Assembly (NCBI GenBank): GCA_027449865.1
Contig: DAIDKV010000184.1
Location: forward strand, 1 to 64,000
DNA length: 64,000 nt
Direction: 5' to 3'
DNA from: Planctomycetales bacterium
Lineage (GTDB): Bacteria > Planctomycetota > Planctomycetia > Isosphaerales > Isosphaeraceae
The notes under the pieces are model-generated. The model was not told where the DNA came from, did not search any database, and saw only the letters and a program-made list of their open reading frames with translations. The first letter of the stretch is position 1, and every line of letters starts with the position of its first letter. A program made the position numbers and the translations under genes. This document shows positions 1 to 64,000 of this stretch, one piece after another.

Positions 1-129
1 CTGCAGGTGCGGGCCGCGTCGCTGTGCGACGATGAGCGCCTCATCGAGCACCTGCGGACGCGGCCCGGTTATCCGTTCGTACGTCGACCCAAATCGCCCG
101 AATTCACAGCAGCGAAAAACCGAGGCTGA
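1..129 (+). CDS. C-terminal end of an unidentified protein (cut by window edge)
   Basis: The first base opens a frame of 42 codons that ends with TGA at 127-129. The peptide starts LQVRAASLCDDERL and contains TRPGYPFVRRP. Its composition is mixed and protein-like, unlike the Arg/Pro/Gly-rich junk of other frames nearby. Such a basic tail would fit a transposase or DNA-binding protein, but I do not recognise the family. The start lies outside the window. Confidence 0.35.
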   Translation: MQVRAASLCDDERLIEHLRTRPGYPFVRRPKSPEFTAAKNRG

Positions 130-244
130 CGTGCACCCTCCGAGGTCCCGAGGTCCGAGGGTTCCGAGGGTCCAAGGACCGGCGTCCCTGGCTGGCGACG
201 TCCGTTCGCCGCGAGGCGTGGGGGGGCCGGGTCGGGGCCAGACA

Positions 245-520
245 ATTGCTGGCGGCGTCTTGACAGGCCGGGCTACGGTAGCGGGCCTGAGGTCGGCGCG
301 GCTAGATCCAGCGTTCGCACCCCTTGAGCAGGCAGCGGCAGTAGGGATGCCAACGATGCGAACAGGATGATTGACCCGGCATTACGGCGTGGAGAGACTG
401 GGGACGGCCCACTGGAGGGATTTGCTCCCGAGCGGTCAGGCGGCGGGAAGTGCCACCTTCCGGCCGCCTCTTGGTGCCGACGACGACGTGCCCCGTCGCC
501 GGCGATCGAGCGGCACGCAT
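245..520 (-). pseudogene. Remnant of a cysteine-rich zinc-ribbon-like planctomycete protein
   Basis: Reading leftwards from about 335, the minus strand encodes HPYCRCLLKGCERWI, then an in-frame TAG at 302-304, then PRRPQARYRSPACQDAA in the same frame. Together these resemble a small Cys-rich protein known to me from Isosphaeraceae, with the pattern CxC...GCERWF.P..P.ARYCS..C. Here the stop follows the Trp-Ile, and one of the expected cysteines reads Arg. I infer an inactivated copy. The rest of 130-704 shows only Arg/Pro-rich open frames, with no convincing start or ribosome binding site. The family identification is from memory. Confidence 0.35.
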
Positions 521-704
521 TCACCAGCTTACTCGCCGGGACCCGGGCTCTCCACGCGATGAGGTCGACGGCCTGTGAATGATCAGAGAGCCGGAACCCA
601 GGACAAAAATCCGGAGCGAGCTGGTGGCGGCCGGCGCCGGCCCACGATTGAGGGATGGGCGCAGTCTCTGGACATCTAAACAGATCCCTGCATGGAGCAG
701 GACC

Positions 705-1205
705 GTGCGATTCCCCCGAATTTCGATCAAGACGCTGATGGGTTTGGTGCTGGTCGTCGCGCTGGATTTCGCGCTGTTTCGCATGCTGGGTCCCGATAGG
801 GCCCCGTGGGCGGCGCAGTTCTTCGACCTACTCATTGTTGGGGCGCTGCCGATGGCCAACATCCTGGCGCTTGCGCTGCTTCCGGGGGTGAGGCCGCCCT
901 CCGCCCGCGCAGCGATCTCGGAGTCCTTGCGCCGGTTCGAGGTTTCTGGCTGGGTTGTCGTCCACTGTTGGACGATCAGTTTCGGTCTCTTCACCGAGTC
1001 CTTGCACCAAAAGGCCACTTCAATTGCGACGGGGTTTGTCTTGCTGACCCGGGTCCCGGGGCCCGGTTTTGCCGTGGTGCTCATAGCTCTATTCCTGGTG
1101 CCCTCCCTGGCACTCGAACTGGCCGGAGCGTGGCTCTTGGCGTGGTATCGAACCCACCGTGGTGGAAGCACTTCCTTGCTCAGGGAGGCATCATCTGGGA
1201 ATTGA
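705..1205 (+). CDS. Small multi-span membrane protein, unknown function
   Basis: The GTG at 705 is the likely start: GGAG at 694-697 precedes it by 7 bases, and the product then begins MRFPRISIKTLMGLVLVVALDFALF, a basic end running into a hydrophobic segment, a layout common in planctomycete membrane proteins. At least three further hydrophobic stretches follow in 166 residues. No catalytic motif is visible. The last residues (GGSTSLLREASSGN) are not hydrophobic, while the neighbouring frame at about 1182-1273 encodes another membrane-like segment (WELIVALLMAVAVAT). A frameshift near 1170 may therefore have replaced the true C-terminus. No function can be given. Confidence 0.6.
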   Translation: MRFPRISIKTLMGLVLVVALDFALFRMLGPDRAPWAAQFFDLLIVGALPMANILALALLPGVRPPSARAAISESLRRFEVSGWVVVHCWTISFGLFTESLHQKATSIATGFVLLTRVPGPGFAVVLIALFLVPSLALELAGAWLLAWYRTHRGGSTSLLREASSGN

Positions 1206-1485
1206 TCGTCGCGCTGCTGATGGCCGTAGCCGTGGCGACCTCGACGGCGGTGAGACTTCGGAAGAGCCCGTGATACTCAGAGTGCCGCCCGCAAAATCCA
1301 GATCCATGCCCTCGGGCCCAGGTCCTAGCCAGACACACACGGGCCGTTTCCGCCCACATGACGGCCTGCCGGTAGCAGATGGACATGCCCCCCTCGCCCT
1401 GGTGCTCTCCCTGCTTGACTGCGGCATTCACAGGCCCCAGGTTGGGCCTCGTCCATTCCTCCCCACCTCACACATTTTTCGGTTT
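1206..1485. other. Intergenic stretch between two membrane-protein genes
   Basis: Apart from the possible out-of-frame continuation of the preceding gene up to the TGA at 1271-1273, I see no gene, repeat or clear terminator here. GC content drops near 1480 towards the lower-GC gene that follows. Confidence 0.4.
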
Positions 1486-1872
1486 TCAAATTAGCGATAC
1501 AGCCGTAAAAACCAAGCCGAGTACCAATGCGATAATTTCCAATGTCCCACACAGGTTAGCAGCCATAATCCAACTAGCGAATTCATTTGTAAGCGTTTTG
1601 ATTGTAGGCTCTGAGGATTCCCCTCCCGTGGCTTTCTCCTCAGCCGCTTCGGCGGCCTTCGTAGCTCCGTAGCCGAAAAACAAGTACGCAAGGGCTGAGA
1701 GTCCTACGGCAAACGCATAGAGAATGATAGCGACCACCACGCTTTTGGAATTCTGCGGCCGCCTAGCGGCGATTAGGAGGACTCCAAGAAGTATACTACC
1801 CATGATGCCACCCTGCTTGCATGCTTCTCCTCTCGCTTTGACAGCCTCGATCCAGAATGCAAGGTAAGTCAT
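1486..1872 (-). CDS. Small integral membrane protein, lower GC than its surroundings
   Basis: This 128-residue protein has three to four hydrophobic segments: an N-terminal one including GSILLGVLLIAA, a central one (VVVAIILYAFAVGLSALAYL), and a C-terminal one (LEIIALVLGLVFTAVSLI). A hydrophilic loop rich in Ala, Glu and Lys separates the second and third. No enzyme motif is visible. The base composition is clearly less GC-rich than that of the housekeeping genes, which suggests recent acquisition. The start ATG at 1872 has a GGATAT sequence just upstream as a weak ribosome binding site. It sits at the left edge of the defence-gene cluster, but nothing links it functionally to those genes. Confidence 0.6.
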   Translation of the reverse strand: MTYLAFWIEAVKARGEACKQGGIMGSILLGVLLIAARRPQNSKSVVVAIILYAFAVGLSALAYLFFGYGATKAAEAAEEKATGGESSEPTIKTLTNEFASWIMAANLCGTLEIIALVLGLVFTAVSLI

Positions 1873-2085
1873 CGCATATATCCGTGATTAATATTCATCC
1901 ACGCATAACGTCAATTGCCGCTTGAAATCCGCTCGCATATGGGACCAGTCCATCAAGGACAAGCGGCCAACACGAGGCCATCCGCCATCGCTGAATCTGG
2001 ACAGACATATTGATGCTATCCAAGGGCTCTGCCCCTGACTAGGCCAGTTGCCCATCCTACCCCCCTCCGTCTGGCGGACTGGCGG

Positions 2086-2266
2086 ATGGCCCATGGATCG
2101 GGTTGGTGCAGGCGACCTTCGGCCGCCGATCGTTCCCGCATCGCTCGGGACCTGACCCGACTGTCCCGCCCGCGCCCGATCAGCCCGGCGTGCGGTTCCG
2201 GCTCGGATTGCATCGACCCCGACCGGCGGATCGGGCTCAGCCGGGCTGAAGCGTCAGAACCGCGTC
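2086..2266 (+). repeat. Intergenic repeat family A, copy 1
   Basis: This GC-rich segment shares an ordered set of blocks with 3336-3536 and 5775-5975: ATGGCCC.TG.ATCGGGTTG, a hairpin of the form GGCGACC-TTC-GGCCGCC, a TCGCTCG block, and CCCGGCGTGCGG at about 2184. It ends at the stop codon of the Shedu-like gene (2254-2256). The hairpin is kept across copies despite base changes. The remaining 1873-2085 holds nothing I can name. Confidence 0.65.
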
Positions 2267-2883
2267 TCTATCCGATATTTCAGATCTTCGTACAACGCGT
2301 CAAAGGTGAGGCAGTGGACTTGCTTGCCGGCAACGAAGACGCTCTCATTTCGCCAGGTGAACCGATCTCGAAGGCCCGAGTTCGCCAGGTGCCGATCCCG
2401 TCCTATGATCAGAAGCATGACATAATGAATTTTGCTGGCGCCGAATCGGTTCTTGAATGCGGCGTTCCCCTTGTTGTTCTCGATCCAGAGGATCCAGTCG
2501 AGGAGCTGACTGAAGCCGTGTTCGAACCGAGGCGCCCATTCCGGGGTGGCTTTTGAGACCTTCCGGAAGATGCTCGTCGCACGAGCATCCTCGAATTCGA
2601 TGAAGCAGTATTGATTCCGCGTCGCGTCGCCGATGGCCAGATCTGCCACATGGTCGCCGAAGATGTCGAATTCCGATGCCGTGACAATATTCTGGAAATC
2701 GACGATCGACGGATTGTAGGTGCCCATGAAGGCGCAGAGCTGGGGATGGTCCCTGAAGAAGGGAAGGATGTCTTTCGATTCGCTCAATTCTGGCCGACCC
2801 GGATCATCGAGGAGTGCCCGGAAATCCTTGAGGTCGGCCTTGATCTGCTTCTTGCGGATCGGGACAGGGCTGAGGTTTGGCAT
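2254..2883 (-). CDS. Shedu-like (DUF4263) putative anti-phage nuclease
   Basis: The 209-residue product matches my knowledge of the DUF4263/Shedu (SduA) C-terminal nuclease family. The signs are an acidic position in a strand (VADLAIGD, D81), then FIEFED (E96 and E98), then the family's FEHGFSQLLDW helix (residues 120-130) and LLIIGRDRHL. Shedu proteins are PD-(D/E)XK-fold nucleases that act in phage defence. Known members usually have an extra N-terminal regulatory domain; this one has only about 60 residues before the core, so it is a short form. The gene lies 16 bases downstream of a small RelE-like gene on the same strand, probably one transcript. Family assignment is fairly firm; activity is inferred. 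Confidence 0.7.
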   Translation of the reverse strand: MPNLSPVPIRKKQIKADLKDFRALLDDPGRPELSESKDILPFFRDHPQLCAFMGTYNPSIVDFQNIVTASEFDIFGDHVADLAIGDATRNQYCFIEFEDARATSIFRKVSKATPEWAPRFEHGFSQLLDWILWIENNKGNAAFKNRFGASKIHYVMLLIIGRDRHLANSGLRDRFTWRNESVFVAGKQVHCLTFDALYEDLKYRIETRF

Positions 2884-2899
2884 CGGCGATTGGGAGGTT

Positions 2900-3241
2900 T
2901 CAGCCCTTCCTGACGGCCTGGGCCCTGGCGGTCTTCGCTCCCGGGCTCGCCTTCGATTTCTTCGCGGCGGAGGCAGGCGGCGGCACCTCTCTCATCACAT
3001 CGTGGATGACCACGGAGCCATCCACAATGGAATATTCGAGCTGGAAGCCATGCCCGGCGTCGCGCCTGTAGAGGAGATTTCCACTGGGCCCCTTGACCGC
3101 CGTGGTCTGGCGTGAGGCTTCGGCGAGGAAGCCTTGCCTGTCGCGGAGCACGGGCTCCAACGCCTTCCTCTGGCTGGCGGTCAGGGCGTCCATCGCGATG
3201 ACAACGCGATGGTTTATCTCAACGCCTTCCTTAACCGTCAC
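2900..3241 (-). CDS. Small RelE/ParE-like protein upstream of the Shedu-like gene
   Basis: GTG at 3241-3239 is the preferred start because GGAGGGG (3253-3247) lies 5 bases upstream; an ATG at 3274 is in frame but lacks such a site. The 113-residue product has a central part (residues 20-85) with helical KALEPVLRDRQGFLAEA and a strand series ending LEYSIVDGSVVIHDVM, which looks like the fold pattern of RelE/ParE toxins. The tail is rich in Lys and Ala. It could be a toxin-like regulator or partner of the downstream Shedu-like nuclease, but the resemblance is weak and no catalytic residue can be assigned. The paired order suggests co-expression. Confidence 0.5.
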   Translation of the reverse strand: MTVKEGVEINHRVVIAMDALTASQRKALEPVLRDRQGFLAEASRQTTAVKGPSGNLLYRRDAGHGFQLEYSIVDGSVVIHDVMREVPPPASAAKKSKASPGAKTARAQAVRKG

Positions 3242-3335
3242 AGCATCCCCTCCGACTGAGAACCACGGGATCATCGGCCATCATACATTGTACCAGCGAA
3301 TGTCGGCCCATGCCGAGGGCAAGCCGATCGAGAAA

Positions 3336-3536
3336 ATGGCCCCTGCATCGGGTTGTTGCGGGCGGCATCCGACCGCCGGCCCGTCCATCGCTCGTGCCGG
3401 CCTCGCCCGGAGCCAGGAACCGTCCAGCCCGCCCCTGCCCGACCGGCCCGGCGTGCGGACCCGGCCCGGGACCCATCGGGGTCCGATCGGCGGATCGGCT
3501 CAGTCGGCCGGAAGGGCGTCTGACGGTAGGCGACGT
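3336..3536 (+). repeat. Intergenic repeat family A, copy 2
   Basis: Same block order as copy 1: ATGGCCC.TGCATCGGGTTG, a GGCGG/CCGCC hairpin at about 3361-3378, GTCCATCGCTCGT, GCCTCGCCCGGAGCC, and GGCCCGGCGTGCGG, ending near GGCGACGTTCG. It lies between the divergent starts of the RelE/Shedu unit and the AAA/DUF4276 unit. The following 3537-3741 holds two copies of a TTTGGCCGCC word about 25 bases apart and otherwise nothing I recognise. Confidence 0.65.
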
Positions 3537-3741
3537 TCGTAGCGTTCTCCATTTGGCCGCCCGCTCCTCCCCGTTTGGCCGCCGCTTCTGGATTCCTTCG
3601 CATTCACTGAAGAGTTCGCCCACCAGTTCCAGAGGCTGCCATGGATCGGGCTGATCATCCCGATTAGAATGCGCCCGGGGATTGGATCAACCTTGAGATG
3701 GCCGCATGAATGCAGGAGGGCGAGTAAAAAGGTAGCGATCG

Positions 3742-4944
3742 ATGCTAAAGCATATCCACATTAAAAACTTTCGATCGTGTCACTCTACGTCCATCTCCTT
3801 GAATCGGAGCGTCTGCGCCATCGTCGGCAAGAACGGCGTTGGCAAGACCAATGTGCTAAGGTGCATTGATTGGGTGGCTTCGTCCTCCATCTCGACGGAT
3901 CCCGTTCGGGTCACGCAGGCCGGTAATGTCTCGGATGAGCCGGATGAGGTCTCTACCAAGCTCGTCATTGAGCTCGACGAGGGGCGATTCGAGTACAGCC
4001 TCTCGATCCCATGGCCCTACGCGAAGGGACCAAGGAGGGCCGCTTCACTACGCGATCGTTTGTCCCTGATCGACGACGATCGGCAAACGGACATCTTCCG
4101 GCGAGAGGGGGAGAAGATCGTCGTCCGCGACCGGGCCGAGCCGATCCGGGTCGCACGGGCGACCCCCTCGATTGCCGCGCTCCTCGCGCTTCTCCCAGAG
4201 AACGACGAGCTTCGGAAGCCGCTCTCGGCACTGAGTTCTTTCCTGGCGGGTATTCGCTACTATGCTCTTGAGGAGAAGGCGGAATATCGGGATTTCGTCA
4301 CGGAGTCGCAGTACAACGACTGGCTGATCAAATACCAGAACGAAGGGCTTCTGACCGACTCGGTCGCCCTACGCCTCATCTACATGCGGAATGAGGATAA
4401 GGAGCGATTCGAGGAACTGAGAGCATTGCTGGGCCCAGACGGCCTCGGTTTGCTCAAGCATTTCGACATTCTGGAATTGAACAGGACGGTCGAGCCAACA
4501 CCGTTCGAGGTTGACGCGCCCGAGACAAAGGTCTACCTGCCGGTCTTCACACCGTCCGAGCAGATGGGCGGCGCAGGCCGGCCCTTTCCGTTCTCCGATC
4601 TGTCGGCCGGAACACGCCGCGTCATCCGGATCGTGACGTCCCTCCTCTTTGACAAACGATCTCTGACGCTGATGGAGCAGCCGGAAGACTCGGTCCACCC
4701 GGGTCTGCTACGCAAGCTGATCGACATGATGAAGACGTATTCGTACAGCTCTCAGATTGTGTTTGCCACGCATTCCTCGGACGTGCTCGACATTCTCCGC
4801 CCGGAAGAGGTTCTCATGGCGACGGCCGTCGGTGGCCGAACCTCTGTGCGGCCACTCTCCCCGGATGAGATGGCGCGAGCCAGGCGGTTCCTGAGCAACG
4901 AGGGCTCGCTCTCGGATTTCCTCGAACCTTTCGATGAGCCATAG
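3742..4944 (+). CDS. AAA ATPase of a two-gene ATPase/TOPRIM cassette
   Basis: The protein begins MLKHIHIKNFRSCHS and has a Walker A motif GKNGVGKT (residues 29-36), an ABC-type signature region (FSDLSAGTRRV), a Walker B-like strand (LTLMEQPEDSVHP) and a switch motif (VFATHSSDVL). This is the compact SMC-like AAA_15/AAA_21 ATPase found in OLD, RloA and PARIS AriA systems. At 400 residues it lacks a fused nuclease; the next gene, two bases downstream, supplies a TOPRIM-like domain. An AAAGG 9 bases upstream supports the start. By analogy with OLD/PARIS the ATPase may sense a phage event and hold or release its partner. That role is inferred; the ATPase class is clear. Confidence 0.8.
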   Translation: MLKHIHIKNFRSCHSTSISLNRSVCAIVGKNGVGKTNVLRCIDWVASSSISTDPVRVTQAGNVSDEPDEVSTKLVIELDEGRFEYSLSIPWPYAKGPRRAASLRDRLSLIDDDRQTDIFRREGEKIVVRDRAEPIRVARATPSIAALLALLPENDELRKPLSALSSFLAGIRYYALEEKAEYRDFVTESQYNDWLIKYQNEGLLTDSVALRLIYMRNEDKERFEELRALLGPDGLGLLKHFDILELNRTVEPTPFEVDAPETKVYLPVFTPSEQMGGAGRPFPFSDLSAGTRRVIRIVTSLLFDKRSLTLMEQPEDSVHPGLLRKLIDMMKTYSYSSQIVFATHSSDVLDILRPEEVLMATAVGGRTSVRPLSPDEMARARRFLSNEGSLSDFLEPFDEP

Positions 4945-4946
4945 AG

Positions 4947-5531
4947 ATGTTTGCTGTCCTCGCTGAGGATCGCTCTGACACCGACTCGCTGGTGGTCCTG
5001 ATCAAACGAATCCGTGGCATGAACAATGCCACCGTTCAGAAGAAAGGATTCAGCGGTTGCGGTGAGTTATGCCGCAAGGCGTGGAGCCACATCCAGGACT
5101 TCGCCGATAGGGGCGCGACGCATTTTATCGTCTGCCACGATTCCGACGGAAACGACCCGGTCGAGATCAGGAAGAAAGTCCTGGAGAGCCTTGGCGCAAA
5201 GATTATTGTGCCGAAGAATTGCTGCATCGTCGTGCCCGTCCAGGAACTGGAAGCCTGGATCATCGCGGACGAGGAGGCGATCCATAAAGCCATACCAACG
5301 CTGCTCATCAAGCCGGTTGCACGCCCCGAGACGGGGACGAGCCCCAAGGAGTGGCTCGTCAATGAATCCAGGCGGGGACGATCCAGACCGCTCTACGTCC
5401 CGACCATCCACAACGTAAAAGTCGCCGAACATCTCGATTTCAAAAAGGTCGAGACGAAATGCCCGTCCTTCTGCGATCTCGTCGCCTTTGTCAGCCCTCT
5501 GAAATCCGGTGATGGCTCGCCCGGGTCCTGA
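4947..5531 (+). CDS. DUF4276-like protein with TOPRIM-type acidic residues
   Basis: The 194-residue product has the DUF4276 layout: a first strand with an acidic residue (MFAVLAEDRSDTDSL, E7), a second strand ending HDSDGND (D65 and D67), and the family's VQELEAWIIADEEA helix (E100, E102, W104, D108). E7 with D65xD67 fits the metal-binding set of TOPRIM folds, so it may be a nuclease. ATG follows the ATPase stop by two bases, implying translational coupling. In PARIS the partner of the ATPase is a DUF4435 TOPRIM protein; here it is shorter and from a different family. Nuclease action and defence role are inferred from fold and neighbour. Confidence 0.72.
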   Translation: MFAVLAEDRSDTDSLVVLIKRIRGMNNATVQKKGFSGCGELCRKAWSHIQDFADRGATHFIVCHDSDGNDPVEIRKKVLESLGAKIIVPKNCCIVVPVQELEAWIIADEEAIHKAIPTLLIKPVARPETGTSPKEWLVNESRRGRSRPLYVPTIHNVKVAEHLDFKKVETKCPSFCDLVAFVSPLKSGDGSPGS

Positions 5532-5586
5532 TCGCATGAGTAGCCCCGGAATGAGCGCGTACCCCTGACAATTGAGGAGGCGGGAG

Positions 5587-5766
5587 ATGCCGAAGAAGAT
5601 CCGCCCGAAATCGAACCCGGCGGCGAAGACGATCCGGAGGGCGGCGAAGGCCTCCCGCTCGATGACCGTCCGGGAGAGGCTCCAGCTCATGCTCAAGGCA
5701 GGCCTGGTGACCCAGGAGCAGGCTCAAAAGGCAACCCCGGTTGAAATCACCGAGAGGCCCGAGTAG
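5587..5766 (+). CDS. Small basic protein, unknown function
   Basis: A 59-residue frame starts at ATG 5587, preceded by a strong GAGGAGG (5574-5580). The N-terminal half is very basic (MPKKIRPKSNPAAKTIRRAAK), and the second half contains an amphipathic VRERLQLMLKAGLVTQEQAQKA helix-like stretch. It lies 55 bases after the DUF4276-like gene on the same strand and could be its third member, perhaps a nucleic-acid-binding accessory. I do not recognise a family. The good ribosome binding site is the main reason to keep it. Confidence 0.45.
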   Translation: MPKKIRPKSNPAAKTIRRAAKASRSMTVRERLQLMLKAGLVTQEQAQKATPVEITERPE

Positions 5767-5774
5767 CGAGCCCG

Positions 5775-5975
5775 ACGCGCCGGGTTGGTGCGGGCGACCT
5801 TCGGCCGACGTCCCGTCCATCGCTCGTCCCGGCCTCGCCCGGAGCCGTCCAGGCCGCCCCTGCCTGATCGGCCCGGCGTGCGGTTCCGGCCCGGGTTGCA
5901 CCAGTCCCGCCCGACGGCCTGGGATCCGCCGGGCGGCTCGGACCGGAAGGGGGAGCGTCTGGAAGTTGTCGATAT
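5775..5975 (+). repeat. Intergenic repeat family A, copy 3
   Basis: Aligns by eye with copies 1 and 2: CGGGTTGGTGCGGGCGACC, hairpin arms GGCGACC and GGCCGAC, GTCCATCGCTCGT, GCCTCGCCCGGAGCC, then GGCCCGGCGTGCGG at about 5870-5883. It ends in GAGCGTCTGGAAGTTGTCG. It separates the ATPase/DUF4276 cassette from the helicase gene. 5976-6058 holds nothing else that I can identify. Confidence 0.65.
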
Positions 5976-6058
5976 TTGCTCCTGTCCCCCTGGTATGTCC
6001 GCCGAGATGGCGCAGACCCCGATCGCTTGCGAAGCGACTTTGTCGGCCGTAGCCTGGA

Positions 6059-9000
6059 GTGCATGGATCCCTCCGCCTCGGTTCGTCGATCTTGTCGGGG
6101 ACGACAAACGTGTCACGCACGCCCAAGGATTCGACACCTCATCCGCTCCAGCCTGGCCTGTATGAACAGGTGGTGGATCGGCTCCTCGAGTGTAGGCTAA
6201 CCGAATTGCAAGGATCGCCCGTCCAGGTCGACGTCGAGGAGTTCGATGCCGGGGACAGCCACGCCGTGCTGGCCGATCATCTCCGAAGTGTGGTCCGAGA
6301 ATCTCTGGAGGGCCTGACAGGCGAGGATCGGCTGGCGCGGCAGCTTGAACTGATGAACCGGATCTTACGCGAGATCGAGGCGTTCGACCCAGAGAGCCAG
6401 CGGTCACTCGCGACACCGGCTCGTCGCTTGCTGGGAATCTTCCCTCGAGAACCGCTCGGTGGCCGACGGCCTGAAAGGCCCGACACTCCCCTGGCGCTCG
6501 GCTGCCTGCTGGCCGGGACCCGGCTCGATCCCAGCCTCGTCTCGCAGATCCGAAAGGAACTCGCGTCGGCCGACCGCGTCGATATCCTTTGCTCGTTCAT
6601 CAAATGGAGCGGCATCCGCATTCTGGAAGAGGACCTCCGCGCCTTCACAGCCCGGCCTTCTACCCGTCTCCGGGTGCTGACAACGAGCTACCTCGGCGCA
6701 ACGGATCTGAAGGCAATCGACCTCCTTCAATCGATGCCCAGTACCGAGGTCCGTGTCTCCTACGACACCCACCGCACACGACTCCACGCCAAGGCCTACC
6801 TGTTCCACCGTGAGACCGGCTTCGGCACAGCCTACGTCGGCTCGGCGAATCTCTCGCATCCGGCCCTCACCGAGGGCCTGGAATGGACCATCAAGCTGAG
6901 CCAGTACGAGTCGCCCTACCTCTGGGATCGCGCCACCGCCACGTTCCAGACCTATTGGGAAGACGGCGAGTTTGAGCGGTACCACGCCACCGAACGATCC
7001 CGATTGAAGAGAGCGCTGGAGGGAGAGAGATCATTCGGATCGTCGGGCCCCGAGCCCTTCCTCTTCGAACTGCGGCCGTATGGTTTCCAGCAGGAGATTC
7101 TCGAACGTCTCGATGCGGAGCGCAAAGTTCAGGGGCGAGACCGACACCTGGTTGTGGCCGCCACCGGGACCGGCAAGACGATGATTGCCGCGTTTGACTA
7201 TCGACGTTGGGCCCGGCAAACCGCTCCGGCAACCGGCCCGTTGCCCCGTCTCCTGTTCGTCGCTCACCGTGAGGAATTGCTCAAACAGAGCCTCCAAACC
7301 TTCCGGGCCGTGCTCCGGGAACCCAACTTCGGGGAACTGCTCGTCGGTGGACGATCGCCGGACGAGCTCGACCATCTGTTCGTGTCGATCCAGAGCTACA
7401 ACAGTCGGTCGCTCCATGAGCTACCCGCCGATCGCTACGAGTATATCGTCGTGGATGAGTTCCACCATGCCGCGGCGCCGAGTTATACGCGATTGCTCGA
7501 CCATGTGCGGCCCCGCGTGCTGCTGGGACTGACCGCCACGCCCGAACGGACTGACGGCCTCGACGTACTGACGCACTTTGGCGGGCACCTCAGCACGCAG
7601 ATTCGCCTGCCGGATGCGATCAATCGCAAGCTCCTTTCGCCGTTCCAGTACTTCGCCATTTCCGACCCCGTCGACCTCAGCGGACTTCGATGGCAGCGCG
7701 GTGGATACTGCCTCGAAGAGCTCGATCGGATCTACACCGGTAACGACCTGCGCGCCGCCCTGGTGATCGAGAAGGTCCGCTCCATCGTTCTCGACCCCCG
7801 AAAAATGCGGGCGCTGGGCTTCTGCGTTAGCGTCAGCCACGCTGAATACATGGCGGCCAGGTTCAACCAGGCGGGAATCCCCGCCGAGGCCCTCTCGGCC
7901 CAGACCGATCGGGTGAATCGCCAAACGGCGCAGTGCCGCCTGGGCCGCTGCGAGGTCAACGTGCTGTTCGTTGTCGATCTGTACAACGAGGGCGTAGACA
8001 TCCCCGAGATCGACACAGTGCTGTTCCTTCGCCCAACCGAGAGCCTCACGGTGTTTCTCCAGCAACTCGGCCGCGGTCTACGGCTCCATGAGGAGAAGGA
8101 GTGCCTGACCGTTCTTGACTTCGTCGGCCAGGCCCATCGAAGCTTCCGGTTCGATCTCAGGTACCGGGCCCTGCTGACGGATCCGTCAGTGCCTCTCAAG
8201 GAACAGGTCGAACAGGGATTCACCCATCTGCCTGCCGGCTGCACGATCCTCATGGAACGCGTCGCACGGCAGCATGTGCTCGAAAACATCAAACGGAATC
8301 TGAGTCAGACCCGATCGTCCCTGATTGGTACTCTCCGCGAACTGGCCGCGGCGCTCGGGAGGCCCCCACGGCTCGCTGAGTTCCTGGAGTGGGCGAATAT
8401 GGAACCAGACGAGCTTTATCGACGTAAGTTCAGTTTGTCTCGCCTGAGCGTCGAGGCGGGTCTCCGCGAATCGTTCCAGGACGCTGAAGAACCTCGCCTC
8501 ACAAAAGGGCTGCGTCGGGTCGCCCACTTTGCCGACGCGGATCTGATCCACCAACTCCTGATCCTGCTCGACCCCGGAGCGACGTCGCGTTCGGCTCTGC
8601 GACTCGATACGAGAACCGAGCGACAACTATTGATGCTCGAACTTGGGCTTTGGACCCCGTCCGGCCTATCGCTCTCGCCCCAGGAGGGACTGAGACAGCT
8701 CGATGCCAACCCGACGCTTCGCGACGAGCTTCGTGAGCTGCTTGTCTACCGCCTCGGCTGCATTGATTCCGTGGGCCCGCCACTGGTTCTGCCATTCGAC
8801 TGCCCACTGACGCTCCATGCCCCGTATACCCGCGATGAGGTTCTTGCCGCACTCGGCCGCTGGACACGTACCGAACAGCCCGACATGCGCGAAGGGGTGC
8901 TCCACCTCCCGAATCTGAAGGCGGACGTCTTCTTCGTCACATTGCACAAGACGGAGAAAGACTACTCGCCGACGACGATGTACCAGGATTATGCCATTAA

Positions 9001-9274
9001 CGAGTATCTCTTCCACTGGCAGTCCCAGAGCACCACCTCGGCCGACTCTCCCACAGGGCGCCGCTATGTCGAGCACTCCCAACGGGGCTACACCATCCTG
9101 CTGTTCGGCCGTGAGCACAAGAACCGAAATGGCCTCGCCCAACCGTTCTTCTTCCTCGGACCGGCCCGATACGTCGACCACACCGGCAGCCGACCGATCA
9201 GCATCACATGGCGGTTGGAGTACGCGCTACCCTCGCGGCTATTCCGCACCCTGGCCCGTCTCGCGGTGGCGTGA
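6059..9274 (+). CDS. PLD-like / DEAH helicase / DUF3427 fusion protein
   Basis: This 1071-residue protein has three parts. The N-terminal third carries a phospholipase-D-type nuclease motif (RLHAKAYLF...YVGSANLSHPAL, about residues 240-270). The middle is a superfamily 2 helicase with Walker A ATGTGKT, a DEFHHAA motif II, LTATPERT motif III and QLGRGLRL motif VI. The C-terminal 250 residues (TTMYQDYAINEYLFHWQ, GYTILLFGREHKN) match DUF3427. Such proteins are widespread and common in defence-rich regions, which suggests cleavage or unwinding of foreign DNA. The GTG at 6059 is uncertain; an in-frame GTG at 6110 is also possible. It stands alone, bounded by family A repeats. Domain calls are firm, biological role inferred. 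Confidence 0.85.
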   Translation: MHGSLRLGSSILSGTTNVSRTPKDSTPHPLQPGLYEQVVDRLLECRLTELQGSPVQVDVEEFDAGDSHAVLADHLRSVVRESLEGLTGEDRLARQLELMNRILREIEAFDPESQRSLATPARRLLGIFPREPLGGRRPERPDTPLALGCLLAGTRLDPSLVSQIRKELASADRVDILCSFIKWSGIRILEEDLRAFTARPSTRLRVLTTSYLGATDLKAIDLLQSMPSTEVRVSYDTHRTRLHAKAYLFHRETGFGTAYVGSANLSHPALTEGLEWTIKLSQYESPYLWDRATATFQTYWEDGEFERYHATERSRLKRALEGERSFGSSGPEPFLFELRPYGFQQEILERLDAERKVQGRDRHLVVAATGTGKTMIAAFDYRRWARQTAPATGPLPRLLFVAHREELLKQSLQTFRAVLREPNFGELLVGGRSPDELDHLFVSIQSYNSRSLHELPADRYEYIVVDEFHHAAAPSYTRLLDHVRPRVLLGLTATPERTDGLDVLTHFGGHLSTQIRLPDAINRKLLSPFQYFAISDPVDLSGLRWQRGGYCLEELDRIYTGNDLRAALVIEKVRSIVLDPRKMRALGFCVSVSHAEYMAARFNQAGIPAEALSAQTDRVNRQTAQCRLGRCEVNVLFVVDLYNEGVDIPEIDTVLFLRPTESLTVFLQQLGRGLRLHEEKECLTVLDFVGQAHRSFRFDLRYRALLTDPSVPLKEQVEQGFTHLPAGCTILMERVARQHVLENIKRNLSQTRSSLIGTLRELAAALGRPPRLAEFLEWANMEPDELYRRKFSLSRLSVEAGLRESFQDAEEPRLTKGLRRVAHFADADLIHQLLILLDPGATSRSALRLDTRTERQLLMLELGLWTPSGLSLSPQEGLRQLDANPTLRDELRELLVYRLGCIDSVGPPLVLPFDCPLTLHAPYTRDEVLAALGRWTRTEQPDMREGVLHLPNLKADVFFVTLHKTEKDYSPTTMYQDYAINEYLFHWQSQSTTSADSPTGRRYVEHSQRGYTILLFGREHKNRNGLAQPFFFLGPARYVDHTGSRPISITWRLEYALPSRLFRTLARLAVA

Positions 9275-9284
9275 TGGCTCTGGC

Positions 9285-9480
9285 CGCGGCTTCGGTCGGT
9301 AGATCGCTGATCCACGAAGGCCCGGCCATCCCTCCGATCTCCTCCCCGATCCGCCCGGCTTCGGCCCCGGGCCGGCCCGGGGTGGGGAGGCCCGACCGAC
9401 CGCCGGGCTCATTAGAGCAGGTTGGACCGGCCGGAGAGGGCGCCCGGCGGTTGCCGACGTTCGCACCGTCCCCCTTTTCG
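9285..9480 (+). repeat. Intergenic repeat family A, diverged copy 4
   Basis: Between the convergent helicase gene and the next minus-strand gene lies a GC-rich stretch whose end (CCGGCCGGAGAGGGCG, then GCCGACGTTCGC) resembles the 3' part of copy 2 (CGGCCGGAAGGGCG, then GGCGACGTTCG). The 5' blocks are poorly kept and the CCCGGCGTGCGG block is missing, so this is a weaker call than copies 1-3. Confidence 0.35.
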
Positions 9481-9546
9481 GTTCTCCGGGCACGCTTGTT
9501 GAGATGCTCTCAGCGCCACGGCCCTGGGGGTGATCTGGGCTGATAT

Positions 9547-10794
9547 TCAGGCCAGTTTCCGGGCGAAATCCTCTCCAATCGTTTCCACCTCCTTGATGAG
9601 TGCCTCGTGCCATCGTTGCACCGTCTGCACGGGAACGCGGCTATCCCGATGATTCAGGACGGCGGCGCGGACATCCTCGCCCAGGATCGAGGACAGGTAG
9701 GAGTAGCGAAAGCCCTCGGTGTTCTCGATCGCCTGTCTGGTCGCGCCGGCCATGCTCGAGTCTGGATTGACATAGACGTAGTGAAATTCCACACGCTTGA
9801 ACCCCAGCGACCTGAAGGCCAGAAAGTTGATCAGCTTGTTCTTCGCCGCGTCGTTGCCCTCCGCGCGACGTGGACCACGCTGCGATCCTCCTGCCTCGCC
9901 GGCATCTCCCGGGGATTCCGGCTGGTGCCCGATCGTTAGCTCGATCACACAGACGGCGTGATTCTCGACGTGCTTTTCCCAGCCATCAGGCGGGTCCGTC
10001 ATGGCCTTACTGTCGCCCGCGCACTCATAGAGCAGAATGTCTATTTCATTACTCTGGAACGGCTTCTCGATAGTGACATGCGAGCCGCCTATCATGACGC
10101 CCGATTTGGCCATGGCGAACCAGAGGAGCGTCTCCTCAAGCAGCGTGCCAAAGTCTTTGGTACCGGGTTCGACACCCGTCGTGTAATTGCTCAGGATTTC
10201 ATAGCGCAGGTTAATCGGGAATGCGGAACCGCCGACCATCGGGCCGTAGAGATCTGGCTCGACGTAGACAGTCCTGGCCAGATAGGACCAGAGCAGCTCC
10301 TTGCGGGAAGAGCAGCATTCCTGCGTTTTTGAAGGCTCCACAAGGCCGCTGACGTCCCATTCTTCCCTGGCGTGCGCGAGGTTGTAGCGGAGCTTGTTCA
10401 CCACCGGGCAGAGATGTTTCTCAGTATCCGAGAGCGGCCCCGAGGCACGATCCAGCGGGCAGATAAAATAATCAGGATCGAGCAAGGACGCACCTCGCCG
10501 AGCTGGCGCGGCGAGGTGTGTTGTCCGCTCATACAGAGCAAGGATGGAGGATTCACTTTCCTTGCCCATCGGCAGAATGGCGGGGCGGACGAGGTCCTTT
10601 TCGCTGTTGAGAACGCCGCAGAACAGCCACCCCGTGAAGAACAGAAAGGATAGTTCCCTCAATCCCTCATAATCGCGGATAACTAGAGGAGTGCGCTTCC
10701 GAGAATTCGGCTTCGAACAGAAATGTTGCTCGACCAGCGCCCAACGCGCAAGATAGTCATCATCGTGATCGAATCGCAGCATTTGGTGTTCCAT
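9547..10794 (-). CDS. Unknown 415-residue protein, possible PD-(D/E)XK effector next to a Panacea antitoxin
   Basis: The preferred start is ATG at 10794 (MEHQMLRFDHDDDYL), 7 bases after the Panacea gene's stop; a longer frame upstream overlaps that gene and reads as shadow. I do not recognise the family. Residues 249-290 run NEIDILLYE, then VIELTIGH, so D252 and E285-x-T287 are arranged like the core of PD-(D/E)XK nucleases, with Thr where Lys is usual and a possible swapped Lys in AAKNKLINF (about 317-324). A helix at 135-145 (NKLRYNLAHAREEW) looks HEPN-like but lacks a clear RxxxxH motif. The tight pairing with an antitoxin-type gene suggests it is the toxin or effector. This is inference. 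Confidence 0.6.
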   Translation of the reverse strand: MEHQMLRFDHDDDYLARWALVEQHFCSKPNSRKRTPLVIRDYEGLRELSFLFFTGWLFCGVLNSEKDLVRPAILPMGKESESSILALYERTTHLAAPARRGASLLDPDYFICPLDRASGPLSDTEKHLCPVVNKLRYNLAHAREEWDVSGLVEPSKTQECCSSRKELLWSYLARTVYVEPDLYGPMVGGSAFPINLRYEILSNYTTGVEPGTKDFGTLLEETLLWFAMAKSGVMIGGSHVTIEKPFQSNEIDILLYECAGDSKAMTDPPDGWEKHVENHAVCVIELTIGHQPESPGDAGEAGGSQRGPRRAEGNDAAKNKLINFLAFRSLGFKRVEFHYVYVNPDSSMAGATRQAIENTEGFRYSYLSSILGEDVRAAVLNHRDSRVPVQTVQRWHEALIKEVETIGEDFARKLA

Positions 10795-10801
10795 CACCGA
10801 G

Positions 10802-11242
10802 TCAGAGCAGTGCCTGCCCGAAGGTTTTGTCGCGGAACCGCTCGCCGCCGTAGACGTGGTCCAGAAGTTCACGCAGCGGGCGGTTGCGCCAGCGTTCGCC
10901 CACCTGATCGAGCAGGGCGACGAATTCGGGATCGAGCTTTACCCCTTCCAGCCTGGTCTGATTGCCGGACCGGTAGCAGTAGGTCTCGCCCCGGTCCCAG
11001 GGTTTCTTGCTCTCCACGATCTCGATGCCGTCCATCCACTCGACGGCCTTCAGCATCTCCCGGGAGAACGGTCCATGGTTCCAGCGGTAATACTTGGCTT
11101 CCGTGTATGGGTGCCCGTGCCTCTCCGCCCACTCAAGATCGGCCAGATAGACCAACTTCAGGAGCCGCGTGCGGCCGTCGATCGGTCCCCACGCATCAAC
11201 GAGGTGCTCGATGGACTTGCACAGTTTTGGAGTAGTGTTCAT
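10802..11242 (-). CDS. Panacea-domain (DUF4065/SocA-like) antitoxin
   Basis: ATG at 11242 starts a 146-residue protein with the Panacea signature: a first helix (SIEHLVDAWG), TRLLKLVYLADLEWAERHG (about residues 20-40), then YTEAKYYRWNHGPFSREMLKAVEWMDG. Panacea is known as an antitoxin domain that occurs beside many unrelated toxins, and in phage-encoded and signalling proteins. Here it is the first gene of a two-gene unit whose second gene begins 7 bases later, the usual antitoxin-then-toxin order. A GGGGCG about 6 bases upstream may serve as ribosome binding site. An in-frame ATG at 11323 would add 27 residues but is less family-like. Confidence 0.8.
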   Translation of the reverse strand: MNTTPKLCKSIEHLVDAWGPIDGRTRLLKLVYLADLEWAERHGHPYTEAKYYRWNHGPFSREMLKAVEWMDGIEIVESKKPWDRGETYCYRSGNQTRLEGVKLDPEFVALLDQVGERWRNRPLRELLDHVYGGERFRDKTFGQALL

Positions 11243-12037
11243 TTTCAGCGCCCCACGCGACAAACTGCCGGCAGGTAAGCTCTCTCGAGCGTCAATCGAC
11301 AATTCTCTGTCGCAGACGAACATCTTCTGAACAAGTGTCAGGCAGGCCGACTAGGAAGACATTGGCGAATTCCAGATGCCGCGCAATTGTACCTTGCGCA
11401 GGAAAGCGCGTAACTAGCCAATTCCTCTATTACTATAGTATACGTACGTCCACTTCGTTTCCAGGGGCTCGTCTCAGATTCTGCGTTTTTTCGAACGCGA
11501 GCGGTGCAAGTGGCTGCAAAACAACAATTTGCGGTCACCGGATCCTAAGCCGAAGGTCCTAGGGAAGCGAACTGGGACACGAGGAGCGAGAACGGAACGG
11601 GGGGGGCGAAACAGTGACGGGGGGCAGGCCACCGGCGAGACTCCGATTCACTAGACCGTCCTCAGCCATCCGCCGTCCACCCGATCCCATCCCCTGCCCG
11701 CCCGATTCCGACCCGCGAGGCCGCCCGGGGCGATCGCGGATGGTCGGGCCCGATCGGGGCGGTCGACGGGGTTCGATGTCGCGGGTGGTAGGTGTCGCGA
11801 GCGTCGGGCAGGTAAACGGGGAGGCCGTTCGATTCCACGGGGATGGGAAAAGTCGCTGCTGCACAGGGCTTTCAGCGGACGGTTATAATGCGGGATAGAC
11901 AAGTCGGTCGGACTTTCCAGCCCAACCCGCTCAACCTGATCAGGCTGGGAAGCCCGACCGACCTGAACCCGAAACATGGAGGCGAGGGAGAAGATGGGTC
12001 GATCGTATCTGCGAGGACCGAGCCGAGGAATTCGCCG
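11243..12037. other. Intergenic region upstream of vapBC
   Basis: No convincing gene in this 795-bp stretch. Around 11420-11450 the DNA is AT-rich (ATTACTATAGTATACGTACG) and could hold promoters for the Panacea unit on the minus strand. 11698-11733 is a copy of repeat family B, listed separately. Open frames here are Pro/Arg-rich artefacts of GC-rich sequence. Confidence 0.4.
11698..11733 (+). repeat. Repeat family B, copy 1
   Basis: A 36-bp block starting CCGCCCGATTCCGACCCGCG matches 13545-13580 at 35 of 36 positions. Similarity continues more weakly to the right, where both copies have a GGGC-CGATC-type continuation. The two copies bracket vapBC and the decayed genes after it. Written as GRPRGSESGG, the antisense reading occurs at both sites. 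Confidence 0.6.
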
Positions 12038-12250
12038 ATGAACACCATCCCGGAATCGACGGCCATCCCCCCCGAGCTCATGGCGGAGCTTCAGGAACGC
12101 GCCGAGCGCGCGGCCCGGGGCCTCATCGATCCGGAGACCAGGCGGATCGCCCGAGAGCGAATGGACCGGATGCGCGAGGAGTTTCGTCGGCGGCACGGCG
12201 AGGTGAACCTGGCCGTCGACCTGATCCGCGAGGCCCGGGACGGCGCATGA
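12038..12250 (+). CDS. vapB: VapB-type antitoxin (probable)
   Basis: A 70-residue, highly charged protein starts at ATG 12038 with GAGGA 8 bases upstream. Its stop overlaps the start of the PIN-domain toxin gene by 4 bases (ATGA, 12247-12250), the usual layout of a type II toxin-antitoxin pair. The sequence is Arg/Glu-rich and helical (LMAELQERAERAARG, RRIARERMDRMREEFRRRHG) and carries no clear AbrB or RHH motif. The call as antitoxin rests mainly on position and charge. It would bind and neutralise VapC and probably repress the operon. Confidence 0.65.
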   Translation: MNTIPESTAIPPELMAELQERAERAARGLIDPETRRIARERMDRMREEFRRRHGEVNLAVDLIREARDGA

Positions 12251-12669
12251 GATACGTGCTGGATTCCTGCGTGGCCGTCAAGTGGTTCCTCGCCGAGCCT
12301 GATTCGACGACGGCCATCCGCATCCTGGATGAGGCCGACCGGCAAATCCATGAGCTGTTGGCCCCGGATGTTTTCCCCATCGAGGTTGCGCATGCGCTCT
12401 CTCGTGCCGAACGGCGCGGCCTGATCCGGCCGCCCGCCGGCCCCGAGCACCTGTCGGACCTCCTTGCCTCCTTGCCCACCCTGCATACGTCATTGATCCT
12501 GTTGCCGAGGGCCTACGAAATCTCCTCGCAGGCCCGCATCGGCGTGTATGACTGCCTCTATGTGGCGCTGGCCGAGCGTGAAGGTTGCGAGCTGCTGACG
12601 GCCGACGACCGCCTCGCCCGTGCGCTCCGACCGACGCATCCCTTCATCGTGCTGCTCGATTCGATCTGA
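12247..12669 (+). CDS. vapC: VapC-type PIN-domain ribonuclease toxin
   Basis: The 140-residue product has the PIN-domain acidic set: D7 in the first strand (MRYVLDSCVAVKWF), E43 in FPIEVAHALSRAER, D95 in the YDCLYVALAE segment, and D113-D114 in LLTADDRLARAL. Length and motif spacing are standard for VapC toxins, which cleave RNA with metal ions. It is translationally coupled to the antitoxin gene by an ATGA overlap. All key residues appear intact, in contrast to the decayed vapBC at 21.5 kb. It may help stabilise the surrounding accessory region. Confidence 0.88.
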   Translation: MRYVLDSCVAVKWFLAEPDSTTAIRILDEADRQIHELLAPDVFPIEVAHALSRAERRGLIRPPAGPEHLSDLLASLPTLHTSLILLPRAYEISSQARIGVYDCLYVALAEREGCELLTADDRLARALRPTHPFIVLLDSI

Positions 12670-12782
12670 AAGCGGGGGGACGAACGGGGACCAGGGGACA
12701 GGCGACAACGGTGGCGTCCGGAGTGTATCCGAGAATTCCGAGGGCCACCCGTATGCGTTAACATCCGGGCTGGGCGGAGCGG

Positions 12783-12980
12783 CTGGTTGCGGAGCGGGCC
12801 GCCACACCGGGCAAGACTCTTCCCCCAGCCATCTCACGGGAGATCCAGGTCTGCGGCCAGCGGATCGGCGAACTCTGGAACGAGTCGTTGCGATATCACG
12901 AGAACCAGGCTTACCCGCACGAAGTAACGAAGGTCCGCCTCGCCGAGGAATGGCTCCTGGTCAACCTGGAAACTCTCTGA
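12783..12980 (+). pseudogene. Probable 5'-truncated small gene without a standard start
   Basis: The frame opened after TAA at 12759-12761 and closed by TGA at 12978-12980 encodes a protein-like sequence including REIQVCGQRIGELWNESL and HEVTKVRLAEEWLLVNLETL. There is no ATG, GTG or TTG before this conserved-looking part; a CTG at 12783 preceded by a GGGCGGAG stretch is the only candidate. The stop lies 10 bases before the next ATG (12991), so the two probably formed one operon. I read it as a gene that lost its 5' end. The family is unknown to me. Confidence 0.4.
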
Positions 12981-12990
12981 GAGACCTCGC

Positions 12991-13543
12991 ATGCCGCGGA
13001 AAAAGATCGAGGTCCCATCGGCGATGACATCGGCAGGTGCCGGCCTGGTGCGGAAGCTGGCGGAAGAGTTGAATAGCAAGCGTGAATTCGGCCAGCCTCT
13101 GATCTATGAGCAGGAGTATCCGACCAGGAAGTCCCGCGTCACGGTGATCTGGGACGAGTGGGCCGACGCCTCCCTGGAGGAACGGTCCTCGGTCATCCTG
13201 CGCGCCTATGAACTGGCCGAAGGGAAAGAGGCTCGCGATCCGATCGCCCTTGCGAGCGGTCTGACCGTGCCGGAAGCGACCGCCGCCGGGATCTTGCCGT
13301 TCCGGATCATCTCCGGCTTGCGATCGTCCGATCCGATCCGGCCCGAGGAAGTGGAGGCCGCGATGACGGAACAGGGACGACGGGCCTCAACTCCGGTTCG
13401 CCACGAAGGAGGAGGCCGAGGCCTGTCGCAAGCAACTCTCCGAGCGACTGCCCGGCAGCGAGCCGATCTGGATCATCTGCTCCGATCTTCACGTTTACGA
13501 CCACCTGAGCCTGGCCGACCCTGCAAGCGCGGTCGTGGGGTAA
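12991..13543 (+). pseudogene. Frameshifted gene for an unknown conserved-looking protein
   Basis: The first frame (MPRKKIEVPSAMTSAGAG..., about 125 codons) reads as a normal soluble protein up to EEVEAAMTEQG near 13380. The sense then moves to the +1 frame, which encodes PQLRFATKEEAEACRKQL, then PIWIICSDLHVYDHLSLADP, and stops at TAA 13541-13543. The original frame beyond 13390 becomes Arg-rich and implausible. One base lost near 13367-13390, in a run of GGGACGACGGG, would explain this. It follows the truncated gene at 12783-12980 closely. A programmed frameshift is possible but less likely given the decay around it. Confidence 0.5.
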
Positions 13544-13544
13544 A

Positions 13545-13580
13545 CCGCCCGATTCCGACCCGCGAGGCCGTCCGGGGCGA
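13545..13580 (+). repeat. Repeat family B, copy 2
   Basis: Matches 11698-11733 in 35 of 36 bases, with one C/T difference at GGCCG[C/T]CCGG. It begins two bases after the stop of the frameshifted gene. Confidence 0.6.
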
Positions 13581-13750
13581 GCAGACGGACGGGCTGGACG
13601 GGCTCCGATCGACCCGACGCCGCCGGACCCTTTCCCGACCGAGGAGGACCCGGGCCCGACAGAGGGGCTGAAGCGGCCTCGGCTCCCGAACCCTCGCCGA
13701 AGCCCGAGGAGGCCAGGAAAGGCCCAACACCCCCCAGGGAGAGCGCCGAG

Positions 13751-13840
13751 ATGTACGCGGACATCACCCGGCGGATCACGGAACTCCAGCGCGAGCGGCG
13801 CGGATACCGGCAACGCATCCTCAAGTCCATCAACGGCTGA
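13751..13840 (+). pseudogene. Short C-terminal-like remnant
   Basis: ATG 13751 to TGA 13840 encodes 29 residues (MYADITRRITELQRERRGYR...). Upstream in the same frame lies a Pro/Glu/Ala-rich linker-like stretch from about 13620 without a start codon. It looks like the end of a lost larger protein. Between 13841 and 14016 I see nothing further. Confidence 0.3.
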
Positions 13841-14016
13841 CCGCCAGGTCAGGGCGTGGCTCACGTCATCCGGGCGCCGACGTCAGGCAGCAGGTCCACG
13901 CCGGGCGGGCGGATCGTTCTCGGGGAAGGAACGAGCTTCGAGGCACCTCATTTGCGGTCCACTGCGTCCGAGATCCAGCCTCGCTCGATCCCCTGCAAGA
14001 ACGAGGGCCACCCACC

Positions 14017-15456
14017 ATGCGAATCCGGCTCGTCCTGATGATCCTGGCAGGAACGGCCGCGGCAAACTCCCCGACCTCGGCCGCTGATCGGACCGTTTTC
14101 CTCTACGATAATGGTTCCCAGCAGGCGGCCCTGATTCACGACTACGCCAACTGCTGGGCCGAGTACGTGGATGGAGTGGATGGGTATCGGTTCGTTGAGA
14201 CGAATCGGTCGGAGGGAGTGGTCGAACTGATTGACCCCGGCCGCGACGTCGGCCTGAGGTTGCACGATCGTCGAGTCGAGATCCGGCTCCAGGGCGCGAA
14301 GACCTGGCAACCGTGGGGGGAAGGTCGATGGATCGAAAAAGGCGCGCTACCCCGGTCGATCCGGTTCCAGCCGACCGACTGGAAGATCCGGCTTGCCTAT
14401 TTCCTACCGACCGACCGCCAACCGCTGGATGATTACGAGCGTCGCGTCCGGGTCGTCATGGAGCTGGTCAACGACATCTATACCGCCGACTTCCAGGCGA
14501 AGGGGCTCCGGAGCGAGGGCCTCCCGTTCGAGGTCGATGGCCGGGGTCGGCCGGTGGTGCACCTGGTCCGCGGGTCGAAACCGGCCTCTTATTACAATTT
14601 CGCCCCTGAGTTCGACACCACCTTCCGGCATTTCGACAGGGTTGCCGAGGAGATGCCGGCCAGGATCGGATCACCGCGGCGGCACATGATCGTCGTCTTC
14701 CCCGAGACGTACGACGCGGGCCCGGCTCCGGTGGAATGGCGGGGCTCGGTGGGCGTCGGGACGCATTACTCGGCCGATGGTGGCCTGGCGGTGATGTCGG
14801 CCTGGATCCTCCGCGACGAGTTCTGCGCCCGCGACCTGGAAGGCCAGAAGCGCTACCTTCGCGACGCGACGCCGATCCCCGGCCGGACGGCGTTCGGAAC
14901 CGGCCGGGCGAACTCGCCGAGGTTCGAGTTCATCGAGGACGGATACGGGGCGACCGCGCACGAACTGGGGCACGCCCTCGGCCTCCCGCACGACAACAGG
15001 AGCCCGGATTTCCTCATGGGCCAGGGCTTCCGCCATCTAGGCGAGAACTACCGGACGCCCGAGGGTCGGAAGCGTCCGGTGGCCTTCTCGCCCGAGAACA
15101 CGCGCCTGCTCGCGGCCTCGCGATACCTGGTTCCGGGCGTCGACCGGACCGACAACATCCCGCCCGAGGCGAGGGTCCGCGTCGAATGGAGGCGCGGGCG
15201 TGCGCCCTCGGCGCTCGTCGCGATCCGGGCGTCCGACGACCGGGCCCTCCGCGCGGTCGTCCTCGTGGATACGGACCGCGACACGGTCGTCGGCGGGGCC
15301 GATCTGAAGGGCCGGAGCCAGTTGCTCACGCACCGGATTTCCCGCCGGTTGATCGTGGACCGGAACCAACCGCGACGCAACCTGTTCCGTCTTTTAGTGA
15401 TGGTCATCGACGGCGGCGGCAACATCGCCCGAATCGAGTCCACAACGCCGTGGTGA
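14017..15456 (+). CDS. Secreted metzincin-type zinc metalloprotease
   Basis: The 479-residue product starts with a signal peptide (MRIRLVLMILAGTAAANS). The zinc site HELGHALGLPHD spans residues 315-326: H315, H319 and H325 bind zinc, E316 is the catalytic base and G322 is the conserved turn of metzincins. A likely Met-turn follows (DFLMGQG, about 335). Upstream is a long N-terminal region of unknown fold, and downstream about 100 residues of beta-rich sequence (ALVAIRASDDRALRAVVL). Metzincins cut proteins outside the cytoplasm; substrate unknown. It stands alone with no clear operon partner. The zinc motif is decisive for the class. Confidence 0.85.
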   Translation: MRIRLVLMILAGTAAANSPTSAADRTVFLYDNGSQQAALIHDYANCWAEYVDGVDGYRFVETNRSEGVVELIDPGRDVGLRLHDRRVEIRLQGAKTWQPWGEGRWIEKGALPRSIRFQPTDWKIRLAYFLPTDRQPLDDYERRVRVVMELVNDIYTADFQAKGLRSEGLPFEVDGRGRPVVHLVRGSKPASYYNFAPEFDTTFRHFDRVAEEMPARIGSPRRHMIVVFPETYDAGPAPVEWRGSVGVGTHYSADGGLAVMSAWILRDEFCARDLEGQKRYLRDATPIPGRTAFGTGRANSPRFEFIEDGYGATAHELGHALGLPHDNRSPDFLMGQGFRHLGENYRTPEGRKRPVAFSPENTRLLAASRYLVPGVDRTDNIPPEARVRVEWRRGRAPSALVAIRASDDRALRAVVLVDTDRDTVVGGADLKGRSQLLTHRISRRLIVDRNQPRRNLFRLLVMVIDGGGNIARIESTTPW

Positions 15457-15659
15457 CTTGTACAGACGGATCGGCCCTCCCGCAAGACATGTTACCCATT
15501 TGCCTCATCGATCGCCGACGTGTTGCGTTTCTCCACCAGCCTTTGCTTTTTTCGCCGATTTTTTGACACACACTTCCTCCGAGGCGAAGATCGAATTCGC
15601 ACCACGTGACGTGCGATAGAAATTCCATCCGTCGATGACTTGCGACTCTGGAGGATCGG

Positions 15660-16391
15660 ATGAAGGTGTTGGCCAGGATCTGGGCGGTTGTGGCGATGGG
15701 GGCCTTGCTCGCGGAACAGGGGGCGGTCGGAGACACAATCACGACGTATTCCGACTCGTCGAGCTTCACGACCGCGATGGGCGTGCCGCTTTACGTCGAG
15801 GATTTCGGGAACTCGACGGCCTACCCGATCACCACCGGGATCCTCAATTCCCAGACGAACTTTACCCCGAAAAACGGGATCCACATCACGCCTGGCACGA
15901 TCCTGCCGGGCGTCACGTACTCGACGCCGATCGGAACAGGCAATTTCTTCAATATTGATGAGGGCCTCTACTTCACCGGAGCCTTCCTCGACAACAGCAG
16001 CCCCAGCACTTCCGGCAATTCGCACTCCGCCTTGACGGTGACCTTCGATAACGCGGTGAAGGGTTTTGGCTTCGACACCAGTGAATTCTTCATGGGGTCG
16101 AGTTTCCAGATCACGTTCCAGTTCGCTTCGGGGTCGAGTTCCACCCAAACCGTCGCCGTCATGTCCAATACTCCCCAGTTCGTCGGATTCATCAGTAGCG
16201 CAACCGATATTGTATCGGCATCGCTTTACGGAAATAACGATTTTCATTCTTTTGGTATCGACAATTTCACCTATTCTCAATCCGCGGCGGCGGTACCCGA
16301 GCCGTCCTCGATCGTCAGCGGGGGCCTGGCCTGTCTGATCGGGGCACTCGGGGCCTGGAGAGTCCGGCGCGGGCGGTCACGCGAGGATTGA
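15660..16391 (+). CDS. PEP-CTERM sorted extracellular protein
   Basis: The gene starts at ATG 15660 after GGAGG (15650-15654). The 243-residue product has an N-terminal signal peptide, a Ser/Thr/Gly/Phe-rich beta-type middle with low charge, and a C-terminal PEP-CTERM signal: AAVPEPSSIVSGG, a hydrophobic helix (LACLIGALGAW) and the basic tail RVRRGR. PEP-CTERM proteins are processed by exosortase and exported, often with exopolysaccharide. No exosortase gene is in the window. The region 15457-15659 upstream has a TTGACA at 15563-15568 but no clear -10 partner. A strong hairpin follows the stop codon. Confidence 0.9.
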   Translation: MKVLARIWAVVAMGALLAEQGAVGDTITTYSDSSSFTTAMGVPLYVEDFGNSTAYPITTGILNSQTNFTPKNGIHITPGTILPGVTYSTPIGTGNFFNIDEGLYFTGAFLDNSSPSTSGNSHSALTVTFDNAVKGFGFDTSEFFMGSSFQITFQFASGSSSTQTVAVMSNTPQFVGFISSATDIVSASLYGNNDFHSFGIDNFTYSQSAAAVPEPSSIVSGGLACLIGALGAWRVRRGRSRED

Positions 16392-16419
16392 TCGATTCCA
16401 ACCGGATGATTCGTCCGTT

Positions 16420-16457
16420 GATCGACCGGTCGTGAGCCGATTCACGGCCGGTCGATC
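16420..16457. terminator. Bidirectional hairpin between convergent genes
   Basis: Arms 16420-16435 (GATCGACCGGTCGTGA) and 16442-16457 pair over 16 positions with one mismatch around a 6-base loop. The hairpin lies between the stop of the PEP-CTERM gene and the stop of the minus-strand QW-repeat gene and includes the latter's stop codon. No T-run follows, as usual in GC-rich planctomycetes. Confidence 0.65.
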
Positions 16458-17428
16458 GGGCTCGTGGCGAGCAGTGCGAGCGTGGCCCAGCCGGTCGTCG
16501 AGATCCGCTGGGCGTAGCTGGTCCCTCCGGCGGGTCGAGTCGTCTCGGGCCAGCTTCCATCGTCCTGCTGACCGGCGATCAGGAAGGCCCGGCCCCGGGC
16601 GATCATCCGGCGGACCTCGGCCGGAGCGAGCTTGCCCCGGGAGAGGCCGAGCAGGGCCAAGGCGGTATCGAACGGCTCGGGCGGCGCGGCGGCATAGGGT
16701 CCCCATCCTCCGTCGTCGGTTTGCGCCTGGGCGAGCCATTCGATCGCCGATCGTCGGCGGTCCGCCGACCTGCGTGTCGACATCAGAGCGACGGCGGCGT
16801 CGGCCGTCGCGGCGATCTCCTGGAGCGTGAGCCAACCATCGGCGCGAGCGATCGCGTCCTGGAATCGGGAGGGATCCGACGACTCCAGGACTTCGCGGGC
16901 AAGAAACGTGGAGAGCGCCCGCCCGTAGGCGGCCGGCGAGCCGGGGTCGTTTTCGCCGTCGAATCGCCACGAGCCGTCCCTGGCCTGGTCCTGGGCCAGC
17001 CGGGCGGCGGCCTCGATCAGGGGAGAGCGGTCGGCGATCGCGCCGGTACGGGTTGCGGTCGCCAGCGCCGAGGCGAAGGCAATCCGTGCCAGACGCTTGT
17101 CGCTGAACGGGCCATCGCCGCCATTGTGATCCCAGCCCGAGGGTCGCGAGAGCCATGCGGTCGTCTCGGCCACCGACTCGGGCGGAACAGCAAGACCGAT
17201 CCGCCTGGCCTCATACAGAGCCCGGGCGGCATCACCATTGTTGTGGCAGGAGAAACAGTGATTCTCGCGAGGCCAGGCTGGAACCTCCCGCGTCAGGAAC
17301 CCAACAGCGCGAGCCTCGGGCGTCGGCGAGGGGCCATCGCCGAGCGCCTCGGCGAGGATCGGCAGCAACGCTGTGAGGATCAGGACCGTCGCGCCTTCAA
17401 GGCGCCGGGACAATCCGACGGATCGCAT
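16442..17428 (-). CDS. Secreted alpha/alpha-toroid (squalene-cyclase-like repeat) protein with one CxxCH
   Basis: The 328-residue protein has an N-terminal hydrophobic export segment (ATVLILTALLPILAEAL), then CFSCHNNGDAA, a possible single haem-c site (CxxCH at about 58-62). QW-type repeats follow: QARDGSWRFDGEND, QTDDGGWGPYA and QQDDGSWPETTR. These match the prenyltransferase/squalene oxidase repeat fold. Planctomycetes encode many such proteins; the substrate is unknown, and the short length (330 versus over 600) argues against a true terpene cyclase. Its start overlaps the 3' end of the kinase gene by 32 bases, so the two are probably one operon. Whether haem is attached is untested. Confidence 0.75.
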   Translation of the reverse strand: MRSVGLSRRLEGATVLILTALLPILAEALGDGPSPTPEARAVGFLTREVPAWPRENHCFSCHNNGDAARALYEARRIGLAVPPESVAETTAWLSRPSGWDHNGGDGPFSDKRLARIAFASALATATRTGAIADRSPLIEAAARLAQDQARDGSWRFDGENDPGSPAAYGRALSTFLAREVLESSDPSRFQDAIARADGWLTLQEIAATADAAVALMSTRRSADRRRSAIEWLAQAQTDDGGWGPYAAAPPEPFDTALALLGLSRGKLAPAEVRRMIARGRAFLIAGQQDDGSWPETTRPAGGTSYAQRISTTGWATLALLATSPIDRP

Positions 17429-19028
17429 CCTGCACTTCCTTCATCTTGAGCGGCTTCGAAAGCACAACGATCCCGTCTCCCTCGGGAATCCGGTCGCGGA
17501 GGTGGCCCTGACGCGGCCCAAGCAGGACCAGGGCCGCCAGTTGGGCCTGGTCTTCCTGGGCCTTATCGTGAATGTCGAGGAAGTGGTCGAGTCCCTCGTC
17601 GCCCTGACCATCAACGTCGAAAAGCACTCCGTCGGTCGGGGCCTCGCGATATCGCTCGGCGGCGATCTCAGCGTTTCGAATCACCAGGGCCCGGTATCCC
17701 ATTTTTGTCAGCGTCTTGCGAAGACCGTCCTGGATCTCGTCCTGCGACTCGACACAGAGGATTGTCTTGAGTGCGGGGCCCTTGCTCACCGGAGATGTGG
17801 GGACGGCGCCGTTGGGGGGCGCCTCCGACGGATCCGTGAAGACCTGTTTGAAAAGCTGGTCGCGCTCGCCGGACTCGCTGACTCCCTCTTCTTCGGGCTC
17901 AATACTGCCAGACGCGGGCGAATTAGCCACGGGTGTTTCGACGGGCGGAGACGGATAGGCGAAGATCTGGTCGAAGATGTCGTCGCGATCGTTGCGCGGC
18001 GGCTTTTGCCCCCCGGATTCGAGCGACCTGCGATACTTATCCAGATCGTCGACGACATCCGACATCGACTGATAGCGCGGCTTCAATTCGACCTTCATCA
18101 TCCTGTCGATGATGGCGCAGAGTTCAGGAGCCGGGGCGTAGACATGCTCGGCGATTGGCTTGATCGCGCCGAACGAGCGGACCAGCATTTTCTTGAGCAT
18201 GTCCTTGCTCTCGGCCTCCTCCATCGGGAGCTGGCCGGTGACCATCTGGTAAAAGACGCAGCCGAGGAAGTAGATGTCGGAGCGGGGGTCGCCCTTGGGA
18301 CTCCGGCAGGTGCGCTCCAGGGCTGAGTAGTCGACGGTCCGCTGGCTCTTGACACCCGGCTTGTTCTGGTCCCCTTCGATGGTCGCCAGGCCGAAATCGA
18401 CCAGCTTGGCGACGCCCGAGTTGGAGATCAGGATGTTGGTTCCCTTGATGTCGCGGTGGGTGACGCCCTGTTCGTGCGAGAACTTCAGCCCCTCGGCCAG
18501 GCCAAGCATCAGCGGAAGGGCGTCGGTGCCGCTCATCCGCCCACGGAGGCGGAGCAGCTCGCGGAGATTCATCCCCTCGACATACTCCATGATCATGTAA
18601 TGTCGGTTGTCGTGGTTTCCCACATCGTTGATCTGAACAATGTTTGGGTGCTTGATCCGCATCCCGGCCTCGGCCTCCTGATGGAACCGTTTCACGGCCT
18701 CGGGGATCTGGACAAACCGCTGCCGGAGAACCTTCACCGCGAGCGGCTGGCCGCTGCCCGCGTGCTCGCCCCGGTAGACCCGGGCGAACGTTCCCTCGGC
18801 CAGGTGAAACAGAACCTTGGCCTCGCCGAAGAAGAAACCGGTGACATCCCCTTTCTTGAGCCGGTCAATCTGCCAGCTCGTCAGTCGCCCCTTGCGAAGA
18901 AGAGTTCGCATCACCGCGTCGGGCGAACCGTCCTCCGCCTCCTCGCGGGCCTCACGGAGATACTCACGCGAGACCAGGCCCAAACGGGAGACCTGATCGA
19001 TCATGGATTCGGCGTCGAGTTCGATCAT
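17397..19028 (-). CDS. Ser/Thr protein kinase with C-terminal receiver-like domain
   Basis: Start ATG 19028 gives 543 residues. An N-terminal 75-residue helical part is followed by a Hanks-type kinase domain: glycine loop AEGTFARVYRG, lysine in LAVKVLRQ, catalytic loop HRDIKGTN, DFGLA, and SDIYFLGC. A charged linker follows, then a response-regulator-like domain (TILCVESQDEI, LFDVDGQGDE, VLSKPLKMK) holding the candidate phospho-Asp and the conserved Lys. One acidic residue of the usual receiver pair is replaced (CVES). Such kinase-receiver fusions are typical of planctomycete signalling. It probably acts in the cytoplasm; no transmembrane helix is evident. The downstream QW-repeat gene overlaps it. 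Confidence 0.88.
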   Translation of the reverse strand: MIELDAESMIDQVSRLGLVSREYLREAREEAEDGSPDAVMRTLLRKGRLTSWQIDRLKKGDVTGFFFGEAKVLFHLAEGTFARVYRGEHAGSGQPLAVKVLRQRFVQIPEAVKRFHQEAEAGMRIKHPNIVQINDVGNHDNRHYMIMEYVEGMNLRELLRLRGRMSGTDALPLMLGLAEGLKFSHEQGVTHRDIKGTNILISNSGVAKLVDFGLATIEGDQNKPGVKSQRTVDYSALERTCRSPKGDPRSDIYFLGCVFYQMVTGQLPMEEAESKDMLKKMLVRSFGAIKPIAEHVYAPAPELCAIIDRMMKVELKPRYQSMSDVVDDLDKYRRSLESGGQKPPRNDRDDIFDQIFAYPSPPVETPVANSPASGSIEPEEEGVSESGERDQLFKQVFTDPSEAPPNGAVPTSPVSKGPALKTILCVESQDEIQDGLRKTLTKMGYRALVIRNAEIAAERYREAPTDGVLFDVDGQGDEGLDHFLDIHDKAQEDQAQLAALVLLGPRQGHLRDRIPEGDGIVVLSKPLKMKEVQDAIRRIVPAP

Positions 19029-19494
19029 GGCAGGGAGCCCCTCGACCGTTGAGATAGGATGGATGGATCGAGTCCTGACAGCCCGCGGCGGGTACGCCGT
19101 CGGATTCATTGGATCGGATCGTCGTTGATTCTATCAGTCGAGGGAGGATCGACGCCACTCGCGGGTGGATCCCCTCGTTCGAGCACGGCGACGCGCGCAC
19201 CACGACCCCCGTGGATAGAGTTACGCGTGTCGGATTCCCTCGTGACGAGTGCTTTGTCCCCGGCTTCTCCGGAAAAAATTCGGGACCGTATCCTCACCAT
19301 CGACCTCGGCGGTTTAGGTTCCGATATGGAGGCTCCTCCCAGCGAGGCCCCGGCGCCCTCGGACCGAGGCGGCGGCGGTCAGGCTGCGCGGGGGGGAGCG
19401 AACCGCCGAGCTGTCCGATCCTCAGGAGCGACAGCCCGGCGGACAGGTCGGGGGAACTCCCGGCGTCATTGAGTTATGGGGAGCGCGAATACCA
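19029..19494. other. Intergenic region between divergent genes
   Basis: This 466-bp region must carry the promoters of the kinase operon and of the 120-residue protein. I find no clear -35/-10 pair, repeat or RNA gene. The open frames present are Arg/Pro/Gly-rich and lack ribosome binding sites. Confidence 0.4.
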
Positions 19495-19857
19495 ATGAGC
19501 CAGTCATCCAAACCGGTCCCGACCATCGGGGAACACGGTGCCGAGCCGGGGACCAACAGCGGGTGGATCAATCGCAAGGCAACCGAGCAGGCCACCCGCG
19601 CTGCCAACGCCCGGCAGTTAAGCGGGCGCAGGCGGTTCATCGACCCGACCACCTGCGAGCGCGAATACTCCGAGGCGGAGATGGAATTCATGATGGCCAT
19701 GAACGAATACAAGAAGAAGAGCGGGCGGATGTTTCCAACCTGGAGCGAGGTCCTGGAGGTCTTGCAAGGACTCGGCTACGAGAAAGTCGCCCCCGGCGTC
19801 CCGATCGGTCGCCTCGACCAGACAAACAGCACCCGGCCGGTCGCCGCCGGATCGTGA
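19495..19857 (+). CDS. Conserved planctomycete hypothetical protein
   Basis: A 120-residue protein with an unstructured N-terminal third and a compact, conserved-looking core: [53 protein letters not shown] recall near-identical cores as small uncharacterised proteins in many planctomycetes; the function is unknown. The helical pattern could be a protein- or DNA-binding module. The gene precedes gltX by about 90 bases on the same strand, so they may be co-transcribed. Confidence 0.75.
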
Positions 19858-19950
19858 TAACCAAAGAGCGGGAAAGCGATAGCGGTAAAGAAGGGTGCAC
19901 GCCCCCCGGTCCCGTTGACAGCCGGCGGGCGACATCCTATCGTGGCCCAC

Positions 19951-21435
19951 ATGACATTACGCACGAGATTCGCTCCCAGCCCCACGGGTTTCTTGCACAT
20001 CGGCGGGGTCCGCACGGCGCTGTTTAACTGGCTCCTGGCGCGGCACCACGGCGGCCAGTTCATCCTCCGGATTGACGACACCGATCAGCAGCGGCACGTC
20101 GAGGACGCCGTCCGCCGCATCCTCGATGGTTTCCGCTGGATCGGAATCGACTGGGATGAGGGCCCCGAGGTCGGCGGAACGTACGGGCCTTACTACCAGT
20201 CGGAGCGCGCCGAACTCTACAGGAAGGCCGCAGAACGCCTGGTCGAATCCGGCCACGTCTACCGGGACTACAGCACCGAGGCCGAGCGTACCGCCGATCG
20301 GGCCGCCGCCGAGCGCGAGAAGCGAGCCTACCGGTTCCGCCAGCTTCCGATCACCGACGAACAGGCCGCCCAGTACGAGGCCGAGGGGCGGCCGTTCGCG
20401 CTTCGGTTCCGCGTCCCACCCGGTCGAACCCTCGTTCTCCACGATTTGATCAAGGGAGACGTCGAGTTCGCCACCGACGAGATTGGTGATTTCGTGATCG
20501 TCCGCCCCGACGGCACCCCGCTCTACAACTTTGCCAGCGCCGTCGACGACACCGAGATGAAGATCACCCACGTCGTCCGCGCCGAGGAGCACCTGTCCAA
20601 TACCTTCCCCCAACTCCTCGTCTTCGAGGCTCTGGGCGCCGAACTGCCGGCCTTCGCGCACATCCCGTATGTCGCCGAGCCGGGCTCGAAGGCCAAGATG
20701 TCGAAGCGGAAGATCGAGGAATACGAGAAGTCGGGCATCCTCGTCTACCTGCACCAGTACATCGAGCGGGGCTACCTGCCCGAGGCGCTGTTGAACTACC
20801 TCGCCCGCCTCGGTTGGAGCTTCGACGCCTCGCAGGAGGTCTTCAGCCGAGACGAGCTGATCGAGAAGTTCACGCTCGACCGGGTCAACAGCTCGCCCGC
20901 GAGCCACGACCAGGACAAGCTCTTCTGGCTCGAAGGCGAATGGATGAAGACGGCGTCGCCCGAGCGGAAGCTCGAAGGCGTCTTGCCATACCTCCAGAAG
21001 GAAGGGTTGATCGCCGACCCGCCGACCGCCGCCGATCGCGAGCGGATCGGCCGCGTGATCGAGGCTCTCGGCGATCGGCTGAAGGTCTTCTCCGACGTCA
21101 TCAAGCTGGGCCGGTACTTCTTCACGGAGGAGCTGACCCACGAACCCGACGCGGTCAAGAAACGGCTCCGCAAGGACGGCGTACCGGCGATGCTGGCCGA
21201 ACTCGACCAGGTGCTCGCCGAGACCGAGCCGTACGACCTCGCCACGCTCGAGAAGGCCGTCCACGACTATGCTGAGCGGTCCGGCCGGAAGATGGGGGAC
21301 GTCGTCAACCCGCTTCGGGTGGCCGTCACCGGTCAGGGGGTCGGGCCGGGATTGTACGATTGTTTGGTGATCCTCGGCCGCGAAAGCTGCCGGGCCCGGA
21401 TCGCCCGGACGATCCAGATGCTGGGCAAGGCTTGA
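19951..21435 (+). CDS. gltX: Glutamyl-tRNA synthetase
   Basis: The chosen start ATG 19951 yields MTLRTRFAPSPTGFLHIGG, the canonical class I beginning of GltX; an upstream in-frame start at 19915 adds non-conserved residues. The 494-residue enzyme charges tRNA with glutamate using ATP. The HIGH-type motif is FLHIGG (residues 11-16), and the KMSKR loop appears as KAKMSKRKIEEYEK. The C-terminal anticodon-binding region ends with typical VAVTGQGVGPGLYD. Length matches bacterial GltX. In many bacteria the enzyme also charges tRNA-Gln for later amidation; this cannot be decided here. Confidence 0.95.
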   Translation: MTLRTRFAPSPTGFLHIGGVRTALFNWLLARHHGGQFILRIDDTDQQRHVEDAVRRILDGFRWIGIDWDEGPEVGGTYGPYYQSERAELYRKAAERLVESGHVYRDYSTEAERTADRAAAEREKRAYRFRQLPITDEQAAQYEAEGRPFALRFRVPPGRTLVLHDLIKGDVEFATDEIGDFVIVRPDGTPLYNFASAVDDTEMKITHVVRAEEHLSNTFPQLLVFEALGAELPAFAHIPYVAEPGSKAKMSKRKIEEYEKSGILVYLHQYIERGYLPEALLNYLARLGWSFDASQEVFSRDELIEKFTLDRVNSSPASHDQDKLFWLEGEWMKTASPERKLEGVLPYLQKEGLIADPPTAADRERIGRVIEALGDRLKVFSDVIKLGRYFFTEELTHEPDAVKKRLRKDGVPAMLAELDQVLAETEPYDLATLEKAVHDYAERSGRKMGDVVNPLRVAVTGQGVGPGLYDCLVILGRESCRARIARTIQMLGKA

Positions 21436-21499
21436 GAGACAGACGTACGGGCAAGGGGCCTGGAAGCATGGCACCGGGCGATCGAGGCGGAGGTCAGAG

Positions 21500-21751
21500 A
21501 TGTCAACGATCGAGTTGAGGACGCGGGTCAGACCCGACGGCGTCCTGACACTGACCATCTCGTTCGGGATGACGGAGGCCAGTTGAGAGGTCAAGGTCGT
21601 CGTCAAATCCGCCAAGGATTCGGCCTCGAGCCCCAGGAGGGGCTCGCGTGAGGACCGGGAACGTTTCATCACCTCGACCGCCGGTGCCTGGAAGGGGGAT
21701 CTGGAGCAGCCCGAGCCGGGCGAACTCAAGTTCAGGGATCAATGGCCTTGA
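21500..21751 (+). pseudogene. Decayed VapB-type antitoxin gene with in-frame stop
   Basis: ATG 21500 opens MSTIELRTRVRPDGVLTLTIS, then TGA at 21584-21586 interrupts. Beyond it the same frame continues sensibly (EVKVVVKSA, REDRERFITSTAGAWKGDLE, GELKFRDQWP) to TGA 21749-21751. Removing the one stop restores an antitoxin-sized protein. The end overlaps the start of a vapC-like stub, the normal layout of such pairs. The pair has therefore decayed. Confidence 0.6.
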
Positions 21752-21891
21752 ACTACCTGCCCGACACGTATGCCTGGATCGCCGACCTGAGAGGCAAAAA
21801 TCCGGCGATCGTCCAGAGGTTTCTCCAGGTGGAACCCAGCGACCTCCGCCTCGGCTCCATCGCCGTCGATGAACAGTTTTATGGGTCTTTC
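21742..21891 (+). pseudogene. 5' stub of a VapC (PIN) toxin gene
   Basis: From ATG 21742 about 50 codons read like a VapC N-terminus: MALNYLPDTYAWIADLRG (first PIN Asp in DTYAW) and PSDLRLGSIAVDEQFYGS, where a functional VapC would usually have a conserved Glu in an LxELxYG-type motif. After residue 50 the similarity ends and the frame runs on without a stop into the thioredoxin-like gene. The catalytic C-terminal half is absent, so no active toxin is expected. Confidence 0.6.
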
Positions 21892-21921
21892 ACTGGGCTG
21901 CGTCCCATCGGAGGCACGACT

Positions 21922-23157
21922 TTGGGCGGCATCGCGAAGAGGATTTTGGCCGCTGTGGTCGTCCTGATCGCGGCCGCCGACGCCCGGTCCGGTGACGATC
22001 CCTCCCGCGGCGCCACGTCGGGACCGAGAGGGCGACTGGAGGCCGTCAAAGCCGGGTACATGGACGCGCGAGGAAGATTCCAGCGCGAGTACAGGGCCGC
22101 AAAAGCCGGCGACATTGAGTCAATCCTGGGACGTTACCTCGCAGCGATCGATCGAGCGGCGGCGGATGCGATGAAGTTGGCCCGGGATCACGCCGGGGAG
22201 CCAGTGGCCGTCGACGCCCTTCGCCTCGTCGTCACTGTGGAGCAGGCGGGGCACTTACGCGATCGGAGGCCGACACCGCTCTCCGATGAGGCCCTTCGCA
22301 TTCTCCGTCGCGACCACGTCCAGGCGCAGGGAATGGGAACGTTCTGCATCGAGGCCATGCTCCTTGAGCCCCATAACCCGGCGTACGAGTCCCTGATCCG
22401 AGCGGTAATTGACGGGCATCCCCGCCGCGAAGATCGCGGGCTCGCCAGCTTTACGCTGGCCGAACTCCGCCAGTGCCAGGCGCAGGAAATTCGGGTGCTG
22501 CGGGACAAGCCCGAGATTCTCAGGTCCATCGAGGCGATCCGGGGCCGCGAACTCATGGAGCGATTTCTGGCGAAGGATCCGGAAGCCCTCGACGCCGAGG
22601 CCGACACGCTGCTGAAACGGGTCATCGCAGACTTCGGAGAGATCCCACTGCCCGACGGAAGTCGTTACCAGACCATAGCAGACTACGCCGGCGCCGAGTT
22701 GCGCGGCCGCCACGAGTTGGCGATCGGCAAGCCGGCTCCCGAGATCGAGGGGTGTGACTACGAGGGCAAGCCATTCCGGCTGAGCGACTACCGGGGCAAG
22801 ATCGTCCTTCTCACGTTCTCGGGGAACTGGTGCGGCCCCTGTCGCCGCCTCTATCTCGAGGAGCGCCGCCTCGTCGAGCGCTTCCGGGACCGGCCATTCG
22901 CCCTGCTGGGCGTCAACACGGATGACGAGGTCGCCACCTTGCGGAAGTCGATCGCGTCGGGCGAGATCACCTGGCGCTGCTGGTGGGACGGCCGGGTCGG
23001 CCCGATCGCCGATCGCTGGGGAATCCTGACGTTCCCGTCCCTCTTTCTCATCGACGGCGACGGGGTGATCCGCGCCACGCCCGACCACCAATCGCCAACC
23101 CTCGGAAACGACGTGGAAGCCCTGCTCGTCAGGATTCCGGCGAGGCGGTCGCCCTGA
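21922..23157 (+). CDS. Exported TlpA-like thioredoxin-family protein
   Basis: An in-frame ATG at 21742 belongs to a decayed vapC; the real start is probably TTG 21922, preceded by GGAGG (21910-21914) at 7 bases and followed by a signal peptide (AKRILAAVVVLIAAADA). The 411-residue product has a helical N-terminal domain of about 240 residues and a C-terminal thioredoxin fold: GKPAPEIEGCDYEGKPFRL, active site WCGPC (C304, C307), then WGILTFPSLFLIDGDG with the cis-Pro. TlpA/ResA-like proteins handle disulfides outside the cytoplasm. The N-terminal domain has no known role here but is common in planctomycete TlpA proteins. Confidence 0.85.
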   Translation: MGGIAKRILAAVVVLIAAADARSGDDPSRGATSGPRGRLEAVKAGYMDARGRFQREYRAAKAGDIESILGRYLAAIDRAAADAMKLARDHAGEPVAVDALRLVVTVEQAGHLRDRRPTPLSDEALRILRRDHVQAQGMGTFCIEAMLLEPHNPAYESLIRAVIDGHPRREDRGLASFTLAELRQCQAQEIRVLRDKPEILRSIEAIRGRELMERFLAKDPEALDAEADTLLKRVIADFGEIPLPDGSRYQTIADYAGAELRGRHELAIGKPAPEIEGCDYEGKPFRLSDYRGKIVLLTFSGNWCGPCRRLYLEERRLVERFRDRPFALLGVNTDDEVATLRKSIASGEITWRCWWDGRVGPIADRWGILTFPSLFLIDGDGVIRATPDHQSPTLGNDVEALLVRIPARRSP

Positions 23158-23311
23158 CACGCTACCGGAAATTACGGGCTTTCCATGTTCGGGTACGCGT
23201 CCTTCGAATTCAAAGTCGTCACGCTCCCAGCGACTATCAAACATGCCGTCCCTTGCGTAAAATCAGGGCGGCCGGGAGACTTGTCAGAGCCTATTCGGAA
23301 GGGTGTCACTG

Positions 23312-24277
23312 ATGCGGATCTTCGTCACCGGCTCGATCGCTTACGATTATATCATGGTCTTCCCGGGCCGGTTCCGGGACCACATCCTCCCGGACCGGAT
23401 GCACGTCCTGAGCGTCTCGTTCCTGGTCGAGTCGATGACCCGGCTCCGCGGCGGGACCGGGGCGAACATCGCCTATAACCTCGGTTTGCTCAAGGAGCGG
23501 CCGGTGCTGGTCGGGAGCGTCGGCGAGGATTTCGCCGAGTACCGCGAGTGGCTCGAACGGCACGGGGTCGATTGCAGCGTCGTCCGGGTCGTCCCGGGCG
23601 ACCACACCGCCTCGTGCTTCATCAACACCGACCTTCAGGACAACCAGATCACCGCCTTCTACCCAGGCGCCATGGCGAAGGCGGCCGAGGTCTCGATCCT
23701 CGAGGCCGGCGCGAAGCCCTCCGACCTGGTCCTGATCGCGCCCAATGATCCGGCCGCGATGAACCGATATGTCCGCGAGTGCATCGAGGCGGGAATCCCG
23801 TACCTTTACGACCCCTCGATGCAGCTCCCCCGGCTCGAGCGCGACGACCTCGAAGAGGGATGCCGGGGCGCCCGGATCGTCGCCGGGAACGACTACGAGT
23901 TCGGGATGATGGCCGAGAAGCTGGGCGTCTCCGAGCCCGACCTCCGCCGGATCGCTCCGATCACCGTGATGACCCGAGGTGAGGCAGGCGCCCTCATCAC
24001 GGTCGACGGCGAGGAGTTCGAGATCCCGCCCGCGAAGGCCCGCGAGGTCCTCGACCCAACCGGCGCCGGCGACGCCTTCCGCGCTGGTTTTGTGGTGGGA
24101 TTGCACCAGGGATGGCCCTGGCCAATCGTCGGCCGGGTCGCCGCCTTGACGGCCGTTCACGCCGTTGAGCGGAAGGGACCGCAGCAGCACACGTACACCG
24201 TCGACGAATTCCGGGCCCGATATCGCGAGAACTACGGCGATGCCCCCGAACTTGATCACCTCCGAGATCACTCCTGA
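23312..24277 (+). CDS. PfkB-family carbohydrate/nucleoside kinase
   Basis: ATG 23312 (GGAAGGG at 23297-23303) gives MRIFVTGSIAYDYIM. The 321-residue product is a ribokinase-fold kinase: the N-terminal substrate region RGGTGANIAYNLGLL and the C-terminal catalytic motif DPTGAGDAFRAGF with the base Asp. It transfers phosphate from ATP to a sugar or nucleoside. The GSIAYD start and TASCFINTD region resemble adenosine-kinase-like members, but the substrate cannot be fixed by eye. The next gene overlaps its 3' end by 38 bases, suggesting an operon with the membrane-anchored protein and thpR. Confidence 0.88.
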   Translation: MRIFVTGSIAYDYIMVFPGRFRDHILPDRMHVLSVSFLVESMTRLRGGTGANIAYNLGLLKERPVLVGSVGEDFAEYREWLERHGVDCSVVRVVPGDHTASCFINTDLQDNQITAFYPGAMAKAAEVSILEAGAKPSDLVLIAPNDPAAMNRYVRECIEAGIPYLYDPSMQLPRLERDDLEEGCRGARIVAGNDYEFGMMAEKLGVSEPDLRRIAPITVMTRGEAGALITVDGEEFEIPPAKAREVLDPTGAGDAFRAGFVVGLHQGWPWPIVGRVAALTAVHAVERKGPQQHTYTVDEFRARYRENYGDAPELDHLRDHS

Positions 24278-24764
24278 TCGCCCGACGACCAACCCAGGCC
24301 GGACACATCTCCGGCGACGAGGAGTGATCGCGTTTGTGATCCTTCTCACCACACTGGTGGCCGTCGAACTGGTTGTCCGCCGATGGGATCGTCCCAGGGC
24401 CTCTCTCGAAATCGTGAACGAGGGCGACGGCCCCATGGAGGATCTCGTCGTTGCCTATGGCGAATCTCGGATCTCGGTCGGGAAGGTCGACCGCGGACGA
24501 TCGGTCCGGCTCCGGATGACAGCCGGGCCAGTGGGCCTGCTTAGCCTGGATTTCCGGCAGAAGGGTAACCCGAATCCCTCGCTTCGAATCCCCGATTACG
24601 AGCCGAGTCAACACCTCGCCGATGGCAGCAAGTTTGTCGTGGTCGTCCAGGGCGCCTTGATCCAGCGATATGCCGAGGAGGACGAGGCACCCGACAACCC
24701 CGAGGCCCCCTGGACCTGGCTCAAGCAATGGTTCTGGGACCAGTTCCACAAAAATTTCTCCTGA
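24240..24764 (+). CDS. Membrane-anchored protein of unknown function
   Basis: ATG 24240 lies inside the end of the kinase gene. The 174-residue product has a basic N-terminus, one transmembrane helix (GVIAFVILLTTLVAVELVV, about residues 27-45) and an outer domain of beta type (ASLEIVNEGDGPMEDLVVAY, VRLRMTAGPVGLLSLDF). It ends with a Trp-rich amphipathic tail (WTWLKQWFWDQFHK). No known domain recognised. Gene order ties it to the PfkB kinase and thpR by overlap and 23-base spacing. Confidence 0.65.
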   Translation: MPPNLITSEITPDRPTTNPGRTHLRRRGVIAFVILLTTLVAVELVVRRWDRPRASLEIVNEGDGPMEDLVVAYGESRISVGKVDRGRSVRLRMTAGPVGLLSLDFRQKGNPNPSLRIPDYEPSQHLADGSKFVVVVQGALIQRYAEEDEAPDNPEAPWTWLKQWFWDQFHKNFS

Positions 24765-24787
24765 TCCCAGGAGATCGGACCGCGGCC

Positions 24788-25390
24788 ATGCCCGAGACAA
24801 CGCGCACCTTCATCGCGATCCCGGTCCCCGACGCTATCGGATCGCAACTGGCCCGATGGCAGCATTCCCTCGGGCCTCAGATCCCATCTTGCCGATGGGA
24901 CGAGACCCGGCCGTTCCATCTCACGCTCGCCTTCCTCGGCGACGTTGACAACAGCGACCTCAACTCCCTTTGCCGCGCTGTGGCCTCGGCCGTCGAGTCA
25001 TCACCCCGGTTTGAGCTGAACGTCGTCGGCGTCGGCGCCTTCCCCGGCCCGGAGCGGCCGCGCGTTGTCTGGGCCGGCGTTCAGGTCGAGGACCCCGCGC
25101 CGCTGACCGAACTGCGGACCGCGGTCGTCCGCGCGGCGACGCAGGCCGGCTACCGCCCCGACGACGATCGGTTTCACCCCCACATCACCCTCGGTCGAAT
25201 CAAGCCCGACCGCCGAAGCAAACCCCACGACCTCACCAACCTGCTCCGCCGCGAGCAGGTGCGTTCGGGTGGTCGCTTCCGTGTCGACGAAATCATCACG
25301 TATTCCTCCGTCCTCGACCCGGGCGGGCCAACCTATGCCCCCCTCGGCCGCGCCCGGCTCCTCGGCAAAAAGGATGAATCACCTCATTGA
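24788..25390 (+). CDS. thpR: RNA 2',3'-cyclic phosphodiesterase (2'-5' RNA ligase family)
   Basis: Starting at ATG 24788 ([15 protein letters not shown]), the 200-residue protein carries both HxTx motifs of the 2H phosphoesterase superfamily: HLTLAFLG (about residue 44) and HITLGRIK (about 130). These two His/Thr pairs form the active site that opens 2',3'-cyclic phosphates in RNA and, in vitro, joins 2'-5' ends. Length fits ThpR/LigT. It lies between a membrane-anchored protein and recA on the same strand. Confidence 0.9.
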
Positions 25391-25467
25391 CTTGCGACGA
25401 AGGCCGGCGGTAGCCTTCATCCGCGAGGACGACCGTCGGACCCGCCGAGAAAGATCTATGGCCCGGA

Positions 25468-25497
25468 TTGACCGGCGCCCACCCCTCGTGCTATTAT
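25468..25497 (+). promoter_or_regulatory. Sigma-70-type promoter of recA
   Basis: TTGACC (25468-25473), an 18-base spacer and TATTAT (25492-25497) lie 50 bases before the recA GTG start. Transcription would begin near 25505, leaving a leader of about 43 bases that includes GGAGG at 25533-25537. I see no symmetric GAAC-N4-GTTC or CTGT-N8-ACAG box, so SOS control is not shown. Confidence 0.6.
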
Positions 25498-25547
25498 ACT
25501 GTTCTAAGGTACATGCTCAATCCCAGCGGGCCGGAGGAGCGATCGCC

Positions 25548-26633
25548 GTGGCGAAACGACAGGTGACGACCGAGGTGAAGCCGTCGGTGACGGCCGAGCA
25601 GAAGGCGCTGAGCAACGCGATCACGCAGATCGAAAAGTCGTTCGGCGCCGGGGCGATCATGAAGCTGGGCGAGGGGTCGCACATGGAGGTCGAGGGAATC
25701 TCGACCGGAGCGCTCTCGCTGGATCTGGCGCTGGGGGGCAAGGGTTTGCCTCGGGGCCGGATCATCGAACTGTTCGGTCCGGAGTCGAGCGGCAAGACGA
25801 CAATCGCGCTGCACGCGGTGGCGCAGGCGCAGCGGTCGGGCGGGGTCGCGGCCTTCATCGACGCCGAGCACGCGCTGGATCCCTCGTGGTGCAAGCGGCT
25901 GGGGGTCGACACGGAGTCGCTGCTGGTCAGCCAGCCTGGCAGTGCGGAGGAAGCGCTTCAAATCGCCGAGATGCTGGTGATGTCGAACGCGGTCGACATC
26001 ATCGTGATCGACTCGGTGGCGGCGCTGGTGCCCAAGGCCGAGATCGAGGGAGAGATTGGCGACAGCTTCGTCGGAGTGCAGGCGCGGTTGATGAGCCAGG
26101 CACTTCGGAAGTTGACCGGTGGCGTCTCGCGGTCAAAGTGCGTTTTGATCTTCATCAACCAGATCCGCGAGAAGATCGGCGTCATGTTCGGCAGTCCTGA
26201 GACCACGCCGGGCGGCCGGGCTCTGAAGTTTTACAGCTCTTGCCGGATCGACGTCCGGCGCATCGGGCCGGTGAAGGACGGCGAGGAGGTCGTCGGCTCG
26301 CGGGTGAAGGCGAAGGTGGTGAAGAACAAGGTCGCGCCGCCGTTCCGCGTCTGCGAGTTCGACATGATGTACACACACGGGATCTCGCGTGAGGCCGATC
26401 TGCTCGACCTGGCCATCATCGACAAGTTGATCGAGAAGTCGGGATCGTGGTTCAACTACGGCGACCAGCGGCTCGGCCAGGGGCGCGAGAACGTCAAGCA
26501 ATATCTCCGCGACACCCCCGCCCTGGCGGACGAGATCGCCACGAAGGTGATCGCCAATCGAACGGCCTCGGGAGCGACCTTCAGTCCCAACGGCGAGGCC
26601 GGCGGCGACGACGACGGCGAGGTCGAGGAGTAA
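25548..26633 (+). CDS. recA: Recombinase RecA
   Basis: GTG 25548 is the likely start (GGAGG 10 bases upstream), although the frame is open much further left. The 361-residue protein begins around [24 protein letters not shown] and has Walker [10 protein letters not shown], Walker [14 protein letters not shown], loop L1 with SQALRKL and the L2 region [18 protein letters not shown]. The acidic tail ends DDDGEVEE. RecA forms ATP-dependent filaments on single-stranded DNA for strand exchange and SOS signalling. A hairpin follows the stop. Confidence 0.97.
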
Positions 26634-26641
26634 GCTCGATG

Positions 26642-26684
26642 GGCTCCGGGCCGGTCCCGATCGCGGGATCGCGCCCGGGGAGCC
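26642..26684. terminator. Hairpin between convergent recA and Uma2 genes
   Basis: GGCTCCGGGC (26642-26651) pairs with GCCCGGGGAGCC (26673-26684), with two unpaired bases in the right arm; an inner CCCGATCGCGGG extends the fold. It can serve both converging genes. There is no T-run. Confidence 0.55.
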
Positions 26685-26694
26685 TTGTCGATCC

Positions 26695-27297
26695 TCAACT
26701 CGACGGGGCACCGATCGGGCGGAAGAGGTCGGGGAGGTGGATTTCCAGCCCGGGCAGCACCGGGTCGCCGGGCAGGACGCCGCCCGGTCCAAACGTGCGA
26801 GCGGGCGACTGCGGCTCGTAGACGTCCACCAGGCCCAGCCGGGGATAGACCACCCAGACGCATCGGACGCCGAGATTGAGATATTCGAGAACCTTTTCTC
26901 GCTGGTCCTCAGCGCGATCGGTGGGGCTGGTGACCTCGATGGCGAGGTCTGGAATGACCGCCCAGGCGTTGACGTCGGGATCCTCGGGGCTCACGTCTTT
27001 TGATATCGGGTAGCAAACGAAGAAGGCATCGGGGCGTCGGTTTCTCCCCTCATCCTCGGGGACTGGGACCTGGATCAGCATTTCCGTGAAGGCCTCTCCT
27101 AGACGCCTCCGATCCGCGAATTCATTGAGTTTGGTGGTAAGCCGGGAGGCGACAGTCCCCGCGCGAATACTCATCGGTGGAATCTCAACCTGTTGCCCAT
27201 TGACGATCTCGTAGCGAGCCTCGACAACCGGCGTCAGAAGCTCCTCCTCGGTGGGCCGTGTCTTCCGTCCAGGATCAATCAGGACCGCCGTACTCAT
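26695..27297 (-). CDS. Uma2-family (DUF820) putative endonuclease
   Basis: The 200-residue product has the Uma2 pattern: TEEELLTPVVEARYEIVNGQ at the N-terminus, RRPDAFFVCYP with the core Asp, LAIEVTSPTDRAEDQREKVLEY with the core Glu of the PD-(D/E)XK fold and a following Lys, then GVRCVWVVYP. Uma2 proteins are abundant in cyanobacteria and planctomycetes; they have a restriction-nuclease fold but no settled function. The usual ExK appears as EVT with a displaced Lys, as in most of this family. It is convergent with recA and likely a single-gene unit. Confidence 0.85.
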   Translation of the reverse strand: MSTAVLIDPGRKTRPTEEELLTPVVEARYEIVNGQQVEIPPMSIRAGTVASRLTTKLNEFADRRRLGEAFTEMLIQVPVPEDEGRNRRPDAFFVCYPISKDVSPEDPDVNAWAVIPDLAIEVTSPTDRAEDQREKVLEYLNLGVRCVWVVYPRLGLVDVYEPQSPARTFGPGGVLPGDPVLPGLEIHLPDLFRPIGAPSS

Positions 27298-27459
27298 CGC
27301 GACACCTCCGCTTCCCTCTCGGAATTCCTGAGATTCATCCTATCGGCATCGGCCCCATCTCGGAACGGGCTTTCACTCTCACCTTCCCTTGACCGCGGCC
27401 TCGGATATATTGATCTCGCCAGTTCCGCGATCAGGTGCCGGGAGGCAGGAGGCTAAATC

Positions 27460-28461
27460 ATGCTGATCCCCGATCGGTGGTATGCCGTCCTAGAGTCGCG
27501 AGAGATCGTCCAGGGTAAGCCGCTGGGCGTCCGTCGGCTCGGGCACGACCTCGTCTTCTGGCGCGACGGCGAGGGTCGGCTGGTGGTCTTCGAGGATCGC
27601 TGCCCGCACCGTAGCAGTCAGCTCAGCCTGGGCCGGATCGTGGGCGGCCGGCTTCAGTGTCCGTTCCACGGTTTCGAATTCGACAAGTCAGGCGCCTGTC
27701 AGCTCATCCCGGCCAACGGCCAGGCGGCGCGGGTGCCGAAGGTCTTCCAGTGCCACGACTATCCAGCCACGGAAGCCCACGGATTCGCCTGGCTGTGGTA
27801 TGGCCGCCCGCGCGACGAGTATCCGCCGGTCCCCTGGTTCGACGGCCTGGACGGACTCAACTCCGCCACGACGAGCAAGGAGTGGGACGTCGACTTAACC
27901 CGTGCGATCGAGGGGCTTCTCGACGTCAGCCACCTGCCGTTCGTCCATGCTCGGACCATCGGCCGAGGCGGCCGGACGCTCGTCAACGGGCCCTACACCA
28001 CGCTTGAGGACGACACGATCCGCGTCTGGCCCTCCAACCAGCCCGACGAGGGCCTGCCCGCGCTCCGGCCGACGGAAGTCCCGCCTCCCGATGGCCCGGC
28101 CATGCTGGAGTTCCGCTTCCCGAACATCTGGATTTTGAAGATCGCGAAAACCTTCCAGATCGTGAACGTGATCGCCCCGATCGAGGAGGGCCGCTGCCTG
28201 ATCTACCTGAAGACCTATCTCCGGATCGGGGGCCCGGCGTTCCTGGCACGCCTCGTCGGCTTCGTCTCAAACCTCTACAACCGGCGCATCCTGGCCGAGG
28301 ACTACACGATGATCCGGTCGCAGCGGCCCAAGGTCTCGAGCCTGGAGATCGGCGAGCATTTCATCCCGGCGGATCGCCCGATCGCCATCTATCTGCAACG
28401 GCGACGCGACCTGATCGAGGCGGCCGCCGAGCCCTCCGCATCGACGGCCTTGCCAGGCTAA
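27460..28461 (+). CDS. Rieske non-haem iron oxygenase
   Basis: The 333-residue protein has a Rieske [2Fe-2S] site CPHRSSQ...CPFHGFEF (C48, H50, C67, H70) and, in the C-terminal domain, the mononuclear iron motif region IEGLLDVSHLPFVHART with Asp and two His. This is the alpha-subunit-like architecture of ring-hydroxylating oxygenases and of demethylases such as those acting on aromatic ethers, sterols or chlorophyll-type substrates. The substrate is unknown. No ferredoxin reductase gene is next to it. It runs convergent to aroC with only 9 bases between the stops. Confidence 0.85.
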   Translation: MLIPDRWYAVLESREIVQGKPLGVRRLGHDLVFWRDGEGRLVVFEDRCPHRSSQLSLGRIVGGRLQCPFHGFEFDKSGACQLIPANGQAARVPKVFQCHDYPATEAHGFAWLWYGRPRDEYPPVPWFDGLDGLNSATTSKEWDVDLTRAIEGLLDVSHLPFVHARTIGRGGRTLVNGPYTTLEDDTIRVWPSNQPDEGLPALRPTEVPPPDGPAMLEFRFPNIWILKIAKTFQIVNVIAPIEEGRCLIYLKTYLRIGGPAFLARLVGFVSNLYNRRILAEDYTMIRSQRPKVSSLEIGEHFIPADRPIAIYLQRRRDLIEAAAEPSASTALPG

Positions 28462-28470
28462 CGTCGTGGC

Positions 28471-29649
28471 TCAACCGTTCTCCGAACCAGGACGCTGACC
28501 GGTCGAACCCCACTCGGCGAGGTGCCGGCCGTTCAACTCGTGCATCGCGGCGAGGGCGGCCCGGATGGCGTCGATGCTCGTGCCGACGTATTTCTCGACC
28601 AGCGCCGAGGCCACCTCGAACGCCACCACGTTCTCGACGATCACACTCGCGGCCGGGACAGCGCAGACGTCGGATCGTTCATAGGCGGCTGGCTGTGGGG
28701 CCTTGGTCGCCATGTTCACCGAGGGCCCACGCGCGGCCAGGGTGCTGATCGGCTTCTTGGCCGCCCGGACGACGATCGGCTCGCCGTTCGACGTGCCACC
28801 CTCGATCCCGCCGGCGTTGTTCGTCGGACGTCGGAAGCCGAAACAGCGGTCGTCGGCCGGCGGATCTGGTTCGTACCGGATCGGGTCCATCACCTGGGAG
28901 CCGGGTCGGCGTGCCGCCTCGATTCCCAGGCCGATCTCGACCGCCTTGATCGCCTGGATGCTCATCACCGCCGCGGCGATCCGGGCGTCGAGTTTTCGGT
29001 CCCATTGCGCGTGGCTGCCCAGCCCGATCGGGCACCCGGTTACGATCACCTCGACGATCCCGCCGAGGGTGTCGCCAGCCTTTCGAGCCTCGTCGATCGC
29101 CGCGACGATCCGCGCGTCGGCCTCGGGGTTCAGCGTGTAGACCGGGCTGGCGTCGCGGACCGCCAGGTCGAGCGAAACCGGCGGGGCCTCGATCCCGCCC
29201 AGCTCGCGGACGTACCCAAAGACCTCGATCTCCAGCTCTTTCAGCAGCAGTCTCGCCAGCGCCCCGACGGCGACCCGCGCCGCGGTCTCCCGGGCGCTCG
29301 CCCGTTCGAGAACCTGGCGGATGCCGGTCTGGTAGTTGATCGCGCCGGCGAGGTCGATGTGGCCGCCACGGGGCGCCGCCGGCTCGGTCAGCCGTTCGAG
29401 CTTGGCGTCCCGGTTGATGAGCCGGAGGGTGATCGGCCCGCCGGTCGTCACGCCGTGGTACGTCCCCGAGTCGACGATCACGCGATCGGTCTCGAGCGTC
29501 TGGCGCTTGCCGCGGCCGTACCCGCCCTGCCGGCGCTCCAGCTCGCGGTCGATGATGGCGGTATCGAGCGCCAGGCCCGACGGGAAACCTTCCACGATCG
29601 CGGTCAGGGCTGGTCCGTGCGACTCACCGGCGGTCAAATATCGAAGCAT
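28471..29649 (-). CDS. aroC: Chorismate synthase
   Basis: The 392-residue protein begins MLRYLTAGESHGPALTAIVEG, the conserved N-terminal FMN/EPSP-binding segment, and contains GRGKRQTLETD, the SGTYHGVTTGGPI region and NNAGGIEGGTSNGEPI. It converts EPSP to chorismate with reduced FMN, the last common step of aromatic amino-acid synthesis. Length fits the bacterial enzyme. purC lies 16 bases upstream on the same strand, so the two may be transcribed together. Confidence 0.95.
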   Translation of the reverse strand: MLRYLTAGESHGPALTAIVEGFPSGLALDTAIIDRELERRQGGYGRGKRQTLETDRVIVDSGTYHGVTTGGPITLRLINRDAKLERLTEPAAPRGGHIDLAGAINYQTGIRQVLERASARETAARVAVGALARLLLKELEIEVFGYVRELGGIEAPPVSLDLAVRDASPVYTLNPEADARIVAAIDEARKAGDTLGGIVEVIVTGCPIGLGSHAQWDRKLDARIAAAVMSIQAIKAVEIGLGIEAARRPGSQVMDPIRYEPDPPADDRCFGFRRPTNNAGGIEGGTSNGEPIVVRAAKKPISTLAARGPSVNMATKAPQPAAYERSDVCAVPAASVIVENVVAFEVASALVEKYVGTSIDAIRAALAAMHELNGRHLAEWGSTGQRPGSENG

Positions 29650-29665
29650 GGCTCGGTGTCGAACT

Positions 29666-30559
29666 TTATTCGTAAGGGAAGGCGTGGCCGGTCAGGCGCT
29701 CGTACGCCTCGACGTACTTCCGGCGGGTCCCGGCAACGACCTCTTCGGGCATCGGCGGGGGCGGGCTCGACTTGTCCCAGCCGGTCGATTCGAGCCAGTC
29801 GCGGACGAACTGCTTGTCGAACGACGGCTGCGGCCCGCCCGGACGGTGCTCGGCGCGGGCCCAGTACCGCGAGCTATCCGGGGTCAGTACCTCGTCGGCC
29901 AGCAGCAGCTCGCCCGATCGCTCGTCGAAGCCCCATTCGAACTTTGTGTCGGCCAGGATCAAACCGACCTTCGAAGCATGTTCTGAGGCCCGCTGGTAGA
30001 CGTCGAGGCTTCTTGATTGTAGCGTCCCGGCGACCTCGGCGCCGACGGCATCAGCCATCGCCGCGAATGAGACGTTCTCATCGTGGCCGCTCTCAGCCTT
30101 GGTCGCCGGCGTGAAGATCGGCCCGATTGGCGAGCCTTCCAGCAGCCCAGCCGGCAGCGGGATGCCGCAGACGGAACGGCTTGACCCGTATTCCTTCCAG
30201 CCGCTCCCCGCGAGATAGCCCCGGACGACACACTCAAACGGGACGATCCGAACCTTCCGAGCGAGCATCGTCCGCCCTCGAAGGGCGTCTCGCTCGGCCG
30301 GAGAGAGGTCGAGGCCCATCGCGTCGACGTCATCGGTGAGGAGATGATTCGGCACGCCCAGGTGGCCAAACCAGAAGGTGCTCAACCCGGTGAGAATTCG
30401 CCCCTTGTCGGGGATGCCGCCCGGGAGAATCCAGTCAAAGGCGCTGATCCGATCGGTCGCGACCAGGAGAAGGCGATCGCCCAGGTCATAGACGTCGCGG
30501 ACCTTCCCGCTTCGCTTCGGGACGGCGCCCGGCCAGAGGTTGGTTTCGAGGAGCATCAT
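29666..30559 (-). CDS. purC: SAICAR synthetase (phosphoribosylaminoimidazole-succinocarboxamide synthase)
   Basis: The 297-residue enzyme shows SGKVRDVYDLGDRLLLVATDR (nucleotide-binding N-terminus), RISAFDWILPGGIPDKG, EFGFDER-like EWGFDERSGELLLADEVLTPDSSRYW, and KQFVRDWLE. It couples CAIR and aspartate with ATP in purine synthesis. The long form (about 297 residues, not 240) is common in eukaryote-like and several bacterial groups. Its ATG overlaps the stop of an upstream parD-like gene by 4 bases (ATGA at 30559-30556), so translation is probably coupled. Confidence 0.95.
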   Translation of the reverse strand: MMLLETNLWPGAVPKRSGKVRDVYDLGDRLLLVATDRISAFDWILPGGIPDKGRILTGLSTFWFGHLGVPNHLLTDDVDAMGLDLSPAERDALRGRTMLARKVRIVPFECVVRGYLAGSGWKEYGSSRSVCGIPLPAGLLEGSPIGPIFTPATKAESGHDENVSFAAMADAVGAEVAGTLQSRSLDVYQRASEHASKVGLILADTKFEWGFDERSGELLLADEVLTPDSSRYWARAEHRPGGPQPSFDKQFVRDWLESTGWDKSSPPPPMPEEVVAGTRRKYVEAYERLTGHAFPYE

Positions 30560-30816
30560 GGTCGAAGACCCTGGGCACGACTCGCTCGGAGGCGTTCGAG
30601 CGTGGCAAGAGGATCGAAAGGCAACAGCTCTCCCCGGTCGGCCTCATCCATCCCGATGGCGATCTCGAGGCGCAGTTCGGCGAGTCTGGCCTGATTCTCC
30701 CACTCCTGGAGAAGGCTCAGGGCCGCCTCGACGACTTGCGCCGCCGAGGCGTAGTCGCCATCTCGGAGCAAGCAACGAACAAATTGCTCGCTTTCCCCCT
30801 TCAACCGAATCAGCAT
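30556..30816 (-). CDS. Orphan ParD-like antitoxin
   Basis: ATG 30816, with GGAG 8 bases upstream, starts an 86-residue protein that resembles ParD antitoxins: a short basic strand (MLIRLKGESEQFVRCLL), DGDYASAAQVVEAALSLLQE (the ribbon-helix-helix part) and RLAELRLEIAIGMDEADRGE (toxin-binding helix). No parE toxin gene is adjacent: on one side the stop overlaps purC by 4 bases, on the other a C45 peptidase gene ends 62 bases away. It may be a relic antitoxin, or a repressor recruited to the purC transcript. A longer frame upstream to 31278 is a shadow of the peptidase gene. Confidence 0.7.
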   Translation of the reverse strand: MLIRLKGESEQFVRCLLRDGDYASAAQVVEAALSLLQEWENQARLAELRLEIAIGMDEADRGELLPFDPLATLERLRASRAQGLRP

Positions 30817-30878
30817 GGCCGTCGCTCCGACCCTTCGATCGGCTCTTAAAAGAGCCTGGAATGCCCCTTCCAAATCCC

Positions 30879-32105
30879 TCACCGGTCGCTGATAACCTGG
30901 GCACGAGCGGTCGGGATGGAAGCTGGCAGGGCGGGCAGCGACGGCGCCGACGGGTCGGGCCGATGCGTCAGCAACTCGCTCAGCCGGAACGCCGAATACG
31001 GCTGCTCGGCGGCGGGCTTGCCGTCCTTCGTCGCATTCGCGACCCAGAACCGCGTCGAGGTCGTCTCGAAAAGGACGCTGTGCAGATTCGACTTCATCGC
31101 GACCGGGCGGTCCATCAGGTGCCGGGCCGTGTCGGCATTGAACCGGCCGAGGCCCGACTGCACCCGACGCGAAAGCTCCTGGTATCGGTCGCCCGCCGAG
31201 AGCACCACCGCGTCCTTGATCGCGTTCGGAAGCTTCGGGTGCGACTGGCCCATCGCGATCGTCTGAAAGACGTTCCACGAGCCCTCCATCCCGACCGCCT
31301 TGCCCGTCTCGCCATCGGCGAGCACATAGTAATATTCGCAGGTCCGCGGATGATCTCGGAAGACGGCGACGGCCTCGTCGAGGCTGTGCGACTCCTCCAG
31401 CGCCATCCGGACCAGCATCGCCATCGGAACGCCCTCCCAGTGGCCGAGGCCGCGCCCGCCCATCTCGCCGATGGAAATCCGCTCGGCGTTCATCCCGGTG
31501 ACCGAGCCGACGAAGCCCGCATAGGTCACGTTCACGAACGGAACCCGGCCGCGGGGCTCGGCGATCGTCAACACGGCGTGGTCCTGCAACCGCCAGTCAC
31601 AGCCATAGTCGAGGATCCGGCCGTGGTAGAGCGTCCCGTCCTTCGTCGCCGATCCGCTCAGCGCGAAGCCCGAGCAATGGAACAACTCGGGGATGAAGTT
31701 GGCGATCGCGCCGTCTTCATAGGGAACGCCACTGCCGTCGGCAATTCCTCGAATCTCTTCCAGAAACCGGGCGGGGATGTATTTCTTCTGCGTCGCGATG
31801 ATCCCGCGGATGACCTGTTTCGGGCTGAGAACCTTCATGCCCCCCAGTTCAATGGTCATCTCCTTCGCCTTCACCTCGAACAGATAATGGATCTGATCGC
31901 GGATGTCGTCGCGTAGCAAGACGCCCTGCTGATAGCCCATCTCGTAGGGCGTTCCCTTCACGTGCAGGACGCGGTAGCCGTCGATCTCCTCGAGGAAGCC
32001 CTCGCCGGATCGGGCAATCGTCCGGGTCCCCGCGCGGGCGAGACCGCCCATCCCAAAGGCCAGGATCAGCAACGCTCCGGCGATTCGCATCGATGCACGC
32101 TTCAT
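30879..32105 (-). CDS. Exported C45-family peptidase/acyltransferase-like protein
   Basis: The 408-residue product has a signal peptide (GALLILAFGMGGLARA) and the C45/acyl-CoA:6-APA acyltransferase-like N-terminal nucleophile fold. GTPYEMGYQQGVLLRDDI is the family's entry motif; C144 in ELFHCSGFAL is the likely nucleophile exposed by self-cleavage; TLYHGRILDYGCDW follows with the conserved Arg-x-x-Asp. Such proteins hydrolyse or transfer acyl amides; the substrate is unknown. It is on the same strand as guaA upstream (43-base gap). Confidence 0.82.
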   Translation of the reverse strand: MKRASMRIAGALLILAFGMGGLARAGTRTIARSGEGFLEEIDGYRVLHVKGTPYEMGYQQGVLLRDDIRDQIHYLFEVKAKEMTIELGGMKVLSPKQVIRGIIATQKKYIPARFLEEIRGIADGSGVPYEDGAIANFIPELFHCSGFALSGSATKDGTLYHGRILDYGCDWRLQDHAVLTIAEPRGRVPFVNVTYAGFVGSVTGMNAERISIGEMGGRGLGHWEGVPMAMLVRMALEESHSLDEAVAVFRDHPRTCEYYYVLADGETGKAVGMEGSWNVFQTIAMGQSHPKLPNAIKDAVVLSAGDRYQELSRRVQSGLGRFNADTARHLMDRPVAMKSNLHSVLFETTSTRFWVANATKDGKPAAEQPYSAFRLSELLTHRPDPSAPSLPALPASIPTARAQVISDR

Positions 32106-32147
32106 GGTTCGATGTCCTCCGGATTCGAGGTCGCGGACGGCGTTCGA

Positions 32148-33713
32148 TCATTCCCACTCGATGGTGCCCGGCGGCTTGCTGGTGATGTCGTAGACGACCC
32201 GGTTGACGCCCTTCACGGCGTTGGTGATCCGCGTCGAGACCTTCGCAAGCAGTTCATGGGGCAGGCGCGACCAGTCGGCCGTCATGAAGTCCTCGGTCTC
32301 GACGGCCCGGATCGCGATGACGCTCTCGTAGGTTCGCGCGTCTCCCTGCACGCCGACCGCCTGCACGGGGAGCAGAACGGCGAACGCCTGCGCGACCTGG
32401 CGGTTCAGGCCGGCGGTTTGCAGTTCCTCAAGAAAAATCGCGTCGGCCTGGCGGAGGATCTCCAGCCGATCGGCCGTGACCTCGCCCAGGCATCGGACGG
32501 CCAGCCCCGGGCCGGGGAACGGGTGGCGCCAGATCAGACTATCAGGCAGGCCGAGTTCCAGGCCGAGGCGGCGGACCTCGTCCTTGAAAAGGTCGCGCAG
32601 CGGCTCGATCAGTTCGAAGCCCAGTTCGGCCGGGAGCCCGCCGACGTTGTGGTGGATCTTGATGGTCGCGGTCGGACCATCGGGCTCGCCGCCGCTCTCG
32701 ATGACGTCGGGATAGAGCGTCCCCTGCGCCAGGAATCGGGCACCGTCGATCGTCTTGGCGGCCTCGCGAAACACATCGATGAACGCGTGGCCGATCCGTC
32801 GGCGCTTCTCCTGCGGGTCGGTGACGCCAGCCAGGGCCTTTAAAAAGGTTTCCTCGGCGTCGACGACCTGAAGCTCGGCATCGCTGTGGCGGCCGAAGGC
32901 GTCAACGACGGCGGCCCGCTCGTTCTGCCGGAGGAGCCCGGTATCGACGAAGACGCAGACAACCCGAGGTCCGAGAGCCTTCGCCAGGAGAGCGGCGCAG
33001 ACGGCCGAGTCGACGCCGCCGGAGAGCCCGCAGACGACCCGGTCGTCCGGGCCGACGCGGTCGCGGACCTCGGCCACCGACCGCTCGATGAAGGCGCCCA
33101 TCGTCCAGTCGCGGGGGTTACCGCAGATCCGGTCCAGGAAGTTGCCGAGGATCAGCGGGCCATACGGCGTGTGCGAGACCTCGGGGTGGAACTGCAAGCC
33201 GTAGATGGGTCGCGACCGGTGCCGAACAGCGGCGATCGGGCAATGCGGAGTCTCGGCGATCGGGATGAAGTCAGACCCGGCGTCGTGGATCTGGTCGCCG
33301 TGGCTCATCCAGACGATCGTCTCGCGGGGGACGTCGTGGAAGATCGGATCGTCGGCCTCGCGGACCTGAAAGTCGGTCCGGCCGTACTCGCCTCGGGCGG
33401 GATTGGCCTGGACACGCGCCCCCAATGCATCTGCGGCGAGTTGCAAGCCGTAGCAGATCCCGAGGATCGGGACGCCGAGCGAGAAGATTTCCGGGTCGCA
33501 CCGCGGGGCTCCCGGCTCATAAACACTCTTCGGCCCGCCCGAAAGGATCAGGGCCAGCGGGTTCAGCTCGCGAACTCGATCGGCCGTGATATCGTGCCGG
33601 ACGATCCGGGCAAACGCGTGCCGCTCGCGGACTCGACGCGCGATGAGCTGCACGTACTGGGCGCCGAAGTCCAGAACGAGCACGGGCCGCGACGCCGGGC
33701 CAATCTCCGCCAT
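32148..33713 (-). CDS. guaA: GMP synthase (glutamine-hydrolysing)
   Basis: ATG 33713 gives a 521-residue enzyme ([20 protein letters not shown]); an upstream start at 33791 would add unconserved residues. The N-terminal class I amidotransferase has the nucleophile in GICYGLQ and His/Glu in [10 protein letters not shown]. The ATP-pyrophosphatase domain has SGGVDSAV, and the C-terminal dimerisation part ends [16 protein letters not shown], typical of GuaA. It aminates XMP to GMP. GAAGGCGG upstream is the ribosome binding site. No guanine riboswitch is evident in the short leader. Confidence 0.96.
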
Positions 33714-33865
33714 TGAGCCGCCTTCTCGATCTTCAGGGGAATGAATCGGGCCGACGCGCAGGGACCGAACTCCCCGGCCGCGACGCCACAACGATCCACC
33801 TTACCCCAGGAACCACCGACTGGCAATTGAAGTGGAGAGCGACGAGAACGTGGCCTCGGGCTCCA

Positions 33866-34333
33866 TCAGATCCGCTCCTCGATCAGAACGGGCATTCGGT
33901 TCGACCGGGTCATCACCTGATAATAATGGCTGGCCGGCTCGCAGATCATGTAGACGACGGCATGCCCCCGCTCGTCGGGAACCAAAATCCCGCGGATCCC
34001 CTGCCGGATCCGGTACCAGACCCCGCGCTCCAGGCCGATCGTCGCCGGGATGTCGACTGCGATCGGACCAAGCTCGCGCCAGTAGCCCTCCTGGACGGTC
34101 GACAGCCAGGTCCAGCCGGTCCGGGGCAGGAACCGGCTATCGCCCCGGCCGTTGCCCCACCGCGCGATCTCCAGCCGCCCGTCGCGCCAGATCGGCAGCC
34201 GAGGCGAGCGGTCCCGGAAATAGAACCGGACTTCCCGCTCGCCGCCCCGCTCGTGGACGCGACGCTCCAGGCCATGCCGCCCGATCAATTCCGTGGGCAA
34301 CTCGCTCCATGCCAGGGCAATCCCAACGCACAT
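33866..34333 (-). CDS. SRAP-like (YedK/HMCES-related) small protein
   Basis: The 155-residue protein begins MCVGIALAW, placing Cys at position 2, the catalytic residue of SRAP proteins. Further SRAP-like landmarks are RWGNGRGDSRFLPRTGWTW (compare the NARsEt...R..P..GfyEW segment) and, near the end, ASHYYQVMTRSNRMPVLI (compare the IH.RMP..L motif). SRAP proteins form a covalent link to abasic sites in single-stranded DNA. The match is partial and the usual catalytic His is not obvious, so this is a diverged relative. It lies upstream of guaA with a 152-base gap on the same strand. Confidence 0.55.
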   Translation of the reverse strand: MCVGIALAWSELPTELIGRHGLERRVHERGGEREVRFYFRDRSPRLPIWRDGRLEIARWGNGRGDSRFLPRTGWTWLSTVQEGYWRELGPIAVDIPATIGLERGVWYRIRQGIRGILVPDERGHAVVYMICEPASHYYQVMTRSNRMPVLIEERI

Positions 34334-34340
34334 TTATCCC

Positions 34341-34424
34341 GGTAATTTGTTCTTTGTAATTTGTAATTGGTTCTTGGTAATTAGTAATTGGTCATTGGTA
34401 ATTTGTTCTTTGTCATTGGTCATT
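34341..34424 (+). repeat. Array of 12 AT-rich heptamer repeats
   Basis: Twelve consecutive 7-bp units fit the pattern [G/T/A]GT[A/C/T][A/T]TT: GGTAATT, TGTTCTT, TGTAATT, TGTAATT, GGTTCTT, GGTAATT, AGTAATT, GGTCATT, GGTAATT, TGTTCTT, TGTCATT, GGTCATT. The array starts 7 bases beyond the start of the SRAP-like gene, in the region where its promoter should lie. Similar short tandem heptamers are known from cyanobacteria and occur in planctomycetes. GC content is far below that of the surroundings. Confidence 0.9.
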
Positions 34425-34494
34425 GGTACGGCCCGACTCACTCCTTCACGGCGCCCCGCCCTCCCGAGGTTCGATCCTTGATATAGCAACCCAC

Positions 34495-34533
34495 CAGAAA
34501 CAAATTACCAATGACAAATTACTAATTACCAAG
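34495..34533 (-). repeat. Second heptamer array, opposite orientation
   Basis: About five units of the same heptamer family in reverse orientation (AAATTAC, CAATGAC, AAATTAC, TAATTAC, CAAGA...). Together with array 1 it can form a long imperfect hairpin around a 70-base GC-rich loop (34425-34494). Confidence 0.8.
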
Positions 34534-34551
34534 AGTACGCGTTCACGGGCC
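34534..34551 (+). repeat. Left arm of a perfect 18-bp inverted repeat
   Basis: AGTACGCGTTCACGGGCC is the exact reverse complement of 37035-37052. It directly follows heptamer array 2. The two arms lie 2.5 kb apart and enclose the patatin-like gene. The remaining 34552-34808 has no gene that I can support. Confidence 0.8.
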
Positions 34552-34808
34552 GACGATGACGGGTGTCCAGGATTACGCCGAACCGCGAGCATGATCTGAA
34601 CGTCCGGCGGTCGACGCCACCGAAGCGCGCAAGGTCGCGACATCATACCTCGACGATCGAGCCGTCAGCCGCGACGGTCATCCTCTCGACTCGGTCCTAT
34701 CCCGGCCGGTGTCGCCCCCGACGGGGCGATAAGGAGAACGGGCGATGGCGCCAGGTCATGGGCGTCTTGGCGGCCTGGAGTCGGGGAGGAGATTCGCGTG
34801 ACTTTCGA

Positions 34809-36215
34809 TCAGCCGCCCTTCCTTCGAAGGTCAAGCCGCCGGATCTGCTCCGCACCCCATTCCCACTGAACTTTGCTCCGCCTCCGGAACTCGGCGGGGT
34901 CATTGGGGATGTTGTCCTCGAGGTGCATTTTCGGCCCGTCCCCGACGCGCAGCGGGGAAAAACCACTGCTCTTCTCCATTTCCTGGATCTCGTCCACATC
35001 CATATCGATCCAGATCACCTTGTCGTCGAACCGTTTCTTGATCTCCGATTTCCTCTCGTTGATGGTGAAGCCGAATGTGTTCTCGTAAACGTACGATTCG
35101 ACTTTCTCGGCGGGGTTCGACGCCCGCAAGCCCCTCATTCGAATGGCCATCACCTCGTCGCCCAGCGAGAGCGCCAGCTCGACGGGCGAAAGGTTGAGCG
35201 ATCCAGTGATGAATAACTCTTTAGGATAACGGCCCTTCGGGTCTTCCAGCCACACGGGGGCGGTAAGGTACATGTCTGCCAGTGTGGCCCGGGCCACGTC
35301 CCAGACCCTGTAGCCGCTGCGGACCTCGACGCTGGGATGGATCGGGGCCTTCGGGAACATCTTCGCGATCGGCGACTTCTCGTACCCCACGCGTGCGATC
35401 TTCTCCGCCGTCTGCTCGTCCGTGAAAAGCACCTCTTGATAGAGGGGCGGCGAATCCTCGGGTCGTGGCTTGTCTTGCAACTCACGCGGGAAGAGGACCC
35501 TCGTCGCCACGAAGACGGCGCGCATCCTGTTCGGGGAAAAGGGGATGTTCATCCCCGGGGGGCTGAGGTCGTAAGGGACGTCGAGGAGGGTGTCCTGGTT
35601 GTCTCGATAAAGGCTGGGGTAGAGCGCGACCGGGATCGCCCTGGGGGAATCGGATTTGGCTCTCAGCAGGGAAGAAAGGAAGGGGAGCTCGCTCGCCTTG
35701 TCGACCCCTTTCCTCAATTCCATCCCCGCGATCCGGGAAGTTATTTGCTTGTAAAGCAGGCTGGAACCGGTGTTCCCGTCCTTGTCCACGACTCTGGAAT
35801 AAAAATTCTTGTTAACTTTAACCCTTTGCATGATTTGAAAATATTCGTCCGACATGGCGGCCTCATACCATGCCGCCGGGTTGGATCGACCGGGATGAAG
35901 TTCGGTGAGCGAGTTCAAGTACGCGCCCGGGATCTTGGAGAACCCGCAGGTGTAGATGGTCACATCGGGAACCCACCCCCGCTCATGAAGCGTAGCCAGT
36001 ATCGCGAGGCCCGCCGAGAAGCGAAGCTCGCCTCCTGAGAGGATGAGCACCTTGCGAAAGGGTTTCGATTCGGTCCCTCCAGGAATCGCGGCGTGGTCGT
36101 CCTGCTGCCAGAAGGCCGTCGCCACGGGCGGTCCATTAAGACCCAGCGCGAGCGCGACAGCCCAGACCATGAATCGAACACGGTTCCGCCCGATCGTTGC
36201 CCCTGGCCTCGCCAT
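34809..36215 (-). CDS. Exported patatin-like protein with an altered nucleophile motif
   Basis: ATG 36215 (GAGGGA 7 bases upstream) gives 468 residues with a signal-type helix (RFMVWAVALALGLNG). Then comes KVLILSGGELRFSAGLAILATLHERGW, which resembles the oxyanion-hole Gly-rich start and first helix of patatin phospholipases, and VTIYTCGFSKIPGAYL, where the GxSxG elbow reads GFSKI. The remaining 350 residues (SPPGMNIPFSPNRMRAVFVATRV, ALSLGDEVMAIRMRG) include a possible DG/DE Asp region. If patatin-like, the last Gly of the elbow is lost, so lipase activity is doubtful. The gene is the only one inside the 18-bp inverted repeat. Confidence 0.55.
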   Translation of the reverse strand: MARPGATIGRNRVRFMVWAVALALGLNGPPVATAFWQQDDHAAIPGGTESKPFRKVLILSGGELRFSAGLAILATLHERGWVPDVTIYTCGFSKIPGAYLNSLTELHPGRSNPAAWYEAAMSDEYFQIMQRVKVNKNFYSRVVDKDGNTGSSLLYKQITSRIAGMELRKGVDKASELPFLSSLLRAKSDSPRAIPVALYPSLYRDNQDTLLDVPYDLSPPGMNIPFSPNRMRAVFVATRVLFPRELQDKPRPEDSPPLYQEVLFTDEQTAEKIARVGYEKSPIAKMFPKAPIHPSVEVRSGYRVWDVARATLADMYLTAPVWLEDPKGRYPKELFITGSLNLSPVELALSLGDEVMAIRMRGLRASNPAEKVESYVYENTFGFTINERKSEIKKRFDDKVIWIDMDVDEIQEMEKSSGFSPLRVGDGPKMHLEDNIPNDPAEFRRRSKVQWEWGAEQIRRLDLRRKGG

Positions 36216-37034
36216 GTCATTTCCCTCGCTCTTTTGAGGCTGATCCGCTCCACCGGCAAACAATGACCCGGCCCGCATCTCGTGTCCACGAACCCCCGGG
36301 AATGACCGCCGCCGGCCGATTCCGTCGCCGCGCCGGCCCGGCGGATACTTCCGGCGGCCGTGACGACCAGACGGTCGACAAGCAGCGCACGAGACCCGGG
36401 ACCAAAGAAGAGCGCCTGGACCACAACCCCCGTCGCCGAGCGACGTGATGCCGGGAGGTGTTCCGGGAGTTCCCGGCCGGATCGTCGCGGGGCCGCAGCG
36501 TCCGGCCCGACAGCGCGGGCGCCTATTGAGAACCGATCCTGGAAGCGATCGGGGGGTCAGGCGGCCGGTGCGCAGCCACACACGTTGAGGAACCCCGCGG
36601 CGACCTTCGTCGTGACGGTCCTCACCACGATGAGTCAGCCTGTACCGCAAGTGTGCGTGCATGAATCTGTAACCAGGTCGATGGTGGGCCTTCGCCCGAC
36701 CGGCCACGAAGAAGGAGCCGGAATTGGAACCTGGCAATGACTTACGAGGAAAAGGCTTACAGTGTTCCCTCGTGGCTGGCTCGGGCTCAGGAGGGCTGTT
36801 AACTCCCAGCGATGTCAGGCAAAATATACCACCTTTTCTGTTTCGAAGCGGGGCAACCCCGGATAGGAACGGACTGGGCGTGCCTCCTCGGATTTACGGT
36901 TCCCACACCTGCCGCTTCGAACTGGACGTCTCGCGAGCGTCAATCCGCCACGCCGGAGCAGTTCCGGCCTGACACAGCCGACGGCCTTCCGGGTTTGCCT
37001 TTGCACCCCTGGCTTCTGAACGGCTGTCACCCTT
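36216..37034. other. 819-bp intergenic region right of the patatin-like gene
   Basis: No supportable gene, RNA or promoter. Open frames are low-complexity Arg/Pro-rich readings on both strands. GC content falls from about 36,640 onward, unlike normal coding DNA here. It could be a decayed part of the unit bracketed by the 18-bp inverted repeat. Confidence 0.4.
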
Positions 37035-37080
37035 GGCCCGTGAACGCGTACTACCAAGAACCAATTACTAAAAACAAATT
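37035..37080. repeat. Right arm of the 18-bp inverted repeat plus third heptamer array
   Basis: 37035-37052 (GGCCCGTGAACGCGTACT) is the exact reverse complement of 34534-34551. It is followed at 37053-37080 by four heptamer units (ACCAAGA, ACCAATT, ACTAAAA, ACAAATT) in the orientation of array 2. The last units supply the final codons and stop of the Y-family polymerase gene. Confidence 0.75.
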
Positions 37081-38309
37081 TTCCCGCGAATATCGCAGAT
37101 ATCGTACTCGTTGGCGGTGTCGCGGTAGATGGAGGCCAAAGGGAGTGTGGCAGCGCTCCGGAGGACGAAGCGGCCGTGTCGGGCGTTGACCTCGCGTTTG
37201 AGCTGGGCGACGGCCTCGGCACGGGCGCGTCGGGCCGGTGATTCGAAGAGGTCGGCCGGGGTATCGCGGCGGGCGGTGAGGTTGTCGGCGATCAGGTGCA
37301 TGTGGCTCGCCAGCGCTCGGGGAATCCAGGCACGCCGAAGGCAGGGACGCACCACGTCGAGCAGGACGTCGAACCGATCGGCCGGGACCGGCAGGGTCGC
37401 CTGGCCAACGCCCGACCGACCGTCCTTGTAGATCACCTGCACCGTCAGCCGGCCCGCGGCGACCGCGTGGTATTCCAGTTCCTCGATCAGGCGCTCCAGG
37501 TTGCGGACCAGCCAGGCGTAGAGCACGGTCGGCCGGTGGGTTGCCTCGCCGAAGCTCCCGCCCCGCGAGAGCGCCTTGTGCGAGGGCCGACGCGACTGAA
37601 TCGGCCGGACATCCTCGCCGTTGAGCTCCCACCAGAGCGCCTCGCCGGTTGCCGTCAAAAGCGAGCGGACCAGCCGGCGATCGGCCTGCGCCAGGTCGAG
37701 GCATGTGAGAATTCCCCACGGCGAAAGCCGGGCGGCCCGACGGCCCGCGATCCCGGTAATCTCCGTCACCGGCCGCTCGGCCAGTAGTTCCTCCTCGGCC
37801 CGACGGTCCAGGATCGCAAGGGCGCCGAACGGCTTGGCCATGTCGGAGATCAGCTTGGCGAGGGTGCGCGTCCGCGCGATCCCGACCGTCACCGGTACCC
37901 CAACTCGATCGAGGATCGCACCCCGGATCCGCTCGGCCAGCCGCTGAAATGAACCGTCCGGGCCCGGCTCGGCCGCGAAGAAAAACTCGTCGATCGAGTA
38001 ATACTCGACCCGGGGCGACCACTGCTGGACCACCTCCAGCATCTGCCGGCTCAGAACCTCGTACCATCGGAAATCCCGTTTGACGTAGATCCCCTCCGGA
38101 CACCGTACCAGGGCGTCCCAGATCGGCATCCCGGTCCCCACTCCGGCCGCCTTCATTTCGTAGCTCTTGGCGATCACGCAGGCTCCCTGGTTGCCCAGTA
38201 CACCCACCGGCTTGCCCCGGAGGAAGTCGTCGCGCACTCGCTCCGCCGACACGTAGAAACAGTCGGCGTCGAGATGCCCCACCGCCTTGAGCACCTGTCG
38301 CGTCCTCAT
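37068..38309 (-). CDS. Y-family (UmuC/DinB-type) translesion DNA polymerase
   Basis: ATG 38309 begins MRTRQVLKAVGHLDADCFYVSAER, giving 413 residues. The metal-binding residues are present: D14/D16 in HLDADCFYVSAE, and D107-E108 in YYSIDEFFF. Further Y-family landmarks are VPVTVGIARTRTLAKLISDMAKPFG and the helix-hairpin-helix region VTEITGIAGRRAARL. The little-finger region (TVLYAWLVRNLERLIEELE) is of UmuC type. It copies past DNA lesions. The C-terminus (DIRGKICF) is written by a heptamer repeat, so the original end may have been replaced. No Shine-Dalgarno site; see the promoter entry. Confidence 0.9.
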   Translation of the reverse strand: MRTRQVLKAVGHLDADCFYVSAERVRDDFLRGKPVGVLGNQGACVIAKSYEMKAAGVGTGMPIWDALVRCPEGIYVKRDFRWYEVLSRQMLEVVQQWSPRVEYYSIDEFFFAAEPGPDGSFQRLAERIRGAILDRVGVPVTVGIARTRTLAKLISDMAKPFGALAILDRRAEEELLAERPVTEITGIAGRRAARLSPWGILTCLDLAQADRRLVRSLLTATGEALWWELNGEDVRPIQSRRPSHKALSRGGSFGEATHRPTVLYAWLVRNLERLIEELEYHAVAAGRLTVQVIYKDGRSGVGQATLPVPADRFDVLLDVVRPCLRRAWIPRALASHMHLIADNLTARRDTPADLFESPARRARAEAVAQLKREVNARHGRFVLRSAATLPLASIYRDTANEYDICDIRGKICF

Positions 38310-38316
38310 GGACGGA

Positions 38317-38345
38317 AGTTTATTCTGTACGCCCGAATGGGTCAA
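38317..38345 (-). promoter_or_regulatory. Promoter predicting a leaderless polymerase mRNA
   Basis: On the minus strand TTGACC (38345-38340), a 17-base spacer and TAAACT (38322-38317) are followed 7 bases later by the ATG of the Y-family polymerase gene. Transcription should begin at or next to the start codon. There is no Shine-Dalgarno sequence in front of the ATG, which fits leaderless translation. Confidence 0.55.
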
Positions 38346-38710
38346 GGAGACCTCGCCAATCGTCGCGAACAGAGAGTGATCCGATCCATTAAAGGAGGGC
38401 TTGAAGGCCGATTTGTTTCGCGGTTGGGCGCTCGCTCCCGCGGAGGATTTGCGTGTCTTCTTGGGGGGACGGGTACGGCAGGGTGGCCGGAAGCGTTGCA
38501 CGAGGCGACGCCGTCCCCCGATTCGTGTTCTTATCGGGGTCGGGACATCAGAGGCCCGGTCGACTCTTCGCGGCCTGCTCATCGGATCGTGCGCTGACAG
38601 CGCGGGCGCAGTGCGGATATGATGCGGCCGAGTCGCGGACCCCGGGCGGCCGGGTGGTTCCGCGGGTTTGTCACGATCGAGCCAACGACCTGGCCGCGGG
38701 AGGCGTACCG
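38346..38710. other. Intergenic region between divergent genes
   Basis: 365 bp with no gene that I can support; the open frames are Arg/Gly-rich. GGGAGG at 38698-38703 is the ribosome binding site of the gene at 38711. No terminator, repeat or RNA is apparent. Confidence 0.4.
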
Positions 38711-39358
38711 ATGAGGAAGGTGATCGGCACGATGCTCGTTGCCCTGGCCATCGTGAGCGCTGGGGCCACACGCCCGGCGGTCGGCCAGGTGACGAAGGAA
38801 AAGGGAAGCGGGCCGTCGAAGGAGAAGACCGCCGATTATTATCCGCTGGCGGTCGGGACCAGGTGGCACTACGAGATTGAAACGGGCAACGGGCAGAAGG
38901 TCCCGCTCGTCTACCAGATCGAAAAGCTCGAGCGGATCGAGGGAAGGGAACTGGCCCGGCTGGAGGTCATCGCGCAAGGGCAAAAGAGCCCGTACACCGA
39001 GCACCTGCATAGCGACCCAGCCGGCGTCTATCGTGACCGAATGCACAACCTTGACCTCTCGCCCCCCCTGCGTCTGATCAAGTATCCGGTCAAGGCGGGC
39101 GAGCATTGGAACAGCGAGATCACGGTCGGCGGGCGAAAGATGAAGGTTGAGGGGACGGAGGGACCGGCCGAGGACGTGCAGGTCCCCGCCGGGAAATACC
39201 GGGCCGTTCCCTGTTCGATTGTGATCAGCGACGGCAAGGAGCAATCGACCAACGTCTTCTGGTTCGCCCCTGGCGTCGGGATCGTCAAGCAGAAGACCGA
39301 CCTGGGCCTCCGCGCGGTCATCATGGAGCTAACCAAATTCGAGGCCGCGACTCCGTGA
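38711..39358 (+). CDS. Exported beta-rich protein of unknown function
   Basis: ATG 38711 follows GGGAGG by 7 bases. The 215-residue product has a signal peptide (TMLVALAIVSAGATRPAVG), a short Lys/Gly linker and one beta-rich domain with the typical YYPLAVGTRWHYEIET opening, VPAGKYRAVPCSIVI and VFWFAPGVGIVKQKTDL. The PLAVGTRWHYE and FAPGVGIVK phrases recur in many exported planctomycete and other bacterial proteins of unknown role, thought to fold like lipid- or ligand-binding barrels. It is convergent with the aminotransferase-like gene, 16 bases between stops. Confidence 0.75.
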   Translation: MRKVIGTMLVALAIVSAGATRPAVGQVTKEKGSGPSKEKTADYYPLAVGTRWHYEIETGNGQKVPLVYQIEKLERIEGRELARLEVIAQGQKSPYTEHLHSDPAGVYRDRMHNLDLSPPLRLIKYPVKAGEHWNSEITVGGRKMKVEGTEGPAEDVQVPAGKYRAVPCSIVISDGKEQSTNVFWFAPGVGIVKQKTDLGLRAVIMELTKFEAATP

Positions 39359-39374
39359 GCGGGCCGTGTTCCGG

Positions 39375-40634
39375 TCAGCGGCCAAGGCTCTGGATCGCCT
39401 CGATGACCCGGTCGACCTCGTCCTCGGTCGTGTAGCAGGCGCAGCCGATCCGGACGAGCCCCTGCTCCAGGACGCCGAGGCGACGGGCGACCGTCCTCGC
39501 GTAGAAGTCGCCGTGCGAGGCGAAGATGCCGAGACGGGCAAGGTGCGCGCCAACCTCCGCCGACGGCCGATCGCCGACGATCAATGAGAGCGTCGGCGTC
39601 CGGGGGGCGTCGGGAGGCGGACCGAAGAGCCGGACGCCCGGGATCGCCGCCAGGCCCTCCCAGAGCCGGGCAAGCAGCGACTGGCCCCGGTCGTGGAACG
39701 CCTCGAAGACAGCGGCCAGCCGATCGCGGCGCGGGATCGAATCCGGGCCGGCCAGCGAGGCCAGGTAGTCGACGGCCGCCGCCACGCCGACAATCCCCTC
39801 GTGGTTCAACGTACCGGTCTCCAGCCGCTCGGGAACGGTGTCGGGGGCCGGTTCGAGCTTCGGGACATCGAGCGCCTCGATCCGGTCGCGTCGCCCGAAG
39901 AGGACGCCCACGTGCGGTCCGTGAAACTTGTACGCCGAGCACGCCAGGAAGTCGCAGCCCCAGGCCCGGACGTCGGCCAGGCGGTGCGGGACGTAATGCA
40001 CGGCGTCGACGAACGTGATCGCCTCGGCCTCACGCGCCATCGCGATCGCCCGGGGAACGTCGTTGATTGTCCCCAGCGCGTTCGAGGCGGCACCAATCGC
40101 AAGCAGACGAACGCGGTGATCGATGAGCGCGCGGTCCAGATCCTCCCAGTCGAGTTGGCCGGTCTCGGGGATCATCTTCACCGCCCGGACCTCGACACCC
40201 CGGTCGCGGGCCAGGGCACGCCAGGGATCGACATTGGCGTGGTGGTCGAGCTCGGTAACGACGATCGTATCGCCCGGCCCAAGGCCCCGCCCCAGCGCCC
40301 GGGCGAGGTGAAAGGTCAGGCTGGTCATGTTAGCGCCGAAGGCGATCTCATCGGGCCCGGCGCCCAGCAAATCGGCCAGCACCCGACGCGCACCCGCGAG
40401 CGCGGCGTCCGTCTCGGCACTCGTGGGAAACGACCAGTGTGTGTTGGCATTGTGATTCGTCAGGTAGTCGGCAACCGCCTCGACGACGACCCGGGGGACC
40501 TGAGTCCCGCCAGGACCGTCGAAATAGGCCACGGGATGGCCCTCGTGGCGTCGATGGAGCGAGGGGAAATCCTCGCGGAGAACGGTCGTCGCGGCAACCT
40601 GCGGCGCGGATGTCGATGGACGGTGCGGCGTCAT
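39375..40634 (-). CDS. Cysteine-desulfurase-like class V aminotransferase
   Basis: ATG 40634 (AAGGA 8 bases upstream) gives 419 residues. It has the PLP class V fold: YFDGPGGTQVPRVVVEA, TELDHHANVDPWR, FVDAVHYVPHRLADVRAWG, and the PLP lysine in SAYKFHGPHVGVLFG. The nearest relatives seem to be SufS/CsdA-like proteins of the cysteine desulfurase-like subgroup acting on cysteine or related amino acids. The usual His before the Lys is shifted and the mobile catalytic Cys loop is unclear, so sulfur transfer is not certain. No SUF or ISC genes are adjacent. Confidence 0.82.
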   Translation of the reverse strand: MTPHRPSTSAPQVAATTVLREDFPSLHRRHEGHPVAYFDGPGGTQVPRVVVEAVADYLTNHNANTHWSFPTSAETDAALAGARRVLADLLGAGPDEIAFGANMTSLTFHLARALGRGLGPGDTIVVTELDHHANVDPWRALARDRGVEVRAVKMIPETGQLDWEDLDRALIDHRVRLLAIGAASNALGTINDVPRAIAMAREAEAITFVDAVHYVPHRLADVRAWGCDFLACSAYKFHGPHVGVLFGRRDRIEALDVPKLEPAPDTVPERLETGTLNHEGIVGVAAAVDYLASLAGPDSIPRRDRLAAVFEAFHDRGQSLLARLWEGLAAIPGVRLFGPPPDAPRTPTLSLIVGDRPSAEVGAHLARLGIFASHGDFYARTVARRLGVLEQGLVRIGCACYTTEDEVDRVIEAIQSLGR

Positions 40635-40772
40635 CGTGGAATCCTTGAAGACACAGCGAACACCCAGCGCCCACGGTCCAGGGCCTGGCATCGCCGGGTA
40701 TCGCGAGCGATCATGGGACGCCTGGCATCCTAACCGGTCTGCTCCGAGGAATCGAGGTCGAGGAGTCCGCCC

Positions 40773-41063
40773 ATGATCTGCGTCGCCGTCACCTACGTCA
40801 TCAAGGAAGGACATGAAGCCGAGGCCATCGAACTGTTCGAACGGCTGACCGAGGCCACTCGCGCCGAGTCAGGCTGCCGGATGTACCTCGCACATCGGTC
40901 GACGACCGACCCACGCCGCTTCTTCCTCTACGAACAATACGACGACCAGGCCGCGCTCGATGCCCACCGCGCGGCTCCGCACTTCGAGCGATACGCCAAG
41001 CAAGGACTCTTCTCAATCCTCGAAACACGGATGCCAGAGCTTTACGCTCCACTCGAAGGCTGA
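40773..41063 (+). CDS. ABM-domain monooxygenase-like protein
   Basis: A 96-residue single-domain protein with the antibiotic biosynthesis monooxygenase (YgiN-like) fold: MICVAVTYVIKEGHEAEAI, GCRMYLAHRSTTDPRRF, FFLYEQYDDQAALDAHRAAPHF. Family members are small dimeric enzymes acting on quinols or related compounds without cofactor, and some have no known activity. GAGGAG 9 bases upstream supports the start. A perfect hairpin follows the stop. It is divergent from the aminotransferase-like gene. Confidence 0.85.
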   Translation: MICVAVTYVIKEGHEAEAIELFERLTEATRAESGCRMYLAHRSTTDPRRFFLYEQYDDQAALDAHRAAPHFERYAKQGLFSILETRMPELYAPLEG

Positions 41064-41074
41064 GCGCGCACGAA

Positions 41075-41110
41075 GGCCCCGGGCCGATGCCATGTCCGGC
41101 GCCCGGGGCC
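41075..41110. terminator. Perfect 10-bp hairpin between convergent genes
   Basis: GGCCCCGGGC (41075-41084) and GCCCGGGGCC (41101-41110) pair completely around a 16-base loop, between the ABM gene and the tyrosine-rich protein gene that converge here. Confidence 0.7.
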
Positions 41111-41134
41111 GTCGTGAAGCTTCTCGCGACTCGA

Positions 41135-42076
41135 TCAGTACGGATACGGCCCCGCCGTGTAACTGCCGGGGGTCGTGTAGGTCGTGTTGCCGTACGTCGT
41201 GTATCCCGAGGGATACGACCCATACGAACTGTTGTAGCCACCATAAGGACTCGCCGGGTAGACGACCCGATTACGACGTCCGAAAAGGCCGCGACGGGTC
41301 GGCGTGTACCGGGGCACCATGTAGGTGGTCGGATAGGCCGTGGTGGCGCCATAGGCATAGGGCATGGCATTGTATCCAGAGTATCCCGGCGCGTTGTAGG
41401 TCGCATAGGGAAGCCCGGCGGTGCCCGCGTAGTAATAGCCGGGCGTCATCGTGGTTCCCATCGGGTTGACCGCGTTGTACGTCTCCATGCCGGGCATCAG
41501 CCGGCCAGCGTAACCCGGAGTCGCGGCCGTCGAGGTGCCCGGATAAATCCCCTGGTTGGCAAGCCCAGGGGTGTAGGTCTGCCCGGGTGTCCCGACCGCC
41601 GCATGGTTCATCCCAGCCCCGTTCCCACTGGCGGGCGGAGGGACCACGTTGCCATTGCCGATAACCGGAGACATGCTTGCCGGCTGATTTGAGACTCCAC
41701 GAGACTCCACCGGACTTTTGAAGCCTCCGGGAACCGTCGTGTTTCCCCCCTGGACCGCTGTTTCTGAGGGGGAAACCACGGAACCAGGGATCGCTGTGGT
41801 GGTGCCGGCGCCCATAACGCCGCCCGGCACGGTGGCCGGACCGGCCGGAGCCGCCGTGTTCACGCCCGGAACCGCCGGGTTGGCGGCGGGAATCCCCTTC
41901 GCCTCGGCCTGCCCGTTGGCCTTCCGCGCCAGGTTGTTCGGCGCGGTCACCAGCGTACCGTTCTCAACCGTCCCCACCGTCGCCGGACCACCACCCTGGC
42001 CATAAGCCAGACCACCACTCCCAGCAAGGTAAGCCGCCGTCACGACCAAAGCCAGTTCTATGCTTTTGTTTCTCAT
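41135..42076 (-). CDS. Exported Gly/Pro/Tyr-rich low-complexity protein
   Basis: The 313-residue product has a signal peptide (LALVVTAAYLAGSGGLAYG), a Pro/Ala/Gly/Val/Thr-rich first half with repeats such as NTAAPAGPATVPGG, and a second half rich in Tyr-Gly-Ser (YSGYNAMPYAYGATTAY, SSYGSYPSGYTTYGNTTY) around one basic patch (RRGLFGRRNR). There is no catalytic motif. Such Tyr/Gly-rich exported proteins occur in planctomycetes and may be structural parts of the envelope; this is inference. GAGGATCAACA upstream gives a ribosome binding site. The upstream 42077-42321 holds no gene. Confidence 0.75.
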   Translation of the reverse strand: MRNKSIELALVVTAAYLAGSGGLAYGQGGGPATVGTVENGTLVTAPNNLARKANGQAEAKGIPAANPAVPGVNTAAPAGPATVPGGVMGAGTTTAIPGSVVSPSETAVQGGNTTVPGGFKSPVESRGVSNQPASMSPVIGNGNVVPPPASGNGAGMNHAAVGTPGQTYTPGLANQGIYPGTSTAATPGYAGRLMPGMETYNAVNPMGTTMTPGYYYAGTAGLPYATYNAPGYSGYNAMPYAYGATTAYPTTYMVPRYTPTRRGLFGRRNRVVYPASPYGGYNSSYGSYPSGYTTYGNTTYTTPGSYTAGPYPY

Positions 42077-42321
42077 TGTTGATCCTCACATTTCTCGATC
42101 CTTCCGACGCCCGGGAGTCGGCCCGTGGCGTGACCATCCCTTCCCGATCGGCAACCGGGAAGGGCCTCGCAAAGGCGACGGTCGCCGCGCCACGAGTTCC
42201 GAGAGGATCGCGGCGAGGAAGGGCCGGCACGAATCTCAGGCCGGAAGGACCAGGGTCGTTCTTACCAACTGTCGAGCAAACCGTGCGCCGGTGGCGCGGT
42301 TCTGCCGGTCGTCCGGGAAGA

Positions 42322-43761
42322 TCAGGAGAGAATCTCGCGGACCACCTCACCGTGGACATCGGTCAGGCGGAAGTCTCGGCCGGCATATCGGTAAGTGAGC
42401 CGGGTGTGATCGAAGCCGAGGAGGTGAAGGATTGTCGCGTGCAGGTCGTGGATGTGGACCGGCTTCTCGACGGCTCGATAGCCGAACTCGTCGGTGGCGC
42501 CGTGGACGTGCCCGCCGCGGACGCCACCACCGGCGAGCCAGATCGAGAAGCCCCAGTGGTTGTGGTCGCGTCCGAGTGCCGGTTTACCTCCAGCGAGTTC
42601 GACGGCGGGCGTTCGGCCGAACTCGCCGCCGCAGATGACCAGCGTCTCCTCGAACAGCCCGCGCTGCTTGAGGTCGGTCAGAAGCGCGGCGATCGCGCGG
42701 TCGCACTGGCCGGCGAGGGCTCGATGATTCTCGGCGATGTGGTCGTGGGCGTCCCAGGGCTGGACGTCGCCGTGGTAGAGCTGGACGAATCGGACGCCCC
42801 GCTCGATCAGCCGGCGTGCAATCAAGAGCTGCCGCGCCTGGATGCCGGGACCGTACGCCTCGCGGACCGACTCCGGCTCACGCTCGATGTCGAAGGCGTC
42901 GGTGGCGGCCATCTGCATCCGGTAGGCGAGCTCGAAACTGGCGATCCGGGCCTCGAGTGCGTCGTCCTCAGCGCGGGGGGCCTGATGCCGACGGTTCAGC
43001 TCGGCGAGCAGGTCGAGCTGCCTGCGCTGGTCGCGTCGCGAGATCCAGCCGTTCTGAATGTTGTCGATCAGGTCCTCGGCCCGTTCCTTGCGGGTGTCGA
43101 TGTACGTCCCCTGGTAGACGCCGGGCAGGAACGCCGACTTCCAGTTGGAGACATCCGCCACCGGTAACCCCGGGCACATCGCGAGGAAACCAGGCAGGTT
43201 GGCGTTTTCGGTCCCCATCCCGTAGGTGATCCACGAGCCAAGACTCGGGCGCGAGAGCCGCTCGTCGCCACAGTTCATCAATCGCATCGACTGTTCATGA
43301 TTCGGCGTGTTCGCATGCATCGACCGGATGATGCAGAGGTCGTCGGCGTGACGAGCGGTCTGCTCGAAAATCTCGCTGATCTCCAGACCGCTCTGACCGT
43401 ATTTTCGGAACCGAAACGGCGAGGGCAACGCCGTACCCGTCCTGCGCTCCGTGGTCAAATTCCCCCGCGGAAGGGTCTTCCCCTCGTATCGCTTCAGCAA
43501 CGGCTTGGGGTCGAAGGTGTCGACCTGCGACGGCCCACCGTTCAAATAAATATGAATAACTCGCTTGACTTTCGCCGCGAAGTGCGGCCGGCGCGGGGCC
43601 AGTGGATGATCGACCGGGGCACGACCACCGACGAGATCGGCGGCAGCCAGCTCGCCCACGTCGCCCAGGACGCCGAGAAGCCCCAGCATTCCCATCCCCG
43701 TGCCCATCCGGCCGAGGGCTTCGCGTCGCGTCGTTCTCGCCGGACCAGGATGGGGATACAT
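42322..43761 (-). CDS. DUF1501 (sulfatase-like) Tat-exported protein
   Basis: The 479-residue protein has a twin-arginine start (TTRREALGRMGTGMGMLGLLG) and the DUF1501 core: HIYLNGGPSQVDTFDPKP, SMHANTPNHEQSMRLMN, GVRFVQLYHGDVQPWDAHD, VICGGEFGRTPAVE, GRDHNHWGFSIWLAGGG. DUF1501 belongs to the alkaline-phosphatase/sulfatase superfamily, and the Asp/His set above would bind metal; the substrate is unknown. In planctomycetes it is almost always paired with a PSCyt1/DUF1549/DUF1553 gene, as here (19 bases downstream of that gene). Confidence 0.93.
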   Translation of the reverse strand: MYPHPGPARTTRREALGRMGTGMGMLGLLGVLGDVGELAAADLVGGRAPVDHPLAPRRPHFAAKVKRVIHIYLNGGPSQVDTFDPKPLLKRYEGKTLPRGNLTTERRTGTALPSPFRFRKYGQSGLEISEIFEQTARHADDLCIIRSMHANTPNHEQSMRLMNCGDERLSRPSLGSWITYGMGTENANLPGFLAMCPGLPVADVSNWKSAFLPGVYQGTYIDTRKERAEDLIDNIQNGWISRRDQRRQLDLLAELNRRHQAPRAEDDALEARIASFELAYRMQMAATDAFDIEREPESVREAYGPGIQARQLLIARRLIERGVRFVQLYHGDVQPWDAHDHIAENHRALAGQCDRAIAALLTDLKQRGLFEETLVICGGEFGRTPAVELAGGKPALGRDHNHWGFSIWLAGGGVRGGHVHGATDEFGYRAVEKPVHIHDLHATILHLLGFDHTRLTYRYAGRDFRLTDVHGEVVREILS

Positions 43762-43780
43762 GGCCGTCTCCTCTTTGTGA

Positions 43781-46597
43781 TCAGTCGATGAACAGAAATT
43801 CGTTCGTCATGAGCAGCACCTGTGCAAGCTGCTCCCATCGAGAGAGTTTCGAGGTTGGATCGGGGGTGTCGAGGAACCGCTCCGCAGACCTGGATTCGTC
43901 GGGAGTCGGGGCGCGGCCGAGGGCCTCGCGATAGAGGGCGGCGACCCTGTCGGGCGCCCTCGACGACCGGGCGGCCAGGGCGCGGGCCTGCTCGATCGTG
44001 AACGGGGCGTTCATGCCGAAGAGAGCCTGCTGCGGAACCGTCGTTCTCGGGCGGCGCTCGGCCGACTGGTCGGGGCTGGCGAAGTCGAAGGCGCGGAAGA
44101 CCGTCGGAAGGCTCTGACGGTCGACCAGGCCGTAAAGGGTCCGCCGGCGGTTGGCCGGATCGCCGGCCACGTCGGTTGACCGACCTCCCATCTGGCTGTC
44201 GAGTCGGCCCGAGGCGAGGAGCATCGCGTCTCGCATCGCCTCGAAGTCGAGCCTGCGCCGCGATTGCCGCCAGAGGAGGCGGTTCTCCGGGTCGATCTTC
44301 CGGCCCTCAGGGCGATCGCGGCTCGACTGGGCGTACGCCCGAGACAGGACGATCGTCCGGTGCAAATTCTTGATCGACCATCCGCCGTCGATCAGCCGGG
44401 CGGCGAGGAAGTCGAGCAATTCGGGGTGAGTCGGCGGGGTGCTTCGCGTGCCGAAGTCGCTCGGCGTGGCGACCATCGGCTCGCCGAAGTGGTGCATCCA
44501 GACCCGGTTGGCGATCACCCGGGCCGTGATCGGATTCTCGGGCGAGGCGATCGCGCGGGCGAGGTCGATCCGGCCACTGCCATTCGGGAACGGACGCCGC
44601 GAGTCCCCGGCAAGAATTCGCAAGAACCGCCGAGGAACGCGATCTCCCGGCTGCCCCGGATTGCCGCGGACGAAGATCCGGGGATCGTGGGGAGACTCGG
44701 CGTCGCGAAGGATCATCGCCCTCGGCCGGGCGTCGGGCGCCTCGACCGCCATCCGATCCAGCTCGCCGAGCATCTTGCCATACGCGTCCTTCTCACCTCG
44801 CGACATGTAATAATACGTCTGACTCTCGGGAAACGACGCCGGGCCCTCACGGTCGGCAAGAATCGCGCGGAGGGGCGCGATCGCCGGGTCGTCGGAGGCG
44901 GTGATGGTTGTCGGACCCTTTCGAGCCTCGTCATCGACGCGACGGATCAGCTCGCCGTAGACGCGGGCCACGTCGGCTCTCGTCTGGACGGTCGCCTTCG
45001 CCAGCGCCTCGGCGACGATCGGGTTGAGCCGCGCGGGCGCCCGAGTTCGCCAGCGATCGATCGCGGAGCGGGCCTTCGCCGCGAGGTCGGTGGGCTCGAT
45101 CGCCATCAGGTCGTGCCAGGGCCCGAAGATCGGATCTTCGGGCCTTGCCCGCTCGCGGAGAAATCGCCGCCACCGCGCGACGATCTGCGGGCGAAGGTCA
45201 TCGGGAGCCAGCGAGCGGAAGAAAATCGCGGTCTCCAGCGGGTCGGGCGGGGTCGTCGCGACATGGACCAGATAATCGGGCGTCCGCCGCCTCGCCTCTC
45301 CGGAAAGCTCCTCGTACTGATGGCCGAGGAACGCCCGGATCTCGGCTCGCTTCGCCTCGGCCTTCTTCTCAAACGCATTGGTGGGACGGCCCGGATCGCG
45401 GCCATCGATGGGCGGAAGTTCCATCGGCGCCTCGGAACTGGCGAAGACACCGTAGAGCGCGTAATAGTCGGCCGTCGGAATGGCGTCGTACTTGTGATCG
45501 TGGCATCGGGCACAGGCAACCGTCAGCCCAAGGAACCCCCGAGTCACCACGTCGATCCGGTCGTCAATCTGATCGTGGAGGTTGTTGTCGAACCCCTTGC
45601 CAAGCGTGAGGAACCCCATCGCGGCCAGCCGCCAGGGCCGATCGGCCGGCGCAGCGACGTCCGCGGCGATCTGGTCGACGATGAACTGATCGAAGGGGAG
45701 ATCCTCGTTGAAGGCACGAATCACGTAGTCGCGATAGGTATACGCGAACGGCCGGACGCGGTCGTGGCCAAACATCAGGACGCCGTCCTTGGTATCGGCG
45801 TACCGGGCGACGTCAAGCCAGTGCCGCGCCCAGCGCTCGCCGTACCTCGGCGAGGCCAGCAATCGATCCACCACCCGGGCCTCGGCGTCCGGCTCGCGGT
45901 CGGCCTCGAACGCCTCGATCTCGTCGAGAGTCGGCGGGAGGCCGACCAGGTCGAACGCGACCCGACGGAGCCAGGTCCGGCGATCGGCCGGGGGCGATGG
46001 AGTCAGGCCGGCCGCCTCCAGCCGGGCCAGGACGAACCGGTCAACGGGCGTCGCCGGCCAGTCGGCATCCCTCACCCGCGGCGGGACCGGACGCCGGATC
46101 GGCCGATAGGCCCAGTGCGACCGGGCCGCCTCGAAATCGATCCCGCCCCGACGGATCGCCCCCGCCTCAACCGCATGAGGCATCGCCGCGCCCGAGCGGA
46201 CCCATAGCTCCAGCGCCTCGATCGAAGCACCCGGCAACTTCTGCTTCGGCGGCATCCGGGTCTGGTCGTCGTCGTAGCGGACCGCCCGGATCAGAAGACT
46301 GGCCTCGAGATCCCCAGGAACCACCGCCGGCCCCGAGTCGCCTCCGCGAGACATCCCCTCGGCCGTGTCGAGCCGGAGGCCCCCCTTCAACGACTTCGCC
46401 CCGGCCGAATGACACCGGTAACAATGGTCGACCAGCACCGGCCGAACCCTCGCCTCGAAGAAGTCGGTCGGCAAGGCACCCGGGCTCTCACCGGCCACCG
46501 CCAACCCGGGAGCCACCGCCAGCGTCGCGGCCATCGCCCAGCGCCTCACGGTGCTCCTCGCCAGGCGCCCCCATCTCTCGCCGGCCTCTCGCATCAT
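43781..46597 (-). CDS. PSCyt1-DUF1549-DUF1553 (PSD1) planctomycete cytochrome protein
   Basis: ATG 46597, behind GGGGAGGGG, gives 938 residues; an ATG at 46624 is in frame but less well placed. After a signal segment the PSCyt1 domain has one haem-c motif, CYRCH, and RLDTAEGMSRGGDSGPAVVPGD, then RMPPKQKLP. DUF1549 follows (PATPVDRFVLARLEAAGLTP, RYGERWARHWLDVARYADTK) and then DUF1553 (NPITARVIANRVWMHHFG, RRRLDFEAMRDAMLLASG). The function of these abundant exported proteins is unproven; polysaccharide breakdown has been suggested because of the frequent sulfatase-like neighbours. Upstream gene of an operon with the DUF1501 gene. Confidence 0.93.
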   Translation of the reverse strand: MMREAGERWGRLARSTVRRWAMAATLAVAPGLAVAGESPGALPTDFFEARVRPVLVDHCYRCHSAGAKSLKGGLRLDTAEGMSRGGDSGPAVVPGDLEASLLIRAVRYDDDQTRMPPKQKLPGASIEALELWVRSGAAMPHAVEAGAIRRGGIDFEAARSHWAYRPIRRPVPPRVRDADWPATPVDRFVLARLEAAGLTPSPPADRRTWLRRVAFDLVGLPPTLDEIEAFEADREPDAEARVVDRLLASPRYGERWARHWLDVARYADTKDGVLMFGHDRVRPFAYTYRDYVIRAFNEDLPFDQFIVDQIAADVAAPADRPWRLAAMGFLTLGKGFDNNLHDQIDDRIDVVTRGFLGLTVACARCHDHKYDAIPTADYYALYGVFASSEAPMELPPIDGRDPGRPTNAFEKKAEAKRAEIRAFLGHQYEELSGEARRRTPDYLVHVATTPPDPLETAIFFRSLAPDDLRPQIVARWRRFLRERARPEDPIFGPWHDLMAIEPTDLAAKARSAIDRWRTRAPARLNPIVAEALAKATVQTRADVARVYGELIRRVDDEARKGPTTITASDDPAIAPLRAILADREGPASFPESQTYYYMSRGEKDAYGKMLGELDRMAVEAPDARPRAMILRDAESPHDPRIFVRGNPGQPGDRVPRRFLRILAGDSRRPFPNGSGRIDLARAIASPENPITARVIANRVWMHHFGEPMVATPSDFGTRSTPPTHPELLDFLAARLIDGGWSIKNLHRTIVLSRAYAQSSRDRPEGRKIDPENRLLWRQSRRRLDFEAMRDAMLLASGRLDSQMGGRSTDVAGDPANRRRTLYGLVDRQSLPTVFRAFDFASPDQSAERRPRTTVPQQALFGMNAPFTIEQARALAARSSRAPDRVAALYREALGRAPTPDESRSAERFLDTPDPTSKLSRWEQLAQVLLMTNEFLFID

Positions 46598-46770
46598 CCC
46601 GGCCCCTCCCCACGTGTTAAACATCTCTCCGATTATTCCCGCAGGAGCAAGGCCCGGCTGTCAAGCAATATCAGGAAGGATCGTGGTCGGCCGGCATGTC
46701 GGCCACAGCCCGACACCACAATAAACTCCATATCTTTACAGTTCAATATTCTCTTATACAACATCCGATC

Positions 46771-46800
46771 TTGACGCGGGCCGAAGATGGCGACTAGGAT
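46771..46800 (+). promoter_or_regulatory. Candidate promoter of the bicarbonate transporter gene
   Basis: TTGACG (46771-46776), an 18-base spacer and TAGGAT (46795-46800) stand about 110 bases before the sbtA-like start. Just upstream, 46715-46770 is strikingly AT-rich (for example TATCTTTACAGTTCAATATT), unlike its surroundings, and may bind a regulator. No known operator was recognised. Confidence 0.4.
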
Positions 46801-46910
46801 GAGGTGCCATTTGACGGCCCTGACCCAGCCCCGAGACGCGGCGATATTCGCCGGCTTTCCGATGATGAGCCTCGGGGTGGCCGGAGTGCTTGAGCCGAAG
46901 GGAAAACGAG

Positions 46911-48449
46911 ATGCCATCCCGCGCGAGATGGGCGGTCGTTGCTTGCCTGCTGGCGGTTGCGACCGGGACCGTGGCGATCGCGGCCGACGGTCCGATCCGG
47001 GGCGAGGTTCAATCGATTGACCACGCGACGGCGCAGGCCGTCATTCGCGACGAGGCGTCGAAGCAGGACGTCACGGTGAACCTGTCGAGCCTGGCGCGTC
47101 CCTCGGCGTCGAGGTTGGGGAAGGTCATCGATCTCCGCGATTTGCGGCCCGGGACAAAGGTGGTCGTCCACGAGGGGGTGGTCGCCTCGGGCCTGGAGAT
47201 CGACGAGGCACGGCCGAAGCCGCGCGGGCCGATCCTCCGCGAGTTCTGGCACAACTTCACCCATAACCTGTTCAAGCCTCTGCTCTTGTTCTTCTACCTG
47301 GGGTTTCTGGTTCCGATCCTCAAGGTCGAGTTCGAGTTCCCCTACGCCATGTACCAGGCGCTGACGATTTATCTCCTGCTGGCGATCGGATGGCACGGCG
47401 GCGAGGAGCTGGCGAAGATCGACCCGTCGCTTTTCGGAAATGTCGCCGGGTTCATGGTCGTGGGATTCTTGACCAACCTCGGCATCGGCGTGCTTGCCTA
47501 TGTCCTGCTCTCAGCGCTGACGCCCATGCGGCGGATCGACAGGGCGACGGTCGCCGGCTACTACGGTTCCGACTCGGCCGGAACGTTCGCCACCTGCGTC
47601 GGCGTGCTCGGGACAGTCGGGCTGCGATTCGACGCCTACATGCCGGTGATGCTCGCCGTGATGGAGATCCCTGGATGCCTGGTCGCCCTTTATCTGGTCG
47701 CCCGGCTCCGCCACCGTGGGATGGACGCGCTCGGCAACATGCCCGACGAACCCGGCCACGACCCCCAGGCCCGGCCGACCCCACCACCCGTCGGCGACCA
47801 CGTTCCCAACCGTCGCGAGCAGATCGACGAGGAAGTGCTGGAGCTCTCCATGGAGAAGCGGGAGCACCCCGAACGCGACGGTGACGAAGACCGTAACCCC
47901 AGCCAGAAATCGCCCCTGATCACCCTTCGGCTGCTCCACGAAGTGCTGCTCAACCCGGGACTCTATCTCCTCTTCGGCGGCATCCTCATCGGAATGATCA
48001 GCCAGCTACAGGGCGAGAAGGTCACCCGCGAGGACGACCATTTCTTCCTCAACCTGTTTCAGGGCGTCCTTTGCCTGTTCCTGCTCGAGATGGGCATGAC
48101 CGCCTCTCGGAAAATGCGAGACCTCAAATCCGCCGGCCCCGTCTTCATCGCCTTCGGACTGATCGCCCCCGTCCTGTTCGCGACGATCGGTATCGCGGTC
48201 GCCCACACCTACGCCCACCTGACCCACACACCGTTCCTTCCCGGAAGCTATGTCCTCTTTGCCGTCCTCTGCGGAGCCGCCTCCTACATCGCCGTTCCCG
48301 CCGTCCAGCGCCTGGCGATCCCCGAGGCCAGCCCCACACTACCCCTCGCCGCTTCACTCGGACTGACCTTCTCCTGGAACGTCACCGTCGGCATCCCCAT
48401 CTACATCGAGATCGCCAACGCGGTCATCGAACGGTTTCCGGTGGCATGA
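46911..48449 (+). CDS. sbtA: SbtA-type sodium-dependent bicarbonate transporter with extra N-terminal domain
   Basis: ATG 46911 starts 512 residues. A signal-like helix (WAVVACLLAVATGTVAIAA) is followed by about 80 residues of small beta-type domain (IRGEVQSIDHATAQAVIRDE, GTKVVVHEGVVASGLEI), then the SbtA permease: NLFKPLLLFFYLGFLVPILKV, AGYYGSDSAGTFATCVGVLG, a charged cytoplasmic loop (about 280-345) and a second half with EVLLNPGLYLLFGGILIGM and LCGAASYIAVPAVQRLAIPEA. SbtA imports bicarbonate with sodium. The N-terminal addition is not part of standard SbtA and would place a soluble domain outside the cytoplasm. No SbtB gene is adjacent; the dab genes follow. Confidence 0.82.
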   Translation: MPSRARWAVVACLLAVATGTVAIAADGPIRGEVQSIDHATAQAVIRDEASKQDVTVNLSSLARPSASRLGKVIDLRDLRPGTKVVVHEGVVASGLEIDEARPKPRGPILREFWHNFTHNLFKPLLLFFYLGFLVPILKVEFEFPYAMYQALTIYLLLAIGWHGGEELAKIDPSLFGNVAGFMVVGFLTNLGIGVLAYVLLSALTPMRRIDRATVAGYYGSDSAGTFATCVGVLGTVGLRFDAYMPVMLAVMEIPGCLVALYLVARLRHRGMDALGNMPDEPGHDPQARPTPPPVGDHVPNRREQIDEEVLELSMEKREHPERDGDEDRNPSQKSPLITLRLLHEVLLNPGLYLLFGGILIGMISQLQGEKVTREDDHFFLNLFQGVLCLFLLEMGMTASRKMRDLKSAGPVFIAFGLIAPVLFATIGIAVAHTYAHLTHTPFLPGSYVLFAVLCGAASYIAVPAVQRLAIPEASPTLPLAASLGLTFSWNVTVGIPIYIEIANAVIERFPVA

Positions 48450-48559
48450 ATCGGTTTGGACTGGGTATCCAAGATTCAATATGTAATATCGATAATTTAT
48501 ATATAGTTTATTCAAATGATTCATTAGGACCTAAGCTTTGTGTTCCCACGGAGTCCCGC
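48450..48559 (+). promoter_or_regulatory. AT-rich leader of the dabA gene
   Basis: Between sbtA and dabA 110 bases include a strongly AT-rich core (48475-48525, for example ATAATTTATATATAGTTTATT). TTGGAC (48456-48461) with TATGTA (48480-48485) at 18 bases could form a promoter. GGAG at 48550-48553 is the ribosome binding site of dabA. So dabA may be transcribed separately from sbtA. Confidence 0.4.
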
Positions 48560-51500
48560 ATGTCCGCGACATCGACGACGCCCGCGCCCGACGCCCTCGA
48601 AGGCGAGAATCGGATGGATGACGAACTGGCCGAATCGATCGAGCATGCGGCCCATCTGCTGCCACAGCAGGGGCCGATCACCGTCTTTATCCACCACAAT
48701 ACCCTTCACGCGCTGGAAGACCTGACGTTCGACCAGGCCCTTCGTCGCGGGGCGGAGGTCTTCGGCTGCCGGACCTATCTGGACGAGGATCGGTATCGCG
48801 ACGAGTTGATCCGGGGCCGAATTCGGTTCGACGAGCTGCGCGAAGTCCTCGCCGAAGACCTCGGCGCATCGGCCGATGATCCGGTGCCCGGGTTTGGGAC
48901 GCGGCTCGACCTTCGGCTGGCCATGCTCCAGGACCCGCTCCGGATCGGTCCGACCGAGGAACTCGTCTGGTACGTCGCCGAGTACGACGCACTCCGGCGG
49001 ACCAGGCCTGAGGTCTCCTCGGCGACGCGAGCCCGGCTGATCGCCGAGACCCGGCGATGGGCGATGCGCGACCTTCGCCCCAACGGCCACGGCGACCCGA
49101 TCGCTCGGCTGATCGGCCCAAACGGACCACCCGCCGCCCGGATCGAGGACTGGAGCGACGCCGAATGGGAGCAGTTCGCGCTCGGGGCACTCTGGCGAAT
49201 CTGTGGCGAGGGCGTTCGCAACCTGCCGCCTCCGCCTGCCCCGACGCCGATGCCGGTCCGCCATCGCGACGTGCTTTTCCAGGCCACCGGCCACGACGCC
49301 GATGCGATGGTCCATCCGCCCCTGATTCGCCTGGTCGCCGCCTTCCTCGACCAGGGCCTGGCGGCCTGGACTCTCCCCGGTCGCGATCAGGGTTTCTTTT
49401 CGGCCTTTCTCGCACTCTATGCGAGACCGGGCCGATTGCCGGACCCCTGGCGGCGCGACCTCGCCATCGAACTGAGGCGGCTCATCCGAGACAGGGTTGA
49501 GCCACTCGAATCCGTCCAGAGGTCGCTCGACGATCTCGGCGTGGGCCGCGACGAACGAGACGCCTTTCTCTCAGCGACACTCCTGGCCCTTCGCGGATGG
49601 GCCGGAATGATCCAGCAGGTCGAGGAACGCAGCGATCGCGTCGTCCACCCGATCGCGCCGGGAAGCCTCGTCGAGTTCCTGGCCGCCCGACTGCTCATGG
49701 ACCGCTTCGCCCTGGCGCAACTCGCCCGGGAGATCCTCGGATACGAGGGCCCACTCTCCGGGCTCCGCGAGGCGATCCGCCAACGAGCGTCCGGGCCGCG
49801 CGGGCCAAGCGTCGAGCAACGCGCGTTCCTGGTCTTCCAGCTCGCGCAGGTCTCAGGCGCCTCGCCCGACGTGCTCGACCGGCTCAACCCGGCGGGATGG
49901 GCCCAGCTTGTCGACGAGATCGAGAGGTTCGGCAGTCTCGATCGGCGTCGGGTCTTCCAACTGGCCTACGAGCGTCGGTTTCAAACCCGGGCGCTCGACG
50001 CCATCGCGATCCACGCGAAGGATCCGGCACCGACGCCGGAGCATCCCCGGTTCCAGCTCATTTGCTGCCTCGACGACCGCGAGGAATCGTTTCGCCGGCA
50101 CGTCGAGGAACTGGCGCCGGACGCAGAGACCTTTGGGACAGCGGGCTTCTTCTCGGTCGCGATGTACTACCGAGGCGCGGACGACGCACACGCCGTTCCG
50201 CTCTGCCCGGCGGTGATCCGACCGCGACACTGGGTCGTCGAGCGACCGATCGACGAGGACGCGGGCGAATCCAGGCGCCGGCATTGGGGGCGTCGGCTCC
50301 TCGGAATGGCCTCGCACCAGATTCACACGGGGAGCCGATCGCTGGCGGGGGGAGCGCTGCTGGCCCCGATGGGGGTGCTGGCCTCGATCCCGCTGGTTGC
50401 CCGGACCCTCTTTCCGCGGCTGACCGCCCGGCTTCGGCAATCGCTCGGACGGATCGTACTGGACCCCCCGCGCACCCGGTTGCAGCTTGAGCGGACCACC
50501 CCCGAGCCGGGTCCCGAGGACGGCGGCATCGGCTTCACCGTCGATGAGATGGCCGAGATCGCCGAGAAGGTCCTCCGCGAGCTGGGACTGACGGATCGGT
50601 TCGCCCGGCTGGTCCTGATCGTCGGCCACGGCTCGTCGAGCCTGAACAACCCGCACGAATCGGCCTACGATTGTGGGGCCTGCGGGGGATCACGGGGCGG
50701 ACCGAACGCCCGAGCCCTGGCACAGATCCTCAACGATCTTCGGGTTCGAGGGCTCCTGAGTGACCGCGGGCTCGCGATCCCGATCACGACCCGGTTCGTC
50801 GGCGGGATGCACAACACCAGCAGCGAGGAATTGATCCTCTTCGACGTCGACCGGCTCCCGGCCGATCACCGCGAGGACATGGTCGGCATCCGGGCGATCC
50901 TCGACCGGGCCCGCGAGCGAAACGCCCACGAGCGCTGCCGACGGTTTCTCTCAGCGCCCCTGACGCTGAGCTTCGCCGGGGCCTTGCAGCACGTCGAGGC
51001 CCGCGCTGAGGATCTCGGCCAGGCGCGTCCGGAATGCGGTCACGCCACCAACGCCATCATTCTCGTCGGACGTCGCGCTCGGACACGCGGCCTTTTCCTC
51101 GACCGGCGCGCGTTCCTGACCTCGTACGACCCCAGCCACGACGATCCTCTCGGCACCATCCTGGAGCGGATTCTCATGGCCGTCTTCCCGGTCTGCGCGG
51201 GGATCAACCTGGAGTATTACTTCTCGTCGGTGGACAACACCGGCTGGGGCGCGGGGACAAAACTCCCGCACAATATCACGGCGATGCTCGGCGTGATGGA
51301 CGGCTACCAGAGTGACCTCCGAACCGGGCTCCCCTGGCAGATGGTCGAGCTTCACGAGCCGGTCCGGGCGCTCTTCGTGATCGAGACCCGCCCGGTGGTT
51401 TTGCTCCGCATCCTCGGCCGCAACCCGGGCCTTCGGCGGCTCTGCGACAACCGATGGGTCGTCCTGGCCTCACTCGATCCCGAGACCCTCGAGCTTTCGA

Positions 51501-51670
51501 CCTATCGCCAGGAGTCGTTCGAGCCCTACCGGCCCCGATCGGGCGTGCTGCCAGGTGCTCCCTCGTCGGCCGACTGGTATCGCGGCTGGCGCGACCACCT
51601 CGAATTCGCGACCATCCGGGACGGTCAGGCGAGACCCCGACCAAACACGGATTCAATTGTTTCAAGATAG
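48560..51670 (+). CDS. dabA: DabA, inorganic-carbon (CO2/bicarbonate) uptake subunit (DUF2309)
   Basis: ATG 48560 (GGAG 6 bases upstream) gives 1036 residues of DUF2309. The beta-carbonic-anhydrase-like zinc site is intact: C503 and D505 in [12 protein letters not shown]690 in LIVGHGSSS, and C705 in AYDCGACGG. The C-x-D spacing and the 15-residue gap from His to Cys equal those of the Halothiobacillus DabA (C351, D353, H524, C539). DabA with a membrane partner DabB hydrates CO2 one-way, driven by an ion gradient, and so accumulates bicarbonate. An open frame extends upstream to 48071 but overlaps sbtA and is a shadow. Confidence 0.93.
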
Positions 51671-51752
51671 TATTGAGATTTTCACTTGCAACCTTCAGAA
51701 AATCCTGGAATTTTCCAGGGTTACAGAATTCCCGACGGACGACGCAATCGCC

Positions 51753-53135
51753 ATGCACCAACCCGCCCCCCAATGGCTGATCTGGACTGGTGTAGTCGTG
51801 GTTGCCGCGCCATCGGCGCTCTGTCTGGCGCTGGGGGTGGCGACGGCGATCGGGCGTGGGCCTTCGGAGCGGATGATTGTCCGATGGGTGCAGGCGGCGG
51901 TGATTGCCGGGCTTTCGGCGGCGCTGGTGGTACTGGCGTCGATGCTGCTCCTTGGGACGCGGCACGTCGCGATTCCGATGGGCGACTGGGTGGCGATTCC
52001 CCGGCATTACCAGTTCGCGGTGACGTTTGTGTTCGACCGGCTTTCGGTGCCGATGGCGATTCTCTCGTTGGTGCTCTCGGCGACGATCGGAGCGTTTGCC
52101 AGCCGGTATTTGCACCGCGAGCCGGGGTTTCGGCGGTTTTTCGCGTTGTACGCGATTTTTCTGCTCGGGATGGTGGTGGCCTCGCTGGCCGGTACGATTG
52201 AGACGCTCTTTGCCGGTTGGGAGCTGGTCGGGCTTTCGTCGGCGCTGCTGGTGGCCTATTTCCTGGATCGACCGGCGCCGGCGCGGAACGGGCTCTGGGT
52301 GTGGACCGTCTATCGGTTCTCGGACGCCGCGCTGCTGCTGGCGGCGGTGGCGTTGCATCACATCCGAGGCACGGGCGATTTTGTCCGGCTGCTGGGGGAG
52401 GGTCCGTGGCCGGCGGGAGAGGCCGACCTGGGCGCCTGGCCGGCGTTTGGGATAGGGCTGCTCATGCTGCTGGCCGCGGCCGGGAAATCGGCCTTGATTC
52501 CGTTCTCCGGCTGGCTCCCGCGAGCGATGGAGGGGCCGACCCCATCGAGCGCTGTGTTTTACGGAGCGCTCTCGGTTCACCTGGGGGCGTTTCTGCTTTT
52601 GCGGATTGGGCCGATTCTGGAGGTCTCGCCGCCGCTGGCCGCGGTGGTGGTGGGGCTGGGGCTCGCGTCGGCCGTGCTCGCGTATCTGGCCGGTAGCGTG
52701 CAGACGGACATCAAGTCGGCGCTGGCGTATGCGTCGCTCACTCAGGTTTCGATCATCGTGGTGGAGATCGGCCTGGGATTCCGATACCTGGCGCTGGTTC
52801 ATCTGCTTGGCCACGCCTGCCTTCGGATGTTGCAATTTCTTCGGGCACCGACGCTGCTGCATGACTACCACACGCTGGAGAACGCGCTCGGCGGCCGTCT
52901 GCCGCGCGGGCGGTCGCCCTGGACGACCCGAGCGGCGGGCCGGATTTACCGGCTCGCGATCGAGCAGGGTCACCTGGATGGCGGCCTGGTGGAATACGTG
53001 GTTCGTCCGTTCACCCGGGCACTGGAGTGGTGCGACCGGACCGAGCGGCGATGGACCGATTTCCTCGACGGGAACGGCTCGCGCGAGTCAGAACGCGTGC
53101 CGCCCTCCCCCGTCTCGATTGACGAGCATTCATGA
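51753..53135 (+). CDS. dabB: DabB-type membrane subunit (NuoL/MrpA-like), first copy
   Basis: ATG 51753 starts a 460-residue integral membrane protein of the proton-conducting NuoL/M/N family: [20 protein letters not shown] (with the conserved Glu of the antiporter fold), [31 protein letters not shown] (the lysine and gate motif), and [17 protein letters not shown]. It lies 82 bases after dabA and would be the channel that powers DabA. The leader 51671-51752 is again AT-rich. The C-terminal 60 residues are soluble. Its stop overlaps the next start by 4 bases. Confidence 0.85.
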
Positions 53136-54607
53136 ATATCCTGGAACTTCCCTGGCTGGATTACGCGCTCATCAGCACGGCGATCGGGTCGCTCTGGGTG
53201 GGCCGCCAGCGAGACCCGCTTCGAGCCTATTCCTGGGGTCTGGCGTTCACGGGCGGTGCGCTGGCGTGCGCGGCACTGGCGTGGCTGGGCTTCGTACTGG
53301 GCGTTTCGACCGAGTCTGGCGAGGCGATGGGCCTCCAGCGCCGGCTGTTCGGGCGGGTTGTCTTCGCGCTCGACGAGCTGAGCGCGCCGCTTTTCCCGGC
53401 GATCGCCTTGATTCACTTCCTGGCGGCACTGGCGACCGCCCGGGCGAAAATGCGGCGATTTTCGTTCACGTGGTCGCTGGCGGCCGGGACGCTCCGGCTG
53501 GCGATGTTCGCGTGTCGGTCGCCCTGGCCGCTGATCGTCCTGCTGGCCGTCTCGACGGTGCCGCCCTACATCGAGCTAAGAAGCCGAGGCCGGCCGACCC
53601 GGGTTTTTGTCGTGCACATGGCGACGTTCCTGGCGTTGCTGGTGATGGGATGGGGGCTGGTGGAGTGGAACGGCCGGGAGGCTCCCGCACCGTTCTGGGC
53701 GACGATCCCGCTCGTCCTCGCGATTTTGATCCGATGCGGATCCGCGCCGGCGCATTGCTGGGTGACCGACTGGTTCGAGCACGCGACGTTCGGCATCGCG
53801 CTATTGTTCGTGGCGCCGCTGAGCGGTGTGTACGCGGCGGTCCGGCTCCTACTGCCGGTCGCGCCGACCTGGGCCCTGGCGGGTCTTTCGATCGCCTCGA
53901 TGATCACGGCCGTCTACGCGGCCGGGATGGCGACCATCCAGGCCGAAACCCGGCGTTTTTTCGCGTTCATGTTCATTGGCCATTCGGCGCTGGTGCTGGT
54001 GGGAATCGAGCTTCAGACCGTGACCTCGATGACGGCCTCGCTGTGCCTCTGGTTCTCGGTGATTCTTTCGCTCTCGGGGTTTGGGCTGACGCTCCGGGCG
54101 CTCGAGGCCCGGTTTGGGCGGCTCTCGCTCCGGGATTTCCACGGACTGTATCCCCACTCGCCGACGCTCGCGGTTTGCTTTTTGCTGACCGGCCTGGCGT
54201 GCGTGGGCTTCCCGGGGACGCTGGGTTTCATCGCGACCGAGATGCTGGTGGACAGCGCCGTTGAGGCGAGCCCGATGATCGGCGTGTCGGTGGTGGCGGC
54301 GGCGGCGCTCAACGGGATCGCGGTTGTCCGGGCGTATCTGCACCTTTTCGCCGGAGGCCGGCACGCGTCGACGGTCGACCTGGGCCTCGGCCGTCGCGAG
54401 CGGTTCGCGGCGCTCTCGCTCGCGACCCTGATCCTGGGCGGCGGCCTGTTCCCCCAGCCGGGCGTGACGTCCCAGGAGCGTGCCGCCAAGGCCATCCTTC
54501 GCGACCGGGCACGAATCCAGGGCGGGACTGGTCCGGACCACGATCGAGCCACTGCCCAACCCGCCGCGGATCGGCTATCCTCGACCGCGGGAGGAATCGA
54601 GCCATGA
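53132..54607 (+). CDS. Second NuoM/NuoN-like membrane subunit of the dab locus
   Basis: ATG 53132 overlaps the previous stop (ATGA). The 491-residue protein has many membrane helices and belongs to the same antiporter family in a more diverged form: [21 protein letters not shown] replaces the usual W...A...PTP gate, and [26 protein letters not shown] matches the second-half helices. The key Glu/Lys positions of the first half are unclear. Standard dab operons have one dabB; a second, diverged subunit suggests a larger membrane complex or a regulatory pseudo-channel. The stop overlaps yjbQ by 4 bases. Confidence 0.78.
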
Positions 54608-55026
54608 AGTCGTACACCGAGCACCTGACGTTGAATATCCCGGTCCGGATGGACTTCCTCAACATCACGCCGCAGGTCGAGGCGATCGTGCGCAAGAGCG
54701 GCGTGCAGGAGGGACTGGTCCTCTGCAACGCCATGCACATCACGGCGAGCGTTTTCATCAATGACGATGAGACCGGGCTCCACGAAGATTACAAGAAGTG
54801 GCTCGAAGCACTGGCGCCGTTCGACGCCTCGCCGCAGCGCTATCGGCACAACCGGACCGGCGAGGACAACGCCGACGCCCACATGAAGCGTCAGGTGATG
54901 GGTCGCGAGGTGGTCGTCGCCATCACGAAGGGAAGGCTCGACTTCGGCCCCTGGGAACAGATCTTCTACGGTGAATTTGACGGACGGCGGCCCAAGCGGG
55001 TGCTGGTGAAGGTGATCGGGGAATAA
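54604..55026 (+). CDS. yjbQ: YjbQ (UPF0047) family protein
   Basis: The 140-residue product has the UPF0047 signature: [57 protein letters not shown], and [13 protein letters not shown]. Family members show weak thiamine-phosphate synthase activity, and the true role is open; the conserved His residues (HIT, DNADAH) may bind metal. Its ATG overlaps the stop of the second dabB-like gene, so it belongs to the same transcript. A link to carbon uptake is suggested only by position. Confidence 0.9.
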
Positions 55027-55088
55027 GTAAGGCTCCTCCTGGACGGAAAATGTCGCGAAACCTACCATCACTCTGACAAAAGAATTTC

Positions 55089-55745
55089 CTAAACAGGAAG
55101 CCTTACCGCATTGATCAACAAATAAACTTCACTACAAGGATTCTGGTCTTCAGGCAGTTCGTTGCGCATAATGCCCGGTAAACGCAGCTTTTCTGCTCGG
55201 GCGACCGCATCCTCGACTCTCTTCACCATTTCGCGAAAATCGTAAACTCCTTTCTCATAATTGGGAATACGCTTTCGTCTTAAGACGCTGACTACCGAGT
55301 CACAATCCATCGACGCTCTGTCGTATTCTTCATAGTGGAGCAACAACCAGTACTCGAAGCACTTCGTAGAAACAGCCAGCTTGACCCCACGTTTTGACGC
55401 ACTCTCACGAGCGTTCACAATCTTTGACCCGTAGTCTCCATCAATCACACACCAAACTTGACTGTAAGGCTCCGTGCTGCTTGCTTGAGAACGTGCACTT
55501 TCCATCAGCATGATCGCTTTCCGAACAACCTGAATAGGCTGCGTTGAACCTCCGCTACCCTCGACCTGAACCGAGGTCGCCGACAAATTGAAGTACCTCT
55601 TCAATGCCTTGAAATAGCTCGGAGCAGACTTGTTGTCCTCGCAAACGATTAAAATCCTCTGGGCAAGGTCTCGGATACCCCGCTTTCGCTGAAGCTGATC
55701 GAGAAGAGATCGTGTTTTCTTGGAAATAGGTTTCTTCTCGGCCAT
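55089..55745 (-). CDS. rloB: RloB-like TOPRIM-type protein
   Basis: The 218-residue protein matches RloB: RILIVCEDNKSAPSYFKAL (E36), QVWCVIDGDYGSK (D102 and D104), and FEYWLLLHYEEYD. E36 with D102xD104 is the TOPRIM acidic set, so a nuclease is likely. It lies 9 bases downstream of the ATPase gene on the same strand. The GC content is markedly below that of the flanking genes, pointing to transfer from another genome. RloA/RloB genes were first seen within restriction loci and are regarded as an abortive-infection type system; here there is no restriction gene nearby. Confidence 0.85.
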   Translation of the reverse strand: MAEKKPISKKTRSLLDQLQRKRGIRDLAQRILIVCEDNKSAPSYFKALKRYFNLSATSVQVEGSGGSTQPIQVVRKAIMLMESARSQASSTEPYSQVWCVIDGDYGSKIVNARESASKRGVKLAVSTKCFEYWLLLHYEEYDRASMDCDSVVSVLRRKRIPNYEKGVYDFREMVKRVEDAVARAEKLRLPGIMRNELPEDQNPCSEVYLLINAVRLPV

Positions 55746-55754
55746 CTTTTTTGC

Positions 55755-57056
55755 TCACAGATAGAATCTTTCAACGTCAGGTATCGCACCATACAGTCCA
55801 GACATGTAGCGTTTGCGTAGATTGTGGACGGGGCGTGCTGTCTCCTTGAACTCCACGAGAGAATACAGCTCTGTTTCACCCTGCATGTTTTTTCTCGTAA
55901 AATACACCTGATCTCGCCGTAGCGCGGGAGGCAGCCCATCTTGCGCCTCGAGCAAGCCCGTATCGTGCGTGGCAAATACAAGTTGCGCTCGATGCGAACC
56001 TTCATCATTGATCGACCTAATCAGCCGATCAAGGAGTCTCGGATGCAAGCTAGCCCCGAGTTCATCGATGAACGTGGAGACAGACTGATTGGCAAGTATC
56101 CACCAATCAGCGGCAAGATTAAACAGCTTCTTTGTGCCCGAAGACTCGTCAGAATAGTCGATCGGCTGCCTAGATTTTCCCTCATGAACAAACGATATGA
56201 GAACTTGCTGATAAGGAAATTTAAGATTACTATTGAGTTTCAGCAAGCTGTCCCTCAGATCAGCTGGAAAATCAAGGTTTTCCCTCCTGATCCGCACATC
56301 GCGGATTCCCACATCCGCGGAGCGGATAAGATGCGACATGATCCAATCGCGATATGCCGCATCGTCTGCAAAGCGTTCTCGGCCAGCACCTGCCGCGAAA
56401 GTCACGGCGGCCGCGGAATAGTCCGCGTAATGGGTTGAATTTCGGATCGCATCATAATAGGGGCGAACGGACTCATCACCCTCCTTGGGACCATGCTGAG
56501 CGAGTTTTGAGAGCACCGAGATATTGGGTTGCATTTTTTCCACGTAAAGGCGATTCGCCGACCCCCTCTCGATGAGGTCCCCCTCGACGTCCTTGGCTGG
56601 CCTGCGGTCAATAAGGATCTGCTGGCTCGCCCCCTCCAAAATCGCCATTCGCTCACGCAAGATGGCTTTTTTATTAAATTCTAGCTCGTAACGCAAAATA
56701 GCCCGGTCGAAGTAGACGTCGCAACCCAGGAGTATGGGACCCTTTCTCTGCCTGGCGTCAAGTAAGAAGGGCTCATACGGGGCGATGTCCGCATCAGGCT
56801 CGGTGCGCGGACTGGATTCCGCGCCGAGCCATCGCAAAGCCCTGGCTGCCAGCAGCACAGTTGACTTGCCAGATGCATTCGCGCCATATATGGCCACGGT
56901 CTTCAATAAGCGAAGCGGCTCATCCTCGCCTTTGATCGACACTTCGAGGACACCCCGTTCACGGTCTTCCTTCCTCTTGAGGTCGGCCGCCACAAATGAT
57001 AGCTCGAACTCGTTCCTGAGAGATCGAAAATTTCGACCGAATAGTCTAACAAGCAT
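55755..57056 (-). CDS. rloA: RloA-like AAA ATPase
   Basis: The 433-residue ATPase starts MLVRLFGRNFRSLRNEFELSF and has Walker A GANASGKST (residues 58-66), a signature-like region SDESSGTKKLFNLAA, Walker B STFIDELGASLHP and the switch FATHDTGLL. These features fit the AAA_15/AAA_21 RloA type. It would bind DNA or sense infection and control RloB. Codon use is lower in GC than in the neighbours, as for rloB. The pair is divergent from nothing: the SGNH genes to the right are on the same strand, 158 bases away, with no gene between. Confidence 0.85.
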   Translation of the reverse strand: MLVRLFGRNFRSLRNEFELSFVAADLKRKEDRERGVLEVSIKGEDEPLRLLKTVAIYGANASGKSTVLLAARALRWLGAESSPRTEPDADIAPYEPFLLDARQRKGPILLGCDVYFDRAILRYELEFNKKAILRERMAILEGASQQILIDRRPAKDVEGDLIERGSANRLYVEKMQPNISVLSKLAQHGPKEGDESVRPYYDAIRNSTHYADYSAAAVTFAAGAGRERFADDAAYRDWIMSHLIRSADVGIRDVRIRRENLDFPADLRDSLLKLNSNLKFPYQQVLISFVHEGKSRQPIDYSDESSGTKKLFNLAADWWILANQSVSTFIDELGASLHPRLLDRLIRSINDEGSHRAQLVFATHDTGLLEAQDGLPPALRRDQVYFTRKNMQGETELYSLVEFKETARPVHNLRKRYMSGLYGAIPDVERFYL

Positions 57057-57214
57057 AATGGCCTCGCGAGACGAATGACACCATCGCGCAGCTATCCTGC
57101 GCTACTTACTTTAGGATCTTGGAAGAACGACGTCCAGCCCAAGACCAGGTGGGTTTGCGGCGGGAGGGACCCAGGCGGCCACGCGTATTCTCGCCCTCGA
57201 CAGCGTCGGCCGGG

Positions 57215-58600
57215 CTACTGGCCGTTGATCAGGATCTCGGTCGACCGCCTGGTCAGCAGGAGCGCGATTCTTCGCCCGACCCGCTCCGCCCAGATTTGGC
57301 ACCCCTGCGCCGAGAAATGGCCGTCGCCGATCCGGCCGTTGAAGAGCGGGTCGCCCGTGATCGGCTCGCCCTTGCGACCGGCCTCGATCTCGATCGAAAG
57401 CAGCGCATCGGCGAAGGCGTCGATCGGATCGAGGTATTGCAGGCCGGTCACCTCGATGATGTTCGAGATCGGCCCCGGATAATTCGCCGCGCGCTGCGGA
57501 CCGGAAAGCTGGTTGACCCAGGGCGCCGGGACGAAGAGGCTCGGAATCCCTCGCGCGAGGCAGTAATCCCGGATCCGGACGAGCCAGTATTTCGCCTCGT
57601 CCCAGTCGCCTCCGCCTTCCTCGAATACGACCTTGATATCCCCAGCAAAGTCGTTCGCGAACAGGCTAATCACCACGAACTGGGGAGGGAACTTCTTCCC
57701 GTATTCCTCGAGTGCGTAATAGTACTGCTCGGGCGAGTAGCCCAGGTGTCCGGTGTTGAGAATCTCGACGTTGGCGCCGAGCCGGCGTTTCAGGTCGCGC
57801 TTCAGGGACTCGGTCGGCGTCTGGTCGTCGCCGACGAAAAGGCCCTGCATGTAGGAATCGCCCAGGACAATGCCTCGGATGCGGGCGTCGAGGTCGGGCT
57901 CGGGTCCGCGCAGGCCCCACGAGTTGGTTGACTGCTCGGAGCCCTCGACGATCGCCGCGCCGGTTCCCTGGACGCTCGCCCGCGCCTCGGGACGATCCGG
58001 GATCTGGAAAAACGCCTTCATGTCGCCCTTGAACGGGAAGTTGCGGACCCAGACCGACCGGACGCCCGGGCGCAGGCGATACGATCGCGTGTCGTCGGGC
58101 TCGTAAACGGTCGAGGGGAGCATCACCGTCTTGTCGAAGTTCCCCCACCGAAGGACGACGTGATCGGGGTCCATCCCCGCGATTTCGAGAAGCCGGCGCT
58201 GGGGTTCCGTGTATTCGCCAAGCGTGCTTCGGAGCCGGCCCAGGGCGCTTTGCATGTCGAACTCGCGGCGACGGCGCCAGTCGGCGTCGATCTCGGATCG
58301 GTCGGGCTCCTGACCGATCATCCGGATCGCCGCCCATCGGGTACGCGACGAGAGCCACCCGGCGAAGTAGCGTCCCGAGGGGACCACGGCCAGCATCGTT
58401 CCCAGGACGACGATCGTCAGGCCGGCCATCACCAGCTTGAAGATCCGATCGACCCGACGCGCCCGATCGACGAACCCAAAGACCTCCTGGCGCATCGGCC
58501 GGGGCCGGAAGAGCTGGGCGCGCCATCGGTCCCCTCGCGACCGCTGAGGAACGGTCTCGGTCTTCATCCAGAGTGGAATCTCCCCGGCCGGTTCGCTCAC
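57215..58600 (-). CDS. Membrane-anchored SGNH-hydrolase-like protein, paralogue 3
   Basis: GTG 58600 overlaps the preceding stop (GTGA), so it is the probable start, giving 461 residues; the frame is open further up. After an N-terminal cytoplasmic part and one membrane helix (LVMAGLTIVVLGTMLAVV) an outer SGNH domain follows: GIVLGDSYMQGLFVGDDQTPTESL (block I Ser), LNTGHLGYSPEQYYYAL, FANDFAGD (Asn block) and IGDGHFSAQGCQIWAERV (Asp/His block). Such proteins resemble AlgX/AlgJ-type O-acyl transferases or esterases. Last gene of a three-paralogue overlapping operon. Confidence 0.82.
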   Translation of the reverse strand: MSEPAGEIPLWMKTETVPQRSRGDRWRAQLFRPRPMRQEVFGFVDRARRVDRIFKLVMAGLTIVVLGTMLAVVPSGRYFAGWLSSRTRWAAIRMIGQEPDRSEIDADWRRRREFDMQSALGRLRSTLGEYTEPQRRLLEIAGMDPDHVVLRWGNFDKTVMLPSTVYEPDDTRSYRLRPGVRSVWVRNFPFKGDMKAFFQIPDRPEARASVQGTGAAIVEGSEQSTNSWGLRGPEPDLDARIRGIVLGDSYMQGLFVGDDQTPTESLKRDLKRRLGANVEILNTGHLGYSPEQYYYALEEYGKKFPPQFVVISLFANDFAGDIKVVFEEGGGDWDEAKYWLVRIRDYCLARGIPSLFVPAPWVNQLSGPQRAANYPGPISNIIEVTGLQYLDPIDAFADALLSIEIEAGRKGEPITGDPLFNGRIGDGHFSAQGCQIWAERVGRRIALLLTRRSTEILINGQ

Positions 58601-59901
58601 GAGCGGTTGCCTCCTCGATCGGGCGAGACCACCGGCCTCGATGCCCGGAAATCCTCGATATGCAGCAGGAGCCGGCGTCCGACCGACTCGGCCCAGACCT
58701 CCGCCCCGAACGCCGAGAAATGGGCGTCCATCAGGTTGTCGTTGAAGAGCACGCACCCCTCGGGCGTCTTTCCCGTTCGTCGCGACTCGATCCGCGCCCT
58801 TAAGTGGGCATTGAGGAAATCCTCGGAGGGGTCGAAGTACGAGGCGCCCTCGGGAGCCAGGACGTTGGCCAGCGCCCCGGGGTAGTTGCCGGGATGCCGG
58901 CGGCGAACCAGGTCCAGCTCGTAGGGCGCCGGCACGATCAGGTACGGCCAACCGCGCGCCTCACAACGCTCGACAATCCGGCCCAGCCAGTACCGCCCTT
59001 CCTTCCAGTCGCCCTCGCCCCGGTCGACCGCCCTGGCGATCGAGCCGCAGTCGTTCGCGAAGACGCTCACGACCACCGCGTCCGGCCGAAACCGATCGGC
59101 GTATCGTTCCATGGAATAGTAATACTGTTCGGGCGAGTAACCCATCAGGCCCGTGTTCAGGACCGAGACCGGGCCACCAATCGCTCGCTCCAGATGGCGC
59201 CGGAGACATTCCGGCGGCGTCTCGTCCTGGCCGATGAACATCCCCTGCATGATCGAATCGCCCAGGATCAGCACCCGGAGTTTCGCCCCGGGATCGGGCT
59301 CGGCCCCGCGCAGGCCCCACGAGTTGGTGAATTGCCGCGAGCCCTCGACGATCCGCATCCGCGTCGGCCGGACGAGTTCCGCCAGTTCGGGCCCATCCGG
59401 GATGAGGAAGAAGGCATTCCCCTCCGACTTCCCATCCTTACCGTGTAGCCAGATCGAGCGAACGCCCGGCCGGAGCCGGTAAGAGAGCTTCTCGTCCGGT
59501 TCGAAGACCTTCGAGGAGAGCAGCAACGTCCAGTCAAAGTTCCCCCAACCAAACAGGGCGTGGTCGGGGTCCATCCCGGCGTATCGAAGCAGGGCGCGAA
59601 ACGCCTCGTTGTTCTCCGCGCTATACCGGGCGACCTGCTCTCGCGTGCGCTCGATTCCCGCCCGGCGGAACTCGCGCCAGGAGGCGTCGATCTTGTCTCG
59701 GGTCCGAAAGTTGTGGAGCGAGTCGCGGTACGATTGACCGGCCCAGACATCGAGCGCCCGGGATACAAGAAACTCCCAGGGAAAGATCCCGAGCACGACG
59801 ACGACCGCGGCCAGGGTGGCCGCGAGGATGGCCAGCTTGAATCCTCGCTCGCGGCGAATCGACCGCTCCAGAAAGGCGAACCGAACCTGTCGCATCCTCA
59901 T
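58597..59901 (-). CDS. Membrane-anchored SGNH-hydrolase-like protein, paralogue 2
   Basis: The 434-residue middle paralogue begins with a short basic tail and one membrane helix (LAILAATLAAVVVVLGIFPW). Its SGNH set reads VLILGDSIMQGMFIGQDETPPECL, GLMGYSPEQYYYSMERY, FANDCGS and LMDAHFSAFGAEVWAESVG. Identity to the neighbours is high around these motifs and low in the N-terminal third. It overlaps the upstream paralogue's stop and the downstream paralogue's start by 4 bases each. It probably acts on the outer face of the membrane; the acyl substrate is unknown. Confidence 0.82.
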   Translation of the reverse strand: MRMRQVRFAFLERSIRRERGFKLAILAATLAAVVVVLGIFPWEFLVSRALDVWAGQSYRDSLHNFRTRDKIDASWREFRRAGIERTREQVARYSAENNEAFRALLRYAGMDPDHALFGWGNFDWTLLLSSKVFEPDEKLSYRLRPGVRSIWLHGKDGKSEGNAFFLIPDGPELAELVRPTRMRIVEGSRQFTNSWGLRGAEPDPGAKLRVLILGDSIMQGMFIGQDETPPECLRRHLERAIGGPVSVLNTGLMGYSPEQYYYSMERYADRFRPDAVVVSVFANDCGSIARAVDRGEGDWKEGRYWLGRIVERCEARGWPYLIVPAPYELDLVRRRHPGNYPGALANVLAPEGASYFDPSEDFLNAHLRARIESRRTGKTPEGCVLFNDNLMDAHFSAFGAEVWAESVGRRLLLHIEDFRASRPVVSPDRGGNRS

Positions 59902-61307
59902 CGATCGCCGGCCCTCTCACGCGCCTTCAGGACATCCGGACCCCGCGGGGGAAGGCCCCGGGAGACCCGGCGCGCCTGCTCCTCGCCCATGATCCGGAGG
60001 AGCCGGCGCCCGACGCGCTCCGCCCAGACCCGCGACCCCAACGCCGAGAAATGCCCGTCGCCGATGGCGTCGTTGAACAGTGGGCATCCCATCGGCCTCG
60101 CCCTTCGGAGCTGCCCCTCGATCACCCGATCCAGGTGCGCATCGATGAAATCCTCCGTCGGGTCCAGCAGGAAAATGCTGTTGATATCCAGCTCGTTCGC
60201 GATCAACCCGGGATAGAATCCGGGGCGTCGCTTGCCGAGCAACCCCGGCGCGTAGGGGGCTGGGGCGATGAGGTACGGCCATTCGCGGGCGGCGCAGAAG
60301 GCCCCAATCTTCTCCAGCCAGTATTTTCCCTCGCCCCAGTCGCCGAGCCCGCGCGTTGGGACGGCGTGCAGGTCGCCGAAGTCGTTGCAGAAGAGGCTGA
60401 TGACCACGAAGTGGGGCGGGAATCGATCGGCGAACGCGATCATCGCGTGATAATACTGCTCGGGCGAGTAGCCGAGAACGCCCGTGTTCAGCACCGAGGC
60501 CCGGCATCCCACCCGGCCTTCGAGGTAGCGGCGCAGGGATTCCGGCGGAGTCTCGTCGTCGCCAATGAAGAGACCCTGCATGAACGAGTCGCCCAGGACC
60601 ATCACGCGGAAGGGAGCCCGCGGATCCGGCTCGGGCCCACGCAAACCCCAGGAGCTGGTCGTCTGGCGAGAGGTCGCGACCGGGATTCCCGTCGTCCCCT
60701 CGATCGCCTGAGCGAGCCCTGGTCCGTCCGGAACGAGGAAGAAGAACGGCACGCCCCCCTTGAGCGAGATCTGCGAGAGCCAGATCGATCGGGTGAGGGG
60801 CCGGAGCCGATACGATCGCCCCGAGTCGTCGGCCTCGAAGACCGTCGACGGGAGCAGCAGGGTGAGGTCGTAGTTCCCCCACCGGAGCAGGCCGTGATCG
60901 GGATCGAGCCCGGCGTATCTCAGAAGCTTCCGAATCGGCGGATCAGCCTCGGCGTAGACCCGCGCCAGCCCGCGCCGGGTTTCCTCGATGCCGAGTTCGC
61001 GGCGCCGCCTCCAGGCTTCGTCAACCTCCTCACGCGGCCTGGGCAGGCCAAAAAACCTCCGAACAACCTGGCGAGCCCCCCACACTGTGACCGCCGCGCC
61101 ATAACGTCCCCAGGGCGACGACGCCAGGATCGCCGCGACCACGACCGCCGTTCCCGCGACGATCCACCGCCGAAACCACTTCTGCCGGTCCCGCGACCGC
61201 GCCGCGAACGGCAAAACGAGCTGGCGCACAGCGGCGTGGCTTCTTCGAGAACGTGGCTGGCTGATCATGAGAGCATCGTCGCGGGACAAAAACCGTCGGG
61301 ACTCCAC
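59898..61307 (-). CDS. Membrane-anchored SGNH-hydrolase-like protein, paralogue 1
   Basis: First gene of the tandem operon. The start may be ATG 61307 (469 residues) or ATG 61268 (456 residues); neither has a clear ribosome binding site. One membrane helix (WIVAGTAVVVAAILASSPWG) precedes the outer domain with VMVLGDSFMQGLFIGDDETPPESL, GVLGYSPEQYYHAM, FCNDFGD and IGDGHFSALGSRVWAERVG. The set Ser/Asn/Asp/His is complete. Like its copies it has a conserved ahead-of-motif phrase, SWGLRGPEPDP. Promoter elements upstream were not recognised. Confidence 0.8.
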   Translation of the reverse strand: MESRRFLSRDDALMISQPRSRRSHAAVRQLVLPFAARSRDRQKWFRRWIVAGTAVVVAAILASSPWGRYGAAVTVWGARQVVRRFFGLPRPREEVDEAWRRRRELGIEETRRGLARVYAEADPPIRKLLRYAGLDPDHGLLRWGNYDLTLLLPSTVFEADDSGRSYRLRPLTRSIWLSQISLKGGVPFFFLVPDGPGLAQAIEGTTGIPVATSRQTTSSWGLRGPEPDPRAPFRVMVLGDSFMQGLFIGDDETPPESLRRYLEGRVGCRASVLNTGVLGYSPEQYYHAMIAFADRFPPHFVVISLFCNDFGDLHAVPTRGLGDWGEGKYWLEKIGAFCAAREWPYLIAPAPYAPGLLGKRRPGFYPGLIANELDINSIFLLDPTEDFIDAHLDRVIEGQLRRARPMGCPLFNDAIGDGHFSALGSRVWAERVGRRLLRIMGEEQARRVSRGLPPRGPDVLKARERAGDR

Positions 61308-61459
61308 TCGTCACCCCTGCTCATGCTCCAGGATATAGGCGATCCTCAACCGAATGAAGCCGGTCGTCCCGAGCCCCGACCCATCGGCCCTGGATCGAGG
61401 TGGCAGGGCCCGCGACGGGCGGATAGGATGGCCTTCTTCGACCACGAGGAGCCGTCGGG

Positions 61460-62971
61460 ATGTTCGAGGAGCTCTACGATCGCCTGGGGATCGCCGCGCT
61501 GGATCGTGCCGTTCCCGCGTCTGCCGGGGTCGAGTTCCTCCGCCCGGTTAACCCGGCCACAGGCAAGCCCATGCCGGTGGTCCGGGCGATATCGGCCGAG
61601 GAATACGAGGCGATGGCCGATCGGTCGGTCGCGGCGTTTCGCGAGTGGCGGATGGTCCCGCCGCCTCGGCGGGGCGAGGTCGTCCGCCGGATCGGCGAGG
61701 CGCTCCGCGCCAAAAAGGCCGACCTGGGCCTGCTCATCACACTCGAAACCGGGAAGATCCGGACCGAGGGCGAGGGCGAGGTTCAGGAGATGATCGACAT
61801 GGCCGACTTCGCCGTGGGGCTCTCGCGCCAGCTCCACGGCCTGACGATCGCCAGCGAGCGGCCTCGCCACCGGATGATGGAGCAGTGGCACCCGCTCGGA
61901 CCGGTCGGGATCATCACCGCCTTCAACTTCCCGGCCGCGGTCTGGGCCTGGAACGCCATGATCGCCGCCGTCTGCGGCGATACGATGATCTGGAAGCCCT
62001 CGCCGCGCACTCCGCTCACCGCCCTCGCCGTGCAGAAGATCGTTGACGAGGTTGTTCGGAGCGTGGATCTCCCGTGCGAGGGCGTCTTCCAGCTCGCGCC
62101 GGCCGACGAGGCGATCGGCCGTCGGATGCTCGAAGACCGGCGGCTCCCCCTGATCTCGGCTACGGGAAGTTGCCGGCTCGGCCGGGTCGTCGGCGAGGTC
62201 GTCGGGCGTCGATTGGGGCGGTCGCTCCTCGAACTCGGCGGGAACAACGCGATCGTGATCGCGCCCTCGGCCGACCTTGAACTGGCGATCCGCGCCACGG
62301 TCTTCGCGGCGGTCGGGACCGCCGGCCAGCGCTGCACCTCGGCACGCCGGCTGATCGTCCACGAATCGATCCACGACCAGGTCCTCGATCGCCTGACCGC
62401 GGCCTATCAGCGTGTCCGGATCGGCGACCCGTGGGAAGACGGCGTTTTGATGGGGCCGCTGATCGGAGAAGGCTCGATCGCCGCGATGCGCGCGGCCCTC
62501 GACGCCGCGATCGCGCAGGGCGGAGAGATCGTCTTCGGCGGCAACCGCCTCGATCGCCCTGGCTTCTTCGTCGAGCCGGCGCTGGTGAAGGCCGATCCGT
62601 CGATGCCGATCGTCGGCGAGGAAACCTTCGCTCCGATCCTCCACGTGATGAAGTACCGGACCATCGACGAGGCGATCGCCATCCAGAACGCCGTCGAACA
62701 GGGACTGACCTCGGCCATCTTCACCAGCGACCTCCGCGAGGCCGAGCAGTTCCTCTCGCCCGAGGGCTCCGACTGCGGAATCGCGAACGTCAACATCGGA
62801 ACCTCGGGTGCCGAAATCGGCGGGGCGTTCGGCGGGGAGAAATCCACCGGCGGCGGCCGAGAGGCCGGCTCCGACTCGTGGAAGCTCTACATGCGCCGGC
62901 AGACCTGCACAATCAACCACGGCCGAGACCTGCCACTGGCCCAGGGCGTCCAGTTCGATCTGGATTCCTGA
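61460..62971 (+). CDS. ALDH7-type aldehyde dehydrogenase (aminoadipate-semialdehyde dehydrogenase-like)
   Basis: The 503-residue NAD-dependent dehydrogenase has the ALDH7 (antiquitin/AmaB) pattern: GPVGIITAFNFPAAVWAWN (cofactor side), WKPSPRTPLTA, LELGGNNAIV with the general-base Glu, and the nucleophile in TAGQRCTSARR (about residue 290), then EETFAPILHVMKY and GGEKSTGGGREAGSDSWK. ALDH7 enzymes oxidise L-aminoadipate semialdehyde in lysine breakdown and other aldehydes. No lysine-degradation partner is nearby, so the substrate is open. Its 3' end overlaps the convergent mfnB by 59 bases. Confidence 0.92.
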   Translation: MFEELYDRLGIAALDRAVPASAGVEFLRPVNPATGKPMPVVRAISAEEYEAMADRSVAAFREWRMVPPPRRGEVVRRIGEALRAKKADLGLLITLETGKIRTEGEGEVQEMIDMADFAVGLSRQLHGLTIASERPRHRMMEQWHPLGPVGIITAFNFPAAVWAWNAMIAAVCGDTMIWKPSPRTPLTALAVQKIVDEVVRSVDLPCEGVFQLAPADEAIGRRMLEDRRLPLISATGSCRLGRVVGEVVGRRLGRSLLELGGNNAIVIAPSADLELAIRATVFAAVGTAGQRCTSARRLIVHESIHDQVLDRLTAAYQRVRIGDPWEDGVLMGPLIGEGSIAAMRAALDAAIAQGGEIVFGGNRLDRPGFFVEPALVKADPSMPIVGEETFAPILHVMKYRTIDEAIAIQNAVEQGLTSAIFTSDLREAEQFLSPEGSDCGIANVNIGTSGAEIGGAFGGEKSTGGGREAGSDSWKLYMRRQTCTINHGRDLPLAQGVQFDLDS

Positions 62972-63662
62972 TCGGTACGTCGTCGGCACCCGCCGCACGG
63001 ACCAGCCGGGCGACCCGATCGGGGTCGATCGCCCGAATCCGATCGCCTCCCTCACACGCCGCGCCCCGGACCGCGAAGAGATCCGGCTCCATCGATCGGA
63101 GTCGTCGGATTCGCTCCTCGTCGAGCGAACCAGCGATCGCGACAAATCGGCCGAACGCTCTCACCCGGTCGATCCTGTCTCGCCATTCGCGATCAGGAAC
63201 CGCAATCGGGCGAGACTTGTCGAAGGTATCGAACAGAACGCCCGCGCAGTCGGCGATCGTCGCGGCCTCGTCGATCACGGCGAACGGATCGGGCGCCCCG
63301 GCGGTTCGCCAATCGAGATAGGCGACGGCCACCCAGCCTGGCCCGGTTTCAAACCGCGCCCGGAGATCCGACCATCGCTCGCGCCAGTGCTCGCCCGAGC
63401 CGGCCAGACCAATCTTCCGATGGCGAATCCCCTCCCAGCCTTCGCGTGGGAGATCGCCCGTCGACCACTCGACCAGTTCGCCGAGGGCGACGCTCAGGAT
63501 CGTGGAATCGGGGATCGCGGCGCGCACCTCGCGCCAGACATCGACGGAAGCCCTCCCGAGCGATCCCCGGGAAGGTTCCTTGACGTCGACAATCGCCGCG
63601 CCCCCCTCAACGGCGGCGCGGGCCTCGGACGCGGATCGGACGCTGACAAGTAACCTGGCCAC
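62913..63662 (-). CDS. mfnB: MfnB-like (5-formylfuran-3-yl)methyl phosphate synthase
   Basis: The 249-residue product has the DUF556/MfnB hallmarks: ARLLVSVRSASEARAAVEGG, IVDVKEPSRGSLGRAS with the catalytic Lys, LSVALGELVEW, KIGLAGSG, VAVAYLDWRTAGAP and GVLFDTFDKS. MfnB condenses two glyceraldehyde-3-phosphates, an early step to methanofuran. Planctomycetes are among the few bacteria with methanofuran- and H4MPT-linked C1 genes, so the find fits the host. It is 17 bases downstream of the DUF6580-like gene on the same strand and overlaps the ALDH gene at its 3' end. Confidence 0.88.
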   Translation of the reverse strand: MARLLVSVRSASEARAAVEGGAAIVDVKEPSRGSLGRASVDVWREVRAAIPDSTILSVALGELVEWSTGDLPREGWEGIRHRKIGLAGSGEHWRERWSDLRARFETGPGWVAVAYLDWRTAGAPDPFAVIDEAATIADCAGVLFDTFDKSRPIAVPDREWRDRIDRVRAFGRFVAIAGSLDEERIRRLRSMEPDLFAVRGAACEGGDRIRAIDPDRVARLVRAAGADDVPIRNPDRTGRPGPVAGLGRG

Positions 63663-63679
63663 GAGATGAGATGGTCGAT

Positions 63680-64000
63680 TCAGGCCAGGTCGGCGACCTC
63701 AACCGGAGCTTCGGCCTCGGGCGCCGCGGTCGACCAGGCCCGCGAGACGGCCCGCTCGATCACAGGCCCCACCCCGAAGAGCACGCAGGTTCCGAGAAGG
63801 TCGGCCGCCAGCGTGTTCTGGTAGAACGGGATCGCCTTGATGTAGCAGTCGACCAGTCCGGCGAGGTTCATCGGGTAGAGCTGGCCCTCGGCCCAGACTC
63901 CAAAATTGGTCGTGGCGAAAAACAGCGTCGACCCGGCCAGGCCGAGCCCAGGCGCCATCCAGAGGCGGAAACCGGGGCGCCTCGCCAGCGGACCAAGGAG
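63680..64000 (-). CDS. DUF6580-like membrane protein (C-terminal part, cut by window edge)
   Basis: The frame stays open to the window end; an internal ATG at 63958 is not the true start, since LLGPLARRPGFRLW is read upstream in frame. The visible part has the pattern STLFFATTNFGVWAEGQLYP, LVDCYIKAIPFYQNTLAADLLGTCVLFG, which I know from small multi-span membrane proteins (DUF6580) of planctomycetes and others; the role is unknown, perhaps linked to cofactor or ECF-type uptake. Ends with an acidic Ala/Glu/Val tail. Probably in one operon with mfnB. Confidence 0.7.
   Translation of the reverse strand, partial: LLGPLARRPGFRLWMAPGLGLAGSTLFFATTNFGVWAEGQLYPMNLAGLVDCYIKAIPFYQNTLAADLLGTCVLFGVGPVIERAVSRAWSTAAPEAEAPVEVADLA

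Follow-up and report, generated by a model that had tools for sequence, protein, structure and literature searches.

Genus-restricted GC-rich bipartite spacers at the borders of defence and toxin-antitoxin modules in a planctomycete: possible homology patches for module exchange

How defence and toxin-antitoxin (TA) modules are swapped in islands without an obvious mobile element is an open question, and it is raised by the beginning of a 64,000-nucleotide stretch of DNA from a Planctomycetales bacterium (the window; contig C184 of the own genome, G000). A preliminary description of this DNA reported three clear copies and one diverged copy of a GC-rich intergenic repeat, all in direct orientation, and proposed that whole cassettes could be exchanged by recombination between them. 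The repeats, which fall into two families, F1 and F2, and the genes between them are as follows.

2086..2256, plus strand: repeat A (F1), left half and truncated right half, ending at the sduA stop codon
2254..2883, minus strand: SduA (Shedu, DUF4263); Pfam SduA_C E 5e-23, PADLOC SduA E 9e-67
2900..3274, minus strand: small protein beside SduA; no Pfam or PADLOC match
3336..3556, plus strand: repeat B (F1, full); blastn and R1 model
3742..4944, plus strand: ATPase (AriA/HEC-01A/AbiLi-like); Pfam AAA_21 E 2e-27, PADLOC AriA and HEC-01A
4947..5531, plus strand: DUF4276 protein (HEC-01B); Pfam DUF4276 E 1e-9, PADLOC HEC-01B E 3e-13
5587..5766, plus strand: 59-aa ORF adjoining repeat C; tblastn matches elsewhere
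5775..5991, plus strand: repeat C (F1, full); blastn, R1 147 bits at 5770-5975
6059..9274, plus strand: PLD-nuclease/helicase, type IV restriction-like (mREase_IV); PADLOC mREase_IV E 7e-248
9300..9478, plus strand: repeat D (chimera, F2 left/F1 right); nhmmer F2 and F1, shuffle test
9547..10794, minus strand: protein of unknown family; no Pfam or PADLOC match
10802..11242, minus strand: SocA/Panacea-domain protein (antitoxin-like), start from codon-usage prediction; Pfam PF13274 E 9e-10 on the longer frame 10802-11323
11625..11842, plus strand: F2 element (full), 194 bits as part of the F2 seed; BLAST copies in G000:C44, G003:C749 and G001:C430
12038..12669, plus strand: VapB-like/VapC (PIN) toxin-antitoxin pair; PIN E 6e-16, small upstream ORF by coding prediction
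13542..13600, plus strand: F2 core fragment at the far end of the array; nhmmer F2 72-133, 29.9 bits

Copies A, B and C proved to be genuine direct repeats of about 170-215 bp, lying, as had been described, at the borders of the Shedu, ATPase/DUF4276 and PLD-helicase units. Within the window, blastn aligned B with C at 84% over 122 bp (E 1e-33), A with C at 74% over 159 (E 3e-22) and A with B at 70% over 180 (E 9e-17), and the R1 covariance model recovered A at 2087-2259 with 124.8 bits. Smith-Waterman scores of 85, 104 and 146, against a shuffled mean of about 20 (sd 2.5), were equalled by none of 500 dinucleotide shuffles, so the copies are not an effect of composition; the exact runs that they now have in common measure only 12-27 bp. 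A coding or pseudogene origin was rejected, as the six reading frames across the repeats gave no Pfam match, and so was a known structured or regulatory RNA family: the one match from an Rfam cmscan of 1-16000, to mir-3160 at 11901-11964, is weak, below the gathering score and outside the repeats. The hairpin said to be kept despite base changes did not hold up. None of its seven pairs is changed on both sides (covariation score 0), and four of the seven fail to pair in two or more of the five copies. The consensus-fold covariation term of F1 is unfavourable (+3.5), whole repeats fold no better than shuffles (z -0.6 and +0.5), and a search of the F1 element for coding or conserved RNA-structural signal found none. 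The GC-rich core of F2 has six pairs with a double change in five sequences, a weak signal in too few sequences to decide.

The fourth, diverged copy at 9300-9478 is likewise real, but it is a hybrid rather than a simple F1 copy. With an F1 profile built from A, B, C and two copies from the sister genome G003, and a separate F2 profile, its right half matches F1 (HMM 107-258 at 9319-9477, 43 bits), while its left half matches F2 (13-91 at 9300-9367, 14.6 bits; 0 of 400 shuffles equal). Profile searches found hybrids with the same arrangement at G003:C115 4415-4658 (G3c) and G001:C60 542-293 (G1), joined at about F2 position 99 and F1 position 103; their left halves give 20.5 and 20.9 bits to F2, again equalled by none of 400 shuffles, and against F1 the three left halves reach 2.9 bits (D) or nothing. 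The G003 and G001 hybrids count as one event because their loci are syntenic (95% nt), with D of the window as a separate one. F1 and F2 are thus bipartite elements with interchangeable left and right halves. The short repeat at 11698/13545 was the lead to family F2, and two F2 elements that share the orientation of the other repeats, at 11625-11842 and 13542-13600, carry the array beyond the end at 9480 that had been given for it, to about 13.6 kb, where it separates Shedu, ATPase/DUF4276 (HEC-01), PLD-helicase, Panacea and VapBC-like modules. Beyond 13.6 kb the 64-kb window contains no F1/F2 element. From 16 kb on the genes are mostly ordinary; this part also holds an AT-rich tandem repeat at 34327-34427 in otherwise GC-rich surroundings, and three paralogues in tandem, spaced about 1.3-1.4 kb, at 57215-61229.

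Within arrays, element orientation is uniform whatever the gene strand (six of six in the window, 3/3 on C115, and 2/2 on each of C448, C44 and C749); G002:C452 has one weak match in the opposite orientation. Uniform orientation would also be expected from tandem duplication of element-module units.

Strong matches to the sequence-only covariance models R1-R3 occurred only in the genus of the window (five species, fragmented assemblies), R1 and R2 having been run more widely and R3 on genus genomes only. Among the matches listed for the own genome, full F1 copies are A, B and C alone, partial F1 copies lie on C159, C44 and C219, and F2 lies on C184 and C44. A further 326 kb from 20 other contigs, a sample not strictly random in that C71 was chosen for a 37-bp F2 BLAST match on it, gave no F1/F2 match at E<=0.01. 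The scatter among housekeeping genes that the preliminary description had named as telling against module exchange was therefore not what we found. A plasmid source was rejected, since blastn of the repeats against 72,556 plasmids gave no match, and in titles and abstracts of the literature we found nothing on such repeats in planctomycetes.

Strong elements in the window lie beside Shedu, HEC-01, mREase_IV, Panacea and VapBC genes. Those elsewhere lie beside RelB/YafQ (own-genome C44), ParE TA and HEC-01 (G003:C115, G001:C60), VapC (G003:C448), a RES toxin (G002:C343), and Phd and PIN genes (G003:C160). On own-genome C159, an F1 left half adjoins the truncated remnant of a PglX (BREX) gene, and farther out come DUF5615 and PIN genes. 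Weak right-half matches adjoin Phd/ParE pairs (G004:C844, G003:C537) and a HigBA-like pair (G002:C452), and also ordinary loci. With TA/defence status assigned by hand after the loci had been seen, from ORF prediction and Pfam/PADLOC, 9 of 18 independent loci (a conservative count) had a TA/defence neighbour, compared with about 3 of 30 sampled intergenic gaps whose 58 distinct flanking genes were scanned by Pfam (one-sided Fisher p 0.003); for strong elements only, the figure was 6 of 8 (p 0.0007). One of the three background positives is a PIN gene on the non-randomly chosen C71, and the background may be higher, its first batch covering the best 25 of 66 families; at 4/30, the p values become 0.008 and 0.002.

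Three further observations concern these loci. At L031 (G000:C159) 4225-5095, the F1 left half is followed by the C-terminal PglX remnant, which suggests a deletion beside the element. At L184 (G003:C160), a short tyrosine recombinase gene (1148-1705) lies in the same TA/defence island as the F2 element. At L185 (G003:C10) 6988-8343, the start of a gene occurs twice, once on each side of an F2 right half, which looks like a duplication around that element.

The clearest case of a module with changed neighbours is the HEC-01 unit with its 59-aa ORF, which lies between repeats both in the window and in G003:C115 (87.6% nt identity between window 3420-5558 and G003:C115 4508-6669, and 82% over 5571-5982). 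Its neighbours in the window are Shedu and the PLD-helicase; in G003 a sulfatase gene stands on its left and, on its right, a ParE-type TA. Module content does change at repeat borders. C218 of the own genome has the sulfatase/DUF1501 locus intact (85% nt over L029 1-4100), with no HEC-01 after it, and there homology to G003 stops before the F2/F1 hybrid. The left join falls inside B, where identity rises from about 40% to 74-80% at around 3415-3420. On the right side, identity is 92-96% to about 5770, then declines through C (84, 80, 76, 64...) to less than 50% after 5983; from the start of repeat C orthology to G003 falls to the level of paralogues, and the right join can be placed no closer than the start of or within repeat C. 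The idea that both joins lie at the repeat centre was dropped, as MaxChi and sliding identity put only the left one (B, ~3415) near it. MaxChi on C (G3a versus B) gave a change at profile positions 38-43 (p 0.003), C matching G3a outside the repeat (20:2) and B more than G3a inside it (27:20); on G3a (C versus G3b), the change lay at 41-44 (p 0.002). In these alignments the pattern fits exchange between copies in one genome, or gene conversion among them.

Because about half to two thirds of the length of these spacers is repeat, the position of a join is weak evidence alone, and the argument for exchange rests on mosaic copies and changed neighbours together. Judged from sequence comparison, the chimeric halves and within-genome homogenisation show that the copies have recombined with one another. 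Modular exchange as first proposed is supported in outline by the changed HEC-01 neighbours, the chimeras and the MaxChi result, but among the five fragmented genomes of the genus we found no strain with a cassette cleanly deleted and one repeat left. Other units recur as well: the block 2251-3275 (SduA and the small protein) at 80% nt in G031:C515, of another genus, and the PLD-helicase unit (6025-9270) at 82% nt in G008:C359, there without repeats. The small protein at 2900-3274 is a possible Shedu partner that travels with SduA. The 59-aa ORF occurs in G003, G000:C159, G004:C255 and G019:C300 (59% aa in the last), with and without HEC-01 genes.

Several other readings bear on these data. 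F1 and F2 could be small non-autonomous mobile repeats (MITE-, REP- or BOX-like) piling up in the tolerant intergenic DNA of accessory islands, a possibility to be taken seriously even if we consider it unlikely; that island context and shared orientation are then secondary is likewise possible but improbable. BOX/REP-type intergenic families are small, genus-restricted, modular and non-coding, as F1 and F2 are, and low copy number, modular halves and partial copies beside ordinary genes (C219, C10, C1125, C73) would suit such an origin. F1 and F2 differ from those families in their few copies clustered at TA/defence module borders and in showing no conserved hairpin. Moreover, copies A-C show no terminal inverted repeats or target duplications by eye, with no empty site to compare, neighbouring copies share their orientation, an integrase search gave no recombinase-like match on the contig of the window, and the chimeras and MaxChi place exchange inside the element rather than at whole-element insertions. 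Passive hitch-hiking, in which old spacer DNA was duplicated and moved together with TA/defence modules but played no part in their exchange, strikes us as rather improbable. It accords with the 59-aa ORF and adjoining F1 left half travelling together in C159, and with the modules found in other genera (G008, G031, G027, Aquisphaera) with no convincing flanking repeats; chimeric elements and within-genome homogenisation speak against it. A role as transcription terminators or promoters insulating each module is very unlikely: several elements do lie in spacers just upstream of a TA/defence operon and in its direction (C44, C452, C844, C343), but in the window the same repeat strand is found between divergent genes (B), tandem genes (C) and convergent genes (D). 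This speaks against such a role, as does the lack of a conserved hairpin.

Integrons offer one of the closest parallels, in that direct repeats separate small TA/defence cassettes that change neighbours, and an integron integrase (TIGR02249 above cut-off) is present in the sister genomes G001, G003 and G004. A degenerate integron, with F1/F2 as attC-like sites for such an integrase, is nonetheless largely refuted. Identity with attC was rejected on sequence: the core boxes RYYYAAC...GTTRRRY were not seen on inspection of aligned F1 or F2 copies, and an attC-type imperfect palindromic fold is not conserved between F1 copies (0/7 compensatory) and is weak in F2. The sites on G001:C65 are canonical, about 70 bp and attC-like (CTAACG...CGTTAG), unlike F1/F2, and no F1/F2 was found on the three integrase contigs. 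Own-genome integrase matches were all below cut-off, with none on C184, where the array runs to the contig end and a linked gene could be missing. The F1/F2 array also departs from integron arrays in carrying modules on both strands with no linked integrase found, and in having its left join inside the element. The integron itself, at L149 (G001:C65) 1-1609 and 2505-3443, combines an above-cut-off integrase with four attC-like sites spaced at about 500 bp; in this same-genus assembly it could be real or bin contamination. A doubtful variant would make F1/F2 the recombination sites of an integron-like system unrelated to attC, a candidate trans-acting recombinase excising or inserting cassettes at the shared core; equally doubtful is that each non-autonomous TA/defence cassette has a right half-site at one border and a left half-site at the other. 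If true, it would represent a shufflable defence library for these planctomycetes.

F1/F2 copies mark TA/defence module borders and took part in recombination. For the further reading, that they are genus-specific GC-rich bipartite spacers of about 200 bp acting as homology patches for swapping defence/TA modules, we put the chances at about even. Direct-orientation F1/F2 spacers lie between small self-contained defence or TA modules and would offer patches of shared homology for RecA-type homologous recombination, involving either one incoming and one resident copy or two resident ones; the module between copies could thereby be gained, lost or replaced, leaving flanking genes untouched. One module between copies with different neighbours (HEC-01) and mosaic copies (D, G3c, G1) are what we observe. 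Weighing against homology patches, exact runs of 12-27 bp are short substrates for efficient exchange by RecA, other genera carry the modules but not the repeats, and about half of the weak element loci adjoin ordinary genes. Minimal mobile elements of Neisseria exchange modules through flanking homology, and there too alternative accessory modules are apparently replaced by recombination in shared flanks; those flanks are a unique pair of conserved genes, whereas the F1/F2 flank is a spacer repeated at several loci. Because the elements occur in arrays, closed genomes of a single genus would allow a direct test of the homology-patch idea, and a repeated spacer supplying shared sequence where modules meet would offer a simple means of mixing defence repertoires.
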